A program made the translations under genes and the position numbers. A stretch of 64,000 bases of DNA from Mycolicibacterium palauense (GTDB lineage Bacteria; Actinomycetota; Actinomycetes; Mycobacteriales; Mycobacteriaceae), in the NCBI RefSeq assembly GCF_002592005.1, contig NZ_NVQF01000007.1, positions 47,173 to 111,172 on the forward strand. Direction: 5' to 3'. A model generated the notes under the pieces. It saw only the letters and a list, made by a program, of their open reading frames with translations. It was not told where the DNA came from and made no database searches. Numbering within the stretch: position 1 is the stretch's first letter; every line of letters begins with the position of its first letter. Positions 1-64,000 of this stretch are shown here, in pieces.

Positions 1-14
1 ACCACGGCCTTGTG

Positions 15-87
15 CGCCCCTGAAAGGATTCGAACCTCCACAGGCATGGCTTCGTAGGCCATCGCTCTTCCGTTGAGCTACAGAGGC
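15..87 (-). tRNA. tRNA-Arg (ACG)
   Basis: The minus strand folds as a complete cloverleaf. The 7-bp acceptor GCCTCTG pairs with CAGGGGC (one G-U). The anticodon stem ATGGC/GCCAT encloses loop CTACGAA, anticodon ACG. The T-loop is TTCGAAT. CCA is not encoded. It is the last tRNA of the array inside the window. Confidence 0.93.
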
Positions 88-123
88 AGTTGAGCTTTAA
101 CCATCTGCTTTATTAGATTGCAG

Positions 124-471
124 TTAGCGCAAAGGGTTTGATACCCTTCCGGCCAACCGCGATTCCTTAGCTGCTGGCCGCTCCTGGCTAGCAGGAGCAA
201 GCAAGCACAACGCTCGATGCAACCAAGTAGCAGCCGCTAAGAGCCCGCCATCCGGGTCGTCCACCGCATAACACGGCAGATCACCAAACTTCTCACGGTA
301 CATCTCGATAGCAGTGGCATGCCCGCCCTCATAAGACCAACCGATGAACGCGCACGCACGCTCAGCCTCAGCCGTAGAAGGCAAGGGCCCCCAGAAGTCA
401 GGCACGGCGCTGCCACCCATCCATTTCCATCTGACTGCGATGCGAACGGTGGTCGTCATCGTCATAACCAA
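124..471 (-). CDS. hypothetical protein, 115 aa
   Basis: I do not recognise this protein. The N-terminus begins MVMTMTTTVRIAVRWKWMGG, so any of three near Met codons could be the start, and none has a clear ribosome site. The middle is Trp- and acid-rich with no cysteines in a metal-binding pattern. It overlaps the upstream ORF 398-670 by 74 bases, unusually long for this genome, so either this gene starts later or one of the two is not translated. It sits inside the tRNA array between tRNA-Met and tRNA-Arg. Confidence 0.5.
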   Translation of the reverse strand: MVMTMTTTVRIAVRWKWMGGSAVPDFWGPLPSTAEAERACAFIGWSYEGGHATAIEMYREKFGDLPCYAVDDPDGGLLAAATWLHRALCLLAPASQERPAAKESRLAGRVSNPLR

Positions 472-670
472 CCGAAACGCAAATCAGGTACCAACCCGGC
501 TTAACCCAAAGCTCAAGGTTCTCGCCGTGAACATTTAACCCACTATCCTCGGCGACATACAGCAGGGCGTCAATCGACCGCTTAACAGCGTCGGGCGTCA
601 TAGCGCTATGACAGGCGTGATAAAAGAAATGCTTCTCAGGCACACTCGGCATGAAACAACTCCCCCGCAT
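398..670 (-). CDS. hypothetical protein, 90 aa
   Basis: An unrecognised small acidic protein with the run DDDD near its C-terminus. Residues 25-66 look like a helix followed by strands (KRSIDALLYVAEDSG, then WYLICVSVGYDD), as in a small soluble domain. Met at codon 7 is an alternative start. It lies directly downstream of tRNA-Met within the array, so it is probably co-transcribed with the tRNAs. The 74-base overlap with the next ORF lowers confidence. Confidence 0.5.
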   Translation of the reverse strand: MRGSCFMPSVPEKHFFYHACHSAMTPDAVKRSIDALLYVAEDSGLNVHGENLELWVKPGWYLICVSVGYDDDDHRSHRSQMEMDGWQRRA

Positions 671-699
671 ACTCGGCGACCATCTTCTTTGATTCCATC

Positions 700-773
700 T
701 GGTTGCGCAGCTGGGATTCGAACCCAGAGCCTCGGCTTATGAGACCGAGATGTTCCCCTTACACTACCGCGCA
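700..773 (-). tRNA. tRNA-Met (CAT)
   Basis: Acceptor TGCGCGG pairs with CTGCGCA. The anticodon stem TCGGT/GCCGA holds loop CTCATAA, anticodon CAT. The T-arm is CTGGG TTCGAAT CCCAG. Discriminator A is followed by CCA in the DNA, which makes this one of the few array members with an encoded CCA end. A CAT anticodon could also mark a tRNA-Ile whose C34 is modified to lysidine. Confidence 0.92.
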
Positions 774-829
774 ATATCCGGATTGGTTCGCCTCTCACCG
801 GCATCGAGGAGTGGTTTCCACTTCATACG

Positions 830-904
830 TCGGAACGCTTGGATTCGAACCAAGGGCCTCCCGGGTTTCAACCGGGCGCTCTCACCTCACTGAGCTACGA
901 TCCG
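830..904 (-). tRNA. tRNA-Phe (GAA)
   Basis: Acceptor CGGATCG/CGTTCCG has one U-U mismatch. The anticodon stem CCCGG/CCGGG encloses TTGAAAC, anticodon GAA. The T-arm is CTTGG TTCGAAT CCAAG. No CCA is encoded. Confidence 0.92.
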
Positions 905-1030
905 AGGAGTCCCACCCATTCATGCCAGCCCCTCTGGCAACCTGTATTCACTCTTAGTGGCCACCAGGCGGGTGGGGGTAAGCGGAGGGCTGTGGGCACG
1001 ATCCACACGGGTTGTCTACCGCGCACCCCT

Positions 1031-1115
1031 TAGCAGGGGGCCCCAGCTCCCTGGCTGGTTAGCTCTCCAAAGTTCCCGGTCGCTCTGCCAGTTGAGACGT
1101 ATACCCCTGACGCAC
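1031..1115 (-). other. degenerate tRNA-like sequence
   Basis: The minus strand has a D-arm-like stretch (CTCAACTGGCAGAG) and outer complementary ends CAGGGG/CCCCTG, but no TTCGA-type T-loop. The last hairpin is CCAGC CAGGGA GCTGG. I cannot assign an anticodon. It may be a decayed tRNA or chance pairing in GC-rich DNA. Confidence 0.25.
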
Positions 1116-1174
1116 CAACAGTCCTTCGCGCGAACTAGGTGTTGGCTCCCACCGTGCACGGCAGGCGACGAGGG

Positions 1175-1254
1175 CAGGTGGATTCGAACCACCAACCACC
1201 AGTTGCGAAGAGCGGAGGTCTTGATCCCCAAGCAGCATCACCTGCTACCCGGTA
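1175..1254 (-). tRNA. tRNA, irregular, isotype uncertain (possibly Arg TCG or Gly TCC)
   Basis: The T-arm GGTGG TTCGAAT CCACC is perfect, and the outer ends GGGTAG/CTGCCC pair. The D-arm is enlarged, with a loop of about 20 bases. Two anticodon arms are possible: CCGCT/ACTGG with loop CTTCGCA (anticodon TCG, one C-C mismatch), or AAGA/TCTT with loop CCTCCGC (anticodon TCC, but C instead of U33). The isotype is therefore unresolved. Confidence 0.5.
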
Positions 1255-1346
1255 TTCGACACCGGTCGGGGCACTCGCCCCTGCTTCACTCTCCAGATGC
1301 CGGTCGAGTTGCTTTTACCCTGCGCCTCCCCGGCTTGTGGCGCAGC
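1240..1346 (-). tRNA. irregular tRNA-like gene with GTCGAAT T-loop
   Basis: On the minus strand a T-arm CCGGT GTCGAAT ACCGG is followed by GTAGCA, which pairs with TGCTGC upstream. A stem-loop GGGGC GAGT GCCCC lies where a long variable arm would be, and a perfect 7-bp hairpin CTGCGCC/GGCGCAG lies at the 5' side. The T-loop has G at position 54. Its 3' part overlaps the next tRNA-like gene, so the borders are uncertain. Confidence 0.35.
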
Positions 1347-1351
1347 ATGTG

Positions 1352-1425
1352 TGGAGTCACCGAGGCTTGAACTCGGCTCTGCTGGACTGCGAATCCGGCG
1401 TTTTACCTTGTTAAACTACAACCCC
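1352..1425 (-). tRNA. tRNA-Ala (CGC)
   Basis: Acceptor GGGGTTG pairs with TGACTCC through several G-U pairs. The D-stem is GTTT/AAAC. The anticodon stem CCGGA/TCCAG (one mismatch) holds TTCGCAG, anticodon CGC. The T-arm CCGAG TTCAAGC CTCGG is perfect. The cloverleaf is complete. The Ala call rests on the anticodon only. Confidence 0.82.
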
Positions 1426-1652
1426 ATTGTGCGGTTTCGGGTGTCGCGATTCACCCTACCGAGAGGTCCGCTATCTCGGATCCGTGGTTGGATAACACAG
1501 CCAGCGGCATCGGACTGCGACCCCGTAAATTAACGTCACCAGGGATCAGGGCGGGTAGTTATCCGATCTACCAACGGCTAGTTCGGTCCGGCCCAGTTTT
1601 AACCCGCTCGGGCCGGGGGTGGGAAGCAGTTTGAATTGATGCTCAACAATCG

Positions 1653-1724
1653 CTGGAAACCCTGGATTCGAACCAAGAATGACGGGTTCAGATCCCGTAG
1701 TGTTGCCGGTTACACCAGTCTCCA
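1653..1724 (-). tRNA. tRNA-Gln (CTG)
   Basis: Acceptor TGGAGAC/GTTTCCA, D-stem GTGT/ACAC, anticodon stem ACGGG/CCCGT with loop ATCTGAA (anticodon CTG), and T-arm CTTGG TTCGAAT CCAGG. The fold is complete and CCA is not encoded. Confidence 0.92.
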
Positions 1725-2007
1725 ATGCTGGAAAGGCATTTCGGTCGGCCCACCTCTCCACTGGCCGGTGGGCAGTCGATTCGGGGTCGAGCCCCTCCCT
1801 CGTCTGTGTTCCCCACTAGGACTGGCCTTGCGAGCAGGGGCCCTCATGTTGGTGTCGCAAGCCACGAACGGGTGCCCCGTCAGTCCCAAGATTGGAGACG
1901 CTTAGTTCAGTAGGCCCAGCGTCACTGCCTACACGATCCCAGGCTGGGGACGGTCCTACTTTCCCTCACCGTGCCCACGGGTGGGAGTGGTACCTCTCGT
2001 GTGTTGT

Positions 2008-2082
2008 CTCGCCGTGAGGAGTCGAACCTCCACACCCGAAGGAAGGGCTTTACAGGCCCCGTTGCTCACCTATGCGCGACGA
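2008..2082 (-). tRNA. tRNA-Tyr (GTA)
   Basis: The anticodon stem GGGGC/GCCCT encloses CTGTAAA, anticodon GTA. It is followed by an extended variable region (TTCCTTCGGGTGT) as expected for bacterial tRNA-Tyr, then T-arm GAGG TTCGACT CCTC. Acceptor TCGTCGC/ACGGCGA has one mismatch. Confidence 0.85.
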
Positions 2083-2379
2083 GATTGGAGGTGCGGCCTA
2101 CAGACAAATACCGCACTACCACGCCATTTCACCGGATTATCGTTTCCCGGCTTGTCCCCCAGATCCCTCCAGGAGGCGCGTACGCCTGGTCCTTGTGAAC
2201 CACTGTTCATGTCGAAAGCTACTCTGCGGCGTTCCCTTCGCCGTTGGGATGGCCGTCCCATGGCTGCAGTACTGACCTACAAACAGGATCCGCCTTGCGG
2301 GCTCGTCCTGCCCCGATTCTGCTCCACAGTCGGGGATTAAGGCGCTTTAACTCTTCGACAGGGAAAGTCTTTTGCTTGG

Positions 2380-2452
2380 ATAACATCACAGGAATTGAAC
2401 CTGCGACCTTCTGTTCTCAATACAGATGCTCTACCAATTGAGCTAGATGTTG
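2380..2452 (-). tRNA. tRNA with TGA anticodon, short variable loop
   Basis: The D-arm TAGCTC...GAGC is canonical. The anticodon stem TCTGT/ACAGA holds ATTGAGA, giving anticodon TGA (codon UCA, Ser). The T-arm is GCAGG TTCAATT CCTGT. The acceptor is CAACATC/GATGTTA with an end mismatch. The variable region has only five bases (AGGTC), whereas bacterial tRNA-Ser has a long variable arm, so the charging identity is doubtful. With a 9-base loop, GAG (Leu) would be the alternative. Confidence 0.75.
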
Positions 2453-2855
2453 TGACCGGAGACGTGCTTCCCCATGAAGGTCCGTAACCTTTTGAGCTAC
2501 AGAATGCTTCACGCCTCTCGCGCTTCAGGCTGGCGACCTGTTTCGCGCTCTCCCTCAACCGCATGCGAGCCGTCGCCCGTCGCGAGATCGGTCATGGAAC
2601 CCGCCTTCGCCTGCCAGGGCTCTGACTCAGTTCCTTCCGCACCCACACCAGCCTTAGTCGATAACACTTTCGGGCCTACGTTAGGTCATGGTGTCCTCAG
2701 CACGTTGCCGTTGGACCATGTGTACCTCGGTGGCGCACCGCCCCTTCGAGGACGGTGTCGGGTTGTGGATTGCATGGATTGCCCTCACGGGTGGCGAGCT
2801 GTCACACTCACCTTTCAGTGCCTTACGGCACCTTATCGGCCATGCCCGAAATCTT

Positions 2856-2959
2856 GATGGGGCCTGGATTCTAACCAGGATCTCCAGGGAATGCCACGTC
2901 CGGACGTGGGGCCTGGGCTCTACCGGGGATCAAGCCGGCTGATCTTGAGCTACACCCTC
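2856..2959 (-). tRNA. tRNA-like gene with hairpin insertions in D and anticodon loops
   Basis: The T-arm CCTGG TTAGAAT CCAGG and the D-stem GCTC/GAGC are intact. The D-loop is 26 bases and contains a 17-base hairpin (GATCA, 7-base loop, TGATC). The anticodon arm CCAGG/CCTGG has a 23-base loop containing the perfect 16-base palindrome CCACGTCCGGACGTGG. Removing 16 bases would restore a 7-base loop. Acceptor GAGGGTG/CCCCATC pairs 5 of 7. The anticodon cannot be read with confidence. Intron-like insertion and decay are both possible. Confidence 0.5.
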
Positions 2960-2960
2960 G

Positions 2961-3033
2961 CTGGTCCGCCAGGATTCGAACCTGGAACTTCCTGGTTAAC
3001 AGCCAAGCGTGTTGCCGGTTACACCACGAACCA
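2961..3033 (-). tRNA. tRNA-Asn (GTT)
   Basis: Acceptor TGGTTCG/CGGACCA, D-stem GTGT/ACAC, anticodon stem CTTGG/CCAGG with loop CTGTTAA (anticodon GTT), T-arm CCAGG TTCGAAT CCTGG. A complete canonical fold, directly abutting the irregular gene at 2856-2959. Confidence 0.95.
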
Positions 3034-3189
3034 ATGATTGCCGCCAAACCAGGTGGGGGGAGCTTTTGACCGCACGATGGCGGGGTGGCTGTTATGTCAC
3101 CCGGTTTGGTAAGTCTTTCCCACCAGTGTGACGACAGGTGGGCGTGCCGGTCCTAAACGGACACACTCAGTTGACACTTTTTCATTGCG

Positions 3190-3261
3190 TCGGGAAGCAC
3201 AGACTCGAACTGCGTACGCCCGCATCCGAAGCGGCCATGTTTACCTTTACACCACATCCCG
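3190..3261 (-). tRNA. tRNA-Pro (CGG)
   Basis: Acceptor CGGGATG/CTTCCCG with one mismatch, D-stem GTGT/ACAT, anticodon stem GCCGC/GCGGG with loop TTCGGAT (anticodon CGG), T-arm CGCAG TTCGAGT CTGTG, discriminator A. Confidence 0.9.
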
Positions 3262-3335
3262 ATTGGAAGCATGGCGGATGGAGTGGGCTCTGTACCATCT
3301 CTTACCTATGGCCATTCCCGACCATGCTTCACGAG

Positions 3336-3773
3336 TGGAGCTGGCGGGAGTCGAACCCGCGTCTTACGTTCTTCGTACTCAGTCTTCTACGTGCGTAGTC
3401 CAGACAGGTGTAATCCCAGCCAGCTACTGGACATACGGCTGCGGATTTGCTTCGGATTTACCCCCGAGTGGGCTGCAATTTTAGCCTACGGGTGCGCGGG
3501 CGCTACGGTCTGCCAACCATTCCTGCGGTCCCCGTATTAGCGACGCTGGATTGGTAGACGGAACGGGTAAACCGCTCTACCCCAACGGACTTCAGCTAGG
3601 CTGCGACGAGAAACTCAGCCTCGATGTCCTCAACGGAGAAATCGAGCTCAGCTTCCCAGGCAGCGAAGTCAGCATCAGTATCGACTGCGCTTAATTTGTT
3701 TTGCACTGTTACGGGCGTTGCATCCCGGCACGCTTCCCTGGACTCTGTTCGCAATCGAAACCAGAACAGCCCC
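3336..3773 (-). ncRNA. ssrA: tmRNA (ssrA), one-piece, phage-encoded
   Basis: The minus strand starts GGGGCTGTTCTGGTTTCGAT and ends with T-arm CGGG TTCGACT CCCG and CAGCTCC-A, so GGGGCTG pairs with CAGCTCC as in a tRNA-Ala-like domain. Between them is an mRNA-like stretch. A resume codon GCA at 3688 opens a frame of 30 codons ending TAG at 3596. The tag starts AVDTDADFAAWE and ends EFLVAA, close to the ALAA/LVAA ClpXP degron. Several downstream pairings fit pseudoknots. It rescues stalled ribosomes and tags the nascent peptide. It is co-directional with the tRNAs. The host carries its own ssrA elsewhere by inference. Confidence 0.93.
3596..3688 (-). other. tmRNA tag-peptide reading frame
   Basis: This is the 30-codon proteolysis-tag frame plus stop inside the tmRNA. 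It is acid-rich (Asp/Glu), contains Trp, and ends Leu-Val-Ala-Ala. Usual tags are about 8-35 residues, and to my recollection the mycobacterial one is near 12. The resume codon is inferred. Any in-frame codon further on would shorten the tag but keep the same C-terminus. Confidence 0.75.
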
Positions 3774-3818
3774 ATGAAACTTACTTGATATCCACTATTT
3801 AGTTCTCAAAGTACTGAG

Positions 3819-3889
3819 CAGGGTCGGAGGGATTCGAACCCCCATAAGCGGCTTTGGAGACCACGGTCCTGCCGTTGGACGACAACCCT
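3819..3889 (-). tRNA. tRNA-Trp (CCA)
   Basis: Acceptor AGGGTTG/CGACCCT, D-stem GTCC/GGAC, anticodon stem GTGGT/GCCGC with loop CTCCAAA (anticodon CCA), T-loop TTCGAAT. Discriminator G, as is usual for Trp. Confidence 0.94.
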
Positions 3890-3972
3890 AAAGCCAGGTA
3901 TTCGACCACCAGCCCTGGCGCTGGCTGAACAGGGCACCACCCCTTGGTCTGGGCGGCCCGGTCGAGCGGCTT
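3890..3972 (-). tRNA. irregular tRNA-like gene with GTCGAAT T-loop
   Basis: It immediately precedes tRNA-Trp. The outer ends AAGCCG/TGGCTT pair. A T-arm-like GGT GGTCGAAT ACC carries the same GTCGAATACC string as the irregular gene at 1240-1346, and both have a CTCGACCGG D-arm-like stretch. A 6-bp stem GCCCTG/CAGGGC with a 12-base loop resembles a long variable arm or an expanded anticodon arm. The isotype is unclear. It is the first element after the array promoter. Confidence 0.4.
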
Positions 3973-4025
3973 GGAATTTGTTCGAGCCCGGGCCTTCTGC
4001 AACCGCTTCGTGGTTACGGAAGGTA

Positions 4026-4058
4026 AGATTACAGGCACAAAATCGGGGTGAAACAGGA
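4026..4058 (-). promoter_or_regulatory. promoter of the tRNA/tmRNA array (CCTGTTTCAC family)
   Basis: Reading leftward, CCTGTTTCAC (4058-4049) provides a -35 TTTCAC, followed 17 bases later by TAATCT (4031-4026). It lies just past the terminator of the upstream gene and about 50 bases ahead of the first tRNA-like element, so it would head the array transcript. Confidence 0.7.
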
Positions 4059-4061
4059 GAA

Positions 4062-4103
4062 CAAAAAGGGCCCCTAGCCAGCTCATTCGCCGACCGGGGC
4101 CCT
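4062..4103 (-). terminator. rho-independent terminator
   Basis: On the minus strand AGGGCCCC ... GGGGCCCT forms an 8-bp GC stem followed by TTTTTGTT. It ends the transcript of gene 4118-4357 and insulates the tRNA array. Confidence 0.85.
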
Positions 4104-4117
4104 CCTGTGGGCTTGGG

Positions 4118-4357
4118 TTACTGCTTGGTCGGGAACTTGCGACGCGGACGGCTCGCTGGGGCCTGGCCGGTCACCATCAGATTGAGATCCTCGTTGGTAA
4201 ACGGATCATGAGGTCCAGCACCGACGATCGGCTGAACGGACGCAGCCTGAATGGTGGCAGCCTCCGAGCTGCCGGCCACCACTGGCTTCTTCACGGCCGG
4301 CTCGACAGCCTCAACGGCTGGAGCCTCTTCGGCCTTCTTCGTGGCAGCAGTTGCCAT
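4118..4357 (-). CDS. small Ala/Glu/Pro-rich protein, 79 aa
   Basis: Unrecognised. Low-complexity N-terminal half (repeated A, E, K, P, V), then a more ordinary stretch GAGPHDPFTNEDLNLMVTGQ and a basic tail RPRRKFPTKQ. Probably disordered. It is transcribed alone from an extended -10 promoter near 4405 and ends at a strong terminator, so it is a single-gene unit likely expressed at high level. A GTGAGGTAAT ribosome site lies upstream of the ATG. Confidence 0.75.
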   Translation of the reverse strand: MATAATKKAEEAPAVEAVEPAVKKPVVAGSSEAATIQAASVQPIVGAGPHDPFTNEDLNLMVTGQAPASRPRRKFPTKQ

Positions 4358-4402
4358 GTGTCATTACCTCACAGTGAAATATGTTGCAAGCTCTCTGCGT
4401 TT

Positions 4403-4411
4403 AGTATAGCA
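4403..4411 (-). promoter_or_regulatory. extended -10 promoter
   Basis: TGCTATACT reads leftward about 40 bases ahead of the ATG at 4357. The upstream AAACTCCG region offers no good -35, so the extended TGC is probably what matters. Confidence 0.55.
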
Positions 4412-4425
4412 CGGAGTTTGCTGGA

Positions 4426-4767
4426 TCAGTCCCGCCAGCGTCGCGACGTGACGTGAGCTGCCTTTTTCTGGGATCCCGCACCGAGACGCTGGTTGCAGAC
4501 GAGATGCATCGGTTCCAGATTCTCCACGCTGTACTGCAGAGGGTCATCCCAGGCGAGATCCTTCACCGGGATGATGTGATTCACGGTGGGGGACATTGGA
4601 TCTGGATACTTGAGGGATAGGTCGATCAGCTGGCCGCACGCAGGATACTTTCCGTTTCCGCGGAAAGCGCAGATCTGATTCGTACGCAATACGCGATTCT
4701 TGGCCTGCTGGAATCGAACCCCCGCACGGCCACGTGGACGCGGCCCGTTTTTCGAATGGGTTGGCAT
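4426..4767 (-). CDS. HNH endonuclease
   Basis: 113 aa. The zinc/HNH core runs from about residue 33 to 95: C-A-F...C-G-Q-L, then TVNHIIPVKDL (the His-Asn-His part), then NLEPMHLVCNQRLG. This is the compact HNH fold used by phage nicking or restriction-like enzymes. The start is set by GAGGGAGGAAC before ATG 4767. A TAAAAT box at about 4785 may drive it. As it is far from the terminase, a homing or accessory nuclease is more likely than a packaging partner. Confidence 0.85.
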   Translation of the reverse strand: MPTHSKNGPRPRGRAGVRFQQAKNRVLRTNQICAFRGNGKYPACGQLIDLSLKYPDPMSPTVNHIIPVKDLAWDDPLQYSVENLEPMHLVCNQRLGAGSQKKAAHVTSRRWRD

Positions 4768-4787
4768 AGAGGGTTCCTCCCTCTATT

Positions 4788-5558
4788 TTACCCCAAATCC
4801 CAGATGACGAAGTTGTCGCTGAACTGGTGGGTGCCATCCTCGGCGAGCCCGAACACCCTGGTAGCCGTGCCATCTGGGTACTGAAGAAGGCTGTTATACC
4901 GCTTGTGGTAGTGGCCGTGAATCAATATCCTTGGCCGTACCCCGTCGCAGATCTTCCGCAACACTGCACGGTGCGCGTTCGATGCGATGATCTCAGACCG
5001 GGGCCAGCCGCTGGTAATCGAGTCGACATCAGGGTCCGCTGCGATTCCGGGGATGTCGACACCGAGGGGGCAGTCGTGCGACACAACCACGTGGACCGGG
5101 CCGGCCGAGATTGCACGATCCACCTCGGCCTCGGTGATGTGCTCCTCATCCCACCACGACACTCCAGGCTTGCGCAGCTGCCGGTCAATGGAGTGGGCCC
5201 CACCCATTGCCATCCACATGTAGCCACCCAGCTCCCAGCGATAACCGCGGGGAAGGTGCTTGATCCTCGGGTAGGCGGGATCCGACCAAGGTTCACCGCC
5301 GGAGGCAGCGACCCGCTCAACGATCTCCGGGTGGTACTCGTGGTTGCCGTCGACCCACCACAGCTCCATATCGTGACGGGACAGAGCAGAGTTCAGGGTG
5401 GACAGGTAGGCTTCTCGCGGCAACCCTGGGCCCCACCATCCGAAATCGCCGGCGTGAATGATCAGCTCAACACCTCGGTAGGCGAGTGACTCGACTATGT
5501 TGGACGCCCACGTCGAGTTTCCGTGCCAGTCGCCCACGACGGCAACCTTGTTGGTCAT
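4788..5558 (-). CDS. calcineurin-like metallophosphoesterase
   Basis: 256 aa with the five metal-binding blocks in order: GDWHGN near residue 8, GDFGWW near 38, GNHEYH near 72, SHD near 160, HGHYHKR near 213. The family hydrolyses phosphomonoesters or diesters with two metal ions, and small phage members act on nucleotides, RNA ends or phosphoproteins. No signal peptide is seen. The substrate is unknown. Given the tRNA array and the nucleotidyltransferase at 22 kb, RNA end processing is one possibility, but nothing in the sequence proves it. Confidence 0.9.
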   Translation of the reverse strand: MTNKVAVVGDWHGNSTWASNIVESLAYRGVELIIHAGDFGWWGPGLPREAYLSTLNSALSRHDMELWWVDGNHEYHPEIVERVAASGGEPWSDPAYPRIKHLPRGYRWELGGYMWMAMGGAHSIDRQLRKPGVSWWDEEHITEAEVDRAISAGPVHVVVSHDCPLGVDIPGIAADPDVDSITSGWPRSEIIASNAHRAVLRKICDGVRPRILIHGHYHKRYNSLLQYPDGTATRVFGLAEDGTHQFSDNFVIWDLG

Positions 5559-5610
5559 AGAACCATGTACCCTTCGATTCGTGAGAGGCGGATGACGGAT
5601 ATATCCCTAC

Positions 5611-6117
5611 TCACGCCGCCAGCTCCGGATAGAACGTCCTCATGAACCCAGCAGATGACTTGTCGAGATCCTCCCAGTCGGTGAGGTTCCGCTCATAGAC
5701 CGACTGGGCATCGTTCGCCTCGAAACCGGGGCGCTTCACCTGATGAATCCACTCCAGGTTCGAAGCCGCAGTGTTGGTGACATCCCCATCCTTGAAGCGG
5801 ATCGTGGAGGCTTGCCGGCCGAACGGCGGCTCACCATGGAATGCCAGAGCCACCAGGAATGCCACGCGCTGCGCACGCGGAACAGCGGGCTTCCCAACCC
5901 GTGGGATCTGCACGTTCACATACATGTGCGCAATGTTCGTGTTGTGCTTCCGCAGATACGGCTTCAGGATCTGCTCAGAGAACCTGCGGATGTACGGATT
6001 CTCGGAGTGTGGGCTGTGAACGACGAGCTCATAGGGCAGCCGGCGAACCTCGCCATGCCTGGACGCTTCGAAACGGTGAGGGATGCCGGGAATCTTCCGC
6101 CATTCCGTCAGTTCCAC
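5611..6117 (-). CDS. NUMOD4/HNH-like protein with degenerate active site
   Basis: 168 aa from GTG 6117, which overlaps the stop of the phosphatase gene (GTGGAACTGA). The larger ORF reading back into that gene is a shadow. The N-terminus EWRKIPGIPHRFEASRHGEV matches the NUMOD4 pattern (W..IPGF...YEVS..G.V). The C-terminal part RVAFLVALAFHGEP ... RFKDGDVTNTAASNLEWI matches the HNH_3 layout (HRLVA.AF ... NHIDGN..NN...NLEW), but the NH.DG histidine is not present. Probably an inactive homing-nuclease relative or DNA-binding remnant. Confidence 0.65.
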   Translation of the reverse strand: MELTEWRKIPGIPHRFEASRHGEVRRLPYELVVHSPHSENPYIRRFSEQILKPYLRKHNTNIAHMYVNVQIPRVGKPAVPRAQRVAFLVALAFHGEPPFGRQASTIRFKDGDVTNTAASNLEWIHQVKRPGFEANDAQSVYERNLTDWEDLDKSSAGFMRTFYPELAA

Positions 6118-6605
6118 GAAGCTACCTCGGCGGCGAACGCCGGGTTGCACAGCACCGCGGGGGAGCGCACATTGCGGAGATGGGCGACGATGTCTGCGCC
6201 GCTCATACCGCCCTGCATGTAGAGGGCCCTGGCTGTCACCAGGGACGACCGATTCAGTCCAGCCTGGCAATGCACCAGAACAGGCCCATCCTTGCGGCAC
6301 ACGTTGATCCAGGTGGCAATGGCGTCGATCTGCTCGAACCCCTGGTAGACGGAGTCGTACATTTCGACATAGAGCTCTGAGCTGATCTCCCGCGCCATCT
6401 CGTAGCGCTCCCACGGGTACACCGACACAACGTGATCGATGTCCTCAGGGAGCATCAGCCCGTCAGCGCATCCGCCCTGCCAGAGGTTGTCGCCGATGTA
6501 GGAGATGTACGGCACATCGAACGGCGTCAGGCCATGCGTCGCAACACCGGAGATGCGCTGAACGCGCGGGTCGTACTCGATATCGATTGCTGTTGGGTCA
6601 GCCAT
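6108..6605 (-). CDS. dual-specificity / tyrosine phosphatase
   Basis: 165 aa. The signature HCQAGLNRSS at residues 112-121 gives the P-loop with Cys113 and Arg119. A possible general acid lies in the segment EMYDSVYQG, about 25 residues before it. The fold length fits a minimal dual-specificity phosphatase. It would remove phosphate from protein Tyr/Ser/Thr or from another small substrate in the cytoplasm. It is translationally coupled with its neighbours. A phage phosphatase could counter host kinases, but the target is unknown. Confidence 0.88.
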   Translation of the reverse strand: MADPTAIDIEYDPRVQRISGVATHGLTPFDVPYISYIGDNLWQGGCADGLMLPEDIDHVVSVYPWERYEMAREISSELYVEMYDSVYQGFEQIDAIATWINVCRKDGPVLVHCQAGLNRSSLVTARALYMQGGMSGADIVAHLRNVRSPAVLCNPAFAAEVASWN

Positions 6606-6821
6606 CTACCGACCTTCCTCTTCCCAGTAGGCTTCCATTACCTTCGTCACGACCTTGAACCAGTCGGGGCGGCCGTTCAGCTCTCCGTCTATCGCATCGA
6701 AGTAACTGTCTTCGGTTGCACTGGCTTCGATCTCGTCATCGAGATACTGGCGGTCAAGCTCGGCGATGAGTACATCCTCGAGCTGCTTGATGAGGACCGT
6801 GTCCTCGGCGCGGATCGGCAT
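6606..6821 (-). CDS. hypothetical acidic protein, 71 aa
   Basis: Unrecognised, strongly acidic and mostly helical (VLIKQLEDVLIAELDRQYLDD). Its start ATG overlaps the stop of the Acb2-like gene (TGATG) and its stop abuts the phosphatase start, so it belongs to the same coupled operon. Confidence 0.75.
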   Translation of the reverse strand: MPIRAEDTVLIKQLEDVLIAELDRQYLDDEIEASATEDSYFDAIDGELNGRPDWFKVVTKVMEAYWEEEGR

Positions 6822-7060
6822 CAGGACTCCGTTGTGTGTCGAGCGATGGCGGCGTTGGCCCAGAACATCGCCTCTTCGAGCTTGGTTATTGCCAGAGACT
6901 TCTCACGGCCCGGTGGGACAATCCGGTCCAGTTCCAATGCGGTTATGTACAGCTCCGATCGCACACTTTCGTGGGCAACGCGCCTGTCTCGCGTCTCAGC
7001 AGCGTGAAACTTGAACCGGTGCTTGAGGTCGCTCGCCGTTGCTGGCGTTGTGTAACTCAT
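6821..7060 (-). CDS. acb2: Acb2/Tad1-hairpin-like anti-CBASS protein
   Basis: 79 aa from ATG 7060, with AGGAGGGG six bases upstream. A GTG two codons earlier has no spacer. The C-terminal helix REKSLAITKLEEAMFWANAA is the hallmark of the Acb2 (DUF7681) family, whose hexamers sequester cyclic di- and trinucleotides and so block CBASS and, for some members, Thoeris signalling. The family is about 70-100 aa, so this is full length. It sits among accessory genes, as usual for anti-defence functions. The motif match is strong; ligand binding is inferred. Confidence 0.8.
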   Translation of the reverse strand: MSYTTPATASDLKHRFKFHAAETRDRRVAHESVRSELYITALELDRIVPPGREKSLAITKLEEAMFWANAAIARHTTES

Positions 7061-7071
7061 CCGCACCCCTC

Positions 7072-7818
7072 CTAGACGACTTCAGACGACTGGACCGACT
7101 TGGTGAACTGACCCCACTTGCCGCAGTCGTTGCAGTGGATCCTCTGGTAGAGGCGTGTGGCAGTCGGGCGGGTGCCCTTCAGGCGGTAGTTGCCGCTACC
7201 GCAGTTCGGGCACACCGGCATGCTTCCCTCGGGCTTGAAGAGATTCAGGTTGATGCCCTTCACCCATGGGAGCATGAGGTGGTACAGCTCCTCGGTGAGC
7301 TCCACGTCGCGACGGTTGTACTTCTCCATCGCCTTGCGGGCCCGAGTGACCACTCCACGCTTCTCGGAGCGCAGGTCAGACCACATCCCGGGTGGAGTCT
7401 TGTCCTTGCCGTCCAAGCCGAGAGTGTCTGCGATGAACGCCATCCGGTTGTAGAGGAACTGAAACTCGCGCTTCAGATTCACCATCAGGTCGATGTCGAC
7501 ATGACTCGCGGGTGGGAGGATCCCGTATTCGAGGAAGTGCGACCTGAGGTGCTTGATGTCGAACTTCGCCGAGTTCCAGCCGATCACATAGTCGGCTTCA
7601 TCGAGGACGGCGTGCGCCTTGCGGATCATTCCCTCATGGGTGTCATCCCATTCGGACGCGAAGTGAATGGCGTCGTCTCCCAGCCACTTCCACGCCAGGC
7701 AGATGGTCCTCGGTGGTTCGCGGAACTGCTCGGGCCTGATGAACTTCGGGGAGAAGTCCCACACTTCAGCCAACCCGGCCTGGCGCTCAATGTCGAGCGT
7801 GACGATCCGTGCACTCAA
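7072..7818 (-). CDS. DnaQ-like 3'-5' exonuclease with zinc ribbon
   Basis: 248 aa. RNase H-fold exonuclease motifs: TLDIE at residues 7-11 (Asp-Glu), VIGWNSAKFDIKHL near 92 (Asp), and YNRRDVELTEELY near 165 (Asp, the Tyr form). The C-terminus has a zinc ribbon with CPNCG and CNDCG. Similar phage proteins are annotated as DNA polymerase exonuclease-like or ribonuclease H-like nucleases. There is no polymerase domain. It has its own CCTGTTTCAC-type promoter at 7845-7879. Confidence 0.82.
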   Translation of the reverse strand: MSARIVTLDIERQAGLAEVWDFSPKFIRPEQFREPPRTICLAWKWLGDDAIHFASEWDDTHEGMIRKAHAVLDEADYVIGWNSAKFDIKHLRSHFLEYGILPPASHVDIDLMVNLKREFQFLYNRMAFIADTLGLDGKDKTPPGMWSDLRSEKRGVVTRARKAMEKYNRRDVELTEELYHLMLPWVKGINLNLFKPEGSMPVCPNCGSGNYRLKGTRPTATRLYQRIHCNDCGKWGQFTKSVQSSEVV

Positions 7819-7844
7819 TGCGGTCTCCTAATGTATTGGGACAC

Positions 7845-7879
7845 AGTCTAGTTAGGCCGGATGAGTCCGTGAAACAGGT
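7845..7879 (-). promoter_or_regulatory. promoter, CCTGTTTCAC family
   Basis: ACCTGTTTCAC (7879-7869), 18-base spacer, TAGACT (7850-7845). It lies inside the 3' end of gene 7848-8285 and directs the exonuclease gene at 7818. The same TAGACT -10 occurs at 11,800. Confidence 0.65.
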
Positions 7880-8285
7880 CCGGGAAGCGCCCTTCTTCTG
7901 GGCTCCCCTTCGAGCGAGCGGATGGCCGCGAGTCATACTCAGGCTTGTTGACCATGAACCACGCCAGAGCGAAGCAATGCCACGCAGCGGAGACAACATG
8001 CTTCGAACCGGTCTCCGGATCGATGTCCTCGCCGGCCCAGAACGCGTTCAGGTGACGCTGCACGGCTGCATAGGAGTACTTCCAGTCGTACCCGCGCCGC
8101 CAGTTGTCATCCTCATACTTCTCGGCACCCCTGCCGTAGTGCTCGGCGAGCTCCCACAGTACGGTGGGCGGGATGAGGTCGAAACGTGCCAGCTTCGAAC
8201 CCTTCTCGCCGCCCGACTCGCTGACGGTGCGAACCTCGCCAGGAACGGAAGTTGGTGGCGTAACAGGATGCTGCCCCTCAGTCAC
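7848..8285 (-). CDS. dATP/dGTP diphosphohydrolase-like protein (DUF5664)
   Basis: 145 aa from GTG 8285, which overlaps the upstream stop. The N-terminal extension of the open frame is a shadow. The all-helical metal-binding pattern WELAEHYGRGAEKYEDDNW, HLNAFWAGEDID and HVVSAAWHCFALAWF matches the MazG-like dATP/dGTP diphosphohydrolase family (MazZ relatives). Such enzymes cut dNTPs to dNMP and PPi, to sanitise pools or to supply modified-base synthesis. No PurZ-like or other base-modification gene was recognised in the window. Confidence 0.75.
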   Translation of the reverse strand: MTEGQHPVTPPTSVPGEVRTVSESGGEKGSKLARFDLIPPTVLWELAEHYGRGAEKYEDDNWRRGYDWKYSYAAVQRHLNAFWAGEDIDPETGSKHVVSAAWHCFALAWFMVNKPEYDSRPSARSKGSPEEGRFPDLFHGLIRPN

Positions 8286-8644
8286 GCAACCGTCTTCCAC
8301 ACCGTGACGGTCTCCGTGGCTGGGTACACCTCGTCGGTTGGGCCCTCGTAGTAGCCGCCGTCGAACGACGCATACCAGCCGTCGCGCCGAAAGTAGCGGG
8401 TCTCGCCCTTCTCGCCGAGAATCTTCACGACGGCCCAATACTGGTCCCCCTGGCCCTCGCCGCCGAACTGCTCCGAGAGCTCAGCAATTCCGATATCTGG
8501 GATGTCGACACACTTCTTGCCCCATTCCAGCTCCTCAAGGAAGTCGTCCCACCCATCACAGCAGCCGTACCGGTCGGGGATGTCATTGTCGTCCCACGAG
8601 CCCGACGCGATCGAGGCATCCAGATCTTCGACTGTGTAACTCAT
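8282..8644 (-). CDS. tandem paralogue 4, hypothetical, 120 aa
   Basis: Start ATG 8644 overlaps the previous stop (ATGA). It shares with the next three upstream genes the layout SYTVEDLD ... PDIGIAELSE ... YWAVVKI...TRYFRRDGWYASFDG...EGPT.EVYP ... TVWKTV. It is acidic, has no membrane segment and carries a CC pair near the start. Function unknown. The repeated GWYASF and VWK/IWE blocks suggest one small beta-rich domain. Confidence 0.8.
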   Translation of the reverse strand: MSYTVEDLDASIASGSWDDNDIPDRYGCCDGWDDFLEELEWGKKCVDIPDIGIAELSEQFGGEGQGDQYWAVVKILGEKGETRYFRRDGWYASFDGGYYEGPTDEVYPATETVTVWKTVA

Positions 8645-8961
8645 AGCTTCTCCCAAACGGTGATGGTCTTCTGTACCGGCTTGACTTCCACGGTTGGCCC
8701 ATCGAAGGACGAGCCGACGAACGAGGCATACCAGCCGTGGCGCTTGAAGATTCGCGTGCCGTCAGCGTTCTCGACGGAGAACACGAACCAGCGCTCCTCA
8801 CCGGAACCCTCGCCGCCACCCTTCGATTCGAGTACCTTCGCAGTGCCGATCCCAGGTACCCCTACTCCGGTGGACATGTACTCGAACTCATGCCACGACC
8901 CACCCCATGGGGCTTCGTCGTTCTCGATGGCCTCATCGAGCTCCGCGATGGTGTAACTCAC
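8641..8961 (-). CDS. tandem paralogue 3, hypothetical, 106 aa
   Basis: GTG 8961 overlaps the preceding stop (GTGA). Blocks VSYTIAELDEAI, VPGIGTAKVLES, WFVFSVENADGTRIFKRHGW and TITVWEKL line up with the neighbouring paralogues. It is closest to the 8282-8644 protein. Unknown function. Confidence 0.82.
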   Translation of the reverse strand: MSYTIAELDEAIENDEAPWGGSWHEFEYMSTGVGVPGIGTAKVLESKGGGEGSGEERWFVFSVENADGTRIFKRHGWYASFVGSSFDGPTVEVKPVQKTITVWEKL

Positions 8962-9317
8962 ACTGCCTCCCAAATAGTTCGCTGGACCTTGGCCGGCTTG
9001 ACTTCCTTCGGCCCCCCGTAAAACAGGCTGTAACCCGCGTACGACGAGTAGTAGCCAGGCCACTTCCAGAACGTCCTGGAGCCGTCGAAACCTTCGACAC
9101 GGAACACCAGGTATGTGTCACCCTCGTCCCAGTAGTCGCGGTTCTCTTCCTGCTCCTGCTCGAAGAACGCCCACCCGATACCGTCGATGCGGACGGACTC
9201 CTGTCCGAGAAGGGCCTCATAGAACGGGTGGCTGGCGCACCGATCCCGGTCACTGTCAGGCTTCGGGAACTGTTCGAACACCGCCTCTTTCAGCGACTCC
9301 ACGGTGTATGACTTCAT
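8958..9317 (-). CDS. tandem paralogue 2, hypothetical, 119 aa
   Basis: Blocks MKSYTVESLKEAV, IDGIGWAFFEQ, YLVFRVEGFDGSRTFWKWPG, YYSSYAGYSLFYGGPKEVKP and RTIWEAV place it in the same four-gene family. It is coupled by TGATG to the upstream member. Unknown function. Confidence 0.82.
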   Translation of the reverse strand: MKSYTVESLKEAVFEQFPKPDSDRDRCASHPFYEALLGQESVRIDGIGWAFFEQEQEENRDYWDEGDTYLVFRVEGFDGSRTFWKWPGYYSSYAGYSLFYGGPKEVKPAKVQRTIWEAV

Positions 9318-9637
9318 CAGATCGCCTCCCAGATGCGCGTCCTCATCTCAATTCCCCTGACCTCTTCGAGGTGCCCATGTCCGACCCCGCCGAACGAGTG
9401 ACTCTTGGAGGTGACCTTGAAGAACCGCTCTTCCGAGTAGTCCCGGATACTGAACACAAACCACGACTGGTCGAAGTCCTGGTCAGCTTCGATCAGGACT
9501 GCGTCACCTACGCCGGGGATCCAGACACCACGGCCTCCCGCCTCCTCTAGGCGGTAAAAGAAAGCATCCCAGCCGTGGTCGCCAGTCCAGCGCAGCGTCA
9601 CGAACTTCTCGATGATGCTCAGTGGGTAGGGGTTCAC
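9317..9637 (-). CDS. tandem paralogue 1, hypothetical, 106 aa
   Basis: Translated from GTG 9637 (VNPYPLSIIEK), overlapping the upstream stop. Residues WIPGVGDAVLIE, WFVFSIRDYSEERFFKV and MRTRIWEAI match the other three copies. The most divergent member and probably the oldest copy. Unknown function. Confidence 0.8.
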   Translation of the reverse strand: MNPYPLSIIEKFVTLRWTGDHGWDAFFYRLEEAGGRGVWIPGVGDAVLIEADQDFDQSWFVFSIRDYSEERFFKVTSKSHSFGGVGHGHLEEVRGIEMRTRIWEAI

Positions 9638-10425
9638 AGCTCCTCCAGGTAACTCTTGTGCAGTTGGTGGTGGCGCACGTAGTCCATGTCCGGTTTCACG
9701 AACTCGCCGAAGTTCGAGACGATGAACTTCGCGCTCTCGCCCTTCGTCAGTGACGTGATAGTTCGACGCAACGCCCACTGATATGCGGCGCCAGGGGAGT
9801 GCTGGTAGTTGCGCGGGATGATGATCCGCTCAAGGGCCGTCACGTAGATCTCCTCACGGAACAGGCGCACCTGCTGGTCGTGAGGGAGGGCCCACACCTT
9901 GCCCATATCCATCTGGACGGTCTTCCCGTCCTTCAGGCAGTCGTCGTAGATCGGCTTTCCTGGGGTGTAGGCGACCGACCGGTGAATCGAGTCGTGGTCG
10001 TAGATGCGCGTCACAGCGTCCGCGAAGAACTCGTCAGCCTCCATGGTCAGGTCGACGCGCTTCTTGCCGTGGCGGTCCTCCCAGATGGCGTACAGGGTGT
10101 CGTGCCAGTCGGGCAGAAGCTTGGCGCCACCCTTCTGTAGGGTGAGGAGGTCGGCCATGTGCTTCTGCCATGAGCCGTTCCTAAGCTCCCAGTAGGCGTG
10201 AGAGTGTTTGATCGTGTACAGCTCATCCGGTGTGGCGAGACGCTGCTCCCCGCGACCCATGACGTTGTACAGCCTGTCGTCCCAGAACAGGTCGCCGGGA
10301 AGCTCACCAGTGAAAGCTGTGATGACTTGCGGGTCTTCATTGGTGAAGGCATCGAAGTCCTTCGGGTCGCGCCAGTTCGGGAACCACGAGCGGGCCGCTG
10401 TCGATCCAATGACTAGCGTGGTCAC
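9634..10425 (-). CDS. nucleotidyltransferase-fold-like protein
   Basis: 263 aa from GTG 10425 (VTTLVIGSTAARSW), overlapping the upstream stop. The open frame further back is a shadow. The start VIGSTAARSWFPNWRDPKDFDAF resembles the GS(x)nDxD signature of small nucleotidyltransferases. The rest is helical with several His-rich stretches (HSHAYWELRNGSWQKHMADLL). Similar phage proteins are commonly annotated as nucleotidyltransferases, with no known substrate. Confidence 0.6.
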   Translation of the reverse strand: MTTLVIGSTAARSWFPNWRDPKDFDAFTNEDPQVITAFTGELPGDLFWDDRLYNVMGRGEQRLATPDELYTIKHSHAYWELRNGSWQKHMADLLTLQKGGAKLLPDWHDTLYAIWEDRHGKKRVDLTMEADEFFADAVTRIYDHDSIHRSVAYTPGKPIYDDCLKDGKTVQMDMGKVWALPHDQQVRLFREEIYVTALERIIIPRNYQHSPGAAYQWALRRTITSLTKGESAKFIVSNFGEFVKPDMDYVRHHQLHKSYLEEL

Positions 10426-10694
10426 TGGTGCTTCTTCCGGAGGCGTGCGACGCGGCGACGAATCCGAGACCGGCGGATCTGGGGGACTCCGCGCATCACT
10501 CCGCGGATCTGCTCGCGGTTGGGTACGCGCTCCCAACGTTCCGGGGCGTCCTCGTCATTCTCGGGAACCATCTGCGCGTGAGCGTGGTCGTCGTGGCCGG
10601 CGTAGCCACTTGTCTCGTCAAACTCATCGAGTGCGGCCTGGTCGTTGATCTCGTTGTAGCGCTGTTCGTCGTAGTAGGGGTTCACAGCGTTCAC
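10422..10694 (-). CDS. hypothetical protein, basic C-terminus, 90 aa
   Basis: Unrecognised. The N-terminal half is acidic with Tyr. The C-terminus is strongly basic (RRSRIRRRVARLRKKHQ), which suggests nucleic-acid binding. GTG 10694 overlaps the upstream stop. A second in-frame GTG at 10685 is possible. Confidence 0.7.
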   Translation of the reverse strand: MNAVNPYYDEQRYNEINDQAALDEFDETSGYAGHDDHAHAQMVPENDEDAPERWERVPNREQIRGVMRGVPQIRRSRIRRRVARLRKKHQ

Positions 10695-10912
10695 AGCGTG
10701 CCTCCGATGAGCATCCATGCTTCCTTCAGCATGTGGAAGACACGCGGAGCGATGCGATCAGTCAGTTCGCTCCACTCTTCGTCTGTGTACTCGTTGGCCT
10801 GGTCTGGTGGTAGTACGTAGGTCCCCAGTATGTCTGCGATATCGTCTACGTCGCAGACAGTTTCCTGGAGATGCCAGAAGACGCACTCCTTGACCATTTC
10901 ATCCTCGGTCAC
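10691..10912 (-). CDS. hypothetical protein, 73 aa
   Basis: Small acidic helical protein of unknown function (MTEDEMVKECVFWHLQETVC). It overlaps both neighbours by four bases and is part of the leftward accessory operon. Confidence 0.72.
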   Translation of the reverse strand: MTEDEMVKECVFWHLQETVCDVDDIADILGTYVLPPDQANEYTDEEWSELTDRIAPRVFHMLKEAWMLIGGTL

Positions 10913-11373
10913 TGCTCACCACATCCGTTCCGCTTGTCGAATCGCTTCCAGTGGATCCATCCCTGTGGGCAGTGGAATCCCCACGAGCGGATCTTCGGGC
11001 CGGTGAAAATCAATGTCCAGGCCGGCTTGTCGCGGCGCACGAAGCCGTCGACCCAGGTCTTCCAGACGCCCGGAACCTTGGCCTCCACTATCTTGGTGTC
11101 CAACTCAACGCGGTGCGCGGTATCAGCTCTGCGGATTGCGAACGACCCGGGCCGCCGCCACCTCATCCAGCCGTCCTCACGGTGCTCCCAGTACCCACCC
11201 CTGAGGACTAGTGACGCGAACCACCACGGGTGGTCATGTAGAGCTCTGTCTTCATCGGATGACAGGAAGTGATGAAGGTAGATGTTGAAGAACTTGTTCC
11301 GTGGAATGATGTGCCAGCGGCGAAGGTAAGCGCCCCCACTGCTATTCATCAGGACGACATTCGGAGCCTTCAC
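10909..11373 (-). CDS. cupin-fold protein
   Basis: 154 aa. HDHPWWFASLVLRGGYWEHR (metal-ligand His pair plus a later His) and FHCPQGWIHW form the two cupin boxes. Similar actinophage proteins are annotated as cupin-domain or cysteine-dioxygenase-like proteins. A second HDH-containing cupin is encoded at 23629-24270. Substrate unknown. Confidence 0.7.
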   Translation of the reverse strand: MKAPNVVLMNSSGGAYLRRWHIIPRNKFFNIYLHHFLSSDEDRALHDHPWWFASLVLRGGYWEHREDGWMRWRRPGSFAIRRADTAHRVELDTKIVEAKVPGVWKTWVDGFVRRDKPAWTLIFTGPKIRSWGFHCPQGWIHWKRFDKRNGCGEQ

Positions 11374-11552
11374 AGTCCCCTCACCTTCTTCTCAACTTCC
11401 CAGGCGATGTCGAGTGCGTGGTCGAGGACCAACACTGCGGTGGAGAAGACGGCAGCTGTGGGTGCCCACTGCAGCACTGGCTTGCAGAGCTGAACACCGT
11501 GAAACCTCTCGATCGGAGGCATGATGATGTCCGCCACTTTGTCCGTAATCAC
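11370..11552 (-). CDS. hypothetical protein, 60 aa
   Basis: Read from GTG 11552 (VITDKVADIIMPP), which overlaps the upstream stop; the 25 earlier codons overlap the previous gene in another frame. It has one moderately hydrophobic helix (AAVFSTAVLVLDHALDIAW), possibly membrane-associated. Unknown. Confidence 0.6.
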   Translation of the reverse strand: MITDKVADIIMPPIERFHGVQLCKPVLQWAPTAAVFSTAVLVLDHALDIAWEVEKKVRGL

Positions 11553-11785
11553 TTGATCGCCTGCATGATTCGTCGGGCGATCCACGGAATGGAGATGACC
11601 TGCGTCGGCATGCCGCCGCGTTCGCATTCCTCGTTTTGCTTGGACCAGTGGGTAACGATCGTCTCTACGTCGCGGAGCTTGGCCTCAGCCTTGTCTGCGC
11701 GCGCAGTCTCAAGGCTCACCTTCTGAGTGAGGTACCTGACTTGACCATCGAGAGACACGTAACCGCCCCAGTAGAACTCATCCAT
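11549..11785 (-). CDS. hypothetical coiled-coil protein, 78 aa
   Basis: Unknown function. Residues 17-45 are a likely short coiled coil (YLTQKVSLETARADKAEAKL). It is the first gene of its operon. The ATG at 11785 lies within about ten bases of the predicted -10 (11795-11800), so its message would be leaderless or nearly so. Confidence 0.72.
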   Translation of the reverse strand: MDEFYWGGYVSLDGQVRYLTQKVSLETARADKAEAKLRDVETIVTHWSKQNEECERGGMPTQVISIPWIARRIMQAIK

Positions 11786-11794
11786 CGGAAAGTG

Positions 11795-11827
11795 AGTCTA
11801 CGGAGCGGTTTTGAGTGTGAAACAGGT
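11795..11827 (-). promoter_or_regulatory. promoter, CCTGTTTCAC family
   Basis: ACCTGTTTCACAC (11827-11815), then TAGACT at 11800-11795 with a 16-base spacer after TTTCAC. It directly follows a terminator U-tract, as at 4 kb. Confidence 0.75.
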
Positions 11828-11828
11828 G

Positions 11829-11884
11829 AAAAAGTAGAACCCCCCTCGGCGGCGCGTGGACGGCGTCAAGAACATCGAGGGGGG
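11829..11884 (-). terminator. rho-independent terminator
   Basis: Leftward stem CCCCCCTCG/CGAGGGGGG (9 bp, 28-base loop), then GTTCTACTTTTT. It ends any transcript from the promoter at 11,922 or from the WhiB gene upstream. Confidence 0.8.
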
Positions 11885-11916
11885 TGCCACCCCGGAGCTA
11901 ACTCAACAGGGGGCCA
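11835..11916 (-). ncRNA. candidate small RNA or attenuated leader
   Basis: A TGGTATACT extended -10 (11930-11922) lies downstream of the WhiB stop, and the terminator above ends about 80 bases later, with no ORF between. That geometry fits a short independent RNA. The alternative is that the box is fortuitous and the terminator simply ends the WhiB operon. Confidence 0.4.
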
Positions 11917-11921
11917 TCTCT

Positions 11922-11945
11922 AGTATACCAGGACACTAAGATGGC
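11922..11945 (-). promoter_or_regulatory. extended -10 promoter
   Basis: TGGTATACT with TTAGGC 16 bases upstream. It points leftward into the terminator at 11829-11884. Confidence 0.45.
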
Positions 11946-11953
11946 CTAACTAG

Positions 11954-12565
11954 TTAGACTCCGAGAGTTGAAAACAGTTCGCGCAGAACGACATTGAACC
12001 ACGTCGCCTTGCGGTCCATCTGTGGGGCAAGCTCATCCGCCTTCAACGACGGATTACGCAGCACAAGGTTGACAACCTTCATGCACTCGCCGTGGTCGTG
12101 GGAGCCCAAGTAGCTCCCCAGGTCGAGTTCAAACCCCGGCTTCGACATCAGCAGGTCGCGGGCCTCGCGGGCACGACGCAGACGGTCCTGGTACTTCTTG
12201 TTGATCGCAGGGTTCGGGTGGAGCTGGCTAGTGTCCTCAATCCCGCTGGACGACACAAAACCCTTGATCTGCAACCACACCGGTCGCTGGGCCAGACGTT
12301 CCGCCTCGGTCATTCCGCCCCACACGCCGTACTGCTCATCGTTCGACAGGGCGAACTCGGCGCAGTCCTGCTTCACCGGACAGATCTCACAGATCTGCTT
12401 CGCCTCGGCCTCGGAGCGAGACACCATGACATCAGCGAGCGTCGGGTCAATCCCCTCCTCGAGGAGGTCGTCCCGGGAATCGAAGTGCGTGTCTTCGGGC
12501 TCACACAACCCGCGTGAACGCCAATCCATGTCCTGTGCGTTGATTCCAAGCGTGGCAGTCACCAC
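11954..12565 (-). CDS. WhiB-family transcription factor, large
   Basis: 203 aa. Four cluster cysteines: Cys21, Cys59, Cys62, Cys68 (C-x2-C-x5-C after a long gap), followed by GVWGGMTEAER at 80-90, the beta-turn motif of WhiB proteins. These bind a [4Fe-4S] cluster and act with the housekeeping sigma factor. About 110 residues of C-terminal extension, rare in host WhiB proteins, end in a basic helical stretch that could bind DNA. Probably controls phage or host promoters. Confidence 0.88.
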   Translation of the reverse strand: MVTATLGINAQDMDWRSRGLCEPEDTHFDSRDDLLEEGIDPTLADVMVSRSEAEAKQICEICPVKQDCAEFALSNDEQYGVWGGMTEAERLAQRPVWLQIKGFVSSSGIEDTSQLHPNPAINKKYQDRLRRAREARDLLMSKPGFELDLGSYLGSHDHGECMKVVNLVLRNPSLKADELAPQMDRKATWFNVVLRELFSTLGV

Positions 12566-12581
12566 AATCTCCTTGCTCCCT

Positions 12582-12956
12582 TTAGGTGACCGGAGTGACC
12601 GGCACCTTCTTAATCAATGCAACCAACTCGGCAACCGTCATCGACACCCACTGCTTCATGGGGTCTGTGGTTCCCTTGCGCTTGTGGATGAAAATCCCCG
12701 CCAGCGCCCCGGCGTTCACGGCCTGCTTCTTCGCGTCTCCTGTTCCATCCGGCAGGTCCAATCGGGCAACATCCTTAGTCTGAATAACTAAATCGTGGCC
12801 GTCGATTCGGACGTTGACGATGTCGCCCTTATCCTTCGCCCCCCAGCGTGGCGCGCGCTGAATGTTTGGATCCCCCAGCGCTTCGCGCAGCCCCTTGGCA
12901 ATCAAGGATTCGAACGCCGAGCCCGCCTGACGTGCGGACTTTGGCTTCCGAGCCAT
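12582..12956 (-). CDS. Holliday junction resolvase-like nuclease (PD-(D/E)xK)
   Basis: 124 aa. SAFESLIAKGLREALGD (Glu in helix 1), then GAKDKGDIVNV and HDLVIQTKDV give the E...D-x(n)-Q-x-K core of archaeal-Hjc-like resolvases seen in many actinophages. It would cut branched DNA before packaging. It lies in the replication block beside DnaB and SSB. Confidence 0.72.
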   Translation of the reverse strand: MARKPKSARQAGSAFESLIAKGLREALGDPNIQRAPRWGAKDKGDIVNVRIDGHDLVIQTKDVARLDLPDGTGDAKKQAVNAGALAGIFIHKRKGTTDPMKQWVSMTVAELVALIKKVPVTPVT

Positions 12957-12995
12957 AGTTCCAGCTACCTTCCGATACAGGCGTACCGTGCTGTC

Positions 12996-13023
12996 TACGT
13001 AGCCTCTGGCCTGACGCTGTCAA
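12996..13023 (-). promoter_or_regulatory. sigma-A-like promoter upstream of the resolvase gene
   Basis: TTGACA (13023-13018), 16 bases, TACGTA (13001-12996). The -10 coincides with a TACGTA palindrome that recurs at 13063-13068 and in the 21.5-kb regulatory region, so it may be an operator as well. Confidence 0.55.
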
Positions 13024-13098
13024 CATCACGGAGGTTACGTTAGCAGTGGGGTACGACAAACTTACGTAGGGGTTAGCGCGAGTCATATAACGGTTATG

Positions 13099-13461
13099 TC
13101 ACAGGATGAGATCCGGCCGGCAAGCCTCCTCGAATGGCAGCGAGTCGATGAGATCCTGCCGCACCTGACTAACCTCACGCTCACGATCAGCGCGACGGCC
13201 CTTGGCCGCGGGCGTAGGCAGCCAGACACCAGCCACCCACACCGAATGCTCCTTGTTGTCGACACAGTTCGCCTTGATGCACTCCGGGCGAACAGGGCAC
13301 ATGCCGCAGACCCTGTCAATGACCTCGCGATCAGCTACCGGCTTCGGCACCTCATCTGGCCAGCGTATTTCGTCATCACGCGTGGGCGGGAGCGTATGGT
13401 CAACAGAACCGTCACATGACGCATGTTGCACATACTCATCCCTCGTGCGCCACATCTTCAT
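13099..13461 (-). CDS. WhiB-family protein, second copy
   Basis: 120 aa. Cys16, then Cys52, Cys55 and Cys61 (CGMCPVRPEC), and SVWVAGVW at 73-80 in place of GVWGG. The C-terminal helix is rich in Arg and Glu. The altered turn motif suggests a diverged partner specificity. Its stop is just left of the TACGTA-rich intergenic segment. Its start overlaps the DnaB stop, so it is co-expressed with replication genes. Confidence 0.8.
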   Translation of the reverse strand: MKMWRTRDEYVQHASCDGSVDHTLPPTRDDEIRWPDEVPKPVADREVIDRVCGMCPVRPECIKANCVDNKEHSVWVAGVWLPTPAAKGRRADREREVSQVRQDLIDSLPFEEACRPDLIL

Positions 13462-14759
13462 GCGCCCACCGCGTAAAACCCGGGATCGAATCGAGCCTGG
13501 TCGAACCGCTCAATCAACCTCAACGTTCCCTCGGTACCAGTACGGTTCTTAACCACCGTCAGGTTCATCATCGGGATCTTCGACTCCTCGCCGTTCTCGT
13601 CGGCCGGCCGCGACAGGACCCACGCAACGTCGGCCGTCTGCTCAAGTCCGCCAGACTCACGAAAGTCTGACTTCACCGGTAGTCGCGGCTTACCGCGGGG
13701 ATCCTCCAGATTCCGGTTGAGCTGGGCCGCCATCACCACCACACAGTCCAGCTTGCGGGCGATATTGCGGGCCGCCTGTGCAATATGCGCGACCTGCTGC
13801 TCGCGGTTGTCGCCCTTCGACATCTGCAAGTACTGGGCGTAGTCGATGAACACGCAGTCAAGGCCCTTGCGCTGCTTATGAATCCGACACGCCTGTGCGA
13901 TCTCCTCGATCGTGTAATCCGGGGTGTCGTCCACCTCGAAACTCATCCCAGCCGACGCACCAACCCACTGGGAGATCTTCTGCATTGTGTCCGGGGACAT
14001 CTTGCGCGAAGTGAGCTCACGGTAGGGGACATGAGCACCGCAGGCCAGCACGCGGCCCATGAGATCTTCCTTGGACAGCTCAAGGGAGAAGACAAGCGTA
14101 TTCTGGTGCATGAGAGCGCAATACAACCCGATCTGGGCGCCCATGATTGTCTTTCCGCAACCCGGGCGAGCACCAATCAGGTAGAGACGCTGGCGCTGCA
14201 GGCCACCGTTCAGCTTCTGGTTGAGATGCGGCCATGGCGTCTCCAAAGACGGGCGGTCATCATCCTGGTGTTCAGTCCAGTTGACGAACAGGTCATGGAA
14301 CGACATCGAAGTCGCTTCCTGCTCTTCATCAACGTCATCGAGGAACGTGCGGATATCTTCCAGCGCGGCGGGGACCTCATCCGCGTCCGACGTGATCGCC
14401 AGCATGCGGCGTCCAAGATCCTGGGCCTTACGGAGCTTCCACTGATCCTTAATGATGTCCGCGTAGTACGAAACCCCAGCAGATACCGGGGCCTCTTCCA
14501 TGCACTGATGCAGGTACGGTGCGCCACCAGCCCGTCGAAGCTCATTGTTCTTCCGCAGCTTCGCGAAAACGGTAGCGGCGTCGATATCTTCGCCGTCCAG
14601 GTACATGACCTGGATCGTCTCGAAGAGCAGCTGATTCGCGGGAAGGTAGAAGTGCTTCCCCTGGATACCCTTTAGGTCGCCGAAGACTCCGGAATTGTGG
14701 AGGATTGCACCGATGACACCGCGTTCTGCTCGGGGGTCGTGGGCTGGCTGGTCTGACAC
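13458..14759 (-). CDS. dnaB: replicative DNA helicase, DnaB-like
   Basis: 433 aa. The N-terminal DnaB domain (DPRAERGVIGAIL at 8-20) is followed by the RecA-like ATPase with Walker A GARPGCGKT at 196-204, Walker B VFIDYAQYL near 297, the Q-loop region MAAQLNRNLE and an Arg finger region. Normal length for the family. It unwinds DNA at the phage fork as a hexamer. The start is fixed by the conserved N-terminus, so its first 88 bases overlap the loader gene. Confidence 0.95.
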   Translation of the reverse strand: MSDQPAHDPRAERGVIGAILHNSGVFGDLKGIQGKHFYLPANQLLFETIQVMYLDGEDIDAATVFAKLRKNNELRRAGGAPYLHQCMEEAPVSAGVSYYADIIKDQWKLRKAQDLGRRMLAITSDADEVPAALEDIRTFLDDVDEEQEATSMSFHDLFVNWTEHQDDDRPSLETPWPHLNQKLNGGLQRQRLYLIGARPGCGKTIMGAQIGLYCALMHQNTLVFSLELSKEDLMGRVLACGAHVPYRELTSRKMSPDTMQKISQWVGASAGMSFEVDDTPDYTIEEIAQACRIHKQRKGLDCVFIDYAQYLQMSKGDNREQQVAHIAQAARNIARKLDCVVVMAAQLNRNLEDPRGKPRLPVKSDFRESGGLEQTADVAWVLSRPADENGEESKIPMMNLTVVKNRTGTEGTLRLIERFDQARFDPGFYAVGA

Positions 14760-15247
14760 TCCGGGAACTTGCTCCTAACAACCTCGGTGATCCACAGGCG
14801 CGCCTGCTCCTTGAACCAGATCGACAGCGCCTCCTCGACGGTCACACCGGGCGTGAAGTTCTCGAAGATCTCATCAGGCGGATACACCTTCGGCATCGAG
14901 ATCTGGAAACGATCTTCGACTGCCTTCACATTCGCGGTAGACCACTGCTGGCGCAACCACTTCAGCTGCGCCTCTGACTCGTCGGCGAACAGATCGGTGT
15001 CGTCGTAACGCCCCTGCTGAAGCCAACGATGTGGTGCTGGGACGTAGGTGAGATCTTCCCCGACCTCAGTCGAGTAACGCTTGGCCGCCTTGACGATGTG
15101 ATGCAGGTCCGCGCCCTGTTCGGCGAGCTGCGAGAACACACGCTCAGCTTCAGTCGGCGCGACATGCTTCGGGTACGCCGCCCAGAACGCGTCGAAAGCC
15201 TTGCGATGCTTCCTACGTGCCTGGGCCGGCGTCAGCCTCTCGATCAC
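14672..15247 (-). CDS. helicase loader / replication initiation-like protein
   Basis: 191 aa. FDAFWAAYPKHVAPTEAERVF ... YSTEVGEDLTYVPAPHRWLQQG resembles the C-terminal module found in phage replication proteins next to dnaB. The acidic, Ser/Thr-rich tail is translated from DNA that also encodes the DnaB N-terminus. Gene order (SSB, loader, DnaB) supports the role. The biochemical function is inferred. Confidence 0.65.
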   Translation of the reverse strand: MIERLTPAQARRKHRKAFDAFWAAYPKHVAPTEAERVFSQLAEQGADLHHIVKAAKRYSTEVGEDLTYVPAPHRWLQQGRYDDTDLFADESEAQLKWLRQQWSTANVKAVEDRFQISMPKVYPPDEIFENFTPGVTVEEALSIWFKEQARLWITEVVRSKFPECQTSQPTTPEQNAVSSVQSSTIPESSAT

Positions 15248-15663
15248 CAGTCAGGGGTGTCGTTCGATCCCCACGGATCCGCGGCCTGAGTGGACCCGGA
15301 AGACTGGCCACGGTCGATGCGGGCCGTTGCGAAGCGCAGGCTCGGGCCGATCTCGTACAGCTCGACCTCAAGCACGGTGCGGTTCTGACCGTCCTTCTCG
15401 TAGCTGCGCTGCTTCAGGACTCCGGTGCCGATGACCTTCGACCCCTTCGTGAGTGTCTCCGCGACATGCTCAGCGTAGTCACCCCAGATGCTGCACCGCA
15501 GGAACGTGGCGTCGCCGTCCTCCCACTGGCCGGTCTGCTGATTCTTGCGGCGAGAGTTGTTGGCGATGTTCATCGAAGCGACCGCCTTGCCGCCCTGCGT
15601 GAACCGCAACTCAGGGTCAGCGGTCAGCGTCCCATCCTTGATCGTTACCTCAGGCAGGCTCAA
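15244..15663 (-). CDS. ssb: single-stranded DNA-binding protein
   Basis: 139 aa OB-fold SSB: the GTLTADPELRFTQGGKAVAS start, FLRCSIWGDYAEHVAETLTKG, and a tail ending WGSNDTPDW in place of the usual DDEPPF acidic tip. Coats ssDNA in replication and recombination. A TTTCAC-N16-TACACT promoter lies just upstream inside the HNH gene. Confidence 0.92.
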   Translation of the reverse strand: MSLPEVTIKDGTLTADPELRFTQGGKAVASMNIANNSRRKNQQTGQWEDGDATFLRCSIWGDYAEHVAETLTKGSKVIGTGVLKQRSYEKDGQNRTVLEVELYEIGPSLRFATARIDRGQSSGSTQAADPWGSNDTPDW

Positions 15664-16037
15664 TGTTCATCCCCTTCGACGTGCCAGTCTTCAAGCTCGT
15701 AGTTCGCTAGTCGTTGGTCAGTGTAGGAGGGCTCATCTGGCGTGAAACAGGTAGAAAAACGCCGGTACAACAGCACCGGGACAGTCGCGGGATCCTCCCA
15801 CGACTTCAGCGCGAATCCCTCTTCGCGGGCGAGCCTGGGGTGCGACTCAATCCACCCATGACAGCCCGTCGTACCTGATCCACAGACGGCCGTGATGTTT
15901 GTGAGCGACCAAGGTCCGCCATGGCTGCGCTTAACACGGTGGTGCATAGTAGTAGGGCCGTATCGACCGCAGCGTTCACAACGGCCACCTGATCGCTGCG
16001 CGACAAGCCGTCGAGCTTCCCGCTCATCCCTTCTCAC
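15660..16037 (-). CDS. HNH endonuclease
   Basis: 125 aa. CERCGRYGPTTMHHRVKRSHGG, then NITAVCGSGTTGCHGWIESHP: paired Cys zinc sites around the His-His/Asn/His core. ATGA overlap with SSB. Typical of a replication-block HNH in actinophages, where it may resolve or nick DNA. Its 3' part carries a CCTGTTTCAC promoter without disturbing the frame. Confidence 0.85.
   Translation of the reverse strand: MRRDEREARRLVAQRSGGRCERCGRYGPTTMHHRVKRSHGGPWSLTNITAVCGSGTTGCHGWIESHPRLAREEGFALKSWEDPATVPVLLYRRFSTCFTPDEPSYTDQRLANYELEDWHVEGDEH
15720..15752 (-). promoter_or_regulatory. intragenic promoter, CCTGTTTCAC family
   Basis: ACCTGTTTCAC (15752-15742), 16-base spacer, TACACT (15725-15720), inside the HNH gene and 57 bases ahead of the ssb start. 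It would boost ssb, loader and dnaB. Confidence 0.6.
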
Positions 16038-16206
16038 GCCGCCTGCTGTTCAGTTCCTCGCAGTGGTGTGCTCGCATGCGCTTGAGGACAGTTCCAAACT
16101 TCTCCGTCCGACCGGAGAACACCAGCTGCCCATTCTTGTCGTACACAGGAGCCCCGTCAGGAAGTCGCGCCGGCATCGCTGGCGCGTGGAAGTGTGACGG
16201 CCTCAT
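16024..16206 (-). CDS. hypothetical basic protein, 60 aa
   Basis: Unrecognised. PVYDKNGQLVFSGRTEKFG looks like a short beta hairpin, followed by a basic helix (TVLKRMRAHH). Coupled to its neighbours by short overlaps. Confidence 0.65.
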   Translation of the reverse strand: MRPSHFHAPAMPARLPDGAPVYDKNGQLVFSGRTEKFGTVLKRMRAHHCEELNSRRREKG

Positions 16207-16565
16207 CGACCCACCGACCTGTACTCGATGTCGAAATCGTGGTCACCCTCCAGGTGTGAGTAGGGGAACCAGCGCCGCGGGAACTCCCAACCGTGCGCCT
16301 CGAACCACTCCTGATCCCATTCGGGTGTCGCAGTGGCCCAGGCATACTCACCGTCGGGCATCATCGCCACGGATGTCCGGACGTTGACCTCCTCGCCGAA
16401 CTCGCGCATGTAGTCGCCCATGTAGTCGCAGTACCACGCCCCAGGCTTCAGGTCGATCTCGACCAGGCCGTCATGATCCCTGTCAAGCACCCAGCGGCGC
16501 AGAAAATTGTGTGCAAAGAACGCTGCTACCGCGCCGAGCACGGTGGCAATGAGCTTCTTCACCAT
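16203..16565 (-). CDS. membrane-anchored hypothetical protein, 120 aa
   Basis: Residues 4-20 (KLIATVLGAVAAFFAHNFL) form one N-terminal membrane segment. The remainder is soluble, acidic and Trp-rich. No family recognised. Confidence 0.68.
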   Translation of the reverse strand: MVKKLIATVLGAVAAFFAHNFLRRWVLDRDHDGLVEIDLKPGAWYCDYMGDYMREFGEEVNVRTSVAMMPDGEYAWATATPEWDQEWFEAHGWEFPRRWFPYSHLEGDHDFDIEYRSVGR

Positions 16566-17059
16566 GGCTTCTCCTCAAGATCCTCAGGAACTTCCTGGGT
16601 GATGTCAGTTGTGGTAGACGACCAGCTGCGCAGACGGCCGCCCGTGGGCTCTGGCCCCGGGGCCCAGCGGGCAACGACCTTCACGCCGAGCTGGAAGTTC
16701 TCCAGATCGTTCGGCATGTACTTGTCTGCGAATGCCCACGCGAGTCGCGTATCGATGAGACGGTAAGACACCCAACCGTTCTTGGCGTACAAGGTGAGCA
16801 ACGGAACCCCGAATGGGGTAGTCGACACCTCCACCAGCGGGTCGGTCCACTCCACTCCGAATCCGCGGCGAAGCAACGTCACGTTCGGAGCTGCCAGGCA
16901 AACACCGTCCTCGACAACAAGATTGTCGACAGGACCGTACGCGGACATGACGATGTCGTTGTAGTGCTCGACTCCATCAGAGTCCACATACCCGTCAGGG
17001 CCGTACGGGCCCGTGATCGTCAGGAGTTCCTTCTTCACCAAGTTCACGGGTCCACTCAT
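16559..17059 (-). CDS. hypothetical protein, 166 aa
   Basis: Start placed at ATG 17059 (MSGPVNLVKK) because GGGAAGGTG lies seven bases upstream; 14 further codons in the open frame lack a site. It therefore overlaps the previous gene by 65 bases. Beta-rich, with GPYGPDGYVDSDG. No domain recognised. Confidence 0.65.
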   Translation of the reverse strand: MSGPVNLVKKELLTITGPYGPDGYVDSDGVEHYNDIVMSAYGPVDNLVVEDGVCLAAPNVTLLRRGFGVEWTDPLVEVSTTPFGVPLLTLYAKNGWVSYRLIDTRLAWAFADKYMPNDLENFQLGVKVVARWAPGPEPTGGRLRSWSSTTTDITQEVPEDLEEKPW

Positions 17060-17339
17060 CGAAATCACCTTCCCGTTTCTCGCTCTCGGCGGTGCGCGCA
17101 TTCAGCCATCGCCTCAAAGCTTCCGCAGCTGCCGCTGTGTACTTGGGGCCGCTCTTCAGGCCCTTCTTCTGCAGCACTTCCCGACGTTCCCTGTCGTACA
17201 TGTCGAGTAGCGCCCGCACGTTTTCGACCTTGCCGGCGGGGTAGTCTGTGGTCTCTTCCACCTCGGCGATCGTCAACGAGAACGCCACGAAGAGCAGCTC
17301 CGCAATCCTCAGCGGGACAGTGGGTTCACCGGTCGCCAT
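16995..17339 (-). CDS. hypothetical helical protein, 114 aa
   Basis: Charged and helical (VENVRALLDMYDRERREVLQ), without recognisable motifs. Start ATG overlaps the preceding gene by 14 bases. Confidence 0.7.
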   Translation of the reverse strand: MATGEPTVPLRIAELLFVAFSLTIAEVEETTDYPAGKVENVRALLDMYDRERREVLQKKGLKSGPKYTAAAAEALRRWLNARTAESEKREGDFDEWTRELGEEGTPDDHGPVRP

Positions 17340-17682
17340 CGTCGTTCATGTCGTCCTCGAGCTTGGAGAACAGGTCGTCGGCGAACTCCTGCTGGGCCGC
17401 GCGGATCTCCTCGCGCAGATGCTCTTCCATCACGATCGACAGTGCGTTCGCCTGGTAGGCGGCCTCCAGGCCGTAGTTCGAGATGATGTAGCTGGCCAGC
17501 GTAGTGTTGTACACGTCGAGCCATGCAGCGATCGCATTTCGGTACTGGTCGGGGATCCGAGAGTGACTGCTCAGCATATCCAGGAAGACCCGCGGCCAAT
17601 CGGCCAGACCGTGCGGCAACATCACCCCACCAATGGGACTGTTTTCCGGCAACTGCATCGGCTCAGGTAGCTTGTTAGCCAC
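17326..17682 (-). CDS. hypothetical helical protein, 118 aa
   Basis: Read from GTG 17682 (VVANKLPEPMQLP less the first Val), close to the upstream stop. Earlier codons are out-of-frame shadow. The C-terminus is acidic (LEDDMNDDGDR). Unknown. Confidence 0.66.
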   Translation of the reverse strand: MANKLPEPMQLPENSPIGGVMLPHGLADWPRVFLDMLSSHSRIPDQYRNAIAAWLDVYNTTLASYIISNYGLEAAYQANALSIVMEEHLREEIRAAQQEFADDLFSKLEDDMNDDGDR

Positions 17683-17842
17683 GACTATTCCTCTCTGCCT
17701 CGGTGATCCCAGCGAGAAAGTCACCCACCGCGGACGGCGGCATAATCGCTGAGACATTCACGCGCACAAGACCACTCTCGTACAACTCCGTATCGGTGTT
17801 GCTGACACTGACCTGCTTCGGCCACGCTGTAGGCCAACTCAC
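17675..17842 (-). CDS. hypothetical protein, 55 aa
   Basis: GTG 17842 (VSWPTAWPKQVSVSN) overlaps the upstream stop as GTGA. It contains an MPPSAVGDFLAGITEAE helix. Unknown. Confidence 0.6.
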   Translation of the reverse strand: MSWPTAWPKQVSVSNTDTELYESGLVRVNVSAIMPPSAVGDFLAGITEAERNSRG

Positions 17843-18210
17843 GAGAACGCTCCAATGTTCAACAACTTGTTCCGCAGTGCGAGATTGATGGCGTCCTTCT
17901 CCAATGAATGGATTCGGCGCTCGCACAACCCAAGCTGGGCGTGCGCAATGTCCATCTTGATCCGGGCGTCGATTACGGCCGGTTCCGTCTGCGCGTAAGC
18001 CTTCGCCTTACCGACAGCTCCACCCCAGCGCATCGTCGCCTCAGCTTCCTTGAGGGCGTGCTGGGTTTCGAAGTAGCGCGCCTGTGCTCGGTGCCAGGCG
18101 ATCATCTTGTCCCACTTGTCAACCAGGTAGGAGTTCTTGTCCAGGCGCGTGTCGAGGAGATAGGGATTCATCTCCGTGTAGACGTACTCGGCGTCGTCAT
18201 CCCAGGTCAT
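17839..18210 (-). CDS. hypothetical coiled-coil protein, 123 aa
   Basis: Almost entirely helical, with AQARYFETQHALKEAEATMR and a second helix LCERRIHSLEKDAINLALRN. It sits between the recombination genes and so may be an accessory of them. No family recognised. Confidence 0.7.
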   Translation of the reverse strand: MTWDDDAEYVYTEMNPYLLDTRLDKNSYLVDKWDKMIAWHRAQARYFETQHALKEAEATMRWGGAVGKAKAYAQTEPAVIDARIKMDIAHAQLGLCERRIHSLEKDAINLALRNKLLNIGAFS

Positions 18211-18731
18211 CAGGCAACCTCGTCAACCAGCTGAAGACTCAATGCTTCAGATCCGAGGATCTCGCGGTCCCAGGGCTGCGAGAGTGACCTGATGTCCCAG
18301 TAGGAAACCCCACAACGCTCGGCGATCAGTTCAGCGGTGCGGCGCTCATAGTTCTCCATTGATTCCAACCTGGCCTTCAGGACCGACTGAAATTCGTCGC
18401 GCGCACTCATCGACGGCTCGTGCCACATCTGCACATCGAGCTCGCCCTGGACGCGATGATCGCCGGCCTGAACCAGCAGGGTTGCGATCGATCCAGCCCA
18501 CCCACGAACCTTCGTGACGATGTGGAATCGCCCATTGCCGGCGTGCTCAGAAAGTGCCCGCAACTCAGAGAACAGCGCTGTACCGTCAGGGACCGATCCG
18601 CCACCACTGTTGATGATGAACTCGATCTCCTTGATCGATGGATGATCTGCGATATCCCGTAGCTCCATGATGGCCGCGCGCACGGACTCCTCATCGACCT
18701 CTGCGTCAAAGTAGATGGAATGCGTGCTCAT
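18210..18731 (-). CDS. ClpP-like serine protease
   Basis: 173 aa. ClpP/crotonase fold: NSGGGSVPDG at 41-50 (oxyanion side), Ser81 in GWAGSIA, His104 in MWHEPS, and a late Asp in the DIRSLSQPWDREIL region. About 20 residues shorter than host ClpP and without its axial loop. In tailed phages such proteases usually sit beside the portal and mature the head; this one lies between an exonuclease and a helical protein, 35 kb from the head genes, so a regulatory or recombination-linked role is possible. Confidence 0.82.
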   Translation of the reverse strand: MSTHSIYFDAEVDEESVRAAIMELRDIADHPSIKEIEFIINSGGGSVPDGTALFSELRALSEHAGNGRFHIVTKVRGWAGSIATLLVQAGDHRVQGELDVQMWHEPSMSARDEFQSVLKARLESMENYERRTAELIAERCGVSYWDIRSLSQPWDREILGSEALSLQLVDEVA

Positions 18732-19588
18732 AGCGTGATCCTCTTGAACTCAGGGACGATTCGGAGCTTGCGCGCCCACTGGCCGCACCTGACGATGTCT
18801 CGCCCGCGGCCCAGCGGAACCATGTGGATGGTCCACACCCACTCACCCCAGTCGTCGGGCTGCTGAGGGCAGTGGAACATCAATGCGGTGGCATAGTCAC
18901 AGTCATGCGAGGCAAACTCGGCTGTACTGTCTGCGTTGGGATACCAGTCCGCCCATGGGATGCTCTGGCACACAATGTCATCCCGGTACAGCTGCCCCTC
19001 GACGTAGAGGGCGAGCTGGCCCGACACACCCATTCGGTATGCGTCGTCCTTACCGGTCTTGATGTCAACCATGTAGCGCTCGCCGTCAATCTCGGCGATA
19101 CGGTCAGCTGAGCCGGCGGCCCGCAGGGTCGACTGCCGGCCATCGGGCAGTAGGATCGTCCGGTTCGCCTGCAGGAATACCTCGCGAGCGAGGATCCTCA
19201 ACCGTGAACTCGAAGCGATGTACTTGTGGTAGCCATCCAACGGGCCCTTGAACTCCTCCGGAACCAGAGACCAGTCCAGAGTGTCCGTCTCCACAGCCTC
19301 ACAGAAGTCGTGGATAGCGGTGCCGCGGTCAGCCTTCGTGTCCGACCCGCCGATCTTCTCCGCAGTGCCGATGACATCCTTGAAGTCACCCTTTGCGGTG
19401 TCCCAGTCGCCACCCTTGGCTACCAACGCCTTGACGCGCGCCTCAACAGACTTGTCGCGCGCCATGCCGATCATGGCCTTCGTCTGGTAGTACTGGAACA
19501 GCCCGTCCGACGCCTTGTCGATGTCCTTCGCTAGCGTCGAGGGTCGCGAATATCCGATGCGCTTGCCACCCTCCGGTGGGTAGAGCAT
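18728..19588 (-). CDS. RecB/Cas4-type exonuclease
   Basis: 286 aa. PD-(D/E)xK nuclease core: GTAIHDFCE near residue 105, then RAAGSADRIAEIDGERYMVDIKTGK near 155-180 (Asp, then Asp-x-Lys) and SGQLALYVEG. It would resect duplex ends for the ERF annealing protein encoded upstream. Nine tenths of the typical length. The frame upstream of ATG 19588 continues for 17 protein-like codons (ITDWNIPRDRYKRP) without ATG/GTG/TTG, so a non-standard start may exist. Confidence 0.82.
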   Translation of the reverse strand: MLYPPEGGKRIGYSRPSTLAKDIDKASDGLFQYYQTKAMIGMARDKSVEARVKALVAKGGDWDTAKGDFKDVIGTAEKIGGSDTKADRGTAIHDFCEAVETDTLDWSLVPEEFKGPLDGYHKYIASSSRLRILAREVFLQANRTILLPDGRQSTLRAAGSADRIAEIDGERYMVDIKTGKDDAYRMGVSGQLALYVEGQLYRDDIVCQSIPWADWYPNADSTAEFASHDCDYATALMFHCPQQPDDWGEWVWTIHMVPLGRGRDIVRCGQWARKLRIVPEFKRITL

Positions 19589-19640
19589 CGGTCGCTTGTA
19601 GCGATCCCGAGGGATGTTCCAGTCGGTGATGGTTGTATTC

Positions 19641-19709
19641 CTAAGAGGCGAAGAGTAGGACGGCTATCAGCAACCAAAAGCCAACGAGCATAACGTAATA
19701 CTGGCTCAC
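19641..19709 (-). CDS. tiny membrane protein, 22 aa
   Basis: GTG 19709 overlaps the stop of the preceding tiny ORF (GTGA). VSQYYVMLVGFWLLIAVLLFAS is a single membrane helix with almost no loops. Too short for most gene callers. Coupling and composition support translation. Confidence 0.5.
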   Translation of the reverse strand: MSQYYVMLVGFWLLIAVLLFAS

Positions 19710-19786
19710 GGCATTGAGAGGACGACGATGAGCAAGGCGAGGCCGATGGAGAAGAGGTAGCTCGACAGCACGTAGCCGCCTTCCAT
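19706..19786 (-). CDS. tiny membrane protein, 26 aa
   Basis: ATG 19786 has GAGGAGAAG eight bases upstream. The peptide MEGGYVLSSYLFSIGLALLI plus VVLSMP is one membrane helix. It fills the gap between the ERF and exonuclease genes. Confidence 0.55.
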   Translation of the reverse strand: MEGGYVLSSYLFSIGLALLIVVLSMP

Positions 19787-19788
19787 CT

Positions 19789-20463
19789 TTACTTCTCCTC
19801 CGCGCCGAGAACGTTCTTCGCTACCAGCTCGCGGTAGTGGTCGGCGGTGGCGCTCAACGCCTCCACATTCGTTGAGGTCAGCAGGTTCTCGCCGTACTTC
19901 TCCTTGAAGTAGGCGGTTGCCTCCTTGGAGGTCTGACCCGCTTCCTTCACCGCGTCCTTGACGACCGCGAGAGCCTTTCGGACAGCAGCAGTCTGGGCGT
20001 CATCGGCGTTCGGTGCAGGCTTCGGGCGGGACTTCGCACGCCCAGAGGCCGCGTTGCCGTCATCGTCATTGTCGGCGACCAAGCCGAGGACAGCCATGTA
20101 GGCGTAGCGGCGCGCGTAGGTGATCGCCGAGCCCTGCGCCTGCGGGTCGTTCTTCACAGGCCGAAGGATCATCTCCGAGGTGATGGAGTCCCATCCGGAG
20201 GCCCCACCCTCCCATACCACAACGGTGCGCAAGGTGTCGTACGGCTTGCCCTCGATGACGGTGTAGCTGGGCAGCTGCGTGACGGCCAGCCCATGCTTGG
20301 CCAGGACCGGCTGAGCTTCCTTCATCACCGCGGGAAGGTCGGCGTAGGTGCTCTTGAAGAACGGGTTCGCCGTATCCTTCGCAACGACGCCGAACTCGGC
20401 CTGCGCGGCAACGAGTGCCTCGGTGAGTCTGCCGTGGATGTACTTGCTTTCAGTCTCGGTCAA
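19789..20463 (-). CDS. erf: ERF-family ssDNA annealing protein
   Basis: 224 aa from TTG 20463. Hallmarks of ERF/Sak: NPFFKSTYADLPAVMKEAQP near residue 33, VVVWEGGASGW, and QAQGSAITYARRYAYMAVLG near 115, the conserved core helix. A flexible Ala/Lys linker precedes a C-terminal helical tail. Anneals single strands in phage recombination together with the exonuclease. Confidence 0.92.
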   Translation of the reverse strand: MTETESKYIHGRLTEALVAAQAEFGVVAKDTANPFFKSTYADLPAVMKEAQPVLAKHGLAVTQLPSYTVIEGKPYDTLRTVVVWEGGASGWDSITSEMILRPVKNDPQAQGSAITYARRYAYMAVLGLVADNDDDGNAASGRAKSRPKPAPNADDAQTAAVRKALAVVKDAVKEAGQTSKEATAYFKEKYGENLLTSTNVEALSATADHYRELVAKNVLGAEEK

Positions 20464-20548
20464 AGAGGGCTCCTGCGTAGAGAATTAGCCCGAATGGCAC
20501 CCATAGTTGCCACGGGATGAAGAAGATCGGACTGATGAGGTCAGTCAA
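20450..20548 (-). CDS. tiny membrane protein, 32 aa
   Basis: TTG 20548 overlaps the upstream stop. MTDLISPIFFIPWQLWVPFG and LILYAGALFDRD form one or two short hydrophobic helices. The stop lies inside the ERF gene. The third tiny membrane ORF in this block. Confidence 0.45.
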   Translation of the reverse strand: MTDLISPIFFIPWQLWVPFGLILYAGALFDRD

Positions 20549-20723
20549 AGAGGATGCCGGCGAGCATTCCGACGAAGAACAGGATCACCACTGATACCCC
20601 GAACGCGGCAAGCGTGGGTGCAGCGACAAGCCACCACGACCACGCCGCGATAGGGTCCACCCCGGCCAGCTTGAGGATGGTGAGGACAATACTGGCGATG
20701 ATGCCCAGTCCGGTGATGTTCAC
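20541..20723 (-). CDS. small membrane protein, 60 aa
   Basis: Two membrane helices (IIASIVLTILKLAG and LVAAPTLAAFGVSVVILFFV) joined by a Trp-rich turn. GTG start overlaps the upstream stop. It resembles a phage holin-like or superinfection-related peptide, but the position in the recombination operon argues against lysis. Confidence 0.6.
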   Translation of the reverse strand: MNITGLGIIASIVLTILKLAGVDPIAAWSWWLVAAPTLAAFGVSVVILFFVGMLAGILFD

Positions 20724-21073
20724 GCGCGGATACCCTTCTGTTGGGCACGGTTGATGGTGCCCTGATCACGGATGGTGTCGGCAAGGATCGCGAGGACGGA
20801 CTCGCTCGACGCGTCGCTGCCGTTCGGGATATGTCGGGCTACCGCCTTGTAGGCAGACCACCAGGTGCGCTCTTCATCAACAGCGCCCGCGCGGGGGAGT
20901 GCCTTGTCGAGCGCCTGGAGGAAGGAGAGCTTCTCCTCAACCATCAACCTCTTGGCGATGTTGAGGGCAGCTAGTAGCCCATCCGGGTCGCTCGTGATAA
21001 CACCGTTGTGGCGCTTAGCTACTCGCCTCAGTGTTGCCGGATAACCCATGTACCACATTCTTAGAGGGCACAT
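20720..21073 (-). CDS. hypothetical protein, 110-117 aa
   Basis: Unrecognised helical protein (LAALNIAKRLMVEEKLSFLQ). First gene of the leftward replication operon. The open frame begins MCPLRMWYMGYP, but the predicted -10 (TAAGAA, 21063-21058) overlaps its first codons, so the real start is probably the MWYMG or MGYP Met with a leaderless message. Confidence 0.68.
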   Translation of the reverse strand: MCPLRMWYMGYPATLRRVAKRHNGVITSDPDGLLAALNIAKRLMVEEKLSFLQALDKALPRAGAVDEERTWWSAYKAVARHIPNGSDASSESVLAILADTIRDQGTINRAQQKGIRA

Positions 21074-21092
21074 CGGGTGGTGTGAAACAGGT
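21058..21092 (-). promoter_or_regulatory. promoter of the replication/recombination operon, CCTGTTTCAC family
   Basis: ACCTGTTTCACACC leftward (21092-21079); TTTCAC is followed after 18 bases by TAAGAA (21063-21058). It lies next to a strong hairpin, the same arrangement as at 4.06 and 11.83 kb. Confidence 0.65.
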
Positions 21093-21096
21093 GGGA

Positions 21097-21122
21097 GCGC
21101 CCCGGGTCACGACTCCCGGGGC
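21097..21122. terminator. GC-rich hairpin, possible terminator
   Basis: GCCCCGGG-TCACGACT-CCCGGGGC: a perfect 8-bp stem with an 8-base loop, directly upstream of the leftward promoter. No long U-tract follows on either strand, so it may insulate or bind protein rather than terminate. Confidence 0.45.
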
Positions 21123-21297
21123 GGCGCGCCTGCGCACCTGACCTTCAGCGGGGAAGGGAGTTCGCCGCGTCGTCAGGCCCCTCGGTAAGTGTAAGGGGTG
21201 CCCATCGTAGTTGTTGACACCCGTCACCGACGGAAAACTGAGAGTTCCCTGTGAGAATATGACAGCGGGGGCGTAAATGTCCAGTTCGTGGACGTGT

Positions 21298-21332
21298 ACC
21301 TGTTTCACACCCCACGAGTCTCAAGGTAGCGT
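21298..21332 (+). promoter_or_regulatory. possible promoter, CCTGTTTCAC family
   Basis: ACCTGTTTCACAC rightward; the best -10 18 bases on is TAGCGT, which is weak. No gene starts within 250 bases, so this could be a protein-binding copy only. Confidence 0.4.
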
Positions 21333-21558
21333 CCTCGCGCAGAGAGGATTGGCGAGGCAACGAGCACCTAGCGAAGCCCTAGCCTTCGGGATCGAAGGCG
21401 TCTACGGGAGCGGGTCGGCTGGTACGAGCGCCTGAAACGAAACGTAGCTCATACCAACAATCCCAACAGTACTTGTTTCTACTTCGAAAATACTTATATC
21501 CCAAGATATCCCGTTACTTACGTAACCAACCTACGTAACGCGCGCGCGCGAGACAGCG

Positions 21559-21591
21559 ACCTGTTTCACGCAAAAAAATCCCTGCAAAACT
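21559..21591 (+). promoter_or_regulatory. promoter of the rightward short operon, CCTGTTTCAC family
   Basis: ACCTGTTTCACGC rightward, 16-base spacer, AAAACT (21586-21591), then GTG at 21600. The message would be leaderless or have one or two leader bases. Confidence 0.6.
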
Positions 21592-21599
21592 CACTTCCC

Positions 21600-22001
21600 G
21601 TGAGCAAAATTGTGACCACCGAGAGAAAGCCAGCAGTCGCGGCCGTGCCCGCTACCAAGACGCTGATCCTGGAGGAGGGACGCATCACCTTCACCGAGTC
21701 GGAAGACGGTCGGAGGTGGGACGGCGTGGTAGGCACGCCAGTGACCTTCCACACCGAGGATGCGTTGAACCTGTTCCTCGCGGCTCTCGCCAAGATCGCT
21801 GACACGTCGTCCCCAAAGATCGTCAGAAACAGCGAGGAGCTGGCCGAACAGCCGGAGGGGATTCGCTGGAAGTCCAGCTACAACGGTGGGACGTACACCG
21901 TCAAAGACGGTGCAGTCCGTTACGCACCGACGTGGGAAGCTAGCGCGTCGGCACCGGTTAAGTGCGTGACGCCGAAGGCATTCCCGCTGGTGCGTGCCTG
22001 A
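21600..22001 (+). CDS. hypothetical protein, 133 aa
   Basis: Unrecognised beta-rich protein. GTG 21600 lies immediately downstream of a predicted promoter with no ribosome site, consistent with leaderless translation. Segments TLILEEGRITFTESEDGRRW and GGTYTVKDGAVRYAPTWE look like repeated strands. First gene of the rightward operon. Confidence 0.72.
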   Translation: MSKIVTTERKPAVAAVPATKTLILEEGRITFTESEDGRRWDGVVGTPVTFHTEDALNLFLAALAKIADTSSPKIVRNSEELAEQPEGIRWKSSYNGGTYTVKDGAVRYAPTWEASASAPVKCVTPKAFPLVRA

Positions 22002-22804
22002 TGGGAAAGCACAACACGCAGTGGCATGCCGAAATCGCCAAAAGCAACATCATCCTCCTCACCGAAGTTGGATCCGGACTACACGGAGTCACCATCTCCG
22101 GGACCGATGACCACGACGAGATGGGTGTGTGCATCACCCCACCAGAGTGCGTCATCGGCACGCAGAAGTTCGAGCAGTACCAGGACCGCTGGCACCTCGA
22201 TGGTCTGCGCATCGCCGAGGGACAGAGATCCGGCCCGGGTGACACAGACCACGTCACCTACTCCCTGCAGAAGTACGCGCGACTGGCCGCGGACGGCAAC
22301 CCGACCGTACTGATGCCTCTCTTCGCGCCGCGGGAGAAGACCTACGTCGAGACCGAACTCGGCGCAGAGTTGCGGGCGAATCGCGACCTGTTCCTCAGCA
22401 AGCAAGCCGGCGCGCGATTCCTCGGATACCTTGTCGCACAGCGTGAACGGGCACAGGGCCTCCGCGGCAAGAAGCACACCAACCGCCGCGAGCTGGTCGA
22501 GAAGTTCGGCTACGACACCAAAATGATGTACCACGCCATCCGGCTGGCCATCCAGGGAACACAACTGATGGACATCGGAGTGGTGGTTCTTCCGATGATG
22601 AAGACTCACCGAGAGCTCCTACTGCGCGTCCGCGAAGGTGCCTTCTCACTGGAGCATGCACTCGACATCCTCGCGGCCCTCACGGACGACCTACGCGAGG
22701 CCATCGCGTACAGCACGCTACCGGACAAGCCCAACACCGATGAGCTCGATGACTTCCTCATCGGCATGCACAACCGTCACTGGACATCGAAAGGAATGCT
22801 ATGA
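22001..22804 (+). CDS. RNA-repair-type nucleotidyltransferase (RlaP/YcgL-like)
   Basis: 267 aa from ATG 22001 (TGATG with the previous stop). GSGLHG at 24-29 followed by DDHDEMGV at 36-43 is the active-site signature of the predicted nucleotidyltransferases associated with RNA ligases. HVTYSLQKYARLAADGNP and the late helices FLGYLVAQRER and GYDTKMMYHAIRL also fit. It probably transfers nucleotides to RNA ends in repair of cleaved tRNAs. That would suit a phage with its own tRNA set. Confidence 0.8.
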   Translation: MGKHNTQWHAEIAKSNIILLTEVGSGLHGVTISGTDDHDEMGVCITPPECVIGTQKFEQYQDRWHLDGLRIAEGQRSGPGDTDHVTYSLQKYARLAADGNPTVLMPLFAPREKTYVETELGAELRANRDLFLSKQAGARFLGYLVAQRERAQGLRGKKHTNRRELVEKFGYDTKMMYHAIRLAIQGTQLMDIGVVVLPMMKTHRELLLRVREGAFSLEHALDILAALTDDLREAIAYSTLPDKPNTDELDDFLIGMHNRHWTSKGML

Positions 22805-23115
22805 GCTCCAAGCTGAACCCCACCCCAGGTCTGCATCAGGTCGTCCCGAACGTCGACCCAGAGCTGGCTGTGAAGATCACCGGACGCAACGCCGGGGCGA
22901 TCACATACCTGCTGTCCCTCACCGCGGAGAAGCTCGGGATGGGTGTGGACGTTACCTTCAGCTTCGCATCCGACGGCTCACTACAGGAGGTCGTCACCAC
23001 CAACGAAACAGGGTGGACCGCGGTTGCGCGCCAGGGTGAGTACGTCGTCACCAACGAAGAGGGCGCAGCGTTCATCACCCAGGCTGAGTACGAGTCGGAA
23101 TTGCGCGCACTGTGA
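22801..23115 (+). CDS. hypothetical protein, 104 aa
   Basis: No family recognised. Mixed alpha/beta, acidic: GAITYLLSLTAEKLGMGVDV then VTTNETGWTAVARQGEYVV. ATGA overlap upstream. Confidence 0.72.
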   Translation: MSSKLNPTPGLHQVVPNVDPELAVKITGRNAGAITYLLSLTAEKLGMGVDVTFSFASDGSLQEVVTTNETGWTAVARQGEYVVTNEEGAAFITQAEYESELRAL

Positions 23116-23384
23116 GCGGATTCCAAACCTACACCCACAACCCAACAGAGGTTGACGCGCTGCAGGTGGCGAAGCCGTGGAACAAGATCAAGGTCCACGT
23201 CCCGTTCGCACACCCGGTCTACCAGGCGAACGGCCGCACCATCGAGTACTTCAAGATCTCAACCCCAGGTGAGCTGACGGTGAAGAAGGCCCATCCTGGC
23301 GACTGGATCGTGAAGTACCCCACTGGGTGCGTCTCGGTGCTCACCGATGAGCAGTTCCAGCGCTACTACGGCGAGGGGGAGTGA
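23112..23384 (+). CDS. small protein with PGDWIVKYPTG motif, 90 aa
   Basis: GTG start overlaps the previous stop. KKAHPGDWIVKYPTGCVSVL is the signature of a small phage protein family found across tailed phages, of unknown role, whose usual form is PGDWI..G..GE.YP. Soluble, beta-rich. Confidence 0.72.
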   Translation: MSGFQTYTHNPTEVDALQVAKPWNKIKVHVPFAHPVYQANGRTIEYFKISTPGELTVKKAHPGDWIVKYPTGCVSVLTDEQFQRYYGEGE

Positions 23385-23629
23385 TGCGCAGTAACGGCGC
23401 GCTCGTCTACGTGGGGATCATTGTGTGGCTGGTCGTCATCGTTGCGACTGCTATCGCACTGGCCGGCTGTCAGCCGGCCGAATCACCCAACCATGATGTC
23501 GGCACCTACGAACCATCCGACCCGGGTGGGTTTGTGGTCACACCCCGCGGAGGGGTTGGCATCGACCTTGGTGGTGGTGTGTATATCGACCCTGCTACCG
23601 GCGGGGTCGGAGTCGGGATCCCGTTCTGA
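23384..23629 (+). CDS. lipoprotein, 81 aa
   Basis: ATG 23384 (a GTG one codon earlier is less likely). Residues 6-27 are hydrophobic and end in lipobox ALAGC, so Cys28 would be lipidated and the Gly-rich rest (GGVGIDLGGGVYIDPATGGV) displayed outside the membrane. Phage lipoproteins in early or lysogenic operons often block superinfection; that role here is inferred from type and position only. Confidence 0.78.
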   Translation: MRSNGALVYVGIIVWLVVIVATAIALAGCQPAESPNHDVGTYEPSDPGGFVVTPRGGVGIDLGGGVYIDPATGGVGVGIPF

Positions 23630-24270
23630 TGAGCCAGCCAGACATCCTGAAGTACATCAGATTCGCTGAAGAGAATCTGGAGGAGGTTGTTCTCCCGAAC
23701 TCCTACGGCGACTTCCACGCCAAGGGGTTGGACTACCTGTGCCTCTACCGGTCTCCGGGATACACCGTGAAAGTGTACCTCTTCCCTGATGGGATGGAGA
23801 ATCAGGAGTATGGCGAGGTAGTGAATCCGCACGACCACCGATACGACTTCCACACGCGATGCCTATCCGGTGTGATCGAGAACCAGTGGTACCGGATCCC
23901 TCCCTGCTGGGATGGTGAATCCGAGGGTGACGAGTGCGGACAGATGTACAACGTATTCGCTTGGGACACACCACTGCTGGGTGGCGATGGCTTCCGTTAC
24001 ATGGATCGCGTCCCGCTTCAGCGAAACGAGGTTCGGCAGTTCCCGAAGGGGCAGACATACTACATGTCCGCCGAGGAATACCACACGATCCGCGTTGTCG
24101 AACCAGAGACGGCGATACTTCTGGTTCAGTACGAGGATGTCATCCCAGTTGGTTTGCCGACACTGACGTTCACACAGTCCGACAAGGCCCCATCGATCGA
24201 CGGGCTCTACAGCGGGTTCACCGCAGACCAGGCGCTCGACAAGCTGCAACTTCTGAAGGATCTCCTATGA
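23629..24270 (+). CDS. cupin-like protein, 213 aa
   Basis: NPHDHRYDFHTRCLSGVIEN supplies a His-rich cupin box 1, and YYMSAEEYHTIRVVEPETAI supplies box 2. The segment MENQEYGEVVN precedes box 1. Unknown substrate. The HDH core resembles that of the other cupin at 10909-11373, but the two share little else visible. Confidence 0.65.
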   Translation: MSQPDILKYIRFAEENLEEVVLPNSYGDFHAKGLDYLCLYRSPGYTVKVYLFPDGMENQEYGEVVNPHDHRYDFHTRCLSGVIENQWYRIPPCWDGESEGDECGQMYNVFAWDTPLLGGDGFRYMDRVPLQRNEVRQFPKGQTYYMSAEEYHTIRVVEPETAILLVQYEDVIPVGLPTLTFTQSDKAPSIDGLYSGFTADQALDKLQLLKDLL

Positions 24271-24578
24271 AGAGCATGAAAGACCTCACCTCCGAGCTCG
24301 CTGCCGCTGAGAAGGTCGTGGAGAACATCAAGCTGGAGATCGAGAACTTCGATGACTACCCGCTGGGCACTGTCTTGAAGCGTACGGACGACCGTCTCTT
24401 TGGGACGTTCGTGTACGCAATCAAGATGGCGAGCATCAACAGCGCGCACCTGGAGAAGTCCCATGTGCCAGTTTGGCGGGTTATCTACGATGACTTCTCC
24501 GGATTCAGCGATACTCTTCCGGGCCTGAAGAGCGAAGGAACCTGGAAGGTGGCCTACATGCCCGAGGGGACGTGGTGA
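24267..24578 (+). CDS. hypothetical protein, 103 aa
   Basis: Start ATG 24267 overlaps the upstream stop. Residues 1-25 form a coiled coil (KDLTSELAAAEKVVENIKLE), then a beta-rich part GTVLKRTDDRLFGTFVYAIKM. The long ORF reading back to 23934 is a shadow. Confidence 0.7.
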   Translation: MKSMKDLTSELAAAEKVVENIKLEIENFDDYPLGTVLKRTDDRLFGTFVYAIKMASINSAHLEKSHVPVWRVIYDDFSGFSDTLPGLKSEGTWKVAYMPEGTW

Positions 24579-24649
24579 TTCTCGGAATGACAGGGACGAG
24601 GAATCCCCTGACGAGACAGCAGCTGAAGTGGCTGGATGTGAATGCATGA
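24575..24649 (+). pseudogene. 24-codon remnant resembling the N-terminus of a SLOG-type protein
   Basis: GTG 24575 overlaps the preceding stop. MILGMTGTRNPLTRQQLKWL matches the start of phage SLOG/DprA-like proteins (M-x-G-x-T-G-T-R-x-x-T), then stops at TGA 24647. No continuation was found in the other frames with confidence, so it is a truncated relic or a real micro-ORF. Confidence 0.35.
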
Positions 24650-24791
24650 GTGGGAGGCGTTGGGCTGAGGGGGATTCAGCAAGCCAGGCGCAGGGACACC
24701 TCTACACCCTGTCCGACGCCGATATTGACGGTGACAGTGGAGACCAGCTCGTCGGTAGCCTGGAAGTTGACGCAGGCTCCAGATAGGGCAC

Positions 24792-24835
24792 AAAAACAAA
24801 CCCCCCAACCCATCACAGCGGGTTGGGGGGTTTCG
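24792..24835. terminator. bidirectional terminator
   Basis: CCCCCCAACCC-ATCACAGC-GGGTTGGGGGG forms an 11-bp stem. Rightward it is followed by TTTCGTCTGT and leftward by TTTGTTTTTG. It separates the converging short operon and late operon. Confidence 0.92.
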
Positions 24836-24851
24836 TCTGTCTCCGTGGCTC

Positions 24852-25103
24852 TCAGGCGGCCACAGGCACAGCCTGAGTGAGCTCACGAATCTTGTCGATA
24901 CGGAAGTCTCCCCACCAGTCATCGGTCTCGGCGACATGCACCACAGGGGCCACCTCGAAGCCGCGCGCCTTCAACGCTGCAGCAGCCTCGTGATCCTGGT
25001 CGATCCGCACCTCCGTGAACATCACACCCCCCCGGGTCAACTGGCTCTTCGTGAGGTTGCACTTGTGGCAGTTCGGGCCAGTTGTGAACACAGTGACGGT
25101 CAT
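24852..25103 (-). CDS. NrdH-like glutaredoxin
   Basis: 83 aa thioredoxin fold. Active site GPNCHKC near residues 9-15, then FEVAPVVHV (cis-Pro). NrdH proteins reduce ribonucleotide reductase. No nrd genes lie in the window, so it may serve the host enzyme during phage DNA synthesis. Last gene of the leftward late operon. Confidence 0.85.
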   Translation of the reverse strand: MTVTVFTTGPNCHKCNLTKSQLTRGGVMFTEVRIDQDHEAAAALKARGFEVAPVVHVAETDDWWGDFRIDKIRELTQAVPVAA

Positions 25104-26122
25104 CGGATCCCTTCAGCGACCGACCGCAAGAAACGCACCGCGGGGTCGAGGTTGTAGTTACAGTGAGGTGCCGTGGCGAACGGCTGAGTAGTGATGAACT
25201 GACCGCCCAAGATGATCGCGTAGAACATCGCCGGGATCTCCACCACCGGCCGGCGCAGAATCTCACCGATCTGCTCCAACAGCGAATCGGTGCCGACCCA
25301 TAGTCCGTCGAGATTCTGCACCACCTTGTAGATGGCCGTCATCATCTCACCGGCATTGGAATCCGGTGTGTCAGTGTAGATGTCGCGGCCGAATCCACTG
25401 TTCGCGCCGTGAGCGAAGTCGAACCACCAATCAGGAGTATCGACTAGCAGATCATCCGAAATGCCCTGACCATCAGGGATCGGAACACCCTCATACAGGT
25501 TACCATTCGCGACGCCAAGTTCGCGCATAGGATTACCGAGCGTTACCGCGGCGATCACATCGCCGAGTCGGTCGTGCAGCTCGCCACCCTCGGCGAGGAT
25601 GTCGTACTTCCACACCAACGAGATGACGATCGCTCCCTGGCTGTACCCGATCAGCGCAAACTTGCCCTTGCGGAGCTTGATCTGCTTGATAAGCTCGCGC
25701 CGGCCCTTCTGCACCGAAGGGCCCATAGGGAAGGCGTCGGCCGGGTAGTTGCCGATCGGCTGCCACTCCCATAGGTCCAGCAGCTGCCTTGCGATGTCGG
25801 CGGGATACCCGGGGCCCACCGGGTCACGCTGTCCCGTCCCGTGGACAGTGAACAGAACCGGCTTCGCGCGTTCGATCAGACCCAACGCGACCTGTGTGGC
25901 CCAGTCCAGAACGCCATCGGTGCGCAGATCGGTCCCGTACTGAATGTTGTACCGAACCTGGAACTGCTTAAGCACCTGGACGAATGTGACCGTTGCCAGG
26001 TCTCCGTCAGGGCCGTACGGGTCTTCGAGGATCTTCCCGTACGAGTACTTGGCCTTCAGCTTGCGCTTCGCCTCACGCACGGGCTCGCCGCGCATGCCGA
26101 GCTCCCACCCAATCCAAGCCAT
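25100..26122 (-). CDS. lysB: LysB, mycolyl-arabinogalactan esterase
   Basis: 340 aa. The N-terminal 80 residues are a peptidoglycan-binding-like helical module (LKAKYSYGK ... TDGVLDWATQ). The alpha/beta hydrolase follows: VHGTGQRDP near 93, GYSQG at 159-163 with nucleophile Ser161, LGNPMRELG, then DTPDWWFDF and a C-terminal His. It frees mycolic acids from arabinogalactan to open the outer membrane at lysis. Full length. Confidence 0.95.
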   Translation of the reverse strand: MAWIGWELGMRGEPVREAKRKLKAKYSYGKILEDPYGPDGDLATVTFVQVLKQFQVRYNIQYGTDLRTDGVLDWATQVALGLIERAKPVLFTVHGTGQRDPVGPGYPADIARQLLDLWEWQPIGNYPADAFPMGPSVQKGRRELIKQIKLRKGKFALIGYSQGAIVISLVWKYDILAEGGELHDRLGDVIAAVTLGNPMRELGVANGNLYEGVPIPDGQGISDDLLVDTPDWWFDFAHGANSGFGRDIYTDTPDSNAGEMMTAIYKVVQNLDGLWVGTDSLLEQIGEILRRPVVEIPAMFYAIILGGQFITTQPFATAPHCNYNLDPAVRFLRSVAEGIR

Positions 26123-26152
26123 GGGTTACCTTCTTTCGTGCAGAACAAACAA

Positions 26153-26177
26153 GCCCCTCCGCGAAACACGCAGGGGC
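26153..26177 (-). terminator. terminator between holin candidate and LysB
   Basis: Leftward GCCCCT-loop-AGGGGC followed by TTGTTTGTTC. A modest stem with T-rich tail; probably a partial stop that lowers lysB expression. Confidence 0.6.
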
Positions 26178-26193
26178 CGTTCGTTGTTAGGTG

Positions 26194-26502
26194 TCAGTCC
26201 TTGTAGGACGCGATTAGGCGTTCAACCACATCTGGGTTCCGCGCCGCAGCGACAGCCGCCTCCGTAGCGATCTCCGGGTTGTTATCGATGGCGTTGAGAA
26301 CCTGGTCCACGGTCGCCTCGTTGCGGACAAACCACGTCGCAGCACCAACCACGGCTGAGACACCGACAGCGATGGCGTGAATCCACGGCATGTCGCTGGA
26401 AGCGTCGATAGCCGCACCCAGTCCCTCCATGCCGGCGAACGACACAGAGAACGCCGCAACGGCCTTCTTAACCTCGCGGACGCGAGTCATGAACGTAGTC
26501 AC
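26194..26502 (-). CDS. putative holin or membrane lysis protein
   Basis: 102 aa. A hydrophobic stretch (VAAFSVSFAGMEGLGAA, then IHAIAVGVSAVVGAATWFV) gives one or two membrane helices, and the C-terminal half is soluble. It lies between lysA and lysB and overlaps lysA by four bases, the usual place for mycobacteriophage holins. No sequence family recognised. Confidence 0.6.
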   Translation of the reverse strand: MTTFMTRVREVKKAVAAFSVSFAGMEGLGAAIDASSDMPWIHAIAVGVSAVVGAATWFVRNEATVDQVLNAIDNNPEIATEAAVAAARNPDVVERLIASYKD

Positions 26503-27872
26503 GCAACCTCCCCTTCATATGCCTCGAGCACCTCATCCGGGATGGCGTCAAGGTCGCGACGTGCGCGAGCCATCACCGTTGGGTTGTCGCCGTACTTTCC
26601 GTCGCCGTGAGCTGCGCGGCGAATGCGGTCGATCGCATCGGCATCCCCGTCCTCGGCGTCCTCCTTGACGGTCGCGCGGTGCCGCATGCCGTCAACGTTC
26701 AGCAGCATGCCGACCAGCGTGTCGACAGGCCCCTCACCAGGTGTCGCGTACATCGAACGCGACTCCCACTTGGCGGTCAGCTCGAAATGCACGCGCTTCA
26801 GCAGCTCACGATCAGCGTCAGTGAACATGTCGTCCTCTTCTGTTGCACCCGCATAGAACATCTGCAGGTAGGTGTTAAATAGGTCCCATGGGAATCCAGC
26901 ACCAACATCGGTGTGGTTGGTGAACCCCAACCCGACATTGATTCCGTAGTGGTCGGTGACACCGCTGCTGGAACGTAGGCTCTGGTATCCGCTCGCGCTC
27001 TTGCCAACGCGCACAATCGGATCGATGCCGTACTTGTGGCAGTCCTGGGCGGCGAGGAACGCGGCGATCTTGATGCCGGTCCCCATGTTGTCGATCCACT
27101 GCTGGCGCGTCCACGACGCATACGACGGTGTGAACACCAGGTTGATCGTGACGTTGTTGCCGCCACCGACAGACCACGCGGCGCGATCGGTGTCAACGAG
27201 ATCCCAGGCAACACCATCGTTTCCGACTAGATAGTGGTACGAGCGGTCGCCCATACCGTCCATCCAGCGGTCCAAGTCGAGGCCAGTCATGTTGCCCTCC
27301 TCGGTGTGGAGGACGAACAGGCGCGGCTTCAGGCCACCGCGGGATTGCGATCCGCTTCCGTCGATGATGTTGTGCTCCGTGAAGAACGCTGACGGCGCAG
27401 AAGGTGTGCCGCCAGACACGACCCTGTTGTACAGCGCGACAGCCTCGCCCCACGCCTCGTCGTAGCGGTGCTTGAATTCCTCGGCGCAGTTCTGAACGTC
27501 GTAGACCCACATGCCAGGAGTACGGGAATCGTCGTCATAGGGACGCTTCAGGAGTTCATCGAAGAACATCCGCGTCGACTCAACGACATCCATCCTCTTG
27601 GAGGCGCCTTCATAACCAGTGCCACCCCACCACGGAGGCTGCTGCTGGTACGGTCCAGAGGACAACCCATCGGATCCAATCTTGTCGTACGGAAACGCAA
27701 GAGTGTCAGGATCCTTCGCATTCGCATACATCACGAAGTTGCACTCAACCTTGACGCACGCGACCGCCATCTTCTGGCCGATGGGCTTCACACCCATCTC
27801 GTTTCCCACCTTGATGATGGTGGACACATACTGCTCAGGGGTCAGGTATGGCCCAGGGGTAACCAATGGCAT
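26499..27872 (-). CDS. lysA: LysA endolysin, lysozyme/peptidase-like plus amidase_2
   Basis: 457 aa. N-terminal domain (about 1-150) with CVKVECNFVMYANAKDPDTL, DGLSSGPYQQQPPWWGG: a transglycosylase/peptidase-like fold. Middle (about 165-345) is an N-acetylmuramoyl-L-alanine amidase: FVLHTEEGNM (zinc His), YHYLVGNDGVAWDLVD, HYGINVGLGFTNHTD. The C-terminal 100 residues are acidic and helical. It cuts peptidoglycan at lysis. Confidence 0.92.
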   Translation of the reverse strand: MPLVTPGPYLTPEQYVSTIIKVGNEMGVKPIGQKMAVACVKVECNFVMYANAKDPDTLAFPYDKIGSDGLSSGPYQQQPPWWGGTGYEGASKRMDVVESTRMFFDELLKRPYDDDSRTPGMWVYDVQNCAEEFKHRYDEAWGEAVALYNRVVSGGTPSAPSAFFTEHNIIDGSGSQSRGGLKPRLFVLHTEEGNMTGLDLDRWMDGMGDRSYHYLVGNDGVAWDLVDTDRAAWSVGGGNNVTINLVFTPSYASWTRQQWIDNMGTGIKIAAFLAAQDCHKYGIDPIVRVGKSASGYQSLRSSSGVTDHYGINVGLGFTNHTDVGAGFPWDLFNTYLQMFYAGATEEDDMFTDADRELLKRVHFELTAKWESRSMYATPGEGPVDTLVGMLLNVDGMRHRATVKEDAEDGDADAIDRIRRAAHGDGKYGDNPTVMARARRDLDAIPDEVLEAYEGEVA

Positions 27873-27880
27873 GGCAGTCC

Positions 27881-28852
27881 TTACGGTGTGTCGCCGATAA
27901 TCCAGTCCGACACCTGGATTCCGGCAGCTGCGAGATCTGAGCGGAAGCCGAACCCGACATGCTGCTCACCCTCTCCGTGATCGATCAATCCGGTGTTGTC
28001 GGTCCACGTGACGATCGGAGTTAGACTTGTCCCCTTGTAGAGGCTGTAGGTGTCGGTAAGAGGGTTGTAGACACCCGTGTAGTTCGTGTTGTTCGAGGTG
28101 TCACCCTCGACCTCGGCGCGGATCGAAAACTCAGTCGGACCAGTTCCGGTGATGATGCCGATGCGGTCGTTGTCCCACGACCCCAATCCCCACACCTGCT
28201 TGTGATAGAAGCCAACCCAGTTGGTCATGTCGTAGTTCGAACACACAACAGCCCAGGCGTAGCCGTTCGAGTTCGCACCGCCACGAATCGTGTTGTACGT
28301 CAAGCGAACAGCGTCGGACTTTAGTGGTGCGAAGTAGAGCATCGCCACGTCCTTGTAGAACGCGCCGGCTGCAACGCCATTCGGAAGTGAACGACCGGAG
28401 TTGTCGTACACCGTTGGTGTGCCATCCATGATCCGCCAAGCTGGGTCATGAACTGGACCAACGTTCGCGAACGAGTAGCGGTACTGCACGCCCTCGAACT
28501 CGGTGCTGTTCGCTGGGGCGTCCGGGAACGGTGCCTCATTGCGGATCACAATGCCCTGAACGCGCAGCGTCACCTCGCCGCCGTACTCAGTTGACAGAGT
28601 CCACGTCGCACCGCGGGGGAGCTTGTCGGTCACCTCGGCCGGCTCATAGAACGAGATCTCACCGCCATTGACGACGCCGCTGAACACGCCAAGTGTCTGA
28701 CCGTAAGAGTTGCTCACAGTCAGGTAAGCGGTTGTGCTGTAGGGGAAAGTCTTACCGCGACCAAGAGAGTAGACGTAGCGCAGCGGGTTCCCGCGGCTCA
28801 GCTCAAGCGAGCGGTTACTCTCGACACGGACCTGGGGACGCCAAACGCCCAT
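27881..28852 (-). CDS. minor tail protein, beta-rich, 323 aa
   Basis: Beta-sandwich-type composition, Gly/Asn/Thr-rich, no metal motif. The segment HDPAWRIMDGTPTVYDNSG and the run of short strands to the C-terminus resemble receptor-binding or fibre-like tail proteins of actinophages. Own TAAAAT promoter box just upstream. Confidence 0.6.
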   Translation of the reverse strand: MGVWRPQVRVESNRSLELSRGNPLRYVYSLGRGKTFPYSTTAYLTVSNSYGQTLGVFSGVVNGGEISFYEPAEVTDKLPRGATWTLSTEYGGEVTLRVQGIVIRNEAPFPDAPANSTEFEGVQYRYSFANVGPVHDPAWRIMDGTPTVYDNSGRSLPNGVAAGAFYKDVAMLYFAPLKSDAVRLTYNTIRGGANSNGYAWAVVCSNYDMTNWVGFYHKQVWGLGSWDNDRIGIITGTGPTEFSIRAEVEGDTSNNTNYTGVYNPLTDTYSLYKGTSLTPIVTWTDNTGLIDHGEGEQHVGFGFRSDLAAAGIQVSDWIIGDTP

Positions 28853-28867
28853 TAAGTCCTCACCTTC

Positions 28868-28873
28868 ATTTTA
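28868..28873 (-). promoter_or_regulatory. possible -10 box of a late promoter
   Basis: TGATAAAAT (TAAAAT at 28873-28868) leftward, 16 bases before the ATG. No clear -35. Confidence 0.35.
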
Positions 28874-28879
28874 TCACGC

Positions 28880-29245
28880 TTAAGTAGCGCGCTTAACCTT
28901 GTTGATGCGCTGGCGAAGGGCGAGACGCTCGTCATCCGTCAGCCCAGTGATCTTCGGGAAGTAGTCATCCAAGGTGTCCGTCAAGCCAGTCACGGCGTCG
29001 ACCACCTTGTCCATACGCTCCCGCAACTCGTTATTCTCATTGCGCACTTCCTCACGGAAAGCGGCAGACAACTTCTGCAGTGTCTGGACCTCATCGAGCT
29101 CGTGCTGCTCGCGGGCCGCCTCCTCCTCCCGATGACGCTTCTTCCACCCAAACAGGGTGTCCCACACAGCCTTCAGCGCTCCACCACTGAGGAATGCGGA
29201 AAGTACACCGATAAGAGCGACGGCCAAATTGATGTCAATAGTCAC
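28880..29245 (-). CDS. membrane-anchored coiled-coil protein, holin-like
   Basis: 121 aa. Residues 5-30 (INLAVALIGVLSAFLSGGAL) form an N-terminal membrane helix. Residues 35-105 are a charged coiled coil. This architecture is common for the second membrane lysis protein (holin or spanin-like) near lysA in mycobacteriophages. No family motif. Confidence 0.55.
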   Translation of the reverse strand: MTIDINLAVALIGVLSAFLSGGALKAVWDTLFGWKKRHREEEAAREQHELDEVQTLQKLSAAFREEVRNENNELRERMDKVVDAVTGLTDTLDDYFPKITGLTDDERLALRQRINKVKRAT

Positions 29246-29251
29246 GGATAA

Positions 29252-31222
29252 TCACCCTGTGTCGATGTCGTACTGTTCCAACACCCACTTCCAGAACCAG
29301 TTTTCGGTTGGTGTCACCACGACAGGGACATCATCAGCTGGCCGGCGAGGAGTTCCTTGGTATGCCTCCTCGACCTTCTCCTTCATCTGTGAGGCCGCGT
29401 TCGGGCTCACCCACCACTGCCCCTTCAGGTAAGGCAAGTCCTCCTGAGTGAGCACATATGTGGTGTTCTCGAAGTTCCACGCAATGTGGCTAGGGTCGAA
29501 CAGGTCAGGCTCGTCGTAAGCCGTGTGATATTCCGACTTTCCCTTGTCAGCGTTCTTCATCGCCAACACGTTCGTGTGATCGGCAGGGGAGTCCGCCCAA
29601 CCGTCGTACCGTCGCGCAAAGTCGATGACGTGCCAACGCGTATTCGTCAGGGTCGCTTCACCGATGGTTTCGCCGACCTCTACAGTCCCGATGCCACCGC
29701 CACCGCCAGTGGAGCGCAACGGATTACCGGTGAGGATAAACATCAGCTCATCCGCAGGCGGTGCAGTGTCGTCATCCCAGTGCAGTGCCAGCCAATGCGA
29801 CACAACCTGCGCGCCCTGGGACTGAGCTAGGACGATCTTCTTCCCAGGCGTGCTCCGCACTGCGGCATCGAGCATTGCGACACCGTCAGAGATTGAGGTG
29901 CTCTTCAACGATGCGGGGTACTTGATCTGCACCATGTTGTACGGCGCGGATGCAAACCTGCCCTGGAACTTCTCAGGCATGTCGTTGTACAGGTTGAAGC
30001 ACAGACCCGAAAGCGTGAAGACAGTCCCGGACTCGAACACCTGGAATGCCCGGCCAGCCATCATGTGCAGGTGCGACAAGTCAGCTGCCATCGCACCCGC
30101 CAGGCTGATAGCCGACCCAGCGAGGATAGAGTCGACACCACGGACAGACGCCACGATGCCGCCATAGAATGGCTGCGCCCCGTAGCCAACAATCAGCGGA
30201 TTAGCGAGCGTTGCGCCCATGCTTCCGGTCTCCACCTCGACACCCGACATGCCGGCAGTAGGCGTAGCTAGAAGAGCTGCCAATGCGGAATCAGCCGGGA
30301 TGTTCTCCCCGACGAGCCCCGCGGCAGGTGCCTGCAGGTCAGCGGAGATCGCTGCGTCGAGTTCGTGCTCACCAGTGAGCGACGCCGTCACTGCGCTCAA
30401 CTGGGAGGCCACAGAGCCTCGCTGCGACTGTCCGCCCGTCATGACCGACTTGAGGATCCCCAATGCAGCGCCGAGCGTTCCTGGGTAGCTCTGCGCCGCG
30501 GGAAGGCTGGCCAGTACGGGACGCAGGGATGCCGACATCGCCCCCTGGGGGGTCAGCGGATACATCTCGAAGGCCGCGCCGGCATAGTCTGCACCACTGA
30601 CGCGGCTCGCGGTGAACGTCACCGACGACGCTCCAGGTGCATAGCCGACGACGCCCTGACAGTACTGACCAACGTCCATGTACGTGATCAGCGTCTGGTT
30701 GTAGTCAGACACCGCGGTCGAGAACAACGGCTCCATGTGGCCGGCGTGATGGATCATCCGCTCAGCCGCCGATGACATAGTCAACGAGAACGTCGAACCG
30801 GACTCAGTTCCCGCCGCGATCGTGTGGCCGCCAACACTGTCAACGCCGCGATACAGGGTCGCCTCAGCGTTGATGCGGAACACTGCAGAGGTGCTCTCCA
30901 GAGTCCACTCGATATACACCGGGTGGGTGCCGCCTACTGGATTCGCCAACACGAAATGCTGAATGTGTCCAGTGCTCGACAAACCGGTGTCGTTGTCACC
31001 CCACGCCATCGGGAATGGCGTCATCTCGGTGCCATTCCACTGCACCGTGTAGTCGATCGTGCCAGTGTTACTGGTGGAGTAGCCGATGATGGTTACGACC
31101 AGAAGGTCGTAAGGCATGGTCGTGCCAGCGGCGAAGTCTGACGTAGTGTTGTACGCGCTGCCGCTGAACTCTAGGTAGTCGCCCCCGGTGAGGCTGGCGG
31201 AACCAACATGGGAGATAGGCAT
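29252..31222 (-). CDS. minor tail protein with C-terminal PE-PPE/cutinase-like serine hydrolase
   Basis: 656 aa. N-terminal 210 residues are beta-rich; about 215-385 are Ala/Gly/Ser-rich linker. From about 400 an alpha/beta hydrolase follows: IVLAQSQGAQVVSHWL (G/A-x-S-x-G nucleophile, Ser near 467), FILTGNPLR, then DGWADSPADHTNVLA (Asp and His candidates). This resembles PE-PPE/cutinase esterases and is distinct from LysB. As a tail protein it could cleave mycolate esters during entry. Confidence 0.75.
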   Translation of the reverse strand: MPISHVGSASLTGGDYLEFSGSAYNTTSDFAAGTTMPYDLLVVTIIGYSTSNTGTIDYTVQWNGTEMTPFPMAWGDNDTGLSSTGHIQHFVLANPVGGTHPVYIEWTLESTSAVFRINAEATLYRGVDSVGGHTIAAGTESGSTFSLTMSSAAERMIHHAGHMEPLFSTAVSDYNQTLITYMDVGQYCQGVVGYAPGASSVTFTASRVSGADYAGAAFEMYPLTPQGAMSASLRPVLASLPAAQSYPGTLGAALGILKSVMTGGQSQRGSVASQLSAVTASLTGEHELDAAISADLQAPAAGLVGENIPADSALAALLATPTAGMSGVEVETGSMGATLANPLIVGYGAQPFYGGIVASVRGVDSILAGSAISLAGAMAADLSHLHMMAGRAFQVFESGTVFTLSGLCFNLYNDMPEKFQGRFASAPYNMVQIKYPASLKSTSISDGVAMLDAAVRSTPGKKIVLAQSQGAQVVSHWLALHWDDDTAPPADELMFILTGNPLRSTGGGGGIGTVEVGETIGEATLTNTRWHVIDFARRYDGWADSPADHTNVLAMKNADKGKSEYHTAYDEPDLFDPSHIAWNFENTTYVLTQEDLPYLKGQWWVSPNAASQMKEKVEEAYQGTPRRPADDVPVVVTPTENWFWKWVLEQYDIDTG

Positions 31223-31243
31223 TCAGGCCCCTAGGAGAGGCCC

Positions 31244-31672
31244 TTATGGACCCTCAGGAAGATCGATGGTCGCCGACGAAATCGACACAGTCGAACCGGC
31301 AGTGATCGAAGTGGTATTCATGATCAGGTCAGCGCTGGACGTGCCGACAGTTCCCTGGAACACGGCCGAACCGCCGGTCTGCGTCTTGATGCGGAAGTAC
31401 CCAGCTGTTCCAGTCGCATCAGCCGAGGCGTCGGCAGTGATTGACGCGAAGGTGGCGCGGGCACCAGTACCAGTGTCGGTCAGGCCGGAGAATGCAGTGG
31501 CCTGGCATGTCAGGCTCGCCAGGAGCGTTCCGGTCTGAGATGCATCGGCGTTCGCCGGGGCAGCCCCAGAGTAGATCTCGATGACAGCTGCACTGCCGGC
31601 ATCGATAGCAGCACCGAGCGCGGTAAGCATCTGCTGTGCTGCGGAGTTCGTGATGTATGCGGCGTTAGCCAT
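31244..31672 (-). CDS. virion structural protein, 142 aa
   Basis: Ala/Thr/Ser-rich beta protein (ATGTAGYFRIKTQTGGSAVF), similar in style to small actinophage minor tail proteins. It lies in the tail cluster. No enzyme motif. Confidence 0.55.
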   Translation of the reverse strand: MANAAYITNSAAQQMLTALGAAIDAGSAAVIEIYSGAAPANADASQTGTLLASLTCQATAFSGLTDTGTGARATFASITADASADATGTAGYFRIKTQTGGSAVFQGTVGTSSADLIMNTTSITAGSTVSISSATIDLPEGP

Positions 31673-32015
31673 TCGGAATCCTCACCTTAACCTTCGCGGC
31701 CCCACCGATGTCCTGAGGCTCAAACCGATGCAGGAGCCACACATCGAGCTTCAGCTTGTTTGAATCAGCAGTCACAGCATGGGCATTCAGCCCGCGCGAG
31801 CGGAACGTCGCCGCAGCATCGCGGAATACGTCGACCGCCGCTACGCACTCCTCAAGACTCCACGCCTCGAACTCACTGAAGTCGTCCGGGTGGGCTGCGA
31901 CATACTCGTCGCACACCTTCCTGGCGGCAGCCTCGTCACGTCCGCCTCCGGTCGTCTTGTCCCACGCATCGAACAGCGCGTCCAGCGCGGTAGCATCATT
32001 CTTCTTCGTCGCCAT
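31665..32015 (-). CDS. hypothetical tail-region protein, 116 aa
   Basis: Start ATG 32015 (MATKKNDATALDALF) with GAGGAGAAG upstream. The 38 earlier codons are shadow. N-terminal half acidic-helical, C-terminal half strands (KLKLDVWLLHRFEPQD). Unknown role. Confidence 0.68.
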   Translation of the reverse strand: MATKKNDATALDALFDAWDKTTGGGRDEAAARKVCDEYVAAHPDDFSEFEAWSLEECVAAVDVFRDAAATFRSRGLNAHAVTADSNKLKLDVWLLHRFEPQDIGGAAKVKVRIPNG

Positions 32016-32026
32016 AGCTTCTCCTC

Positions 32027-32395
32027 TTAGATCTCGGCGGTCGGGTCGTAGACGCACTTCCACTCGTCCTCCGGAAGCAGCACCGGCTCGGTACTGAAGG
32101 TTGGGCTCCCCAGACCGCTGAACTCCCACAACGGAAGTCCGGCCGAGTTCGTGATCCTTGTAGCTGAAATCCCAGTCCTGTGGTTGCGTAGAATCGTCCC
32201 CTCAGGCGAACCTGTCCACAGAAGCTTCGCCTTAGCGCACGCGTCGCGAGCCATCTGTCGAACTGCAGACATCACGTCGTCCGACGACCCGGCCTGCAGC
32301 GCCGTCTGGAGGTCTTCGGATGGCCCAGTGGTGTAAAGGTTGTGGTCAACCTGTGTTGCGTACGCGTCGTACGCGATGTCGATATCGCTGATCAA
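32027..32395 (-). CDS. hypothetical tail-region protein, 122 aa
   Basis: Unrecognised. N-terminal helix YDAYATQVDHNLYTTG, then strand-rich ILRNHRTGISATRITNS. ATGA-type overlap with the upstream tail gene. Confidence 0.68.
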   Translation of the reverse strand: MISDIDIAYDAYATQVDHNLYTTGPSEDLQTALQAGSSDDVMSAVRQMARDACAKAKLLWTGSPEGTILRNHRTGISATRITNSAGLPLWEFSGLGSPTFSTEPVLLPEDEWKCVYDPTAEI

Positions 32396-34212
32396 TTCGT
32401 GACTCCTGTCCTGGCGATTCCCCAGTACGTCTTCGCGCCAGAGCCCTCGCCAGTGATCAAGCTGGAGGCAGCTGAAGGCGAGTAGTAGCCGAGCTGCACC
32501 CAGTCGTTCGCGTCGAGGTATAGCGACACGGAGGCGAAGATTCCCTCCGGGTAATCCGGTGAGTAGTAGGTATCTCCACCGCCGGTGATCCTGGTTCCAG
32601 AGAAGTGGCCGACCGGCTGTCCGATGTACATCTCGGGAGCATCGTTGTGGTAGAGGATCAGCGACAGGTTGTTCGGCGTGTTACCAGCGAGGGATACGCG
32701 CGCATAGACGGTGTACCAACCCTTCACCGATACGGTGAACTTTCCAGTTGTGAAGTCGTACAGGATGTCCGACGTGCTGGCGTAGACGTTGTCGAAGAAG
32801 TTGTCAGGGAATAGGTGTGTCCCGCTGGAGATGGACAGCTCTGCGGTGTCGGCGCGGAACATGCGAGCACCGGATCCGGTTACCTCGGCCGGCTGGTTGT
32901 CACCGCCAGCGAATGCCCACATCGTGCCGGGTGGAATGGTTCCAGACGCAGAAGCGTAGGCGAATCCCAACCCACCAGTACCGCGGTACGACATGCCGAC
33001 CTGTGAGGTGGTGCCAACCTCGGTGTGCGTGAGGATGACCTTGCTGCCCTCTAGGAGGCGGAAGACGCGCAAGCCGCCGATCGTTCCACACTCCAACGCG
33101 TACAAACCCTGTGCCTTGTAGCTGAAGCCTGTTGTCTTCGTTGCCCAGATGATGCGGGTGCCGCCAACTACGCAGCCGAGCTCTGCGCGGTACTTCTCCA
33201 TCGACGCGTACACGTACGTATCACCGGCAGCGTTCTTGCGTCCGTGGATCTCATTGCGTCCACTGTTGCCCAGGAATGTGACCGGCGCTGAGCCAGACAC
33301 CATCCAAATCTTCTGGTAGTCGGTCGCGGTCGCCAAAGCGTTGTACACGTAGGCATCTGTCGCGTCCGTGTCGTTGACTGAATGCCAGTCGGCGCCGACA
33401 CCGTTGACGATCTCAAAGTGGCCGCCACCGCCAGTGCGGATGTGCGTGAAGTCCGATCCGAACGTAGAACCGCTAGGTAGAGCGGTGAAGTCCACCAGGA
33501 AGGACACGCCGCCGACAGCCTGGTTGTTCTGATTGCTTTGCAACGCAGTCACCTGCGCACTCAGCGCCGAGATTGTCGACGCCGCATCCTGCATCGCCTG
33601 CTGCGCCTGGTCGTGATCGAACAGGTTGCCAACCCAGCCGAAGAAGCTGGTCACGATATTGTCGATGGTCTGCTGAATGTCGTAGCGGATCTGCAGTCCC
33701 CACGTTCCAAGGTCTGTGGTGTCACCGTCCTCGACGCCGCTGAGAACCTCGATGATGTCGCCGATGATTGGGACCTGCTGAAGCATCTGAGCAAACGCTT
33801 GTGCAGCCGCCTGAATGGCCGCGATGAGGGCGTTGAAGAACGTGCCCAGATCGTTGTAGTCGCCGTCCTCAACGCCAGTGATGACTTCGATCAGCTCACC
33901 GAGGAACGGCACCTTGCCCAGCGTGTTCAGCAGTTCGGACGTGTGTCCGATCCCTGACTGGTCAACGTCCGGGAAGAGCTTGGCACTGAAAGCCGCGAGG
34001 GCCGCATGAATGATCCCCTTGGAGGCATCGACACCCTCGAACACCTGGTCCGAGTATCCGGACATCTGTCCGCGTACTTCGGCCTTCTTGGCGGCCTCAA
34101 CGTTTTCCCGAGTCCGATTAGCGAGGACAGAAAGCCCTGCGCCAACAACCGCGCCGTCATGGCCGGTGATGTCGTAGCCAGAGGGATCGCTACCCGAAGG
34201 GATAGCACCCAT
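32392..34212 (-). CDS. minor tail protein with internal repeat, 606 aa
   Basis: The N-terminal 230 residues are helical and contain two copies about 47 residues apart: FLGELIEVITGVEDGDYNDL and IIGDIIEVLSGVEDGDTTDL. The C-terminal half is a beta-rich, Gly-rich module typical of phage tail-tip or fibre proteins. No catalytic motif. Probably part of the baseplate periphery. Confidence 0.72.
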   Translation of the reverse strand: MGAIPSGSDPSGYDITGHDGAVVGAGLSVLANRTRENVEAAKKAEVRGQMSGYSDQVFEGVDASKGIIHAALAAFSAKLFPDVDQSGIGHTSELLNTLGKVPFLGELIEVITGVEDGDYNDLGTFFNALIAAIQAAAQAFAQMLQQVPIIGDIIEVLSGVEDGDTTDLGTWGLQIRYDIQQTIDNIVTSFFGWVGNLFDHDQAQQAMQDAASTISALSAQVTALQSNQNNQAVGGVSFLVDFTALPSGSTFGSDFTHIRTGGGGHFEIVNGVGADWHSVNDTDATDAYVYNALATATDYQKIWMVSGSAPVTFLGNSGRNEIHGRKNAAGDTYVYASMEKYRAELGCVVGGTRIIWATKTTGFSYKAQGLYALECGTIGGLRVFRLLEGSKVILTHTEVGTTSQVGMSYRGTGGLGFAYASASGTIPPGTMWAFAGGDNQPAEVTGSGARMFRADTAELSISSGTHLFPDNFFDNVYASTSDILYDFTTGKFTVSVKGWYTVYARVSLAGNTPNNLSLILYHNDAPEMYIGQPVGHFSGTRITGGGDTYYSPDYPEGIFASVSLYLDANDWVQLGYYSPSAASSLITGEGSGAKTYWGIARTGVTN

Positions 34213-34215
34213 TGG

Positions 34216-34677
34216 TTACTCCTGTTTTGGCTTACTGCTGATGTAATTCACCAGCGTGATCAGCTTCTTGATCTCGCCCTCGTACTGCTTCGCGAACTTC
34301 GCGCGCTCCTCGTCGGACCCAACGGAATGGATCTTCTTCAGGAGTTCCGCGTACTCCGGGTGCTCATCGGCGAGCATCTCGAGAACCTCTTCGGCCGCCT
34401 GCTCCATCGTCTGCGGTTCAGCGTCCGCAGGCTTCTCGTCAACAATCTCGGCCGGCTGGAACTGCCCACCCCCGACAGCCCACTTCGTCGCGAGCTCGGG
34501 GTGCCATCGAATCCCCAAGTCCCAATAGAGCTCAGAAGTTGGCTCCCAGGACTGGATCACAGCGCCAGGCTGATTGGGGTGAACACCAGGTCGCGGGTCC
34601 ACGAACCCAACGCCCAGAAGCCACGCCAATCCCTTCGGGTGGTCAGGGTCGGGTGGATGCACATTGAAAGGTGCCAT
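34216..34677 (-). CDS. hypothetical structural protein, 153 aa
   Basis: MAPFNVHPPDPDHPKGLAWL start, then Trp-rich segment and an acidic helical C-terminus (AAEEVLEMLADEHPEYAELL). Small minor tail-associated proteins of this kind follow the Gp37-like gene in many actinophages. Its own promoter lies at 34,702. Confidence 0.62.
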   Translation of the reverse strand: MAPFNVHPPDPDHPKGLAWLLGVGFVDPRPGVHPNQPGAVIQSWEPTSELYWDLGIRWHPELATKWAVGGGQFQPAEIVDEKPADAEPQTMEQAAEEVLEMLADEHPEYAELLKKIHSVGSDEERAKFAKQYEGEIKKLITLVNYISSKPKQE

Positions 34678-34701
34678 AAGTCTGCTCCTACACTACTTTC
34701 T

Positions 34702-34712
34702 ATTCTAGCAAA
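34702..34712 (-). promoter_or_regulatory. extended -10 promoter
   Basis: TTTGCTAGAAT leftward (TAGAAT at 34707-34702) in the only sizeable gap within the tail genes, 25-30 bases before ATG 34677. Shares TTTGCT with the late promoter at 56.73 kb. Confidence 0.5.
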
Positions 34713-34729
34713 CTAATTAGCGCACCTAG

Positions 34730-36466
34730 TTATGCGATGAGGTGGACGCCGATGTTCTGAACGATGTCGCGGATCTTCTTCGCGAGACGGGCGATCCGCT
34801 CACCAACGCTCATCGCAGCCTTGTTCTGGCCGAACTTCGCCTGAACGGTCAACGGTGTATCCCCGGAGTGATCCCAGGACGGGATGATCTCCTCGCACTG
34901 GTTGACGAAAATGATGTTGTGGTATCCGCGAGAGGTCGAACCAACGCGGGAACCGATCTCGAAGTGCGAGCCGGGGATGATCCAACTGTTGCCGTTCATC
35001 GAGATGAGATGCGAAGTCTCAGAGCGCGTTGCAAGGAACCCACCACGCAGCGCTGCGATGGCACTCAGGCTCCACACATTGTTCTCAGCGCCCTGCTGGT
35101 AGACCTCCCAGAGATGCACCCAGCCGAGCTGCTTTGCGCGGCCTACGTTCTTCCAGTCAATCCACGCCAGGATCGTCCCCACCAGGAACGGCATGATCAC
35201 GTCCGCCGCGATGTCGCCGGCTGAGGAGAAACCGCCAAGTAGGAAGTACCCCAGGATGTTTCCGGTGGTCGAGATGATCAACCGCGCGATAGCGTCAGCT
35301 GCCGGGTTGTCACCACCGATCACAACATTCGGCGCGGTAGCTGGACTCCACGTCAACTCCGATGTTTCCATCGGAGTCCATGAGTTGTCCCTGACTACAA
35401 GCCAGGGAGCCTGGGCAAGGGTGGCCAACCACCCCGATCCGTAGTACTCGTCAGGGTAGTAGGTCTCATCGTCTGCGATCGTCCTCGCAGTGTCCTCAAC
35501 GAACCCGCCGACATACTGAACAACGCTGCGCGCCATTCCATCGACAATCGATCCGCCAAGGAAAGTTCCGCCGAGAGCCTCGTTGTAGTAGCCGGAATCG
35601 TCGTCAAGCCAGAAGACGAGTGCACCGTTCTTTGGCTGATCAACGAACAGCAACCCATCCTCGGTCTCACCTTCGTCGGTGAAGCAGCGGCGGTACTTGA
35701 GGGTCAGCTGCGCATCATCCAAAGCATCAGCGAGAACCGAGTCGATCGGGTTCATACGGGTGCCCAGGACGGTCCACAGCGACGAGTCATCTAGTGGGAG
35801 GGCCTTAGCCTTAACGTGGACCTGCCAGTTCTCCCACTGGCCTGGAGCCCACCCAATCCACTCGGACAGATCGAATGGATCATCCGGCAGCGTCCACAAA
35901 TTGCCCTCGCGGCGAATGAGATTCAGCAAGATCATGGTAGAACAGGCCCACTTCGCAGGGCCCAAAATAGGTAGCACCCTCGGCCACTGGAAGAGACCAA
36001 GTGGCAGAGCAGGATTCGGGGGTCCTAGCAAGAACTGCAGGAACTGCAAGTCGTCGTTGAACGTCAGTTCCATATAGTGGATGCCGTCACGCTGCTTCTT
36101 CGCGTGATGGTGCAGAAGGCCCGTCCAGCGCAGCTTCCCGCCGAACATATCCACGCGGATTACTACGTTCTTGCACTGATTAGGATCGTTTGGGATCTCC
36201 CGCATCCACTCCGAGATGTAGTGGTCGAAACGCAACTCCATGACCGCGGTGGTTGAGACGTTCTTCTTGAACGGGAACGATGCTCGAATGGTGTCGTTGT
36301 AGTGGACGCGGCCGAAGTACTCCAAGCCTTCGGATCCATCAGCAGGGTTGCGGTAGAAGGTGATAGTCGGCTTAGCCGCGCGCATCCATGCGAGTTCCTG
36401 ACGCCAAGAGGCGACATTGGTCTCGATAGAATCTAGTGCCTTAGCACGCTCAAGCGTGAGGGTCAT
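34730..36466 (-). CDS. minor tail protein, ReqiPepy6 Gp37-like
   Basis: 578 aa. Order after the Dit-like gene, length and segments IRVDMFGGKLRWTGLLHHH, GIHYMELTFNDDLQFLQF and LRWSPATAPNVVIGG-like strands (ELTWSPATAPNVVIGGDNP) fit the Gp37-like tail hub family. A hydrophobic helix pair (LGYFLLGGFSSAGDIAADVI) lies near 400. It probably forms the hub below the Dit ring. Confidence 0.8.
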   Translation of the reverse strand: MTLTLERAKALDSIETNVASWRQELAWMRAAKPTITFYRNPADGSEGLEYFGRVHYNDTIRASFPFKKNVSTTAVMELRFDHYISEWMREIPNDPNQCKNVVIRVDMFGGKLRWTGLLHHHAKKQRDGIHYMELTFNDDLQFLQFLLGPPNPALPLGLFQWPRVLPILGPAKWACSTMILLNLIRREGNLWTLPDDPFDLSEWIGWAPGQWENWQVHVKAKALPLDDSSLWTVLGTRMNPIDSVLADALDDAQLTLKYRRCFTDEGETEDGLLFVDQPKNGALVFWLDDDSGYYNEALGGTFLGGSIVDGMARSVVQYVGGFVEDTARTIADDETYYPDEYYGSGWLATLAQAPWLVVRDNSWTPMETSELTWSPATAPNVVIGGDNPAADAIARLIISTTGNILGYFLLGGFSSAGDIAADVIMPFLVGTILAWIDWKNVGRAKQLGWVHLWEVYQQGAENNVWSLSAIAALRGGFLATRSETSHLISMNGNSWIIPGSHFEIGSRVGSTSRGYHNIIFVNQCEEIIPSWDHSGDTPLTVQAKFGQNKAAMSVGERIARLAKKIRDIVQNIGVHLIA

Positions 36467-36484
36467 CTTGGATCAAACCTCTAG

Positions 36485-37477
36485 TTAGAGAACGCCAATG
36501 GGGCGCGACCACGGCCTCGTGTACCACTTGGGAATCTCCAGGCGCATCGCATAGCCGGCGACCGCGTCGCGAACCTTGACCGGGATGGTTGAGTAAGTCC
36601 CACCAGGGATCGGGTACAGCAAGTCCTGTCCCTTCCAGAGGCCCTGGAGGTGCATCCTGTTGGCTGCGAGCAGGGTCTGGACTCGCGGATCCGAGTCAGC
36701 GACGCAGCCTGCGTCGACTGGAAGAAACGGCAGTTCGACGGTGCGGCCGGAATCCATTACGCCGCGCGCGTACTCCTGGTTTCCGAACGAGAAATCAGGA
36801 AGTCGCCATCGGGCCTGATCGGTAAGAGTCCACTTCGGCCACACCGGGACATCGCAATCGACATCGAGGCGCACCGAAGTCTTCCCGATGCTTCCGTCGC
36901 CCTCCCACTCATAGAAGTCGGATGGCCCCACGAAGAATGGCAACTCGGCTGCCACCGTCATCACAACGGTCGACATGGCGTAGAGAGCCGGATCCTTCCC
37001 CTCCCATGAAGCTGACTCGTATGCCTGCGGTTCCTCCAGGAGGCGAACCTTGAGGTCGCGATAGCCATCCGACGTGGTGAAACGAATCGTGCTCTCCTGC
37101 ACGTAATCCCATGCGAAACGCCACTTCGAGTCGATGGTCCTCCACGTCTCAGGGTCGTCGTCGTCGGCGAAGATGTTGACCGTGAAGACGACATCGCGTC
37201 GCTCCCAGCGAAAGTCAACGAATGTCTGGCCGAACGCTCCAGGTAGCCACAATGACTTCACCGGGGCGTCGATTGCACCCTTCAGGTTCGGCATGAGCTC
37301 GACGCCCTGGTCGCCCTTTCCATGGCCAGAGATCACGAAGTGCTCTCCATGGACGCCGAAGATCTCAATCCTGGCGGTGCGCTCCGAAAACTGGCCTGCC
37401 CCAGCGGGGAATGAACCAGTGGGAGGTAGCGGTCCACCGCCTAGCTGAATGGGGAGTAGTTCACTTACCTTTCCCAC
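36485..37477 (-). CDS. distal tail (Dit-like) minor tail protein
   Basis: 330 aa, first after the big GH172-like gene in genome order and next to Gp37-like, the usual Dit position. Beta-rich N-domain (IEIFGVHGEHFVISGHG, VDFRWERRDVVFTVNIF) and a second beta domain with FLPVDAGCVADSDPR. Would cap the tail tube and anchor the hub. Confidence 0.72.
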   Translation of the reverse strand: MGKVSELLPIQLGGGPLPPTGSFPAGAGQFSERTARIEIFGVHGEHFVISGHGKGDQGVELMPNLKGAIDAPVKSLWLPGAFGQTFVDFRWERRDVVFTVNIFADDDDPETWRTIDSKWRFAWDYVQESTIRFTTSDGYRDLKVRLLEEPQAYESASWEGKDPALYAMSTVVMTVAAELPFFVGPSDFYEWEGDGSIGKTSVRLDVDCDVPVWPKWTLTDQARWRLPDFSFGNQEYARGVMDSGRTVELPFLPVDAGCVADSDPRVQTLLAANRMHLQGLWKGQDLLYPIPGGTYSTIPVKVRDAVAGYAMRLEIPKWYTRPWSRPIGVL

Positions 37478-37492
37478 ACCAGCCCCTCTCTA

Positions 37493-39172
37493 CTAGTTAA
37501 TGTCGACCGCGTACGCGTTGAGCTGGTCGAACTCGGCGTAGGACTGCCACGAGTAGAGGCCGAAGATTTGCTCGTTATGCGACGTGGTGAAGCTGCCAAC
37601 GGGATGCCAGTCAGTAGCCCCGTCAAAGCGGAAGAACGCGGTACGCTTGGACCCCTCGACACGCATCGCCAACCACACCCACGTGTCAGTGAGGTCTGTT
37701 CCGTCACCGATGTTCATCACGAACGGCTGGTCGAAACCGTCGAAAGCCTTGACCTGCCAGTTGTTTACAGATGCCCTCACGAGTGAGACATGAGTAGCGC
37801 CGCCGAAGTATCCGTCCGTTCCCGACCCGGAAACCATCAACCCAGCAGATAGGTCGTTGAACTCTCCGCGGATCCGCATCTTCGTCTCAACCCAGTAGTT
37901 CTCGGGAAGGAAGACATACTTGCGCGCAATACGCATATCCTGACCAGGCTCAGTTGCAGCAGTTGGGAACGAGATGGTCGTCCCCGTGCACACCGCCTGG
38001 GTCCTGTCGGGTGGCTGGGTCCACAAGTCGGTGGGGACAGTGCCGATCGGATAGTCAAGGTTGTCCTCAAGCAGGACCACATTGCGCATGGTCTGCGGGA
38101 CGGGTGCTCGGTCAGGCTTGTCGTCCAACCACATGCCGGCCGACGCGGACACCTTCAGCGTCGCTGGCGTCATGGTGCCCTGGTTGTACTGACCGATCGG
38201 CATCACAACCTTGACGTGACTGTTGAACCGAATTGGGTCAGCCGTGAAGAACCGGTACATCGTCTGGTGCGTGCCCGCGGTGATATCAGTGTCCGGGGCG
38301 CGGCCAGCTGGATATCCACCCTCAGGCATGGCATACCAACCGCCAGTGAAGAAATCCTCGGTGCCTGAAGCCATTACAGCGGCGATGAGCTCGCCGTCAA
38401 CGAAGATCTGCACGTTCCCCTCAAGGAACGTCGCCTCAAAATCCTGCGCAGACGACACCGACAGGTAGAGGTGCTCAAGCTGGCCCGACCCATCAATATC
38501 AACGACAGTCAGCTTGCCGCGCGCCGGGAACGCATCATTCTTGACGCTGGCAACCTTGTACGTCTGGAACGCCCGCGGAGCATTGTCGTAGCGGAACTTG
38601 ACATGCCCGTACACCGCGCCAAGGTCTGAGCTTGTCTTGTTGATCATCTCAACGCGCATGTAGCGGCTGAACGGAGCGAACAAGTTTCGGTACGCCGAAG
38701 CCTGGCCAGAGTCGAATCCACGCTTCGTGCGTCCAACGCTCGGGGTGGAGAACTCACCACCGCGCGGCCCGTACATGAAGAAGTCGTTGATGGACAAGTC
38801 GATGGCCGGCACAGTGTTGTTATCCAGGTAGACGCGGATTCGTCCGCCGTCCTCAACGAACGAATCGCGCGTCATGTCACCGCCGTTCGCGGCGAACCAC
38901 ACCTGCTCAAGTACGCCAGAACCGTGTGCCTCACCGAGGATCAGAGGCTTCTCACCAGCTGGGGCGGTAGCGTCAGCACGCGCAACACCAAGCTCCTGCG
39001 CCGTCAGGACAGTTCGTCCATGCGCAACGGCGAACCCCGGTGGAGTGACGCCAGCAGACCCGGATTCGAGATATCCAAACCTGGCCTCATGCTTGTTGAC
39101 CTGCTTGGCGATATCGTTCACAGCGTCAGCTGGGAGGTACTCGCCATCAATCCAGTCGATCTTGAGAGTCAT
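37493..39172 (-). CDS. minor tail protein with DUF2961/GH172-like domain
   Basis: 559 aa. After a 75-residue trimeric-looking N-terminus come DUF2961 signatures: SGVLEQVWFA near 95, RVYLDNNTVPAIDLSINDFF near 130, and ASGTEDFFTGGWYAMPEGGY near 265-290, then MYRFFTADPIRFN. GH172 (former DUF2961) enzymes include exo-alpha-D-arabinofuranosidases that trim mycobacterial arabinan. The last 190 residues are a beta-jelly-roll-like module. In a tail this suggests arabinogalactan digestion at adsorption. Confidence 0.75.
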   Translation of the reverse strand: MTLKIDWIDGEYLPADAVNDIAKQVNKHEARFGYLESGSAGVTPPGFAVAHGRTVLTAQELGVARADATAPAGEKPLILGEAHGSGVLEQVWFAANGGDMTRDSFVEDGGRIRVYLDNNTVPAIDLSINDFFMYGPRGGEFSTPSVGRTKRGFDSGQASAYRNLFAPFSRYMRVEMINKTSSDLGAVYGHVKFRYDNAPRAFQTYKVASVKNDAFPARGKLTVVDIDGSGQLEHLYLSVSSAQDFEATFLEGNVQIFVDGELIAAVMASGTEDFFTGGWYAMPEGGYPAGRAPDTDITAGTHQTMYRFFTADPIRFNSHVKVVMPIGQYNQGTMTPATLKVSASAGMWLDDKPDRAPVPQTMRNVVLLEDNLDYPIGTVPTDLWTQPPDRTQAVCTGTTISFPTAATEPGQDMRIARKYVFLPENYWVETKMRIRGEFNDLSAGLMVSGSGTDGYFGGATHVSLVRASVNNWQVKAFDGFDQPFVMNIGDGTDLTDTWVWLAMRVEGSKRTAFFRFDGATDWHPVGSFTTSHNEQIFGLYSWQSYAEFDQLNAYAVDIN

Positions 39173-39181
39173 TCTTTGTCC

Positions 39182-42100
39182 TTAAACGCCGTACTTGCCG
39201 ATGTAAGGCATCGCTTCCTGCGCAGCGGTTGTGCGCTGCTGACGCTTGAACTCGTCAAGGTTCGTCAGCTGATAGACGTTGTCGCCGTTGTGAACACGGC
39301 CCTGAACCATCGAAGGAACGCCCGAGGTATCTGGCTGGGCCGGCAGTAGGGGAGTGCCAGATGCACTTGCAGTTGATCCGTTCGTCGCAGTTCCCACGAG
39401 CAGCGACGACAAGACGTTCGTCAAGCCAGTTGCGATCTGGCCGCCGATCTGGAATCCGGCCTGAATGCCAGCCCCGGCGAGCTGCCCACCAGCGCCACCA
39501 GCGAGTCCGCCTGCGCCGGCAGTCGCGCCCATCGAGGCTCCAGACGCGGCCATCGATGCAGCGGTAGCCACGAGAGACCCGACATGGTTCCACGCACCCT
39601 GAATGCCTGAACTCAACGCAGGGAGGTTGTGCTCCTGCGATGAAGGTGCAGCACCAAGGCTTGCCCGAGGGTCAGCCGACTGCGACGCATCAGCGCCAGG
39701 CTGTGCCGAACCAACGCCGCCGGTTCCCGAGAGCAGCCCAGCCAGGCCACCGACGTTCGTCAGTGCGTCCTGCACGCCAGGGAGAGCACCAGGGTCTGGA
39801 GCGGGAGCAGTCGCCCCAGGCCCCGGTGCACCTCCGGTCGAAGGGGTGGTGCCAGCACCAGCCCCAAGTGTGAGAGGCCCGGGAGTAGCGGGCTGCGGAA
39901 CGCCTGGCTGCTGGCCTGGCTCAGGTGGAGCGGGAGGCTGCGGCGTCTGCGGGAGCGGACCTGGAGTCTGCCCCGGGTAAGGCTGCGGCATCCACCAGCC
40001 GCCACCCTCGAACTGGCCGGCGTTCACCAGATGCATGAAGTCCAGGCCGTACTTCTTCACGGCGTAGTCGCGCATCATGAACTCGCCCTTGGACCCCATC
40101 AGTGGGACAGAGTCCGAGCGCCCAGTGCCAGGCCCGGTGATCAGTCCACCGCCGGCCTTACCTGGAATAGGTAGCCCAAGCTGTGGCGGATTCCACTGCG
40201 CGAAGACCCGGGCACCCCTACCCTCTGGTCGCACATCGAAAGGCGTGTAGCTGCCACCGCGTGGAAGTAGGAGCTCATTCTCTGCTCGCCCGAAGTGCGA
40301 GAGAGACTCGCGTCCAGCACGTCCAGACAGCCACAACCCGTGGGAGCCGCGCGGTACAAGCAGCTGCATTACATACGGCGAAGGACGCCCACCAGCGCCG
40401 ACACTGGTTGATGTGTATCCGGGATCGGAGAATGTGCGGCCGAGCAACCTGGTCAGGTCGTCATTGGGGTGGATGTTCCCGAAGCCGGCTGCGTCGAGCT
40501 CGCGGTTGACAACGAAGTCGTCCGGTACGCGGTTTGCCTTCCCGAACGCGCTGTCAATCCCGGCTACCTGCCGCAGATGCTCTGATAGCGCGTCACTGCC
40601 GACCAGGTGACCCTTGCCGCTGGCAAGCGCTCGGAGCGTGCCGTTGACACCAGACCCCTTTGTGTACCCGTAGATGGCGTCGAGCTCGGCCGGAGTGAAC
40701 GGGTTGTCCGACTTGCTGTACGGCCAGATATCGTTCGCGTACGCCCGCGCCCTGCCGAGATCCATCGCATCCGGGGCGGTGTGCGCGTGCGCAGGGGTGG
40801 CACCCTTCAGGAATCCGCGACGTGCAGCACTGCTCGCCACCGAGCCTGCACGTGTTCCCTTCAGTGCCGCGCCACCAGGAACGAACGCCGACGCGATGTC
40901 AAACGCGGACATACCGGCCGCGCGAGCAGGGTTACGACCCCACTCATCCCAGTGGACGGTGTTCTTACCGAACTGCCTCCACGCATCCCCAACAGATGGG
41001 GAACCGCCTCCACCGAGCCCAACAAGTGGTGCTAGACCGCGTGCAGCGCCACCGACCGCCATGGCTGGGTTGCCGACAGCCTGGTAGATCCCCTTACCTG
41101 CATCCCAAGCCGAGGACCCGACGCCGCCGAGGAAGTCTCCGACCTTTCCGAAGAACCCTCCACCCGAGAAGCGTGGTAGCCGGCGAGCGTTCAGATCATC
41201 GAACAGCTGCTTGCCGTAGTAGCGGGTGGCATCCCTATTGGTGACGAACTCACCACGCGACAGCCACGCCAAACCACTATTCGGATGACCACCGCTCTTG
41301 AACCCGTGCCCCTGGCCGATCTGGTTTGGAACGCCAGTGTTCGGGTCCTGCCCGTACTGCGACTTCGTGTAGGCAATCGCCGCGACGATCTGAGACCACG
41401 GGTCATTGATCGATCCGCCGACAGCGTTGTAGGAGTCAAACGTCGATGGCAGGAAGTTGAACAGACCCATGACCTGCTGGGTTCCGCCCTGTCCGTCGGA
41501 GTCATTCCCGTTGAACGAGAACGGATCACCGCCAGACTCAGTATCGATCTGCTTGACGAGAGCGTTCTCCCACGCGGCAGCGTTGGTGATTCCAAGCTGA
41601 GGCCCGTACATCTGCAGCGCCTGACGGATCATGGCGCGATAAGCGTTTCCGCCCTTCTTGCCAGGTGAAGCGAGACCACCGCCCTGCTGAAGAAGGTTGT
41701 CGTTGAATGCGATCGGCTGGATAGGAAGACCAGTCGAAGGGTCAACCTCGATAGGCAGCTGCCCGTTGCCGTACAGGAACTGGTTCAGGTACTGCCCTGA
41801 TCCACCGTCACCAACGACATTGCCGAGTCCGCCGATGCCCTGCTGGAGCAGCTGCGAGAAGACATCCCCACCGCCGCCACCTGAGGAACCGCCAAGGTTC
41901 AGCCACCCTGACGCTGCCTGGCCGGCGCCATTGCCCACCTGTCGGGTGAGATCAGCAAGCCAATTGAAGTTGATCCCAGTGAGGTCGGTGAGCAGCTGCG
42001 TGCCGATCCCGAGCAGGCTGGAACCGATATTCCCAGCCTGGCCAACCAGGAACTGGGCGATGTTCGAAGGCTGCATAAAGTCGGGCAGCCCAGCGATATT

Positions 42101-45100
42101 CCCGAAGAGGCCGCCGCTGGAATCTCCAGTCAGCATGTCAGCAGTGACGCCGCCAGGTAGTCCACCCGGGTACTGCTGCATCAAACCTGGCAGCATGTAC
42201 TGCTCGGCCCCGGTTGGGTAACCACCTCCAGTGGTCTTCACGTGAATGTGATCGCGATGACCCTGCGTATCGCCAGAACGGCCCAACGCATGGCCGTCCC
42301 CACCCACTGGCTGCCAGAAGTCCTGCCAGATGGTGGAATCCACGCCCATGGCAGCACCGTTGGCCTGAAGCCACTGGTTGATCTGATCTCCGAGCGCCTT
42401 ACCCTCTGGGGTGTTGTAGTTCGGGATCATGATGTCGATGGCCTTGCCAGACGGGTGATCCTCGATGGCGTCCTCGCGGTAGCCGCCGATGTTCGCGATC
42501 TGTGGGAACATCGCTTCGACCGCGCGCTTCACGCCGATCGTGTTGACCTGCAGGTTGCCCTCACCGCCCAGGCGTGACTGCAGCGGCACGCCTGCCATCT
42601 GACCGCCGACGCTGGCCAGTGGGTTCATCAACCCGGCCACGGGGATCCCGTTGATCTGCGGCATGCCGGCAGCTGCGACCACGCCGGGGATTACCGGGGT
42701 GATGCCGGCGTTATTGACGCCCGGGTATCCGCCAGTTAGGTGCGTGCTCGACACGGTCGACGCAGGGGGTGCCGAAACAGGCCCTGGCTGCCCCTGAGGA
42801 GCTCCAGAACTGTTTGCTGGGGTGGTTGGCTTAGGGGACTGAACTGGAGGCGCAGGAGTGGCCTCAGGGGCCTTCGGTGAAACTCCCGGAGTCAACCCAA
42901 GGAAGTCCTTCGCATATGCGTCGAAGAACCCACGAGGACGTGAACCTGGAGCACCACTCTGGCCGAGGTCATACCCATGCTGGGCATCCAAAGCGCTACG
43001 CGACAACTTCGTGTTCGCGTACGGTGGCTTCTCCCAGTTAGGAGTGATATCAACCGGCCCAGCCTTAGTGGCAAGGTTGTCCTCATACCAGTGCCAGCCC
43101 TGCTTGATTGAGTCAATGGCAGCACGGCCGAAAGTCACGCGCTCATCCATGCGCGTAGAGCTGTTGGCAACACCCGCCTTGTTCTTAGGCTGAGGGCGAT
43201 CCAAAATCGACGGAGTGACAGGACCGAACCATCCACCCGAGTCGAAGCGCGGAAGCTCCATACCATTCAGGCGGTTAAAGAAGTCGACGCCGTAGTACTT
43301 CACCGCGGCTGCATTGGTCACATGCTCACCGCGCGACAGCATCGCCAGGTTCGCATCATCGCGAGGGCCGCCGACGCCACCAACAAGGCCACCATCGGCG
43401 AACTTGTCAATGTACTTCTCGGTACCGTCAACAGTGAGGTTCGTGCGGAAACGTCCATCACCGTTCGGTGCGACAGTCCCATCCTCGGCCGGCACAGCAG
43501 GCTTGCGGTCAGTGATGACGACCGCATTGCCGGCATCATCGATATGAACCTCAGAAACACCAGAGCCGGCGAACACGCCAACACCTGGCTTCACCGACCC
43601 GAGGCCGTTGGCAAGTGTGTTCACCTGCTGGGCCTGCGCGGCACCAGCGCTCAAGCTGTTCGGGATGTCGCGCAACGCAGATAGCGACGCAAAGAGATCG
43701 CCCTGGCCGGTCGACTTCACCACGCCCTGAAGGTCATCCGGGAGGTTTCCAGTCGCACGCTTTCCAGCGATAACCCCCTGCTTAGCTACTTCAGGTAGCC
43801 AGGACGGAATGTTTTGGTCAACGAGCATCGCTGAGTACGCAGCGCGAACCTTGTCGAGTGCCTTCTGGTCCGTACTGGCTGCAAGTGCTAGATCACGAGC
43901 ACTGACGCCGTACTTCTCCCAGATATCACCCGACTTCTTCCAAGAATCCGAGTTCTGGACGGCCTTCGTTGCCATGTCGTTGCCGCGCTGAAGAACGCTC
44001 TGACGCTCGGCGTCGTTGATCGGCAGGAGGGCCCGACCGAACTGGTTAGGGCCAGCGAGCCCAGAACGGGCAGCCGCATCAATCGTGTTGACCTGGCCCT
44101 GGCCCTGGAACGTGAACGTCTGGGCAGCCTGCAACGCGGCAGCCTTGTCAGCCGAACCCGTAGTCTGATCTACGGTCGTCTGCAGCTGCTTCAGAGCCTC
44201 GTTATGGGCATCGGCATCCTGCGCAGCCTTACGGTGAGCATCACCGAGAGCGCTGATACCCAAGGTCAGTGCGGAGATTGCAGCCGAGAAAGCAAGACCT
44301 GGGCCGATGAACAACCCGAGCCCCTTCAGGGCGCCGAGAAGCGATCCACGCCCAGCGCTACCGATCTTCCCGGCAGCGACGACGGCTGCCCCGCCGGCAT
44401 TCTCGAACTGCTTCGTCAGATCCTTCGTTGACGACAACGCTGGGAAGGCAGCCTTGTCGACATTCTTCACAGCCTCGGCCGACAACTTGATCGGCTTAGC
44501 GGCACCAGCTGCAACCCCGCCCAGCGACTGCAAATTCGCCTTGAACTCGTTCAGCCCACGGTTCATCGGACCGAAGAAGTTCGAGGTGCGGTGATACTGG
44601 GCCAGACCGCCCATCACCTTGCCGTAGTTCTGCCACGCAGTGGTCAAACCCTCAACGATCGGGCGAGCAGTACGCCACGACAGATAAGCGATCAGCAGGT
44701 TCTTCGCCAGGCCAGTGTTCTTCTCGACCCATCCGGCGATCTTCGAGAACGTTCCCAGCACCGAGAAGAGGACAGTGGACCATTCGCGTGCGGTCTCAAC
44801 CATGTCCCCGATGAACGGACGCATATCCTTGACGGCGGACAGAATCTGACCGACAAGATCGCGTGCACGTGAGAAGTAGTTAGTCAACCCCTGCTGGGTC
44901 GAAGGCTCCTTCAGGAAGTCAGCCAGCCTCGACGTAGCGCGCTCGATGGTGGTGATGAAACCGCCCTCGAACCCGGTGGTCTGCGCGAATGCACGCGACA
45001 CCGAGGAGATGATCGAAGCGATGTTCAACAGCGTGTTGCCAAGCGCAGTAAGCGAATCAAGACCAGAGTCGATCCACTCATTCAGCGTCCCGTCATCGGA

Positions 45101-46426
45101 AACTCGCTGAGTGAATGCATCGAACCTGTCGAGCACGCGCGTGAATGCGTCGGCGATGCGCGGAAGGAACTGCGCTGAATCGGAAGTCAGGCGCAGAACG
45201 CCGTCGATCAACGGCTGGAAGGCAGCGGAGAAACGCTGCAAAGCAGTGCCATTGGCACCAAAAATGCGGTCCAGGAACGACTGATTCTGATCAGTCCCCA
45301 AAGACGCGGCCAGAGCCTTCAGATTGGCATTCAGGCCGGAAGCAGTACGACTCAACCCACGATCAAGCGTGGGCAGCGCCTTGTTACCAAGATTCGTGAT
45401 CGTACGATCCAAATCCTGGAACAGGTTGTTCTGAGAGTTGCCAGACAGGCGATTCCATGCGCCCTTGAAGTCCAGAAGCGCGCGCACAGCAGACTGTGCA
45501 TTCGGAGCAAGCTTCTCCATGGCCTTGTCGAGCTCGGAGATGTTGCCCTTCTCGACAGTGTCGAGGGCGTCAGAGATGCGATCGAGCGCATCAACTACAG
45601 AGTCGGCGTTCTGCACGCCCTTCTGGTTTGCGTCGAAAGTATCCTCGGCAACGCGCTTCGCGCGGACCTGCACATCCTGCAGATGGTCAACAGCCTGCAG
45701 GTAGCTCAACTGATCACGGCGAAGTTCCAGCAGCGAACGCTGTCCGCCCTCGCGCAGGCGCTGAGCAGCCTCCTGCACGCCCAGAACCGCGTCAGCGACA
45801 TTCAGCGACGAGCGACGGTTCTCGCGGTTAAGATCCTGGATCTCGCGGATCGTGTCGCGGACGGCCGAACGGTAATCACGGTACGAGCGCTCAAGGTCGC
45901 GATTCGCCCGCTGCTGGTCACGAGCGTTCTGCTCTGCATTCTTCGAATCAGTCGCGTACGCCTGGAATGCGGCCCCGAGACCGCGCATACCAACCGCAAG
46001 GGCACCCACCGATGCGGCAGCACCACCCAACAATCCGGGCAGCGCAAAAGCGCTCTTCCCCAACGCATCCAACGCAGACGTTGCGGAACCAGCCGCATAC
46101 GCGAGCGCTGGAAGCGCATCAAGTCCGATTACCTTGACATTGAGGCGAAGAGCCCGAGAAAGCGAATTACGCTTGAAAATGTGCTCAACCGTGGACAGAT
46201 CACGGCGAAACTGCTGAAAGTCAGCACGAACGGGAACGGTGACAGGATCGAGCTCCTGCCGGCGGCGCCACGCGGCTACCTCAGCGGAAGCCCCCGCCAT
46301 GTTGGCTTCAAAGTCGATCTCGACAGGATCGAAGCGCATGGCAGCGAGCTTCGTATCAGCCTCTACCTTGAATCGCTTCAGGGTAGGGATGATTCGAATG
46401 GCGGCTTCACCAGCCAACACAGCCAT
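39182..46426 (-). CDS. tape measure protein with peptidase, lysozyme-like and ADP-ribosyltransferase-like domains
   Basis: 2414 aa, which by the usual 0.15 nm per residue predicts a tail near 360 nm. Coiled coils at about 150-310, hydrophobic helices near 700. About 1270-1400: an M15/DD-peptidase-like domain (DHPSGKAIDIMIPN ... GHRDHIHVK). About 1590-1700: an SLT lysozyme-like domain (KQIDTESGGDPFS, MGLFNFLPSTFDSY). About 1890-2070: VVNRELDA, YTSTS and AENELLLPRG, the R / STS / ExE pattern of arginine-type ADP-ribosyltransferases. Three copies of an LSRGEHVTNAAAVKYYG-type motif separate the modules. Pro/Gly-rich C-terminus. Confidence 0.92.
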   Translation of the reverse strand: MAVLAGEAAIRIIPTLKRFKVEADTKLAAMRFDPVEIDFEANMAGASAEVAAWRRRQELDPVTVPVRADFQQFRRDLSTVEHIFKRNSLSRALRLNVKVIGLDALPALAYAAGSATSALDALGKSAFALPGLLGGAAASVGALAVGMRGLGAAFQAYATDSKNAEQNARDQQRANRDLERSYRDYRSAVRDTIREIQDLNRENRRSSLNVADAVLGVQEAAQRLREGGQRSLLELRRDQLSYLQAVDHLQDVQVRAKRVAEDTFDANQKGVQNADSVVDALDRISDALDTVEKGNISELDKAMEKLAPNAQSAVRALLDFKGAWNRLSGNSQNNLFQDLDRTITNLGNKALPTLDRGLSRTASGLNANLKALAASLGTDQNQSFLDRIFGANGTALQRFSAAFQPLIDGVLRLTSDSAQFLPRIADAFTRVLDRFDAFTQRVSDDGTLNEWIDSGLDSLTALGNTLLNIASIISSVSRAFAQTTGFEGGFITTIERATSRLADFLKEPSTQQGLTNYFSRARDLVGQILSAVKDMRPFIGDMVETAREWSTVLFSVLGTFSKIAGWVEKNTGLAKNLLIAYLSWRTARPIVEGLTTAWQNYGKVMGGLAQYHRTSNFFGPMNRGLNEFKANLQSLGGVAAGAAKPIKLSAEAVKNVDKAAFPALSSTKDLTKQFENAGGAAVVAAGKIGSAGRGSLLGALKGLGLFIGPGLAFSAAISALTLGISALGDAHRKAAQDADAHNEALKQLQTTVDQTTGSADKAAALQAAQTFTFQGQGQVNTIDAAARSGLAGPNQFGRALLPINDAERQSVLQRGNDMATKAVQNSDSWKKSGDIWEKYGVSARDLALAASTDQKALDKVRAAYSAMLVDQNIPSWLPEVAKQGVIAGKRATGNLPDDLQGVVKSTGQGDLFASLSALRDIPNSLSAGAAQAQQVNTLANGLGSVKPGVGVFAGSGVSEVHIDDAGNAVVITDRKPAVPAEDGTVAPNGDGRFRTNLTVDGTEKYIDKFADGGLVGGVGGPRDDANLAMLSRGEHVTNAAAVKYYGVDFFNRLNGMELPRFDSGGWFGPVTPSILDRPQPKNKAGVANSSTRMDERVTFGRAAIDSIKQGWHWYEDNLATKAGPVDITPNWEKPPYANTKLSRSALDAQHGYDLGQSGAPGSRPRGFFDAYAKDFLGLTPGVSPKAPEATPAPPVQSPKPTTPANSSGAPQGQPGPVSAPPASTVSSTHLTGGYPGVNNAGITPVIPGVVAAAGMPQINGIPVAGLMNPLASVGGQMAGVPLQSRLGGEGNLQVNTIGVKRAVEAMFPQIANIGGYREDAIEDHPSGKAIDIMIPNYNTPEGKALGDQINQWLQANGAAMGVDSTIWQDFWQPVGGDGHALGRSGDTQGHRDHIHVKTTGGGYPTGAEQYMLPGLMQQYPGGLPGGVTADMLTGDSSGGLFGNIAGLPDFMQPSNIAQFLVGQAGNIGSSLLGIGTQLLTDLTGINFNWLADLTRQVGNGAGQAASGWLNLGGSSGGGGGDVFSQLLQQGIGGLGNVVGDGGSGQYLNQFLYGNGQLPIEVDPSTGLPIQPIAFNDNLLQQGGGLASPGKKGGNAYRAMIRQALQMYGPQLGITNAAAWENALVKQIDTESGGDPFSFNGNDSDGQGGTQQVMGLFNFLPSTFDSYNAVGGSINDPWSQIVAAIAYTKSQYGQDPNTGVPNQIGQGHGFKSGGHPNSGLAWLSRGEFVTNRDATRYYGKQLFDDLNARRLPRFSGGGFFGKVGDFLGGVGSSAWDAGKGIYQAVGNPAMAVGGAARGLAPLVGLGGGGSPSVGDAWRQFGKNTVHWDEWGRNPARAAGMSAFDIASAFVPGGAALKGTRAGSVASSAARRGFLKGATPAHAHTAPDAMDLGRARAYANDIWPYSKSDNPFTPAELDAIYGYTKGSGVNGTLRALASGKGHLVGSDALSEHLRQVAGIDSAFGKANRVPDDFVVNRELDAAGFGNIHPNDDLTRLLGRTFSDPGYTSTSVGAGGRPSPYVMQLLVPRGSHGLWLSGRAGRESLSHFGRAENELLLPRGGSYTPFDVRPEGRGARVFAQWNPPQLGLPIPGKAGGGLITGPGTGRSDSVPLMGSKGEFMMRDYAVKKYGLDFMHLVNAGQFEGGGWWMPQPYPGQTPGPLPQTPQPPAPPEPGQQPGVPQPATPGPLTLGAGAGTTPSTGGAPGPGATAPAPDPGALPGVQDALTNVGGLAGLLSGTGGVGSAQPGADASQSADPRASLGAAPSSQEHNLPALSSGIQGAWNHVGSLVATAASMAASGASMGATAGAGGLAGGAGGQLAGAGIQAGFQIGGQIATGLTNVLSSLLVGTATNGSTASASGTPLLPAQPDTSGVPSMVQGRVHNGDNVYQLTNLDEFKRQQRTTAAQEAMPYIGKYGV

Positions 46427-46917
46427 TACGTCCCCTTAGCAGATTGCAAACGGCGGTTCTGACGGCGCATCTCACGCTCTGCCTTTGCGACATTGCGTGC
46501 CTGCGCGCGTTCGACCGCGCTGAGCGTGCGCTTACGTGAGCGCTGCTTCCGCAACTCCAGCCCAGGAATGACAGGACGCGGCAAGGACTTACCGACCTTC
46601 ACCTCGATGAGGGTCTTCAGAAGCGAAATCTCCTCGGTGTGACCGAAGATTCGCGGCCTTGACGGACCATCGTCATCCCGCGTGCGAGACCCCATCCATT
46701 CAATAGTTTCTGGGTCGCAGAGGACGGCTTCGTTGGTCATGGTGCCCGGCATATTCATCAGGACACCGAAGAATCCGAGTAGCTCCTCGACGGGGCGCTT
46801 GCGCCTCCAGGACGTGGGGCCAGCAGGAACCCACTGGAAGTACTCGTAAGCAGAGAAACTCAGAAGATGCTGGAAGTCCCAGCAGATCGCTGACCAGTAT
46901 CGGTCAACGACCTGCAT
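46426..46917 (-). CDS. tail assembly chaperone, frameshift (GT) part
   Basis: 163 aa. It begins ATG 46917 overlapping the end of the upstream chaperone gene. The Arg-rich C-terminus (RKQRSRKRTLSAVERAQARN) resembles the T-part of lambda gpGT. A -1 slip at the AAAA of CTAAAAGG (46922-46928 on the plus strand as CCTTTTAG) joins DLK to RLMQVVDRYW without a stop, giving a fused protein of about 257 aa. Confidence 0.82.
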   Translation of the reverse strand: MQVVDRYWSAICWDFQHLLSFSAYEYFQWVPAGPTSWRRKRPVEELLGFFGVLMNMPGTMTNEAVLCDPETIEWMGSRTRDDDGPSRPRIFGHTEEISLLKTLIEVKVGKSLPRPVIPGLELRKQRSRKRTLSAVERAQARNVAKAEREMRRQNRRLQSAKGT

Positions 46918-47204
46918 CAGCCTTTTAGGTCATCGTCCTCAGAGGTACCGAAGAAGTGCTTCAGGTACAGGACGTTGAAGTTCTCCCAGATGTGGTTCGG
47001 CAGATCATCGAACAGCGCATGAATGGCGTCGAACTGATCACCGAACAGGGCCTTCTCGCCCTCTTCGACCGACTTCGCATTGCGCCAGGCGTCGATCTGC
47101 CTCTTGGTTGGCTCAGTCAGGGTGATGCCATTGAACTCCAGAGCCGGAACCTCGTTCTCGGTCTGCAGCTTCTCCCAGACGGAATCCTTCTTAACGGTTG
47201 CCAC
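46917..47204 (-). CDS. tail assembly chaperone (G part)
   Basis: 95 aa acidic protein from GTG 47204 with TAGGAGCAG upstream. GITLTEPTKRQIDAWRNAKS and IHALFDDLPNHIWENFNVLY fit the actinophage G-chaperone family directly upstream of the tape measure gene. Ends DDDLKG; the slippery AAAAG is at its last codons. Confidence 0.82.
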   Translation of the reverse strand: MATVKKDSVWEKLQTENEVPALEFNGITLTEPTKRQIDAWRNAKSVEEGEKALFGDQFDAIHALFDDLPNHIWENFNVLYLKHFFGTSEDDDLKG

Positions 47205-47236
47205 TTCATCTGCTCCTATCTAAAGTGGACAGGTGG

Positions 47237-47274
47237 AAACCCCAGCCCCGCAACAGACGTCACAGGGCCGGGGC
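47237..47274 (-). terminator. attenuating terminator downstream of the major tail gene
   Basis: Leftward CCCCGGCCC ... GGGGCTGGGG stem (9 bp with one G-U) and TTTCC. The short U-tract suggests partial termination, which would make major tail protein more abundant than the chaperones. Confidence 0.65.
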
Positions 47275-47283
47275 CACAACTAC

Positions 47284-48183
47284 TTACGAAGTAGTGACGG
47301 TGAAATCCACGTCATCGGTCTGGCCGTCGAACGCGGCGGTGACGGTCGCAGAACCAGCCGCGAGTGCCGTCACAAGACCGGACTGGTCAACCTTCACAGC
47401 AGCGCCAGCGGAGACGGTGTACTTGGTGATAGGCGTGTAGTTCAAGGTGTTCGAGCCAGTCACAGTGATCTGCTCGGTGTCGCCAACGACAATCGACGCA
47501 GACGAAGCTGCAGCGGTAATCGAGGTCACCGGAGCCACGAATCCGGCCTTCGCCACGAGACGCAGCCAGCCAGGTCCGCACCAGCCCTGAAGGACCGAGA
47601 ACCCCATGGTCTTGTCCTTCGTCGCACGGAAGGTGATGCTGTACGACACGGCACCGTCATCCTGCGACTGCTGAGTGTCGACGTTCACAAGCTTCACGCG
47701 CGGCATGATGTAGTAGGCGTACAGCTCGTCGCCGTTCACATCGTCGGTCGCAACCAGGTAGGCGCGGTAGTGGATGTTTCCAGGGCGATCAGGAGCCTTG
47801 ATAGTCACACCACCTCCGGTGCTCACATCAAGGTTGTCGTCATCGAACTCGATGCCCCAGAACTTCTCCAGCACAACCTTGTTGGTCTCCAGGAAGTTCG
47901 CCTGGAACTCGATCACACGCTTGGAGATGACCGTACGCACAGGCTCGGAATCTCCGTAGCCCTCGATGTCGCTCGACTCGATGTTGTGAGTGAGGGACAC
48001 GCCGGCCTGCTTCTCGATGATTCCGGCCGACTCTGCGGTCGCGGGGATGTCAAGATCGCCGGTGACAGTGTCCTCGAGAGTGCTCACGGACGCGTTGTCC
48101 ATGTTGTCGAACAGGATCGCGAACTCCATGTGCACGCGCACAAGGTCGTTCTTTGCGTCCCGAATGGTCTCAAAGTCAGCCAT
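47284..48183 (-). CDS. major tail protein with C-terminal Ig-like (BIG2) domain
   Basis: 299 aa. The first 210 residues are tail-tube-like (RVIEFQANFLETNKVVLEKF, YRAYLVATDDVNGDELYAYY, FRATKDKTMGFSV). Residues 215-299 are a BIG_2 domain (ITAAASSASIVVGDTEQITV ... VTALAAGSATVTAAFDGQTD). Position ahead of the chaperones fits. The Ig domain would decorate the tail surface. Confidence 0.9.
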   Translation of the reverse strand: MADFETIRDAKNDLVRVHMEFAILFDNMDNASVSTLEDTVTGDLDIPATAESAGIIEKQAGVSLTHNIESSDIEGYGDSEPVRTVISKRVIEFQANFLETNKVVLEKFWGIEFDDDNLDVSTGGGVTIKAPDRPGNIHYRAYLVATDDVNGDELYAYYIMPRVKLVNVDTQQSQDDGAVSYSITFRATKDKTMGFSVLQGWCGPGWLRLVAKAGFVAPVTSITAAASSASIVVGDTEQITVTGSNTLNYTPITKYTVSAGAAVKVDQSGLVTALAAGSATVTAAFDGQTDDVDFTVTTS

Positions 48184-48197
48184 TTAGGTGAATCCTC

Positions 48198-48704
48198 TTA
48201 GTGGGAAAGGGTTTTCAGAATCCCCGCATAGTTGGGGAGATCAGCGGGCTCACGGATGCCCAACTTGAACGTGACCGGAATGAACTTCTCGTCCACATAG
48301 CGCTCAGGGACGACCTGAGGTCCGGTCCACTCATCTGACGACACAAACCTGTGCTTCGAACCATCCGGAAGATGGATCGGAGTCGAAAGTAGAACCTTCT
48401 CGTCCATCATCCTGCGAACGAAATTCGTTAGCTTCCAGGACTCATGCCTCGTCGGAGTGATAGCCGCGATCTGAACAAGGCACTGATCAATACGAGTCTG
48501 ATCATCGACCTTGCCTGGCTGTCGCCAAACCCGCAGAGTAGGCTGCGTACCTCCGAACTCTTCTCCAGGGCTGAGCTCGTAGTGACCTGGCTTCATCCAG
48601 GTGCACAAAAAGACCCTGTCTCCGAGTAGCCACTCAAAGTAGCTGACCACCAACTGTTCTACGTCGATGTAACCGCCCTCGAACCAGTCAGGCAGTTCGA
48701 GCAC
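48198..48704 (-). CDS. tail terminator-like protein
   Basis: 168 aa. Position between the connectors and the major tail protein, size and mixed alpha/beta pattern (IDVEQLVVSYFEWLLGDRVF, DQCLVQIAAITPTRHESW) fit the tail terminator. No motif is diagnostic. Confidence 0.68.
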   Translation of the reverse strand: MLELPDWFEGGYIDVEQLVVSYFEWLLGDRVFLCTWMKPGHYELSPGEEFGGTQPTLRVWRQPGKVDDQTRIDQCLVQIAAITPTRHESWKLTNFVRRMMDEKVLLSTPIHLPDGSKHRFVSSDEWTGPQVVPERYVDEKFIPVTFKLGIREPADLPNYAGILKTLSH

Positions 48705-48712
48705 GACATCTC

Positions 48713-49102
48713 CTAGATTGCTGGTAGGTGCTCGTACAGGGAGTCTCGAAGATCGTGACTTCCCTCGTACGGGTTGTAGCTGTGGCGGCCGAACTCATCA
48801 GCCGCGGCGTACTCAACGGCGACGGTGATCTGGCCTACCCAGCGGTCATCCCTGTAGCCGCCGATGAACACTTCGCCGTAGACCGAGTTCGCCATGCTTG
48901 TCGCGTCGTGGTCCGAGTCGGGACTTCGCGCGTAGAGCTTCGCGATGTAGGTCTCCATCACGCGAGTCACGTAATCCGAGACCAACGTGAAAACGTGATC
49001 GCCAGTGAGGATCTTCGCCAGGCCAGGGTTTGGATCAGCGTAGAAGTAAGCGCTGCCACCCTCCGCGTTGCGGATCAGGCCGTTGTCCCTAGTCAACGCC
49101 AC
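48713..49102 (-). CDS. head-tail connector, HK97 gp10-like
   Basis: 129 aa. HVFTLVSDYVTRVMETYIAK and QITVAVEYAAADEFGRHSYN fit the gp10/tail-completion family: a helix, then strands with a conserved Y-A-x-x-x-E-F-G segment. Overlaps the upstream gene by 14 bases. Confidence 0.72.
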   Translation of the reverse strand: MALTRDNGLIRNAEGGSAYFYADPNPGLAKILTGDHVFTLVSDYVTRVMETYIAKLYARSPDSDHDATSMANSVYGEVFIGGYRDDRWVGQITVAVEYAAADEFGRHSYNPYEGSHDLRDSLYEHLPAI

Positions 49103-49457
49103 CCACCACCTGAACCCAGTGATACTGCGGGCGCGACCCCGACATCGAGTGCTCGTAATCCCACCTCGGCGGTGAGATCACCTTGTAGGAGAAACCATCG
49201 ATCAGGAGCTGGTCTCCGAACTTGACCTTGATCCCATTGCGCTTGTTGGGGATCCCGATCATTCCCTCAGTGTTCGATGACTCGCCCCTGCGCATCGAAG
49301 GAGACGCAGATAGGCCACCGAGCATGACGCCCTTGACGGTTCCCACGTGGCCGAAACCGTTCGGACCAACCCTGGTGACTTCACCAGACTCGTTGACGGG
49401 ATCTCCATACTTGTCGCGCTTCACCGCGCGATACACCTCGGCCTCGGGGCGACTCAC
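49089..49457 (-). CDS. head-tail connector, 122 aa
   Basis: Beta-rich protein with KVKFGDQLLIDGFSYKVISP, typical of stopper or head-closure proteins. Fourth in the usual order capsid, adaptor, stopper, gp10-like, terminator. Confidence 0.68.
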   Translation of the reverse strand: MSRPEAEVYRAVKRDKYGDPVNESGEVTRVGPNGFGHVGTVKGVMLGGLSASPSMRRGESSNTEGMIGIPNKRNGIKVKFGDQLLIDGFSYKVISPPRWDYEHSMSGSRPQYHWVQVVGGVD

Positions 49458-49936
49458 GAGTGCTCCGATTCCTCCCAGCCGGGATCGCCAGGATTGAAGT
49501 ACGGGATCGCCTTGCCCAAGCCCATGGCCCGGACATAGCCGAGTGTCATGTCAAAATCGTCGCGGTAGGTGCCCTGAGTCCAGAGACCACCGCCAGGACG
49601 GAAACGCCGGAAGTAGGCGTACTCAACGTCCGTAAAGAAGCCCGGGGGATATGCTCGCTGATTCAACGACGCGGACTCGGGGCCCTTTACGTCGTAGATC
49701 ACCTTCCGAGGATTCTCGAACTCGCGCCGCGAGGCGGCGAGCACGATCCCCTTGACAGTCGGTGGGAGATCAGCAGCATCCCGATCGGGCCACATCTTGC
49801 CGGCGATGTCGCGAGCCCACCAGGATGCGTAACGGAGAATCATCTCCGCACGCGACACCTCATCAGTGTCGAACTCTTCGTTCATCCAGGTGGCAAGCTC
49901 TGCGACAGTGGCAAGCTGATCAGCCGAATCAGCCAC
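49454..49936 (-). CDS. head-tail adaptor, 160 aa
   Basis: Helical protein directly after the capsid gene: ATVAELATWMNEEFDTDEVS, RAEMILRYASWWARDIAGKM and VKGIVLAASRREFENPR follow the gp6-like adaptor plan. It attaches to the portal. Confidence 0.75.
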   Translation of the reverse strand: MADSADQLATVAELATWMNEEFDTDEVSRAEMILRYASWWARDIAGKMWPDRDAADLPPTVKGIVLAASRREFENPRKVIYDVKGPESASLNQRAYPPGFFTDVEYAYFRRFRPGGGLWTQGTYRDDFDMTLGYVRAMGLGKAIPYFNPGDPGWEESEHS

Positions 49937-49948
49937 TGCTACCCCCGG

Positions 49949-51100
49949 TTACGCTACGGTCAGTTCCCAAGTCTTGGTCACTCCACCAACCACTGCGGTG
50001 ATGGTGGTGGTGCCAGCGGCAACACCAGTGACAAGACCCGCATCGACAGTCGCCTTGGTCGGATCCGAGGAGTCCCAAGTGGCCTCCCACGCGCGATCGT
50101 CGTCATGGTCATCAATCAGCGTCAGCTGGCGCGTGTTGTTGGCGCCAGCAGCCGCGGTCACAGCCCCGGTGTTACCCAGGTCGGTGCCGGCCGAAGTGAT
50201 TGCCAGCTGCAGACGCGTCGCGCGGACGAAGCCAGGATCGGGATCCACAACAGCCTTGTAGCCGCACCAGGTATCCACCAACGAGCGGTCAGTGGTCAGG
50301 CTCGAGTCGTAGTCACCCAGCCAGCGCAGGGCGACGCCGTTCTCCGAAGCGACAGCCGAAGTGGCCACCACATTTGAGAAAGGCTTGCCGGGAGCGCGGG
50401 TAACCATCACGAAGGCAGTCGGATGGAACAGGAACGCAGCGCCGTGAGGAATCGTGTCGACCACAACAACCTCGTAGTTCGCGATGCGACCGATGCGAGC
50501 AGTCTGCAGACGCGACGCGCCAGGCTCGCCGGCCGAGTCGTAACGCACGAAACGGTCATCGAGAAGCAAAGCCTCTTCCACAGCCGAACCAACCAGCAGG
50601 AAGCGACCCTCGCGGGGAACCTTGGCATCGTTCAGCTGACGGCGGGCACGGATCACGCCGTTGTAGATCGCGTCATCAGCAACCGAAAGGATCTGCTGAT
50701 AAGGCGCATTCTTGATGGTGTCGGCGACGCCGAACTCCAGCTGCTCAGAAACCGAGCGCACCTGGCGTGGAAGAACATCCACTCCGAAGCTGCGCACGTC
50801 GAGCTCGCGCTCTTCGTCGGTCAGGGCGATCAGGTTGTAGACAACATCGGTCAGCTTGACATCGATGGTGGTCTCAGTCAGATCGCTGACCTGCATCAGA
50901 CGGTCAGCGCCAGTGGCACGAAGCTGACGCGTGTGGGCGATGGTCGGCTGCGGGATACGGATGGTGATGGTATCGTTGTGCTTGCCGGCGAAGTCCCCTA
51001 GGCCGTCCTTCCATACGTAGTATGGGAGCACAAGGTCTTCCTGCAGCATGCCGAGGATCGTATTGATGATCGCATTCGGCTTCACAAAGGCGTTTGCCAT
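49949..51100 (-). CDS. major capsid protein, HK97 fold, with C-terminal Ig-like domain
   Basis: 383 aa. FVKPNAIINTILGMLQEDLV start, QLEFGVADTIKNAPYQQIL spine-type helix, then RKLNDAKVPREGRFLLVGSA-type P-domain (QLNDAKVPREGRFLLVGSAV) and IANYEVVVVDTIPHGAAFLF. Residues about 300-383 are a BIG_2 domain (WDSSDPTKATVDAGLVTGVA). The Ig domain would project from the shell. Preceded by a scaffold gene. Confidence 0.9.
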   Translation of the reverse strand: MANAFVKPNAIINTILGMLQEDLVLPYYVWKDGLGDFAGKHNDTITIRIPQPTIAHTRQLRATGADRLMQVSDLTETTIDVKLTDVVYNLIALTDEERELDVRSFGVDVLPRQVRSVSEQLEFGVADTIKNAPYQQILSVADDAIYNGVIRARRQLNDAKVPREGRFLLVGSAVEEALLLDDRFVRYDSAGEPGASRLQTARIGRIANYEVVVVDTIPHGAAFLFHPTAFVMVTRAPGKPFSNVVATSAVASENGVALRWLGDYDSSLTTDRSLVDTWCGYKAVVDPDPGFVRATRLQLAITSAGTDLGNTGAVTAAAGANNTRQLTLIDDHDDDRAWEATWDSSDPTKATVDAGLVTGVAAGTTTITAVVGGVTKTWELTVA

Positions 51101-51135
51101 TTGTTGCTATCCTCTAGGATCGAATTGATGGATTA

Positions 51136-51921
51136 TCAACGGCGCGTAGTCAAGCCGCCGTTCTTGCGGTCCTTGCGAATCTCTTCCAGAATCGACGCTG
51201 CAATCGCGTCGTCACTGTCGTCGTCATCGGGACCGCCACCACCAGGTCGCAGGAAATTGGCCTCGTCCTTGTCGGACTCCCTGGGAGCCTTCGGCTTCGG
51301 TGCCTGCTTGGTGTGAGTACCGCTCTCACTCAGAGCGTCGAGTAGATCAGACATGTTCGTGCGGACAGTGTCCTCGTCACCATCGGTGACAACGAACTTG
51401 AGGAACTTCGCATCCAAGCCAACCTCGTCGGCTAGATTGCGAATCATGGTCTCGCGCTCGGTATTCTGCTTGAATGCAAGGAGTTCAGCGATCTGCTGAT
51501 CCTTGGCAGTCTCACGAGCATCGCGCTTCTCAGCGTCGGTCATCGCAGCCTCTTCAAAAGGCTTCAAGCGCTCGACCTCTGCCTTAAGTGTATCACGTTC
51601 CTGCGTAACCGGATCCAGCTTCGTCCTACGATCACGCGTCAAACGCTCGGTCACCATCTTGTTTCCCCATGCAACAGCGGCGTCCTTATCGGCGAACTTC
51701 CACCATTCAGCCGCCTCTGGAGGGGTGATCTCTGAAGCCGAATCAGGCTCAGCGACAGAGGAAGTCGATGTGCTGGCTGCGTCCCCGCCATCTGGCGATC
51801 CATCGGCTGCACCATCTGGAGCACCACCGATCACAGGCCACACAGGACCGCGGGAAGTCATCCCAAGGGCGCGCATACCGGTAGTTGGGTGAATCGGCAA
51901 AACGGCATCGTCATACATCAC
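51136..51921 (-). CDS. scaffolding protein
   Basis: 261 aa. Pro/Gly/Asp/Ser-rich N-terminus, central coiled coil (VTQERDTLKAEVERLKPFEE ... AELLAFKQNTERETMI) and acidic C-terminus ending in a basic helix KDRKNGGLTTRR. Position upstream of the capsid gene and composition fit a scaffold. Start either Met1 or Met2. Confidence 0.82.
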   Translation of the reverse strand: MMYDDAVLPIHPTTGMRALGMTSRGPVWPVIGGAPDGAADGSPDGGDAASTSTSSVAEPDSASEITPPEAAEWWKFADKDAAVAWGNKMVTERLTRDRRTKLDPVTQERDTLKAEVERLKPFEEAAMTDAEKRDARETAKDQQIAELLAFKQNTERETMIRNLADEVGLDAKFLKFVVTDGDEDTVRTNMSDLLDALSESGTHTKQAPKPKAPRESDKDEANFLRPGGGGPDDDDSDDAIAASILEEIRKDRKNGGLTTRR

Positions 51922-51970
51922 GTAATCTCATTTCTCCGAACGAATTTCGGCTGTTCGTCAACCGCCCTGG

Positions 51971-53068
51971 CTAGGTAGCCAGTGCATCTAGCTGCCCGCG
52001 AGTCCATTCGACCTGCGGGCTGAAAGGGGTAAACCCCTGCTCCTCAAGCGCATTCAATCGCTGCTCTAGGTCAATGCGCGCACTCTGTACGCTGGCGCGC
52101 TCAGCGGTGTAAGGCTCGTACGCCTTGCGGAACTCCTGAATGATCTTGTCGTTCGACTTCCAGTAGTGCTTCCGACTGATGTCGTCCCACATATCTCGGT
52201 AGTACAAAGCCTCAGCGTCCCAAGTTTGTGCATTCGAATACACCGGCCGCAGTTGGCAACGACAGTTGTCATGAACCTTCGCGACATTCGTGTATCCCTT
52301 GGGGAGCTCGCGCGCTTCAGGGTTGGCCTTGAAATCCCTGTCAGCCTTGGTAAGAGTCCCATTCCACTTACGGCGGCCACCCTGGTTGAACGAGTACTTC
52401 CGATAGACAGCCCCGCGCGAGGCGAGGAGCGCGCAGAAGTAGCATGGGTTTCCGTCAGTCACCCGGGCCCAACCAATGAGCCGCTCATCTCGTTCAGCGG
52501 TGCGCCCCATAGCATTGCGCCCGCCGTTCATTGCGTGACGGATTCCAGCACCAGCGCTATTCGCCAACCCCGAGTACATCAAGTCAGATTCCTTGCCCGG
52601 CATCTGCGCCTTGATATTCGAATTGCCCTGGATCGCCAGCGACGTAGAGGCGTCAGCCTCGGGGAATGGATCCAACTCCACCGGCTGCATACCATCGGAT
52701 GGCGCGCTGGGGATGTGGGTAGTCGCGAACCTCACCGCGGGTACACGGCCAGGTGACTCCACGTCGGGAACAATGATGGGCAACGGGTCAGCGGATCCGA
52801 CGCTCGCGAATCGCACGTCCTCGATGAACACGGACGCCACACGCTGACTCTGCAGATATGCGGTCCTGACCAATGGGACTGCCGCGCTCAACCACAGTGG
52901 CGTGCTCAGGTCGAGTTCCTCGAACCGCTGAATCGCCCACACCGGGTATAGCGCAACAGCTAGTGCCGCAGCGATCGAATCCTGATCCTCGCGGTGTAGC
53001 AGAGTTCGATATGCGACGTACGCCTCAAGCGCGGAGAGTCCCTGGTCTTCCTCTACAGGGGCCGTCAT
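51971..53068 (-). CDS. MuF-like head protein
   Basis: 365 aa. The MuF core is at about 200-285: RLIGWARVTDGNPCYFCALL and NVAKVHDNCRCQLRPVY (C-x2-C, then H-x2-C-x-C). No fused protease or toxin domain is seen, and the C-terminus is a coiled coil. Packaged minor head protein. Start overlaps the portal stop. Confidence 0.85.
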   Translation of the reverse strand: MTAPVEEDQGLSALEAYVAYRTLLHREDQDSIAAALAVALYPVWAIQRFEELDLSTPLWLSAAVPLVRTAYLQSQRVASVFIEDVRFASVGSADPLPIIVPDVESPGRVPAVRFATTHIPSAPSDGMQPVELDPFPEADASTSLAIQGNSNIKAQMPGKESDLMYSGLANSAGAGIRHAMNGGRNAMGRTAERDERLIGWARVTDGNPCYFCALLASRGAVYRKYSFNQGGRRKWNGTLTKADRDFKANPEARELPKGYTNVAKVHDNCRCQLRPVYSNAQTWDAEALYYRDMWDDISRKHYWKSNDKIIQEFRKAYEPYTAERASVQSARIDLEQRLNALEEQGFTPFSPQVEWTRGQLDALAT

Positions 53069-54573
53069 GCCGCGGTCTTCGGCTGGCCGGTGTCGTTCCT
53101 GGTCGAAGGAGTGTTGCGGCTGGAGCCAGGTCGGCCGGCATCAGAGCCGCGCCCGAGTGAATCACCAGCAACTGGCTTGACACCCGCCACTTCGCGCAAG
53201 TACTTGTAGACCGGCTCGTCAGATAGGTAGTTGTCCTTCCAGCCCTTGACCTCGGACTGCTCGACACCAGGGATCTTCTCCCAGGCAGCCCACTTCGGAA
53301 CCCCAAGCTGATCCACGATCTTGCCCCACGCATCGGCGAACTGCGCCAGCGATCGCACCTCAACGTCCTGCCAGTGCACGCGTGCATGGAAGTCGTCGGC
53401 ATCCTCGCCACGACCCTCAACGTATGCCGCCAAGCGCATGACCTGTGCATGCGACTCACCCATCACGGTCTGCTTCTCGAACAGGCGCTGGTAGGTCTGC
53501 CGGCGCGCGCCATCCAACGCGTCAGCGGCAACGTTGACCACCTGGCCCAGAAGGTTCGGCGGAAGCTGCATCACGGCAGCGAACGTCTCCAGATCGGCCT
53601 TGTAGGCCGCAATGAAGCCATCCATGGTGGTCTCATCGAGCGTGCCAAACCTGGCCTGCACGTCCGACGCAATGAGGATGTCCTCATTGGAGATACGGAT
53701 CTTGTCCTGCTCAACACCCTCGGGTGTGTCAGCCTGCTCGAGGCCAGTGGCCCACCGCACCTTGAAGCTGTTGAAGTGCTGCACCAGCAGACGATCGAAT
53801 GCCGTCTTGTCGATACGCGCAGCCAAGTCAATGACCGGCTCAACATCTGACCAGCAGCGGCCCTCAAGGTCGATCTGGTTGATATACCGTACGAACGGTG
53901 GCTTACCGTACTTGGTCTCGACCTCTTCACCGACCGAGAACTTGTTGCGAACGCGGGTCAGCTTGATGTAGTTACCGTCAGGTAGCCACCAGCGCCACTG
54001 CCCATTCGGCAGCTTCTCCAGCGCATACTCCGGGTACTCGTCCCCGTACGGATCCTCGTACAGTGCGAACACGCCCATGGGGGAGACGGCGCGCAACACC
54101 GCCATGTCACTGGTCGTGCCCTCGTCGGAATCGACAGTTCCGGACGTGACGCGCACATAGGCGTAGCCGAACGTCATCACAGCACGGTTGATGGCGATCT
54201 GCTGAGACCCCATCTTGTTGCGATTCCAGGTCTCCCAGGACTTCTCGGCGTTCTCAGTCTCGCCGGCCTTGCGATATCCATCCACGATCATCTGCTGCGC
54301 AAACGTGGAGATCATCAACGGAATCCACGGCGTGCGAGCCATCTTCTGCAACACAGCACGCTCAGTGTTCCGCTTCAGCGGCTTCACCTCAGGCTGCTTA
54401 CCGGAGGCCCACAACTCCAGGAATCGGAGCCGGTTCTTCTCGTTCTCAAACTCCGGGTAGACGGTCTTATTGAGGAACTTCTCCAGCTCCTTGCCACGCA
54501 GATCGCCATCCGGGAAAGTGATCGGGGCAGGGGAGTACTCAGGGATGAATGGGTCAAGATTGTTGTAGATCAC
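53065..54573 (-). CDS. portal protein
   Basis: 502 aa. SPP1/gp6-like plan: N-terminal ERAVLQKMARTPWIPLMIST, GYAYVRVTSGTVDSDEGTT clip-side strands, PNLLGQVVNVAADALDGARR (the conserved portal helix; ADALDGAR), and a disordered Ser/Pro-rich C-terminus. Forms the dodecameric DNA channel. Confidence 0.92.
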   Translation of the reverse strand: MIYNNLDPFIPEYSPAPITFPDGDLRGKELEKFLNKTVYPEFENEKNRLRFLELWASGKQPEVKPLKRNTERAVLQKMARTPWIPLMISTFAQQMIVDGYRKAGETENAEKSWETWNRNKMGSQQIAINRAVMTFGYAYVRVTSGTVDSDEGTTSDMAVLRAVSPMGVFALYEDPYGDEYPEYALEKLPNGQWRWWLPDGNYIKLTRVRNKFSVGEEVETKYGKPPFVRYINQIDLEGRCWSDVEPVIDLAARIDKTAFDRLLVQHFNSFKVRWATGLEQADTPEGVEQDKIRISNEDILIASDVQARFGTLDETTMDGFIAAYKADLETFAAVMQLPPNLLGQVVNVAADALDGARRQTYQRLFEKQTVMGESHAQVMRLAAYVEGRGEDADDFHARVHWQDVEVRSLAQFADAWGKIVDQLGVPKWAAWEKIPGVEQSEVKGWKDNYLSDEPVYKYLREVAGVKPVAGDSLGRGSDAGRPGSSRNTPSTRNDTGQPKTAA

Positions 54574-56027
54574 CAGACACGTCCTCCTCGAGGCTTACCC
54601 TCATATGGCTTCTTCTCGGTGAGAGCCTCAGCCCGCTTCATGTTCAAGCCCCACAGGGCGTAACTCACGGCACAGACGCCAGTGATGTCGATAGTTGTGT
54701 CGGCGCGGGCCCAACCCCAGCCGTTGTACTCATCCTCGCCGACCTTGCCGCCGATCATGTACTGGCGAGCACCAGCAAGACCCACCTTCAGGGAGTCATC
54801 CCCTAGATGGACGAGCGTCTCGTCTGTGCAGGAGTCGTAGAAGAATCCAGTGGCCCCCATGATCTCTCGGGTGCCGAACGGGATCACCTCAATGCCAAGC
54901 GCTTCCAGCTCGGGGATCAACGCGCCGGCCCGTCCGCCAGCCTGTACAACCACCGCTAGCGGCTGTTCACTGTTGATGGCCTTGTAGATCGAATCGACAG
55001 CCTCGACACACCACGAGATGCCACGCCCGGACGACTCAACCTCGACCTGCTTGCGGCCGTCAGCTGTGTAGCCGGCGAGAGCGATAGATGCCTTCGATCG
55101 ATCTGGGGCAGCATCGACAGCGAGAACAATGCGAGAGGTGATCTTGGAGTCTGGGTCCTTCAGTGACTCCCACAGATCAGCGTCAATCGGGGCCTTGATC
55201 GAGGCGTCAGCCCACAATCCGAGGCGTTCCCGAGCGAACTTCTTGTCATCGAGCGACCCGCGCTCAACTGATGCGATGTAGTCCTCATCGAGGCGAATGC
55301 CAAGCGCTGGGTTTGCCTTGTACCACTGCTCGCGGTCATCGAGCTTGCACTTCGGATCGGCGCACCACTCGAATAGCGCGATGCGCTCCTCGTGATTCAT
55401 TCCGCGATCCCGGGCGCGCAGCAGCACCTCGGAGTCCTCATCGCCGGTTGAGGATGTGTAAATGACCTGTGGGTTCTTCCGCGCAGACAGCGCAGGGATG
55501 AGTGCGGCCATCATCTCGGGATCCAAATCGTATGCCTCATCGAGGATTACGAGATCACCGGAGAATCCGCGGCCCTGGCCCTTTCCTCGGGCCTTGTAGA
55601 GCAGCCGCGCGCCGTTGTGAAGCTCAATGCCCACGTTTCCATTGCCGGAACGCTTCTGCTTGACATACTTGTCAAGGCCAGGGCATTCCTCAATGATCGC
55701 GCACATGCGCAAGTACGACTCGAACGCTGTATCGAACAGCTGAGCCGTGTGGATGATCAGTTTGGATCCGAACAGGAACAGATGCACCAAGGCCAAAGCC
55801 TCGGTAATCGCCGTCTTTCCATTCTGACGTGGGACCAGGAGTACGGCCTCCATCGAGGCCCACTTGCCAGTTACCGTCTCTCCCAACAAGTCCCGGAGGA
55901 CAAGCTGCTGCCACTCGTCTAGGTAGTAGCCGATGGCGTTGAGGAACGCGATGGCGCGGTCGCCGCGAGAGCGGACATACTCAGGCACCCAGTAATTCGG
56001 GGGTACTTGATTCCCGATTCGTCCCAT
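54570..56027 (-). CDS. terL: terminase, large subunit
   Basis: 485 aa. ATPase: Walker A-like VPRQNGKT at 65-72, Walker B LVILDEAYD at 159-167, coupling motif YTSST near 190. RNase H-like nuclease from about 290 (IVLAVDAAPDRSKASIALAG, first Asp). It packages DNA at the portal. Type resembles HK97/phiC31-like TerL. Confidence 0.96.
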   Translation of the reverse strand: MGRIGNQVPPNYWVPEYVRSRGDRAIAFLNAIGYYLDEWQQLVLRDLLGETVTGKWASMEAVLLVPRQNGKTAITEALALVHLFLFGSKLIIHTAQLFDTAFESYLRMCAIIEECPGLDKYVKQKRSGNGNVGIELHNGARLLYKARGKGQGRGFSGDLVILDEAYDLDPEMMAALIPALSARKNPQVIYTSSTGDEDSEVLLRARDRGMNHEERIALFEWCADPKCKLDDREQWYKANPALGIRLDEDYIASVERGSLDDKKFARERLGLWADASIKAPIDADLWESLKDPDSKITSRIVLAVDAAPDRSKASIALAGYTADGRKQVEVESSGRGISWCVEAVDSIYKAINSEQPLAVVVQAGGRAGALIPELEALGIEVIPFGTREIMGATGFFYDSCTDETLVHLGDDSLKVGLAGARQYMIGGKVGEDEYNGWGWARADTTIDITGVCAVSYALWGLNMKRAEALTEKKPYEGKPRGGRVW

Positions 56028-56051
56028 AGGGCGAACCGTCCGTTTCTTGGA

Positions 56052-56453
56052 TTACTCCGGAAGCGCGAAGTTAGCGATCAACTTGTCCAGCGTGGACTGG
56101 CCTTCCGTACCTGCCTCGGTATTGCCGAGTTTCAACTGCGCCAACAACTGACGCAGAGCGAGCCGCTGCTGGCGGATCTCGCTGATGATGGGGTTAACCA
56201 CCAGATGCACCTCGGCGACTTCCATGCCGCCAGTGCTCACCTGAAGTGCGGTAGCGATGTCGTCGGACAACTTAATCCACTCAGTGGACTTGCCCTTCAG
56301 CATTCCGCTCAGGCGCTCGATGATGTCTGCGGTCCTGCATGCCTCAGCTAGGATGAAGTAACCGGCCGCATCAAACTCGGTTGACTCAGTAACGTCATCC
56401 CACAGCTTCTTACCCCAGGGGTTAAGCCCCTTTGGTGGCTGCGGCTCCGACAT
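56052..56453 (-). CDS. terminase, small subunit-like (P27 family)
   Basis: 133 aa helical protein: LNPWGKKLWDDVTESTEFDA, FILAEACRTADIIERLSGML, and LALRQLLAQLKLG. This order matches P27-type small terminases next to terL. Binds the packaging site. Confidence 0.8.
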   Translation of the reverse strand: MSEPQPPKGLNPWGKKLWDDVTESTEFDAAGYFILAEACRTADIIERLSGMLKGKSTEWIKLSDDIATALQVSTGGMEVAEVHLVVNPIISEIRQQRLALRQLLAQLKLGNTEAGTEGQSTLDKLIANFALPE

Positions 56454-56709
56454 TCATCATCTCCCGATACCAGGACCAGTGAGTGTCCTGTGCGTGTTCC
56501 CAGCCCGCGATGAGGCGGTGCAGCTGATAGTCCGGGGTCCGGTACTGGTCAGTCGCACACTTACGCTCATCCTCGGCCTGTAGCGAGTAGAGGCGCTGAA
56601 GCTCAGCAACATCAGCTGCGATGCATCCCTTGACATCCTCGAGCGACAGGCGGCCCTTCCAGATGGGCTTGACCTTCTCTGTGTCGAACGAAACGGATGG
56701 AGCGGGCAT
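56422..56709 (-). CDS. hypothetical protein, first late gene, 95 aa
   Basis: LEDVKGCIAADVAELQRLYS and KCATDQYRTPDYQLHRLIAG, with Trp-rich C-terminus. Unknown role; overlaps the small terminase gene by 32 bases. Driven by the TTGCTGATATACTGTA promoter. Confidence 0.7.
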   Translation of the reverse strand: MPAPSVSFDTEKVKPIWKGRLSLEDVKGCIAADVAELQRLYSLQAEDERKCATDQYRTPDYQLHRLIAGWEHAQDTHWSWYREMMNVGAAATKGA

Positions 56710-56726
56710 ACTTCAGACCTCCCTGG

Positions 56727-56743
56727 CTACAGTATATCAGCAA
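56727..56743 (-). promoter_or_regulatory. late operon promoter, TTGCTGATAYACTGTA family
   Basis: TTTGCTGATATACTGTAG leftward with TATACT at 56736-56731, about 20 bases before the first late gene. The same 16-base string occurs at 60,383-60,399 with one base changed. Confidence 0.7.
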
Positions 56744-56768
56744 ACACGTTAGATGTGCTTTCAAAGAT

Positions 56769-56800
56769 CCTGTTTCACACCACAAGTCGTCTCGTAATGT
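56769..56800 (+). promoter_or_regulatory. promoter of the right-end operon, CCTGTTTCAC family
   Basis: CCTGTTTCACAC rightward, 16-base spacer after TTTCAC, TAATGT at 56795-56800. The start at 56856 follows about 50 bases on, after GGAGGA. A weaker repeat ACCTGTTCCAC lies at 56,836. Confidence 0.75.
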
Positions 56801-56855
56801 GACTCCACGAGAGCGTATGAGGAACACAGCCACATACCTGTTCCACGGAGGATGA

Positions 56856-57110
56856 GTGCGCGGATACCTAGACCAGAAACACCACGTCAGTGTCAAACAC
56901 TGGGCGGTATCGAAGGTGACGAACAACCTAGGCGACTGGGATGAACGGCTCGTGGTCCCAGAGGGGATGCACTGGATCGTGATACCACCGTTCGGGACCT
57001 GTTTCTCCCCGGACGTTGAGTGGTTCCCGACCGGCAGCCGAGCGCACGCATACCTTCAGTCCATGAAGAACGACCTCGACCTGAATCCGATTGGAGCTCA
57101 AGCGAAGTGA
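56856..57110 (+). CDS. hypothetical protein, 84 aa
   Basis: GTG start with GGAGGA eight bases upstream. Strand-rich (RLVVPEGMHWIVIPPFGTCF). No family recognised. First gene of the right-end operon. Confidence 0.72.
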   Translation: MRGYLDQKHHVSVKHWAVSKVTNNLGDWDERLVVPEGMHWIVIPPFGTCFSPDVEWFPTGSRAHAYLQSMKNDLDLNPIGAQAK

Positions 57111-57625
57111 TAGGCGAGAACTTTCTCGATTTCAAAGCTTCAAATTTTGTCGATGTCAAAGCTTCATACGTCGAGAACTGCCTGGAGCCGCAAGTCGTTC
57201 GGCTGCGAGCACGATCCGCTCTGCGCACCAAGACATTCGACACGCTAGTAGGGCGAGGAATGTCCGGTACGCTCCCACTCATGGCGACGGCAATGTCGCT
57301 CAAGGTGAACATGCTGGCAATCCGCAAGACTGGCACACAGTCACACTCGAACGGACTCGGCGAGGGCCGTCTCGGACTGCAGTGGGTCTTCTTCGATGAC
57401 TTCATCTCCAGCGGAGCGACATTCGTTGAAGTGCACAAGGCGGTCAGCGCAATCGCCAAGCGAAACAAGTTCAAGACCGAGTGCGTCGGCGCGTTCCTGT
57501 ACGAGGCGAAGCCACGGAACCGGTTCAAGACGATCGAGGACCTTCGTCACGGCTACTGCCGCATCGGGAACTACCTGTCCGACCTGGAGAAAGCGCAGAC
57601 GAAGAAGTGGACCGTGGCAGCATGA
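57107..57625 (+). CDS. phosphoribosyltransferase-like protein
   Basis: 172 aa from GTG 57107 overlapping the previous stop. VFFDDFISSGATFVEVH at 94-110 is the PRPP-binding loop (hydrophobic run, two acids, then SSGAT). The family moves ribosyl-phosphate between PRPP and a base. It lacks the extras of known purine or pyrimidine enzymes, so the base is unknown. Confidence 0.82.
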   Translation: MIGENFLDFKASNFVDVKASYVENCLEPQVVRLRARSALRTKTFDTLVGRGMSGTLPLMATAMSLKVNMLAIRKTGTQSHSNGLGEGRLGLQWVFFDDFISSGATFVEVHKAVSAIAKRNKFKTECVGAFLYEAKPRNRFKTIEDLRHGYCRIGNYLSDLEKAQTKKWTVAA

Positions 57626-57879
57626 CGACGAAAGTCGACGCACCCAATGGGACGACGTGGCAAATCACAGTGCCTGATGCCACAACGATCACCGTCTGTT
57701 TGGTAGACCAAACGTATTCCCCGCTGTGTGGAGTCATAGCCAGAGACACAATCGGAGTCGGCGCAGCAGACAGCGATGACAGAGTTCGACTCGCGATCGC
57801 ATCCGCACAACTGCGGATGGTGCACAGGTACTACAGGAAACGGCGACTTCAGAAGCTGGTGAAGGAGTTCACCGAGTGA
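57622..57879 (+). CDS. hypothetical protein, 85 aa
   Basis: ATG 57622 overlaps the previous stop. N-half strands (TWQITVPDATTITVCLVDQT), C-half basic helix (MVHRYYRKRRLQKLVKEF). Unknown. Confidence 0.68.
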   Translation: MTTKVDAPNGTTWQITVPDATTITVCLVDQTYSPLCGVIARDTIGVGAADSDDRVRLAIASAQLRMVHRYYRKRRLQKLVKEFTE

Positions 57880-58121
57880 AATGGATCAACGTCTCTGACG
57901 AGAACCCCGGATTCAGCGCCTACTACGCGAAGCCAGACGACAATCGCCTCTACGTCATCCGCCGCAAGAAGCCGACCGAAACCTACAAGTCGGTCATCTG
58001 GCGACTCTTCACCCGATCAGGCGGCGAACCGCTGCGCGTCATCTACACGTCGCAGACGTTGAAGCAGGCGAAGGCATTCGCCGACGAACTAGAGAAAGCA
58101 AGGGAAGGTGAGTCCGCGTGA
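57876..58121 (+). CDS. hypothetical basic protein, 81 aa
   Basis: GTGA-coupled. NRLYVIRRKKPTETYKSVIW and a C-terminal helix LKQAKAFADELEKAREG. Unknown. Confidence 0.68.
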   Translation: MKWINVSDENPGFSAYYAKPDDNRLYVIRRKKPTETYKSVIWRLFTRSGGEPLRVIYTSQTLKQAKAFADELEKAREGESA

Positions 58122-58354
58122 GCTACAAGCTTCCAGACAAGGAGATCGAGAAGATCCTCCGAATCGTCAAGACCAACTGTCAGATCCACATCGAGAACGT
58201 CAAGCGACTACCGCAAGACGCAGGAGATGAGAGCAGCTGGCACAGTCTCACATGCCGGGACTCTGTCATCAGTCACCTCACCTCCGCGATCGACGCGCTG
58301 GACCTGTATGCCATGCAGCGTGGAGTCGAGATCCTGAGGACGATGCCCACATGA
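58118..58354 (+). CDS. hypothetical helical protein, 78 aa
   Basis: GTG start coupled to the upstream gene. DKEIEKILRIVKTNCQIHIE and SVISHLTSAIDALDLYAMQR: two amphipathic helices. Unknown. Confidence 0.66.
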   Translation: MSYKLPDKEIEKILRIVKTNCQIHIENVKRLPQDAGDESSWHSLTCRDSVISHLTSAIDALDLYAMQRGVEILRTMPT

Positions 58355-58524
58355 TGCCAGTCATCTGCCCAGCCTGCCTCACCCTAATCGGCTACGGCAC
58401 AGAGGAGACGGCCCCCATGTACGCAGCGAGCCACACACCACTGTGTACGGCGACCGATGACGAGCGGGAGGCCGCCGCCATGAACATGCGATTCAAGACG
58501 ATCATCAGCGGACTCAACCTGTGA
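58351..58524 (+). CDS. small CxxC protein, 57 aa
   Basis: MMPVICPACLTLIGYG gives one CPAC knuckle, and a later HTPLC could complete a metal site. ATG overlaps the upstream stop. Unknown. Confidence 0.6.
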   Translation: MMPVICPACLTLIGYGTEETAPMYAASHTPLCTATDDEREAAAMNMRFKTIISGLNL

Positions 58525-58673
58525 TCAAGGCAATCCGATACGGCATGTGGGGCGTTGTAGCTGTCGGGTGCATAGCCGGCTGCGTCAGCTGTGTTGTCGA
58601 GAAGCCAGTCGACACCCCCGACTTCCACGGAGACGACGTTCCCACAACGCTTGTGTGTACAGAAGTCGAGTAG
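58521..58673 (+). CDS. small lipoprotein-like protein, 50 aa
   Basis: GTG 58521 overlaps the previous stop. A short hydrophobic helix GMWGVVAVGCIAGCVSC precedes a polar acidic tail ending TEVE. IAGC could be a lipobox with Cys near 21. Shorter than usual gene-calling cut-offs. Confidence 0.55.
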   Translation: MIKAIRYGMWGVVAVGCIAGCVSCVVEKPVDTPDFHGDDVPTTLVCTEVE

Positions 58674-58693
58674 TCCAGCTAGACTGGCGAGCC

Positions 58694-59053
58694 ATGAAAC
58701 GGATCCCCGTCGCGCTCGCCAGTCTGGCACTTCTCACAGCACCAACCGCTGGCGCAGATGAGATGGAAGATCTCTTTGACTTCGCCATGCAGGAGGCCGG
58801 CGTAGATATCCCGGGCTCCAAGGAACTCGAGCTAGGAGTAGCTAGGCAAAACTGTGAGCTACTGCGAGGCGGTGTGTCGCCACAGGCAGTAGTCACCAAT
58901 GTGGTAGTTCTGTATCCAACGCTTTCCACTGACGAAGCGATTACTTTCACACAAATGTCGGTGAATCTGCTATGCCCTGACCAACTTCAGATGGGGTACA
59001 GTCCTCGCTATGGCACGCGAGACCTTAGTCCGAATGTGGGACGACTTAGATAA
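58694..59053 (+). CDS. secreted DUF732-like protein
   Basis: 119 aa from ATG 58694. Signal peptide KRIPVALASLALLTAPTAGA with likely cleavage after AGA. The mature part FDFAMQEAGVDI ... RQNCELLRGG ... NLLCPD has the DUF732 pattern (an early G, a mid Cys and a final CP) of small mycobacterial exported proteins. Host-derived type; role unknown. Confidence 0.72.
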   Translation: MKRIPVALASLALLTAPTAGADEMEDLFDFAMQEAGVDIPGSKELELGVARQNCELLRGGVSPQAVVTNVVVLYPTLSTDEAITFTQMSVNLLCPDQLQMGYSPRYGTRDLSPNVGRLR

Positions 59054-59435
59054 GAGCCAGTTAGCAGACACCACACGAGAGCTCGGCTGGGACGGTCAGA
59101 TCTACGTCCTGGACCTCACAGAGGAGCACGCTGAAGAGCTTCAGTCCCTTCTTCAGCCTTACCTCGATTCGGCGCACGAACGACTCCGATGGACTAAGGG
59201 CCGTCGTGGAGCAAGAGGCGCCACATCAGCTCCTGTAACGCAGTCAGGTAGAGGGACCTCCTCTTCTACCCGATCGTTCGGGGACAAAGAGACCCGTGCA
59301 GCAATCCGACAGTGGGGGCGGGACAACGGGTACGAGGTCTCCGATCGAGGCTTCCTTCCCTCTTCCCTTGTAGAGGCTTATCAGGAAGCTCACGAAAAAC
59401 GCCGGCCGAGGGGCAGTCGTAAGCGTGCCCAATAA
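59010..59435 (+). CDS. Lsr2-like nucleoid-associated protein
   Basis: 141 aa. N-terminal 60 residues fit the dimerisation domain of Lsr2 (IYVLDLTEEHAEELQSLLQP). A Gly/Arg/Ser linker leads to IRQWGRDNGYEVSDRGFLP at 99-117, the AT-hook-like DNA-binding domain (host form: IR.WA..NGY.VSDRGR). The usual RGR is RGF here, which may weaken minor-groove binding. It overlaps the DUF732 gene by 44 bases. Confidence 0.82.
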   Translation: MARETLVRMWDDLDKSQLADTTRELGWDGQIYVLDLTEEHAEELQSLLQPYLDSAHERLRWTKGRRGARGATSAPVTQSGRGTSSSTRSFGDKETRAAIRQWGRDNGYEVSDRGFLPSSLVEAYQEAHEKRRPRGSRKRAQ

Positions 59436-59715
59436 CCGCGCAGGTGACATAGACCCTCATTTCAGAATGTGTCGCGTTTTCGGTCACGCATGGAACTACA
59501 CAACCGTTAAGCGCGACGGCCGCGACTTCATCCAGGGCCTAGCCTGCATTCGATGTGGGACTGAGCGCTATATCAGAATCGACCGGAGGACTGGTGAAGC
59601 GTCCGGAAGTCGATATGCTTACCCGACTGGGTACCTTCTATCCGAAGGTGGCGCTCTGACCCCCAGGGAGAGGTCTGAATTGCGCCTCACTGAAGTAAGT
59701 ACCCACGTCAAATAG
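59425..59715 (+). CDS. zinc-finger-like protein, 96 aa
   Basis: GTG start. CRVFGHAW ... CIRCGTER ... GSRYAYPTGYLLSEGG is a conserved small actinophage protein with one Cys-x2-Cys and an upstream Cys/His, suggesting a zinc knuckle. Function unknown. Confidence 0.7.
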   Translation: MPNNRAGDIDPHFRMCRVFGHAWNYTTVKRDGRDFIQGLACIRCGTERYIRIDRRTGEASGSRYAYPTGYLLSEGGALTPRERSELRLTEVSTHVK

Positions 59716-59729
59716 ATAGGCGGTTAACG

Positions 59730-60089
59730 GTGAGGGCCATAGTGATATGTCCAGATCTGCAGTCATGTGAGATCGAAGACGTTGAATCAGATGGATTGAA
59801 TGCGATCCAACTGATCGTCGGGGGGGACGTAGACGTTGTCACTACTCCTCATGCGAGCCTCTTTATGAATCGAAACGCGAAAGACTTGAAGCTGCCCATC
59901 AACGAGCTCGCAACGTACCTGTGGTGGCGGTTAAACCCCGCTATGGAGGCTGTCGACGTAATCGGGGGGAAGTGCGTCGTAATGGGCCCCACATCGCACG
60001 GAGAGCCAACAGACTGCACAGAGCCAGTGATTGTCCTGTGCGGCGAGATGGAGCGCATAGCTAAAGCGATCCGCGCTTCGTCACCCTGA
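59730..60089 (+). CDS. DUF3846-like protein, 119 aa
   Basis: VDVVTTPHASLFMNRNAKDL and ELATYLWWRLNPAMEAVDVI, then GGKCVVMGPTSHG. This is the DUF3846 layout found in many actinophages; role unknown. Last gene of the right-end operon. Confidence 0.7.
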   Translation: MRAIVICPDLQSCEIEDVESDGLNAIQLIVGGDVDVVTTPHASLFMNRNAKDLKLPINELATYLWWRLNPAMEAVDVIGGKCVVMGPTSHGEPTDCTEPVIVLCGEMERIAKAIRASSP

Positions 60090-60359
60090 TCGCAGTCCCA
60101 GTGAAGCAAGTAGAGCCTCTTCGCGCGCAAACGGACGAACACGTGCGCGGAGGGGCTTTACCTTTGCTGTAGATCGCCGCCGGCACGACCCGCCTGGGCC
60201 TTCCTCGTAGTGGACATACCCGCGAATCGGGGCGTCCATGTCGTCTCCGTTGCGCCATCGGCGGTAGTGGGTGCTGCAGAAGCCGCGGGAGCAGACCTTT
60301 CGCCGGCATGGTTCTCCGCAAACTGTACTTCGACAGCGTGGCATGGGTGCGACCTGCAC
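60081..60359 (-). CDS. small Cys-rich (zinc finger / HNH-like) protein
   Basis: 92 aa or slightly less (Met6 possible). CRSTVCGEPCRRKVCSRGFCSTHYRRWRNGD is a run of Cys and one His seen in small actinophage DNA-binding or HNH-related proteins (C..CG..V..RG.C..HY.RW), here reported as the C-rich start. The tail is basic and converges with the DUF3846 gene by nine bases. Confidence 0.65.
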   Translation of the reverse strand: MQVAPMPRCRSTVCGEPCRRKVCSRGFCSTHYRRWRNGDDMDAPIRGYVHYEEGPGGSCRRRSTAKVKPLRARVRPFAREEALLASLGLRSG

Positions 60360-60382
60360 TTTCTGAGCATTTATCTGGGCAT

Positions 60383-60399
60383 TTACAGTGTATCAGCAA
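60383..60399 (-). promoter_or_regulatory. promoter, TTGCTGATAYACTGTA family
   Basis: ATTGCTGATACACTGTAAAT leftward, TACACT at 60392-60387, ahead of the Cys-rich gene at 60359. Confidence 0.65.
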
Positions 60400-61195
60400 T
60401 TTGAATTTGAATAGCTACGACTGTTTTTTGCCGGAGAGAGAGGCGATGATTTGCAAGAGGTGTCCCGGTGCCGCCGGCCGAGGGGGCATCCCCCAGGGGT
60501 ATGGAGATGGGCTAAGCACATGCCCTGACGTGCTGTTATGTCCATGCGATTGGGTCTGTGGCTGCCTGTCGTGTGGTGCCCTGTCGGGTGTGGTGTGGTG
60601 TGTGCTGGTGTGACTGTTGTCGATATATCGGGTCTGAGAGGCCCTGTAAGCCATCGAGGGTACGAGCACACGCGTGAGGGTGTATTGGTGGCACTGTGTG
60701 GACGTGAGGGGGCAGCAATCCGTACCTACGTGGTCAGGGCATCCCACACGGTGAGCCATGGTGGACTGGATAGCTTCCCGCCGATGTGACCCATGACACA
60801 CACGTGCGTAGGCAGCATTTCGGGTTTGCTACAGCACCAGTATTGCCCATGTGACCTAGTTCACAGTAGCTAGTTGTTACGAGGTCAGCATGCATGCATA
60901 CCCATAGCGGTGTCCGAAACACAGCTGCACCCACTTGGTAGCTGGGCACTGTTGGTGTCTACTAATGGCAACGCACCGCAAGGGGCGGGGGACCGGGAGC
61001 TAGTAGAGGCCCGGACCTGCAAATGTAGTTTGCTGAACTAAATAGTGGTCCCCCTACCTAGGTGGAACTCTGCACTGGCCGCGCTGGTCTGACTTGTCGG
61101 ATACCAAGCGCGTGTCGCAGGCACCTAGGCGGTCAGCACACCAGTGGCTGACGGGTGGACTAACTCTCTTTCTTCCCTATATGGGAGGGAAGGGT
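60400..61195. other. non-coding phage end region
   Basis: About 800 bases without a convincing ORF, at much lower GC than the host segment to the right. It holds a GGGGG-CAT-CCCCC hairpin (60,482-60,494), TG-rich runs (60,550-60,620), the palindromes CGATATATCG (60,623) and GCATGCATGC (60,889), CCTAGG twice (61,058 and 61,120), and AT-rich GCTGAACTAAATAG. It may hold the packaging site (cos) and terminal sequence. Confidence 0.4.
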
Positions 61196-61205
61196 GTCCG
61201 GACCA

Positions 61206-61847
61206 TCAGTAGAGCAATCCCCACTGCTTGAACCCGGCCAGCGCGCGCTGGGTGTCGGCCCCCAGATGCGGCTCCAGGGCGCCGTACCCGTCGAGTCCGG
61301 GAATGGGTAGCAGGTTGAGGATCAGGGCCATCACCTGCAGCAGTCCCAGGAAGGCCACCGCCGACCAGAACACCCCGTTGGCCGGGTCGTAGGCCAGCCG
61401 CGCGACCGTCAGCAGCACCACCGCCAGCACCAGGTTGGCGAACGGCCCGGCCAGGCTGACCAGCGTGCGCTGCCGCGGCGTCATCCACGACGTCCGCAGG
61501 TAGACCGCCCCGCCGGGCAGCCCGATCCCGCCGAGGGCGATGAACACCAGCGGCAGGCCCAGCGACAGCATCGGGTGGGAGTACTTGAACGGGTTCAGGG
61601 TCAGGTAGCCGCGGATCTCGACGTCGCGGTCGCCGAAACGCCAGGCGGTCACCGCGTGCCCGAACTCGTGCAGACACAGCGACACCAGCCAGCCCGCGAT
61701 GACGAACACGAACACACCCGCATACGCCAGCGGCGTGATCTCCCCGGCGGCCAGCCACGCCAGGACCGCGCCGGCGGCGGTGACCGCCACGATCACCAGA
61801 AAGATCGGGCTGGGGCGCACCGCCTGGCGCAGGGGACGGATGTTCAT
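61206..61847 (-). CDS. host M50-family (site-2-protease-like) membrane protease
   Basis: 213 aa from ATG 61847. HEFGH (in LCLHEFGHAVTAW) is the zinc site, and NLLPIPGLDGYGALEP provides the second ligand Asp of rhomboid-unrelated M50 proteases. Four to five membrane helices. Codon GC is very high, unlike the phage. Neighbour order matches Rv0359 of M. tuberculosis. Confidence 0.88.
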   Translation of the reverse strand: MNIRPLRQAVRPSPIFLVIVAVTAAGAVLAWLAAGEITPLAYAGVFVFVIAGWLVSLCLHEFGHAVTAWRFGDRDVEIRGYLTLNPFKYSHPMLSLGLPLVFIALGGIGLPGGAVYLRTSWMTPRQRTLVSLAGPFANLVLAVVLLTVARLAYDPANGVFWSAVAFLGLLQVMALILNLLPIPGLDGYGALEPHLGADTQRALAGFKQWGLLY

Positions 61848-61869
61848 CTCTCGAAAGCTACCGTCAGCG

Positions 61870-62526
61870 TCAGTGCACCCGCAGCCAGCCCTCGGTGTGG
61901 CGGTAGAACGTCGACCGGCGCACCACCCGCGGCCCCGGTATCCCGTCGCGCACCACCCGCGCGCCCGTCGTGCCCAACTGGGCGGCCCGCCCGGTGACCC
62001 AGCGCCCCCCGCCGGCACGTGCGCGCAGGCCCGGCATCGCGCCCACCGGCTCGATCCGCACCGCCGTCGCGTCGCCGTCGAAGAGCACGGTGTCGTCGAC
62101 GATGGCCTCACCGTGGATGGCGTCGGCGTCGGCGGCCGGCAACCACTCGGCGGCGGCGGCGAGGACCCGGCCGGTCTCGTCGCGGATCAGCGGCACCCGC
62201 TGCGCGGTGCCCGACAGCGCCCGCCGGGCCGCCCGCCAGCCGTCGGCGTGGGCGACCTCGACGTCGAGCCGCTCGGTGCGCAGCAGCCGGGTGAGCACCA
62301 TCGCCAGGTCGGCCGCGGCACCCACGACGATCACGCGGCGCGCGGCGGCGGTGACGGCATCGATGCGGTCCTCGATGCCGCCCTCGATGCCGCCCTCGAC
62401 GTCCTCGTCGCCGGTGACCCGGACCGTGGGTAGCCGCCGCAGTGACCGGGGCACGCGACGCCCGCCGAACAGCAGCACCCCGGTGCGGGCGGGTGTGTCG
62501 GCGGGGCTCAACGATGCTCCTCGCAA
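61870..62526 (-). CDS. host conserved protein, Rv0358-like
   Basis: 218 aa. Ala/Arg-rich, with VIVVGAAADLAMVLTRLLRT (Rossmann-like start) and RIEPVGAMPGLRARAGG. No motif recognised; identified by place between the M50 protease and purA. Start uncertain (MRGASLSP or a later Leu/Val). Confidence 0.75.
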   Translation of the reverse strand: MRGASLSPADTPARTGVLLFGGRRVPRSLRRLPTVRVTGDEDVEGGIEGGIEDRIDAVTAAARRVIVVGAAADLAMVLTRLLRTERLDVEVAHADGWRAARRALSGTAQRVPLIRDETGRVLAAAAEWLPAADADAIHGEAIVDDTVLFDGDATAVRIEPVGAMPGLRARAGGGRWVTGRAAQLGTTGARVVRDGIPGPRVVRRSTFYRHTEGWLRVH

Positions 62527-62568
62527 TCACGCCGGGACCTTCTCGGATAAGGTAGCTCACCGGCTTGA

Positions 62569-64000
<1,432 letters not shown>

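Follow-up and report, generated by a model that had tools for sequence, protein, structure and literature searches.

In actinophages, MuF-VIP2/ART fusions carry on a virion protein an ADP-ribosyltransferase (ART) of the same superfamily as the one described here (Microbacterium phages Percival, Goodman and Cicada; PMC7302621, PMC5576092). The MuF-VIP2 fusions were described as unusual (PMC7302621), and MuF toxins include ARTs (PMC5576092), in agreement with the original prediction for this locus, which took ART domains to be known in MuF head proteins. Similar annotations occur in Gordonia and Arthrobacter phages. The carrier in the MuF fusions is a head-associated protein, whereas the carrier at our locus is the tape measure protein (TMP) of the tail, in which no MuF domain scored above the Pfam cut-off and no head family of PHROGs matched at E values up to 0.01. 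The T4 Alt protein and the Alt/VIP2 family are also virion-borne R-S-E ARTs thought to act on entry (PMC9503650, PMC5512222). Alt, however, is packed in the head as a protein of its own, whereas the ART reported here lies inside the TMP reading frame. Free-standing VIP2-like ARTs of the same family are found in mycobacteriophages and Gordonia phages (First gp2, Turbido gp3, Nedarya gp2) and were the best-scoring phage records among the tblastn matches listed. They differ in being genes of their own, located at the left genome end, with about 25–36% identity over the aligned parts. We take the mycobacteriophages that carry them to be those of cluster A.

Two further systems resemble the locus in their carrier. 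The Streptomyces contractile injection systems Tme and Sle1 use a TMP-like carrier with a variable C-terminal effector (PMC11126660, PMC13277306), but they are bacterial contractile injection systems and not infectious phages, with a C-terminal nuclease in Tme and varied domains in the Sle1 group. The term “ADP-ribosyl” has no occurrence in the available texts of these two articles, and DUF4157, the core domain of Tme, gave no match in our TMP at E values up to 1. The TM4-type peptidoglycan hydrolase motifs are likewise an enzyme module embedded in a TMP and helping entry (PMC1796659). The target of these modules is the cell wall; an ART, by contrast, needs NAD+ and would work inside the cell. 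“Tape measure” does not occur in the available main text of the NAD/ADP-ribose survey of 21,191 viral proteomes (PMC9503650) or in that of the polyvalent-protein paper (PMC5512222). Searches of the open-access PMC literature brought up no description of a phage TMP with an ART in it among the listings and passages covered; the original prediction likewise knew of none. The locus joins an enzyme family and a carrier class that are both known, and we found this pairing described nowhere for phages.

The stretch of DNA analyzed (the window; 64,000 nucleotides) corresponds to positions 47173–111172 of contig C178 in a 6.23-Mb genome of Mycolicibacterium palauense. Phage lysis, tail and head genes, recognized with PHROG profiles, occupy the minus strand from about 25 to 56 kb of the window. 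A 24-kb stretch matched 40 phage records at the DNA level with 60–80% identity; all 40 are Mycobacterium phages, and the six records that were opened all belong to the Mclasvirinae. The TMP neighbors covered by the profile scans, which took in part of the window's ORFs, are phage head, tail and lysis genes. We read the block as an integrated, mycobacteriophage-like prophage. An IMG/VR contig of 78,671 bases carries an ART copy identical over the 206-residue query and is apparently from the same isolate as the window phage. A full-length adenylosuccinate synthetase gene (62614–63912), which also matches the phage family PHROG 1211, is probably host sequence. The window also holds ten tRNA genes and an RlaP RNA-repair nucleotidyltransferase, at 14–3889 (minus strand) and 21962–22804 (plus strand).

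The reading frame that carries the ART had been called a TMP, and this identification holds: it has a strong match to a TMP profile, it is a very large tail gene, and the ORF of a tail assembly chaperone lies directly upstream (Table 1), as is usual for siphophage TMPs. Related proteins are annotated as TMPs in Mclasvirinae phages, and the order of chaperone and TMP is the same in Nanosmite, MrMagoo, Bongo, Reindeer and Rey. By homology, the protein would be a virion component that sets tail length. Both of its hydrophobic segments precede the enzyme-like modules. The module at residues 1287–1413 possibly cleaves peptidoglycan, as we presume from its resemblance. PF26571 was listed for this TMP and for P0008, one of three further ART-bearing TMPs described below, and gave no match in direct Pfam searches of the TMP; the only Pfam match above cut-off in the window protein was PF03496, in the ART. 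Two other ORFs of this region, both on the minus strand, deserve mention. A 656-residue ORF in the tail gene block (29252–31222) matches PE-PPE (PF08237) over residues 435–600 with 70.6 bits and may encode a tail-borne esterase of envelope lipids. The ORF directly after the TMP (37493–39172) matches DUF2961 with 111 bits and has no PHROG match at E 1e-3.

Table 1. Features of the TMP gene and its upstream neighbor, with positions in the window.
Feature	Residues	Position	Strand	Evidence or remark
Tail assembly chaperone		46426..46917	-	PHROG 2624, E 3.8e-38; adjoins TMP upstream
TMP, 2,414 aa		39182..46426	-	PHROG 3547, 1,482 bits, residues 3-1715
Hydrophobic segment	127-145	45992..46048	-	mean hydropathy 1.75 over 19 residues
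Hydrophobic segment	706-724	44255..44311	-	mean hydropathy 1.72 over 19 residues
TMP repeat copy 1	~1006-1075	43202..43411	-	alignment of three copies
Module	1287-1413	42188..42568	-	40% identical to P0008 module
Transglycosylase-like (SLT) stretch	1618-1693	41348..41575	-	PF01464 20.0 bits, below cut-off 21.3
TMP repeat copy 2	~1705-1765	41132..41314	-	alignment of three copies
Insert carrying ART	~1759-2111	40094..41152	-	one clean gap in 6/6 related TMPs
Linker from repeat copy 2 to ART	1759-1889	40760..41152	-	no Pfam match above cut-off
ART domain	~1890-2083	40178..40759	-	PF03496, PHROG 3895, AF2 model, Foldseek/VIA
VVNRELDA; R1975 = R of R-S-E triad	1972-1979	40502..40504 (R1975)	-	
YTSTS (STS motif, S2006)	2004-2008	40403..40417	-	
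ExE site E2049-N-E2051, within AENELLLPRG (2048-2057)	2049-2051	40274..40282	-	
TMP repeat copy 3	~2086-2150	39977..40171	-	alignment of three copies; far side of ART; PHROGs 23013 and 10030 match

The original prediction placed an ART-like domain inside this TMP at 40180..40760, and the searches recovered it within two bases of those limits. PF03496 matched residues 1906–2061 with 52.6 bits against a curated cut-off of 23.4 (E 4.6e-14), and PHROG 3895 matched the domain with E 1.9e-20. All three predicted motifs are present, in order and at suitable spacing. The ExE site is a sign of arginine specificity. The pattern R...Y[TM]ST...ExE appeared in none of 2,000 shuffles of the whole TMP under wide spacing limits of our own setting (20–45 and 30–60 residues). 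When 17 ARTs were aligned, the column of R1975 held R in 14 and in all four TMP-borne ARTs, that of S2006 held S in all 17, and those of E2049 and E2051 held E in 16 and 17, respectively. An AlphaFold (AF2) model of the ART from 17 sequences reached a pLDDT of 86.3 (a model from two sequences, pLDDT 44.9, was left out of the analysis), and with Foldseek and VIA it matched solved ART structures, with a Listeria ART at the top; the ART fold that had been foreseen was thus also the predicted one. The 17 sequences had been picked as ARTs. The assignment thus enters into the model, whereas the Pfam and PHROG profile matches are independent of it. In profile score, ordered catalytic motifs and predicted fold, residues 1890–2083 match the R-S-E ADP-ribosyltransferase family (PF03496 / VIP2-Alt type). 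The GC content of the ART, 0.637 against 0.617 (SD 0.029) in windows of the gene, resembles that of the rest of the gene, and there is therefore no sign of a very recent import.

Comparison with six related TMPs (Nanosmite, MrMagoo, Bongo, Reindeer, Rey and prophiGD54-2) showed that the stretches flanking the ART align with all six. The BLAST segments stop at residue 1758 in every relative and resume at 2112, except in Nanosmite, where they resume at 2092. Five of the six have several hundred extra residues elsewhere, between window residues ~605 and 724. The insert sits between repeat copies 2 and 3. Since the Nanosmite TMP aligns to the repeats at two places (1266–1356 and 1838–1903), the added piece would consist of the ART module and one repeat. 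The linker showed no detectable likeness to the linkers of the other ART-bearing TMPs. The P0008 ART stands between two repeat copies (at 1596 and 2123), as does that of P0009, whose copies are wider apart (1210 and 2684); no repeat motif of this kind was found in P0002. In appearance, the repeats border a cargo slot in which one enzyme module can be exchanged for another.

Other long TMPs, proposed in the original prediction as the place to look, yielded three further cases. In a search base of 5.8 billion proteins, with length limited to 0.55–1.75 times the whole query protein, the window ART retrieved one other protein, P0002, and the P0002 ART retrieved two more, P0008 and P0009. P0002 (TMP_3, 66.9 bits; PHROG 16277, 924 bits) and P0009 (TMP_3, 47.8 bits) are TMPs by profile, and so is P0008, through matches to several PHROGs of TMPs; its PhageMin_Tail score stays under the cut-off (23.3 vs 33.2). 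The PF03496 scores of P0002, P0008 and P0009 are 69.1, 69.4 and 59.0 bits. The ART lies in the C-terminal half of all four TMPs, at residues 1906–2061 of 2,414 in the window protein and at 1604–1750 of 2,273, 1900–2057 of 2,324 and 1999–2162 of 3,419 in the other three. An ART-sized candidate search of the same protein collection gave four distant proteins. There is practically no chance that an assembly error or a chance match has taken the place of a real fusion: the window ART is known from one genome and one IMG/VR contig, apparently of the same isolate, but the open frame is uninterrupted, the profile scores are far above cut-off, and the three further proteins already contradict such an artifact.

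By BLASTP, the four TMP ARTs are 33–39% identical to each other, and little else is common to their TMPs. The window TMP and P0008 share the module at 1287–1413, P0002 and P0008 share a transglycosylase stretch, P0008 and P0009 have a weak linker match, and P0002 and P0009, both with TMP_3, have a weak backbone match (20.8%, E 3e-4). The backbones of P0002 and P0009 share a TMP domain. The window TMP and P0009 both match the middle of the TMP family PHROG 7025 by profile, and they look like very distant kin. In P0009, residues 1661–1922 and 2236–2470 are mutually similar stretches flanking the ART, with R-G-T and S-F-T motifs. From these motifs, seen by eye, the two stretches may be further divergent ARTs, but they had no Pfam match at E values up to 10. 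The expected conservation of the motifs was borne out in these more distant TMPs, in which alone it was judged, as the six nearest carry no ART domain: R, S-T and ExE are kept in all four TMP-borne domains. TMPs tolerate added modules, as would suit a domain that is catalytically dead or a mere space filler in the tail; the catalytic residues, however, have been kept despite the low identity, and we consider this explanation very improbable.

The phylogenetic sample comprised 47 chosen ARTs (4 from TMPs, 9 phage, 30 bacterial and 4 unknown), the bacterial ones taken from 20 of 30 loci of the genus, 9 of 10 other actinobacterial loci and one Nocardiopsis. The four TMP ARTs, which had been found by mutual similarity under a length filter, formed one clade with support of 97/94, present in 98% of 200 bootstrap trees. 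The Cicada ART, the one MuF ART in the tree, fell outside this group. The clade and the repeats could reflect a dedicated ART lineage moved as a repeat-bordered cassette between very different TMPs, in which case the tail, and not the head alone, would inject a host-modifying enzyme ahead of the DNA, and TMPs would be a delivery system for intracellular effectors. We give this reading slightly less than an even chance; it is rated lower because some of the backbones look distantly related. An old single ART–TMP fusion followed by many losses is a possible history beside cassette transfer, since the backbones are not proven unrelated, as the sharing of PHROG 7025 and TMP_3 indicates.

Relatives of the TMP numbered 39, the window's included, in 32 of the 396 genomes of the host's genus. 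Two ART profiles gave no match above threshold in the other 38 TMP stretches, at least six of which run to a contig end and may lack the C-terminus, or in six phage loci; the window ART and three control ARTs scored above threshold with both profiles. Two of the three controls are in profile A5 or are close kin of its members, whereas for profile A6, a four-sequence ART alignment, none is a member or close kin. When A6 was run over 396 genomes of the phylum, it recovered the window and, with lower scores, gave four other matches, located in ORFs of 256–534 residues. Multi-genome PF03496 searches missed the window's own ART, which a single-genome search found; the absence of the domain therefore rests on the direct HMM search of TMP DNA. 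By the multi-genome search, PF03496 occurs in 60 of the 396 genomes of the genus, many of the ORFs having 600–1,000 residues, and these may be secreted toxins.

Among the tblastn matches listed for TMP ARTs against 50,697 phage records, obtained with no limit on protein length (the best 60 of 80, 60 of 106, 2 of 2, 60 of 120 and 60 of 128), no feature is named “tape measure”; these matches are stand-alone, MuF or head-protein ARTs, hypothetical proteins and unannotated records. Scans of IMG/VR and GTDB contigs, an insensitive kind of search, returned from IMG/VR mostly the window's own phage or nothing, and from GTDB nothing or repeat-rich giant ORFs of two Nocardiopsis. One IMG/VR scan revealed a stand-alone ART ORF (L083) directly after a MuF-like ORF, and another, with a free-standing phage ART, gave eight close kin of that ART. 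A search of plasmids gave no match. Fourteen long ART-bearing actinobacterial ORFs, viewed in short stretches, were judged by eye not to be TMP-like. Viral structure models matched long ART proteins of the phages Sixama (1,285 aa) and Onyinye (1,340 aa); the Sixama protein was ruled out as a TMP, as its gene lies between the portal and capsid genes. The TMP–ART fusion is rare.

We think it rather likely that the ART is ejected with the TMP at infection and that, once inside the newly infected cell, it would mono-ADP-ribosylate a host protein on arginines. Published data on TMPs bear on this. In the mycobacteriophage Douge, the C-terminus of the TMP is a trimer in the baseplate lumen, the tail channel is about 35 Å wide, and on ejection a channel-like structure, proposed to be the TMP, reaches the inner membrane (PMC13033339). 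The hydrophobic TMP regions of TP901-1 are essential, and its C-terminus takes part in the initiator complex (PMC5099701); in TM4, infection can be aided by an enzyme module within the TMP (PMC1796659). Injection of phage ARTs is thought to serve host hijacking, and about 44% of these ARTs lie in contexts suggesting head packing (PMC9503650). Early ejection of the ART is likely because of these data on Douge, TP901-1 and TM4, together with the placement of the hydrophobic segments before the enzyme-like modules.

In the tail, the C-terminal end of the packed TMP would lie at the tip, in line with the published Douge data, and this end would exit first. The putative cell-wall-cleaving modules would assist in breaching the envelope. 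The ART module would move on from there into the cytoplasm, the site of NAD+; the ART must travel beyond the cell-wall modules, since NAD+ is inside and their action is outside the membrane. It would then act at once, ahead of phage gene expression, as T4 Alt does from the head. The purpose would be host takeover, with RNA polymerase as the first candidate target and a defense protein as the second. A tail-carried, Alt-like effector is plausible in that it is consistent with published TMP ejection. Several points count against delivery at infection: no translocation signal was found in the window TMP; a folded ART would hardly fit the Douge tail channel, which holds the TMP trimer; the fusion occurs rarely, and close relatives manage without the ART; and P0002, P0008 and P0009 come from contigs with no assigned host.

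The ART might instead work in the producing cell, where TMP synthesis takes place late in the lytic cycle, modifying host or virion proteins before lysis and remaining only a passenger in the virion. NAD+ is available in the cytoplasm of that cell and no membrane would have to be crossed. However, a free-standing gene would suffice for this, as in the cluster A phages, and the location of the ART in the C-terminal half of four TMPs points to delivery; we regard action in the producing cell as unlikely. Action against competitors, in which the ART harms adsorbed non-productive cells or rival lysogens as proposed for MuF toxins, would accord with the ARTs among the MuF toxins of temperate phages (PMC5576092) and with the top structural match, the Listeria ART, which has an ARH immunity partner. 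In the source genome, however, a contig other than that of the TMP, C145, holds the only match to ADP-ribosylglycohydrolase (PF03747), and the macro domain (PF01661) has none; no immunity gene was seen among the ten window proteins scanned with Pfam, though one of a different type may be present. We consider this role distinctly unlikely. A second PF03496 protein is also encoded on contig C145, about 52 kb from the ADP-ribosylglycohydrolase match.

Research on phage entry has yet to settle how far the TMP gets into the cell. If the ART is delivered at infection, an ART-bearing TMP would be a built-in reporter of this step, as early ADP-ribosylated host proteins would show that the C-terminal part of the TMP enters. 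Delivery from the TMP would also mean that host-modifying ARTs travel in the virion not only in heads, where they are known, but also in siphophage tails, and it would connect the TMPs of phages with the TMP-like effectors that contractile injection systems use.
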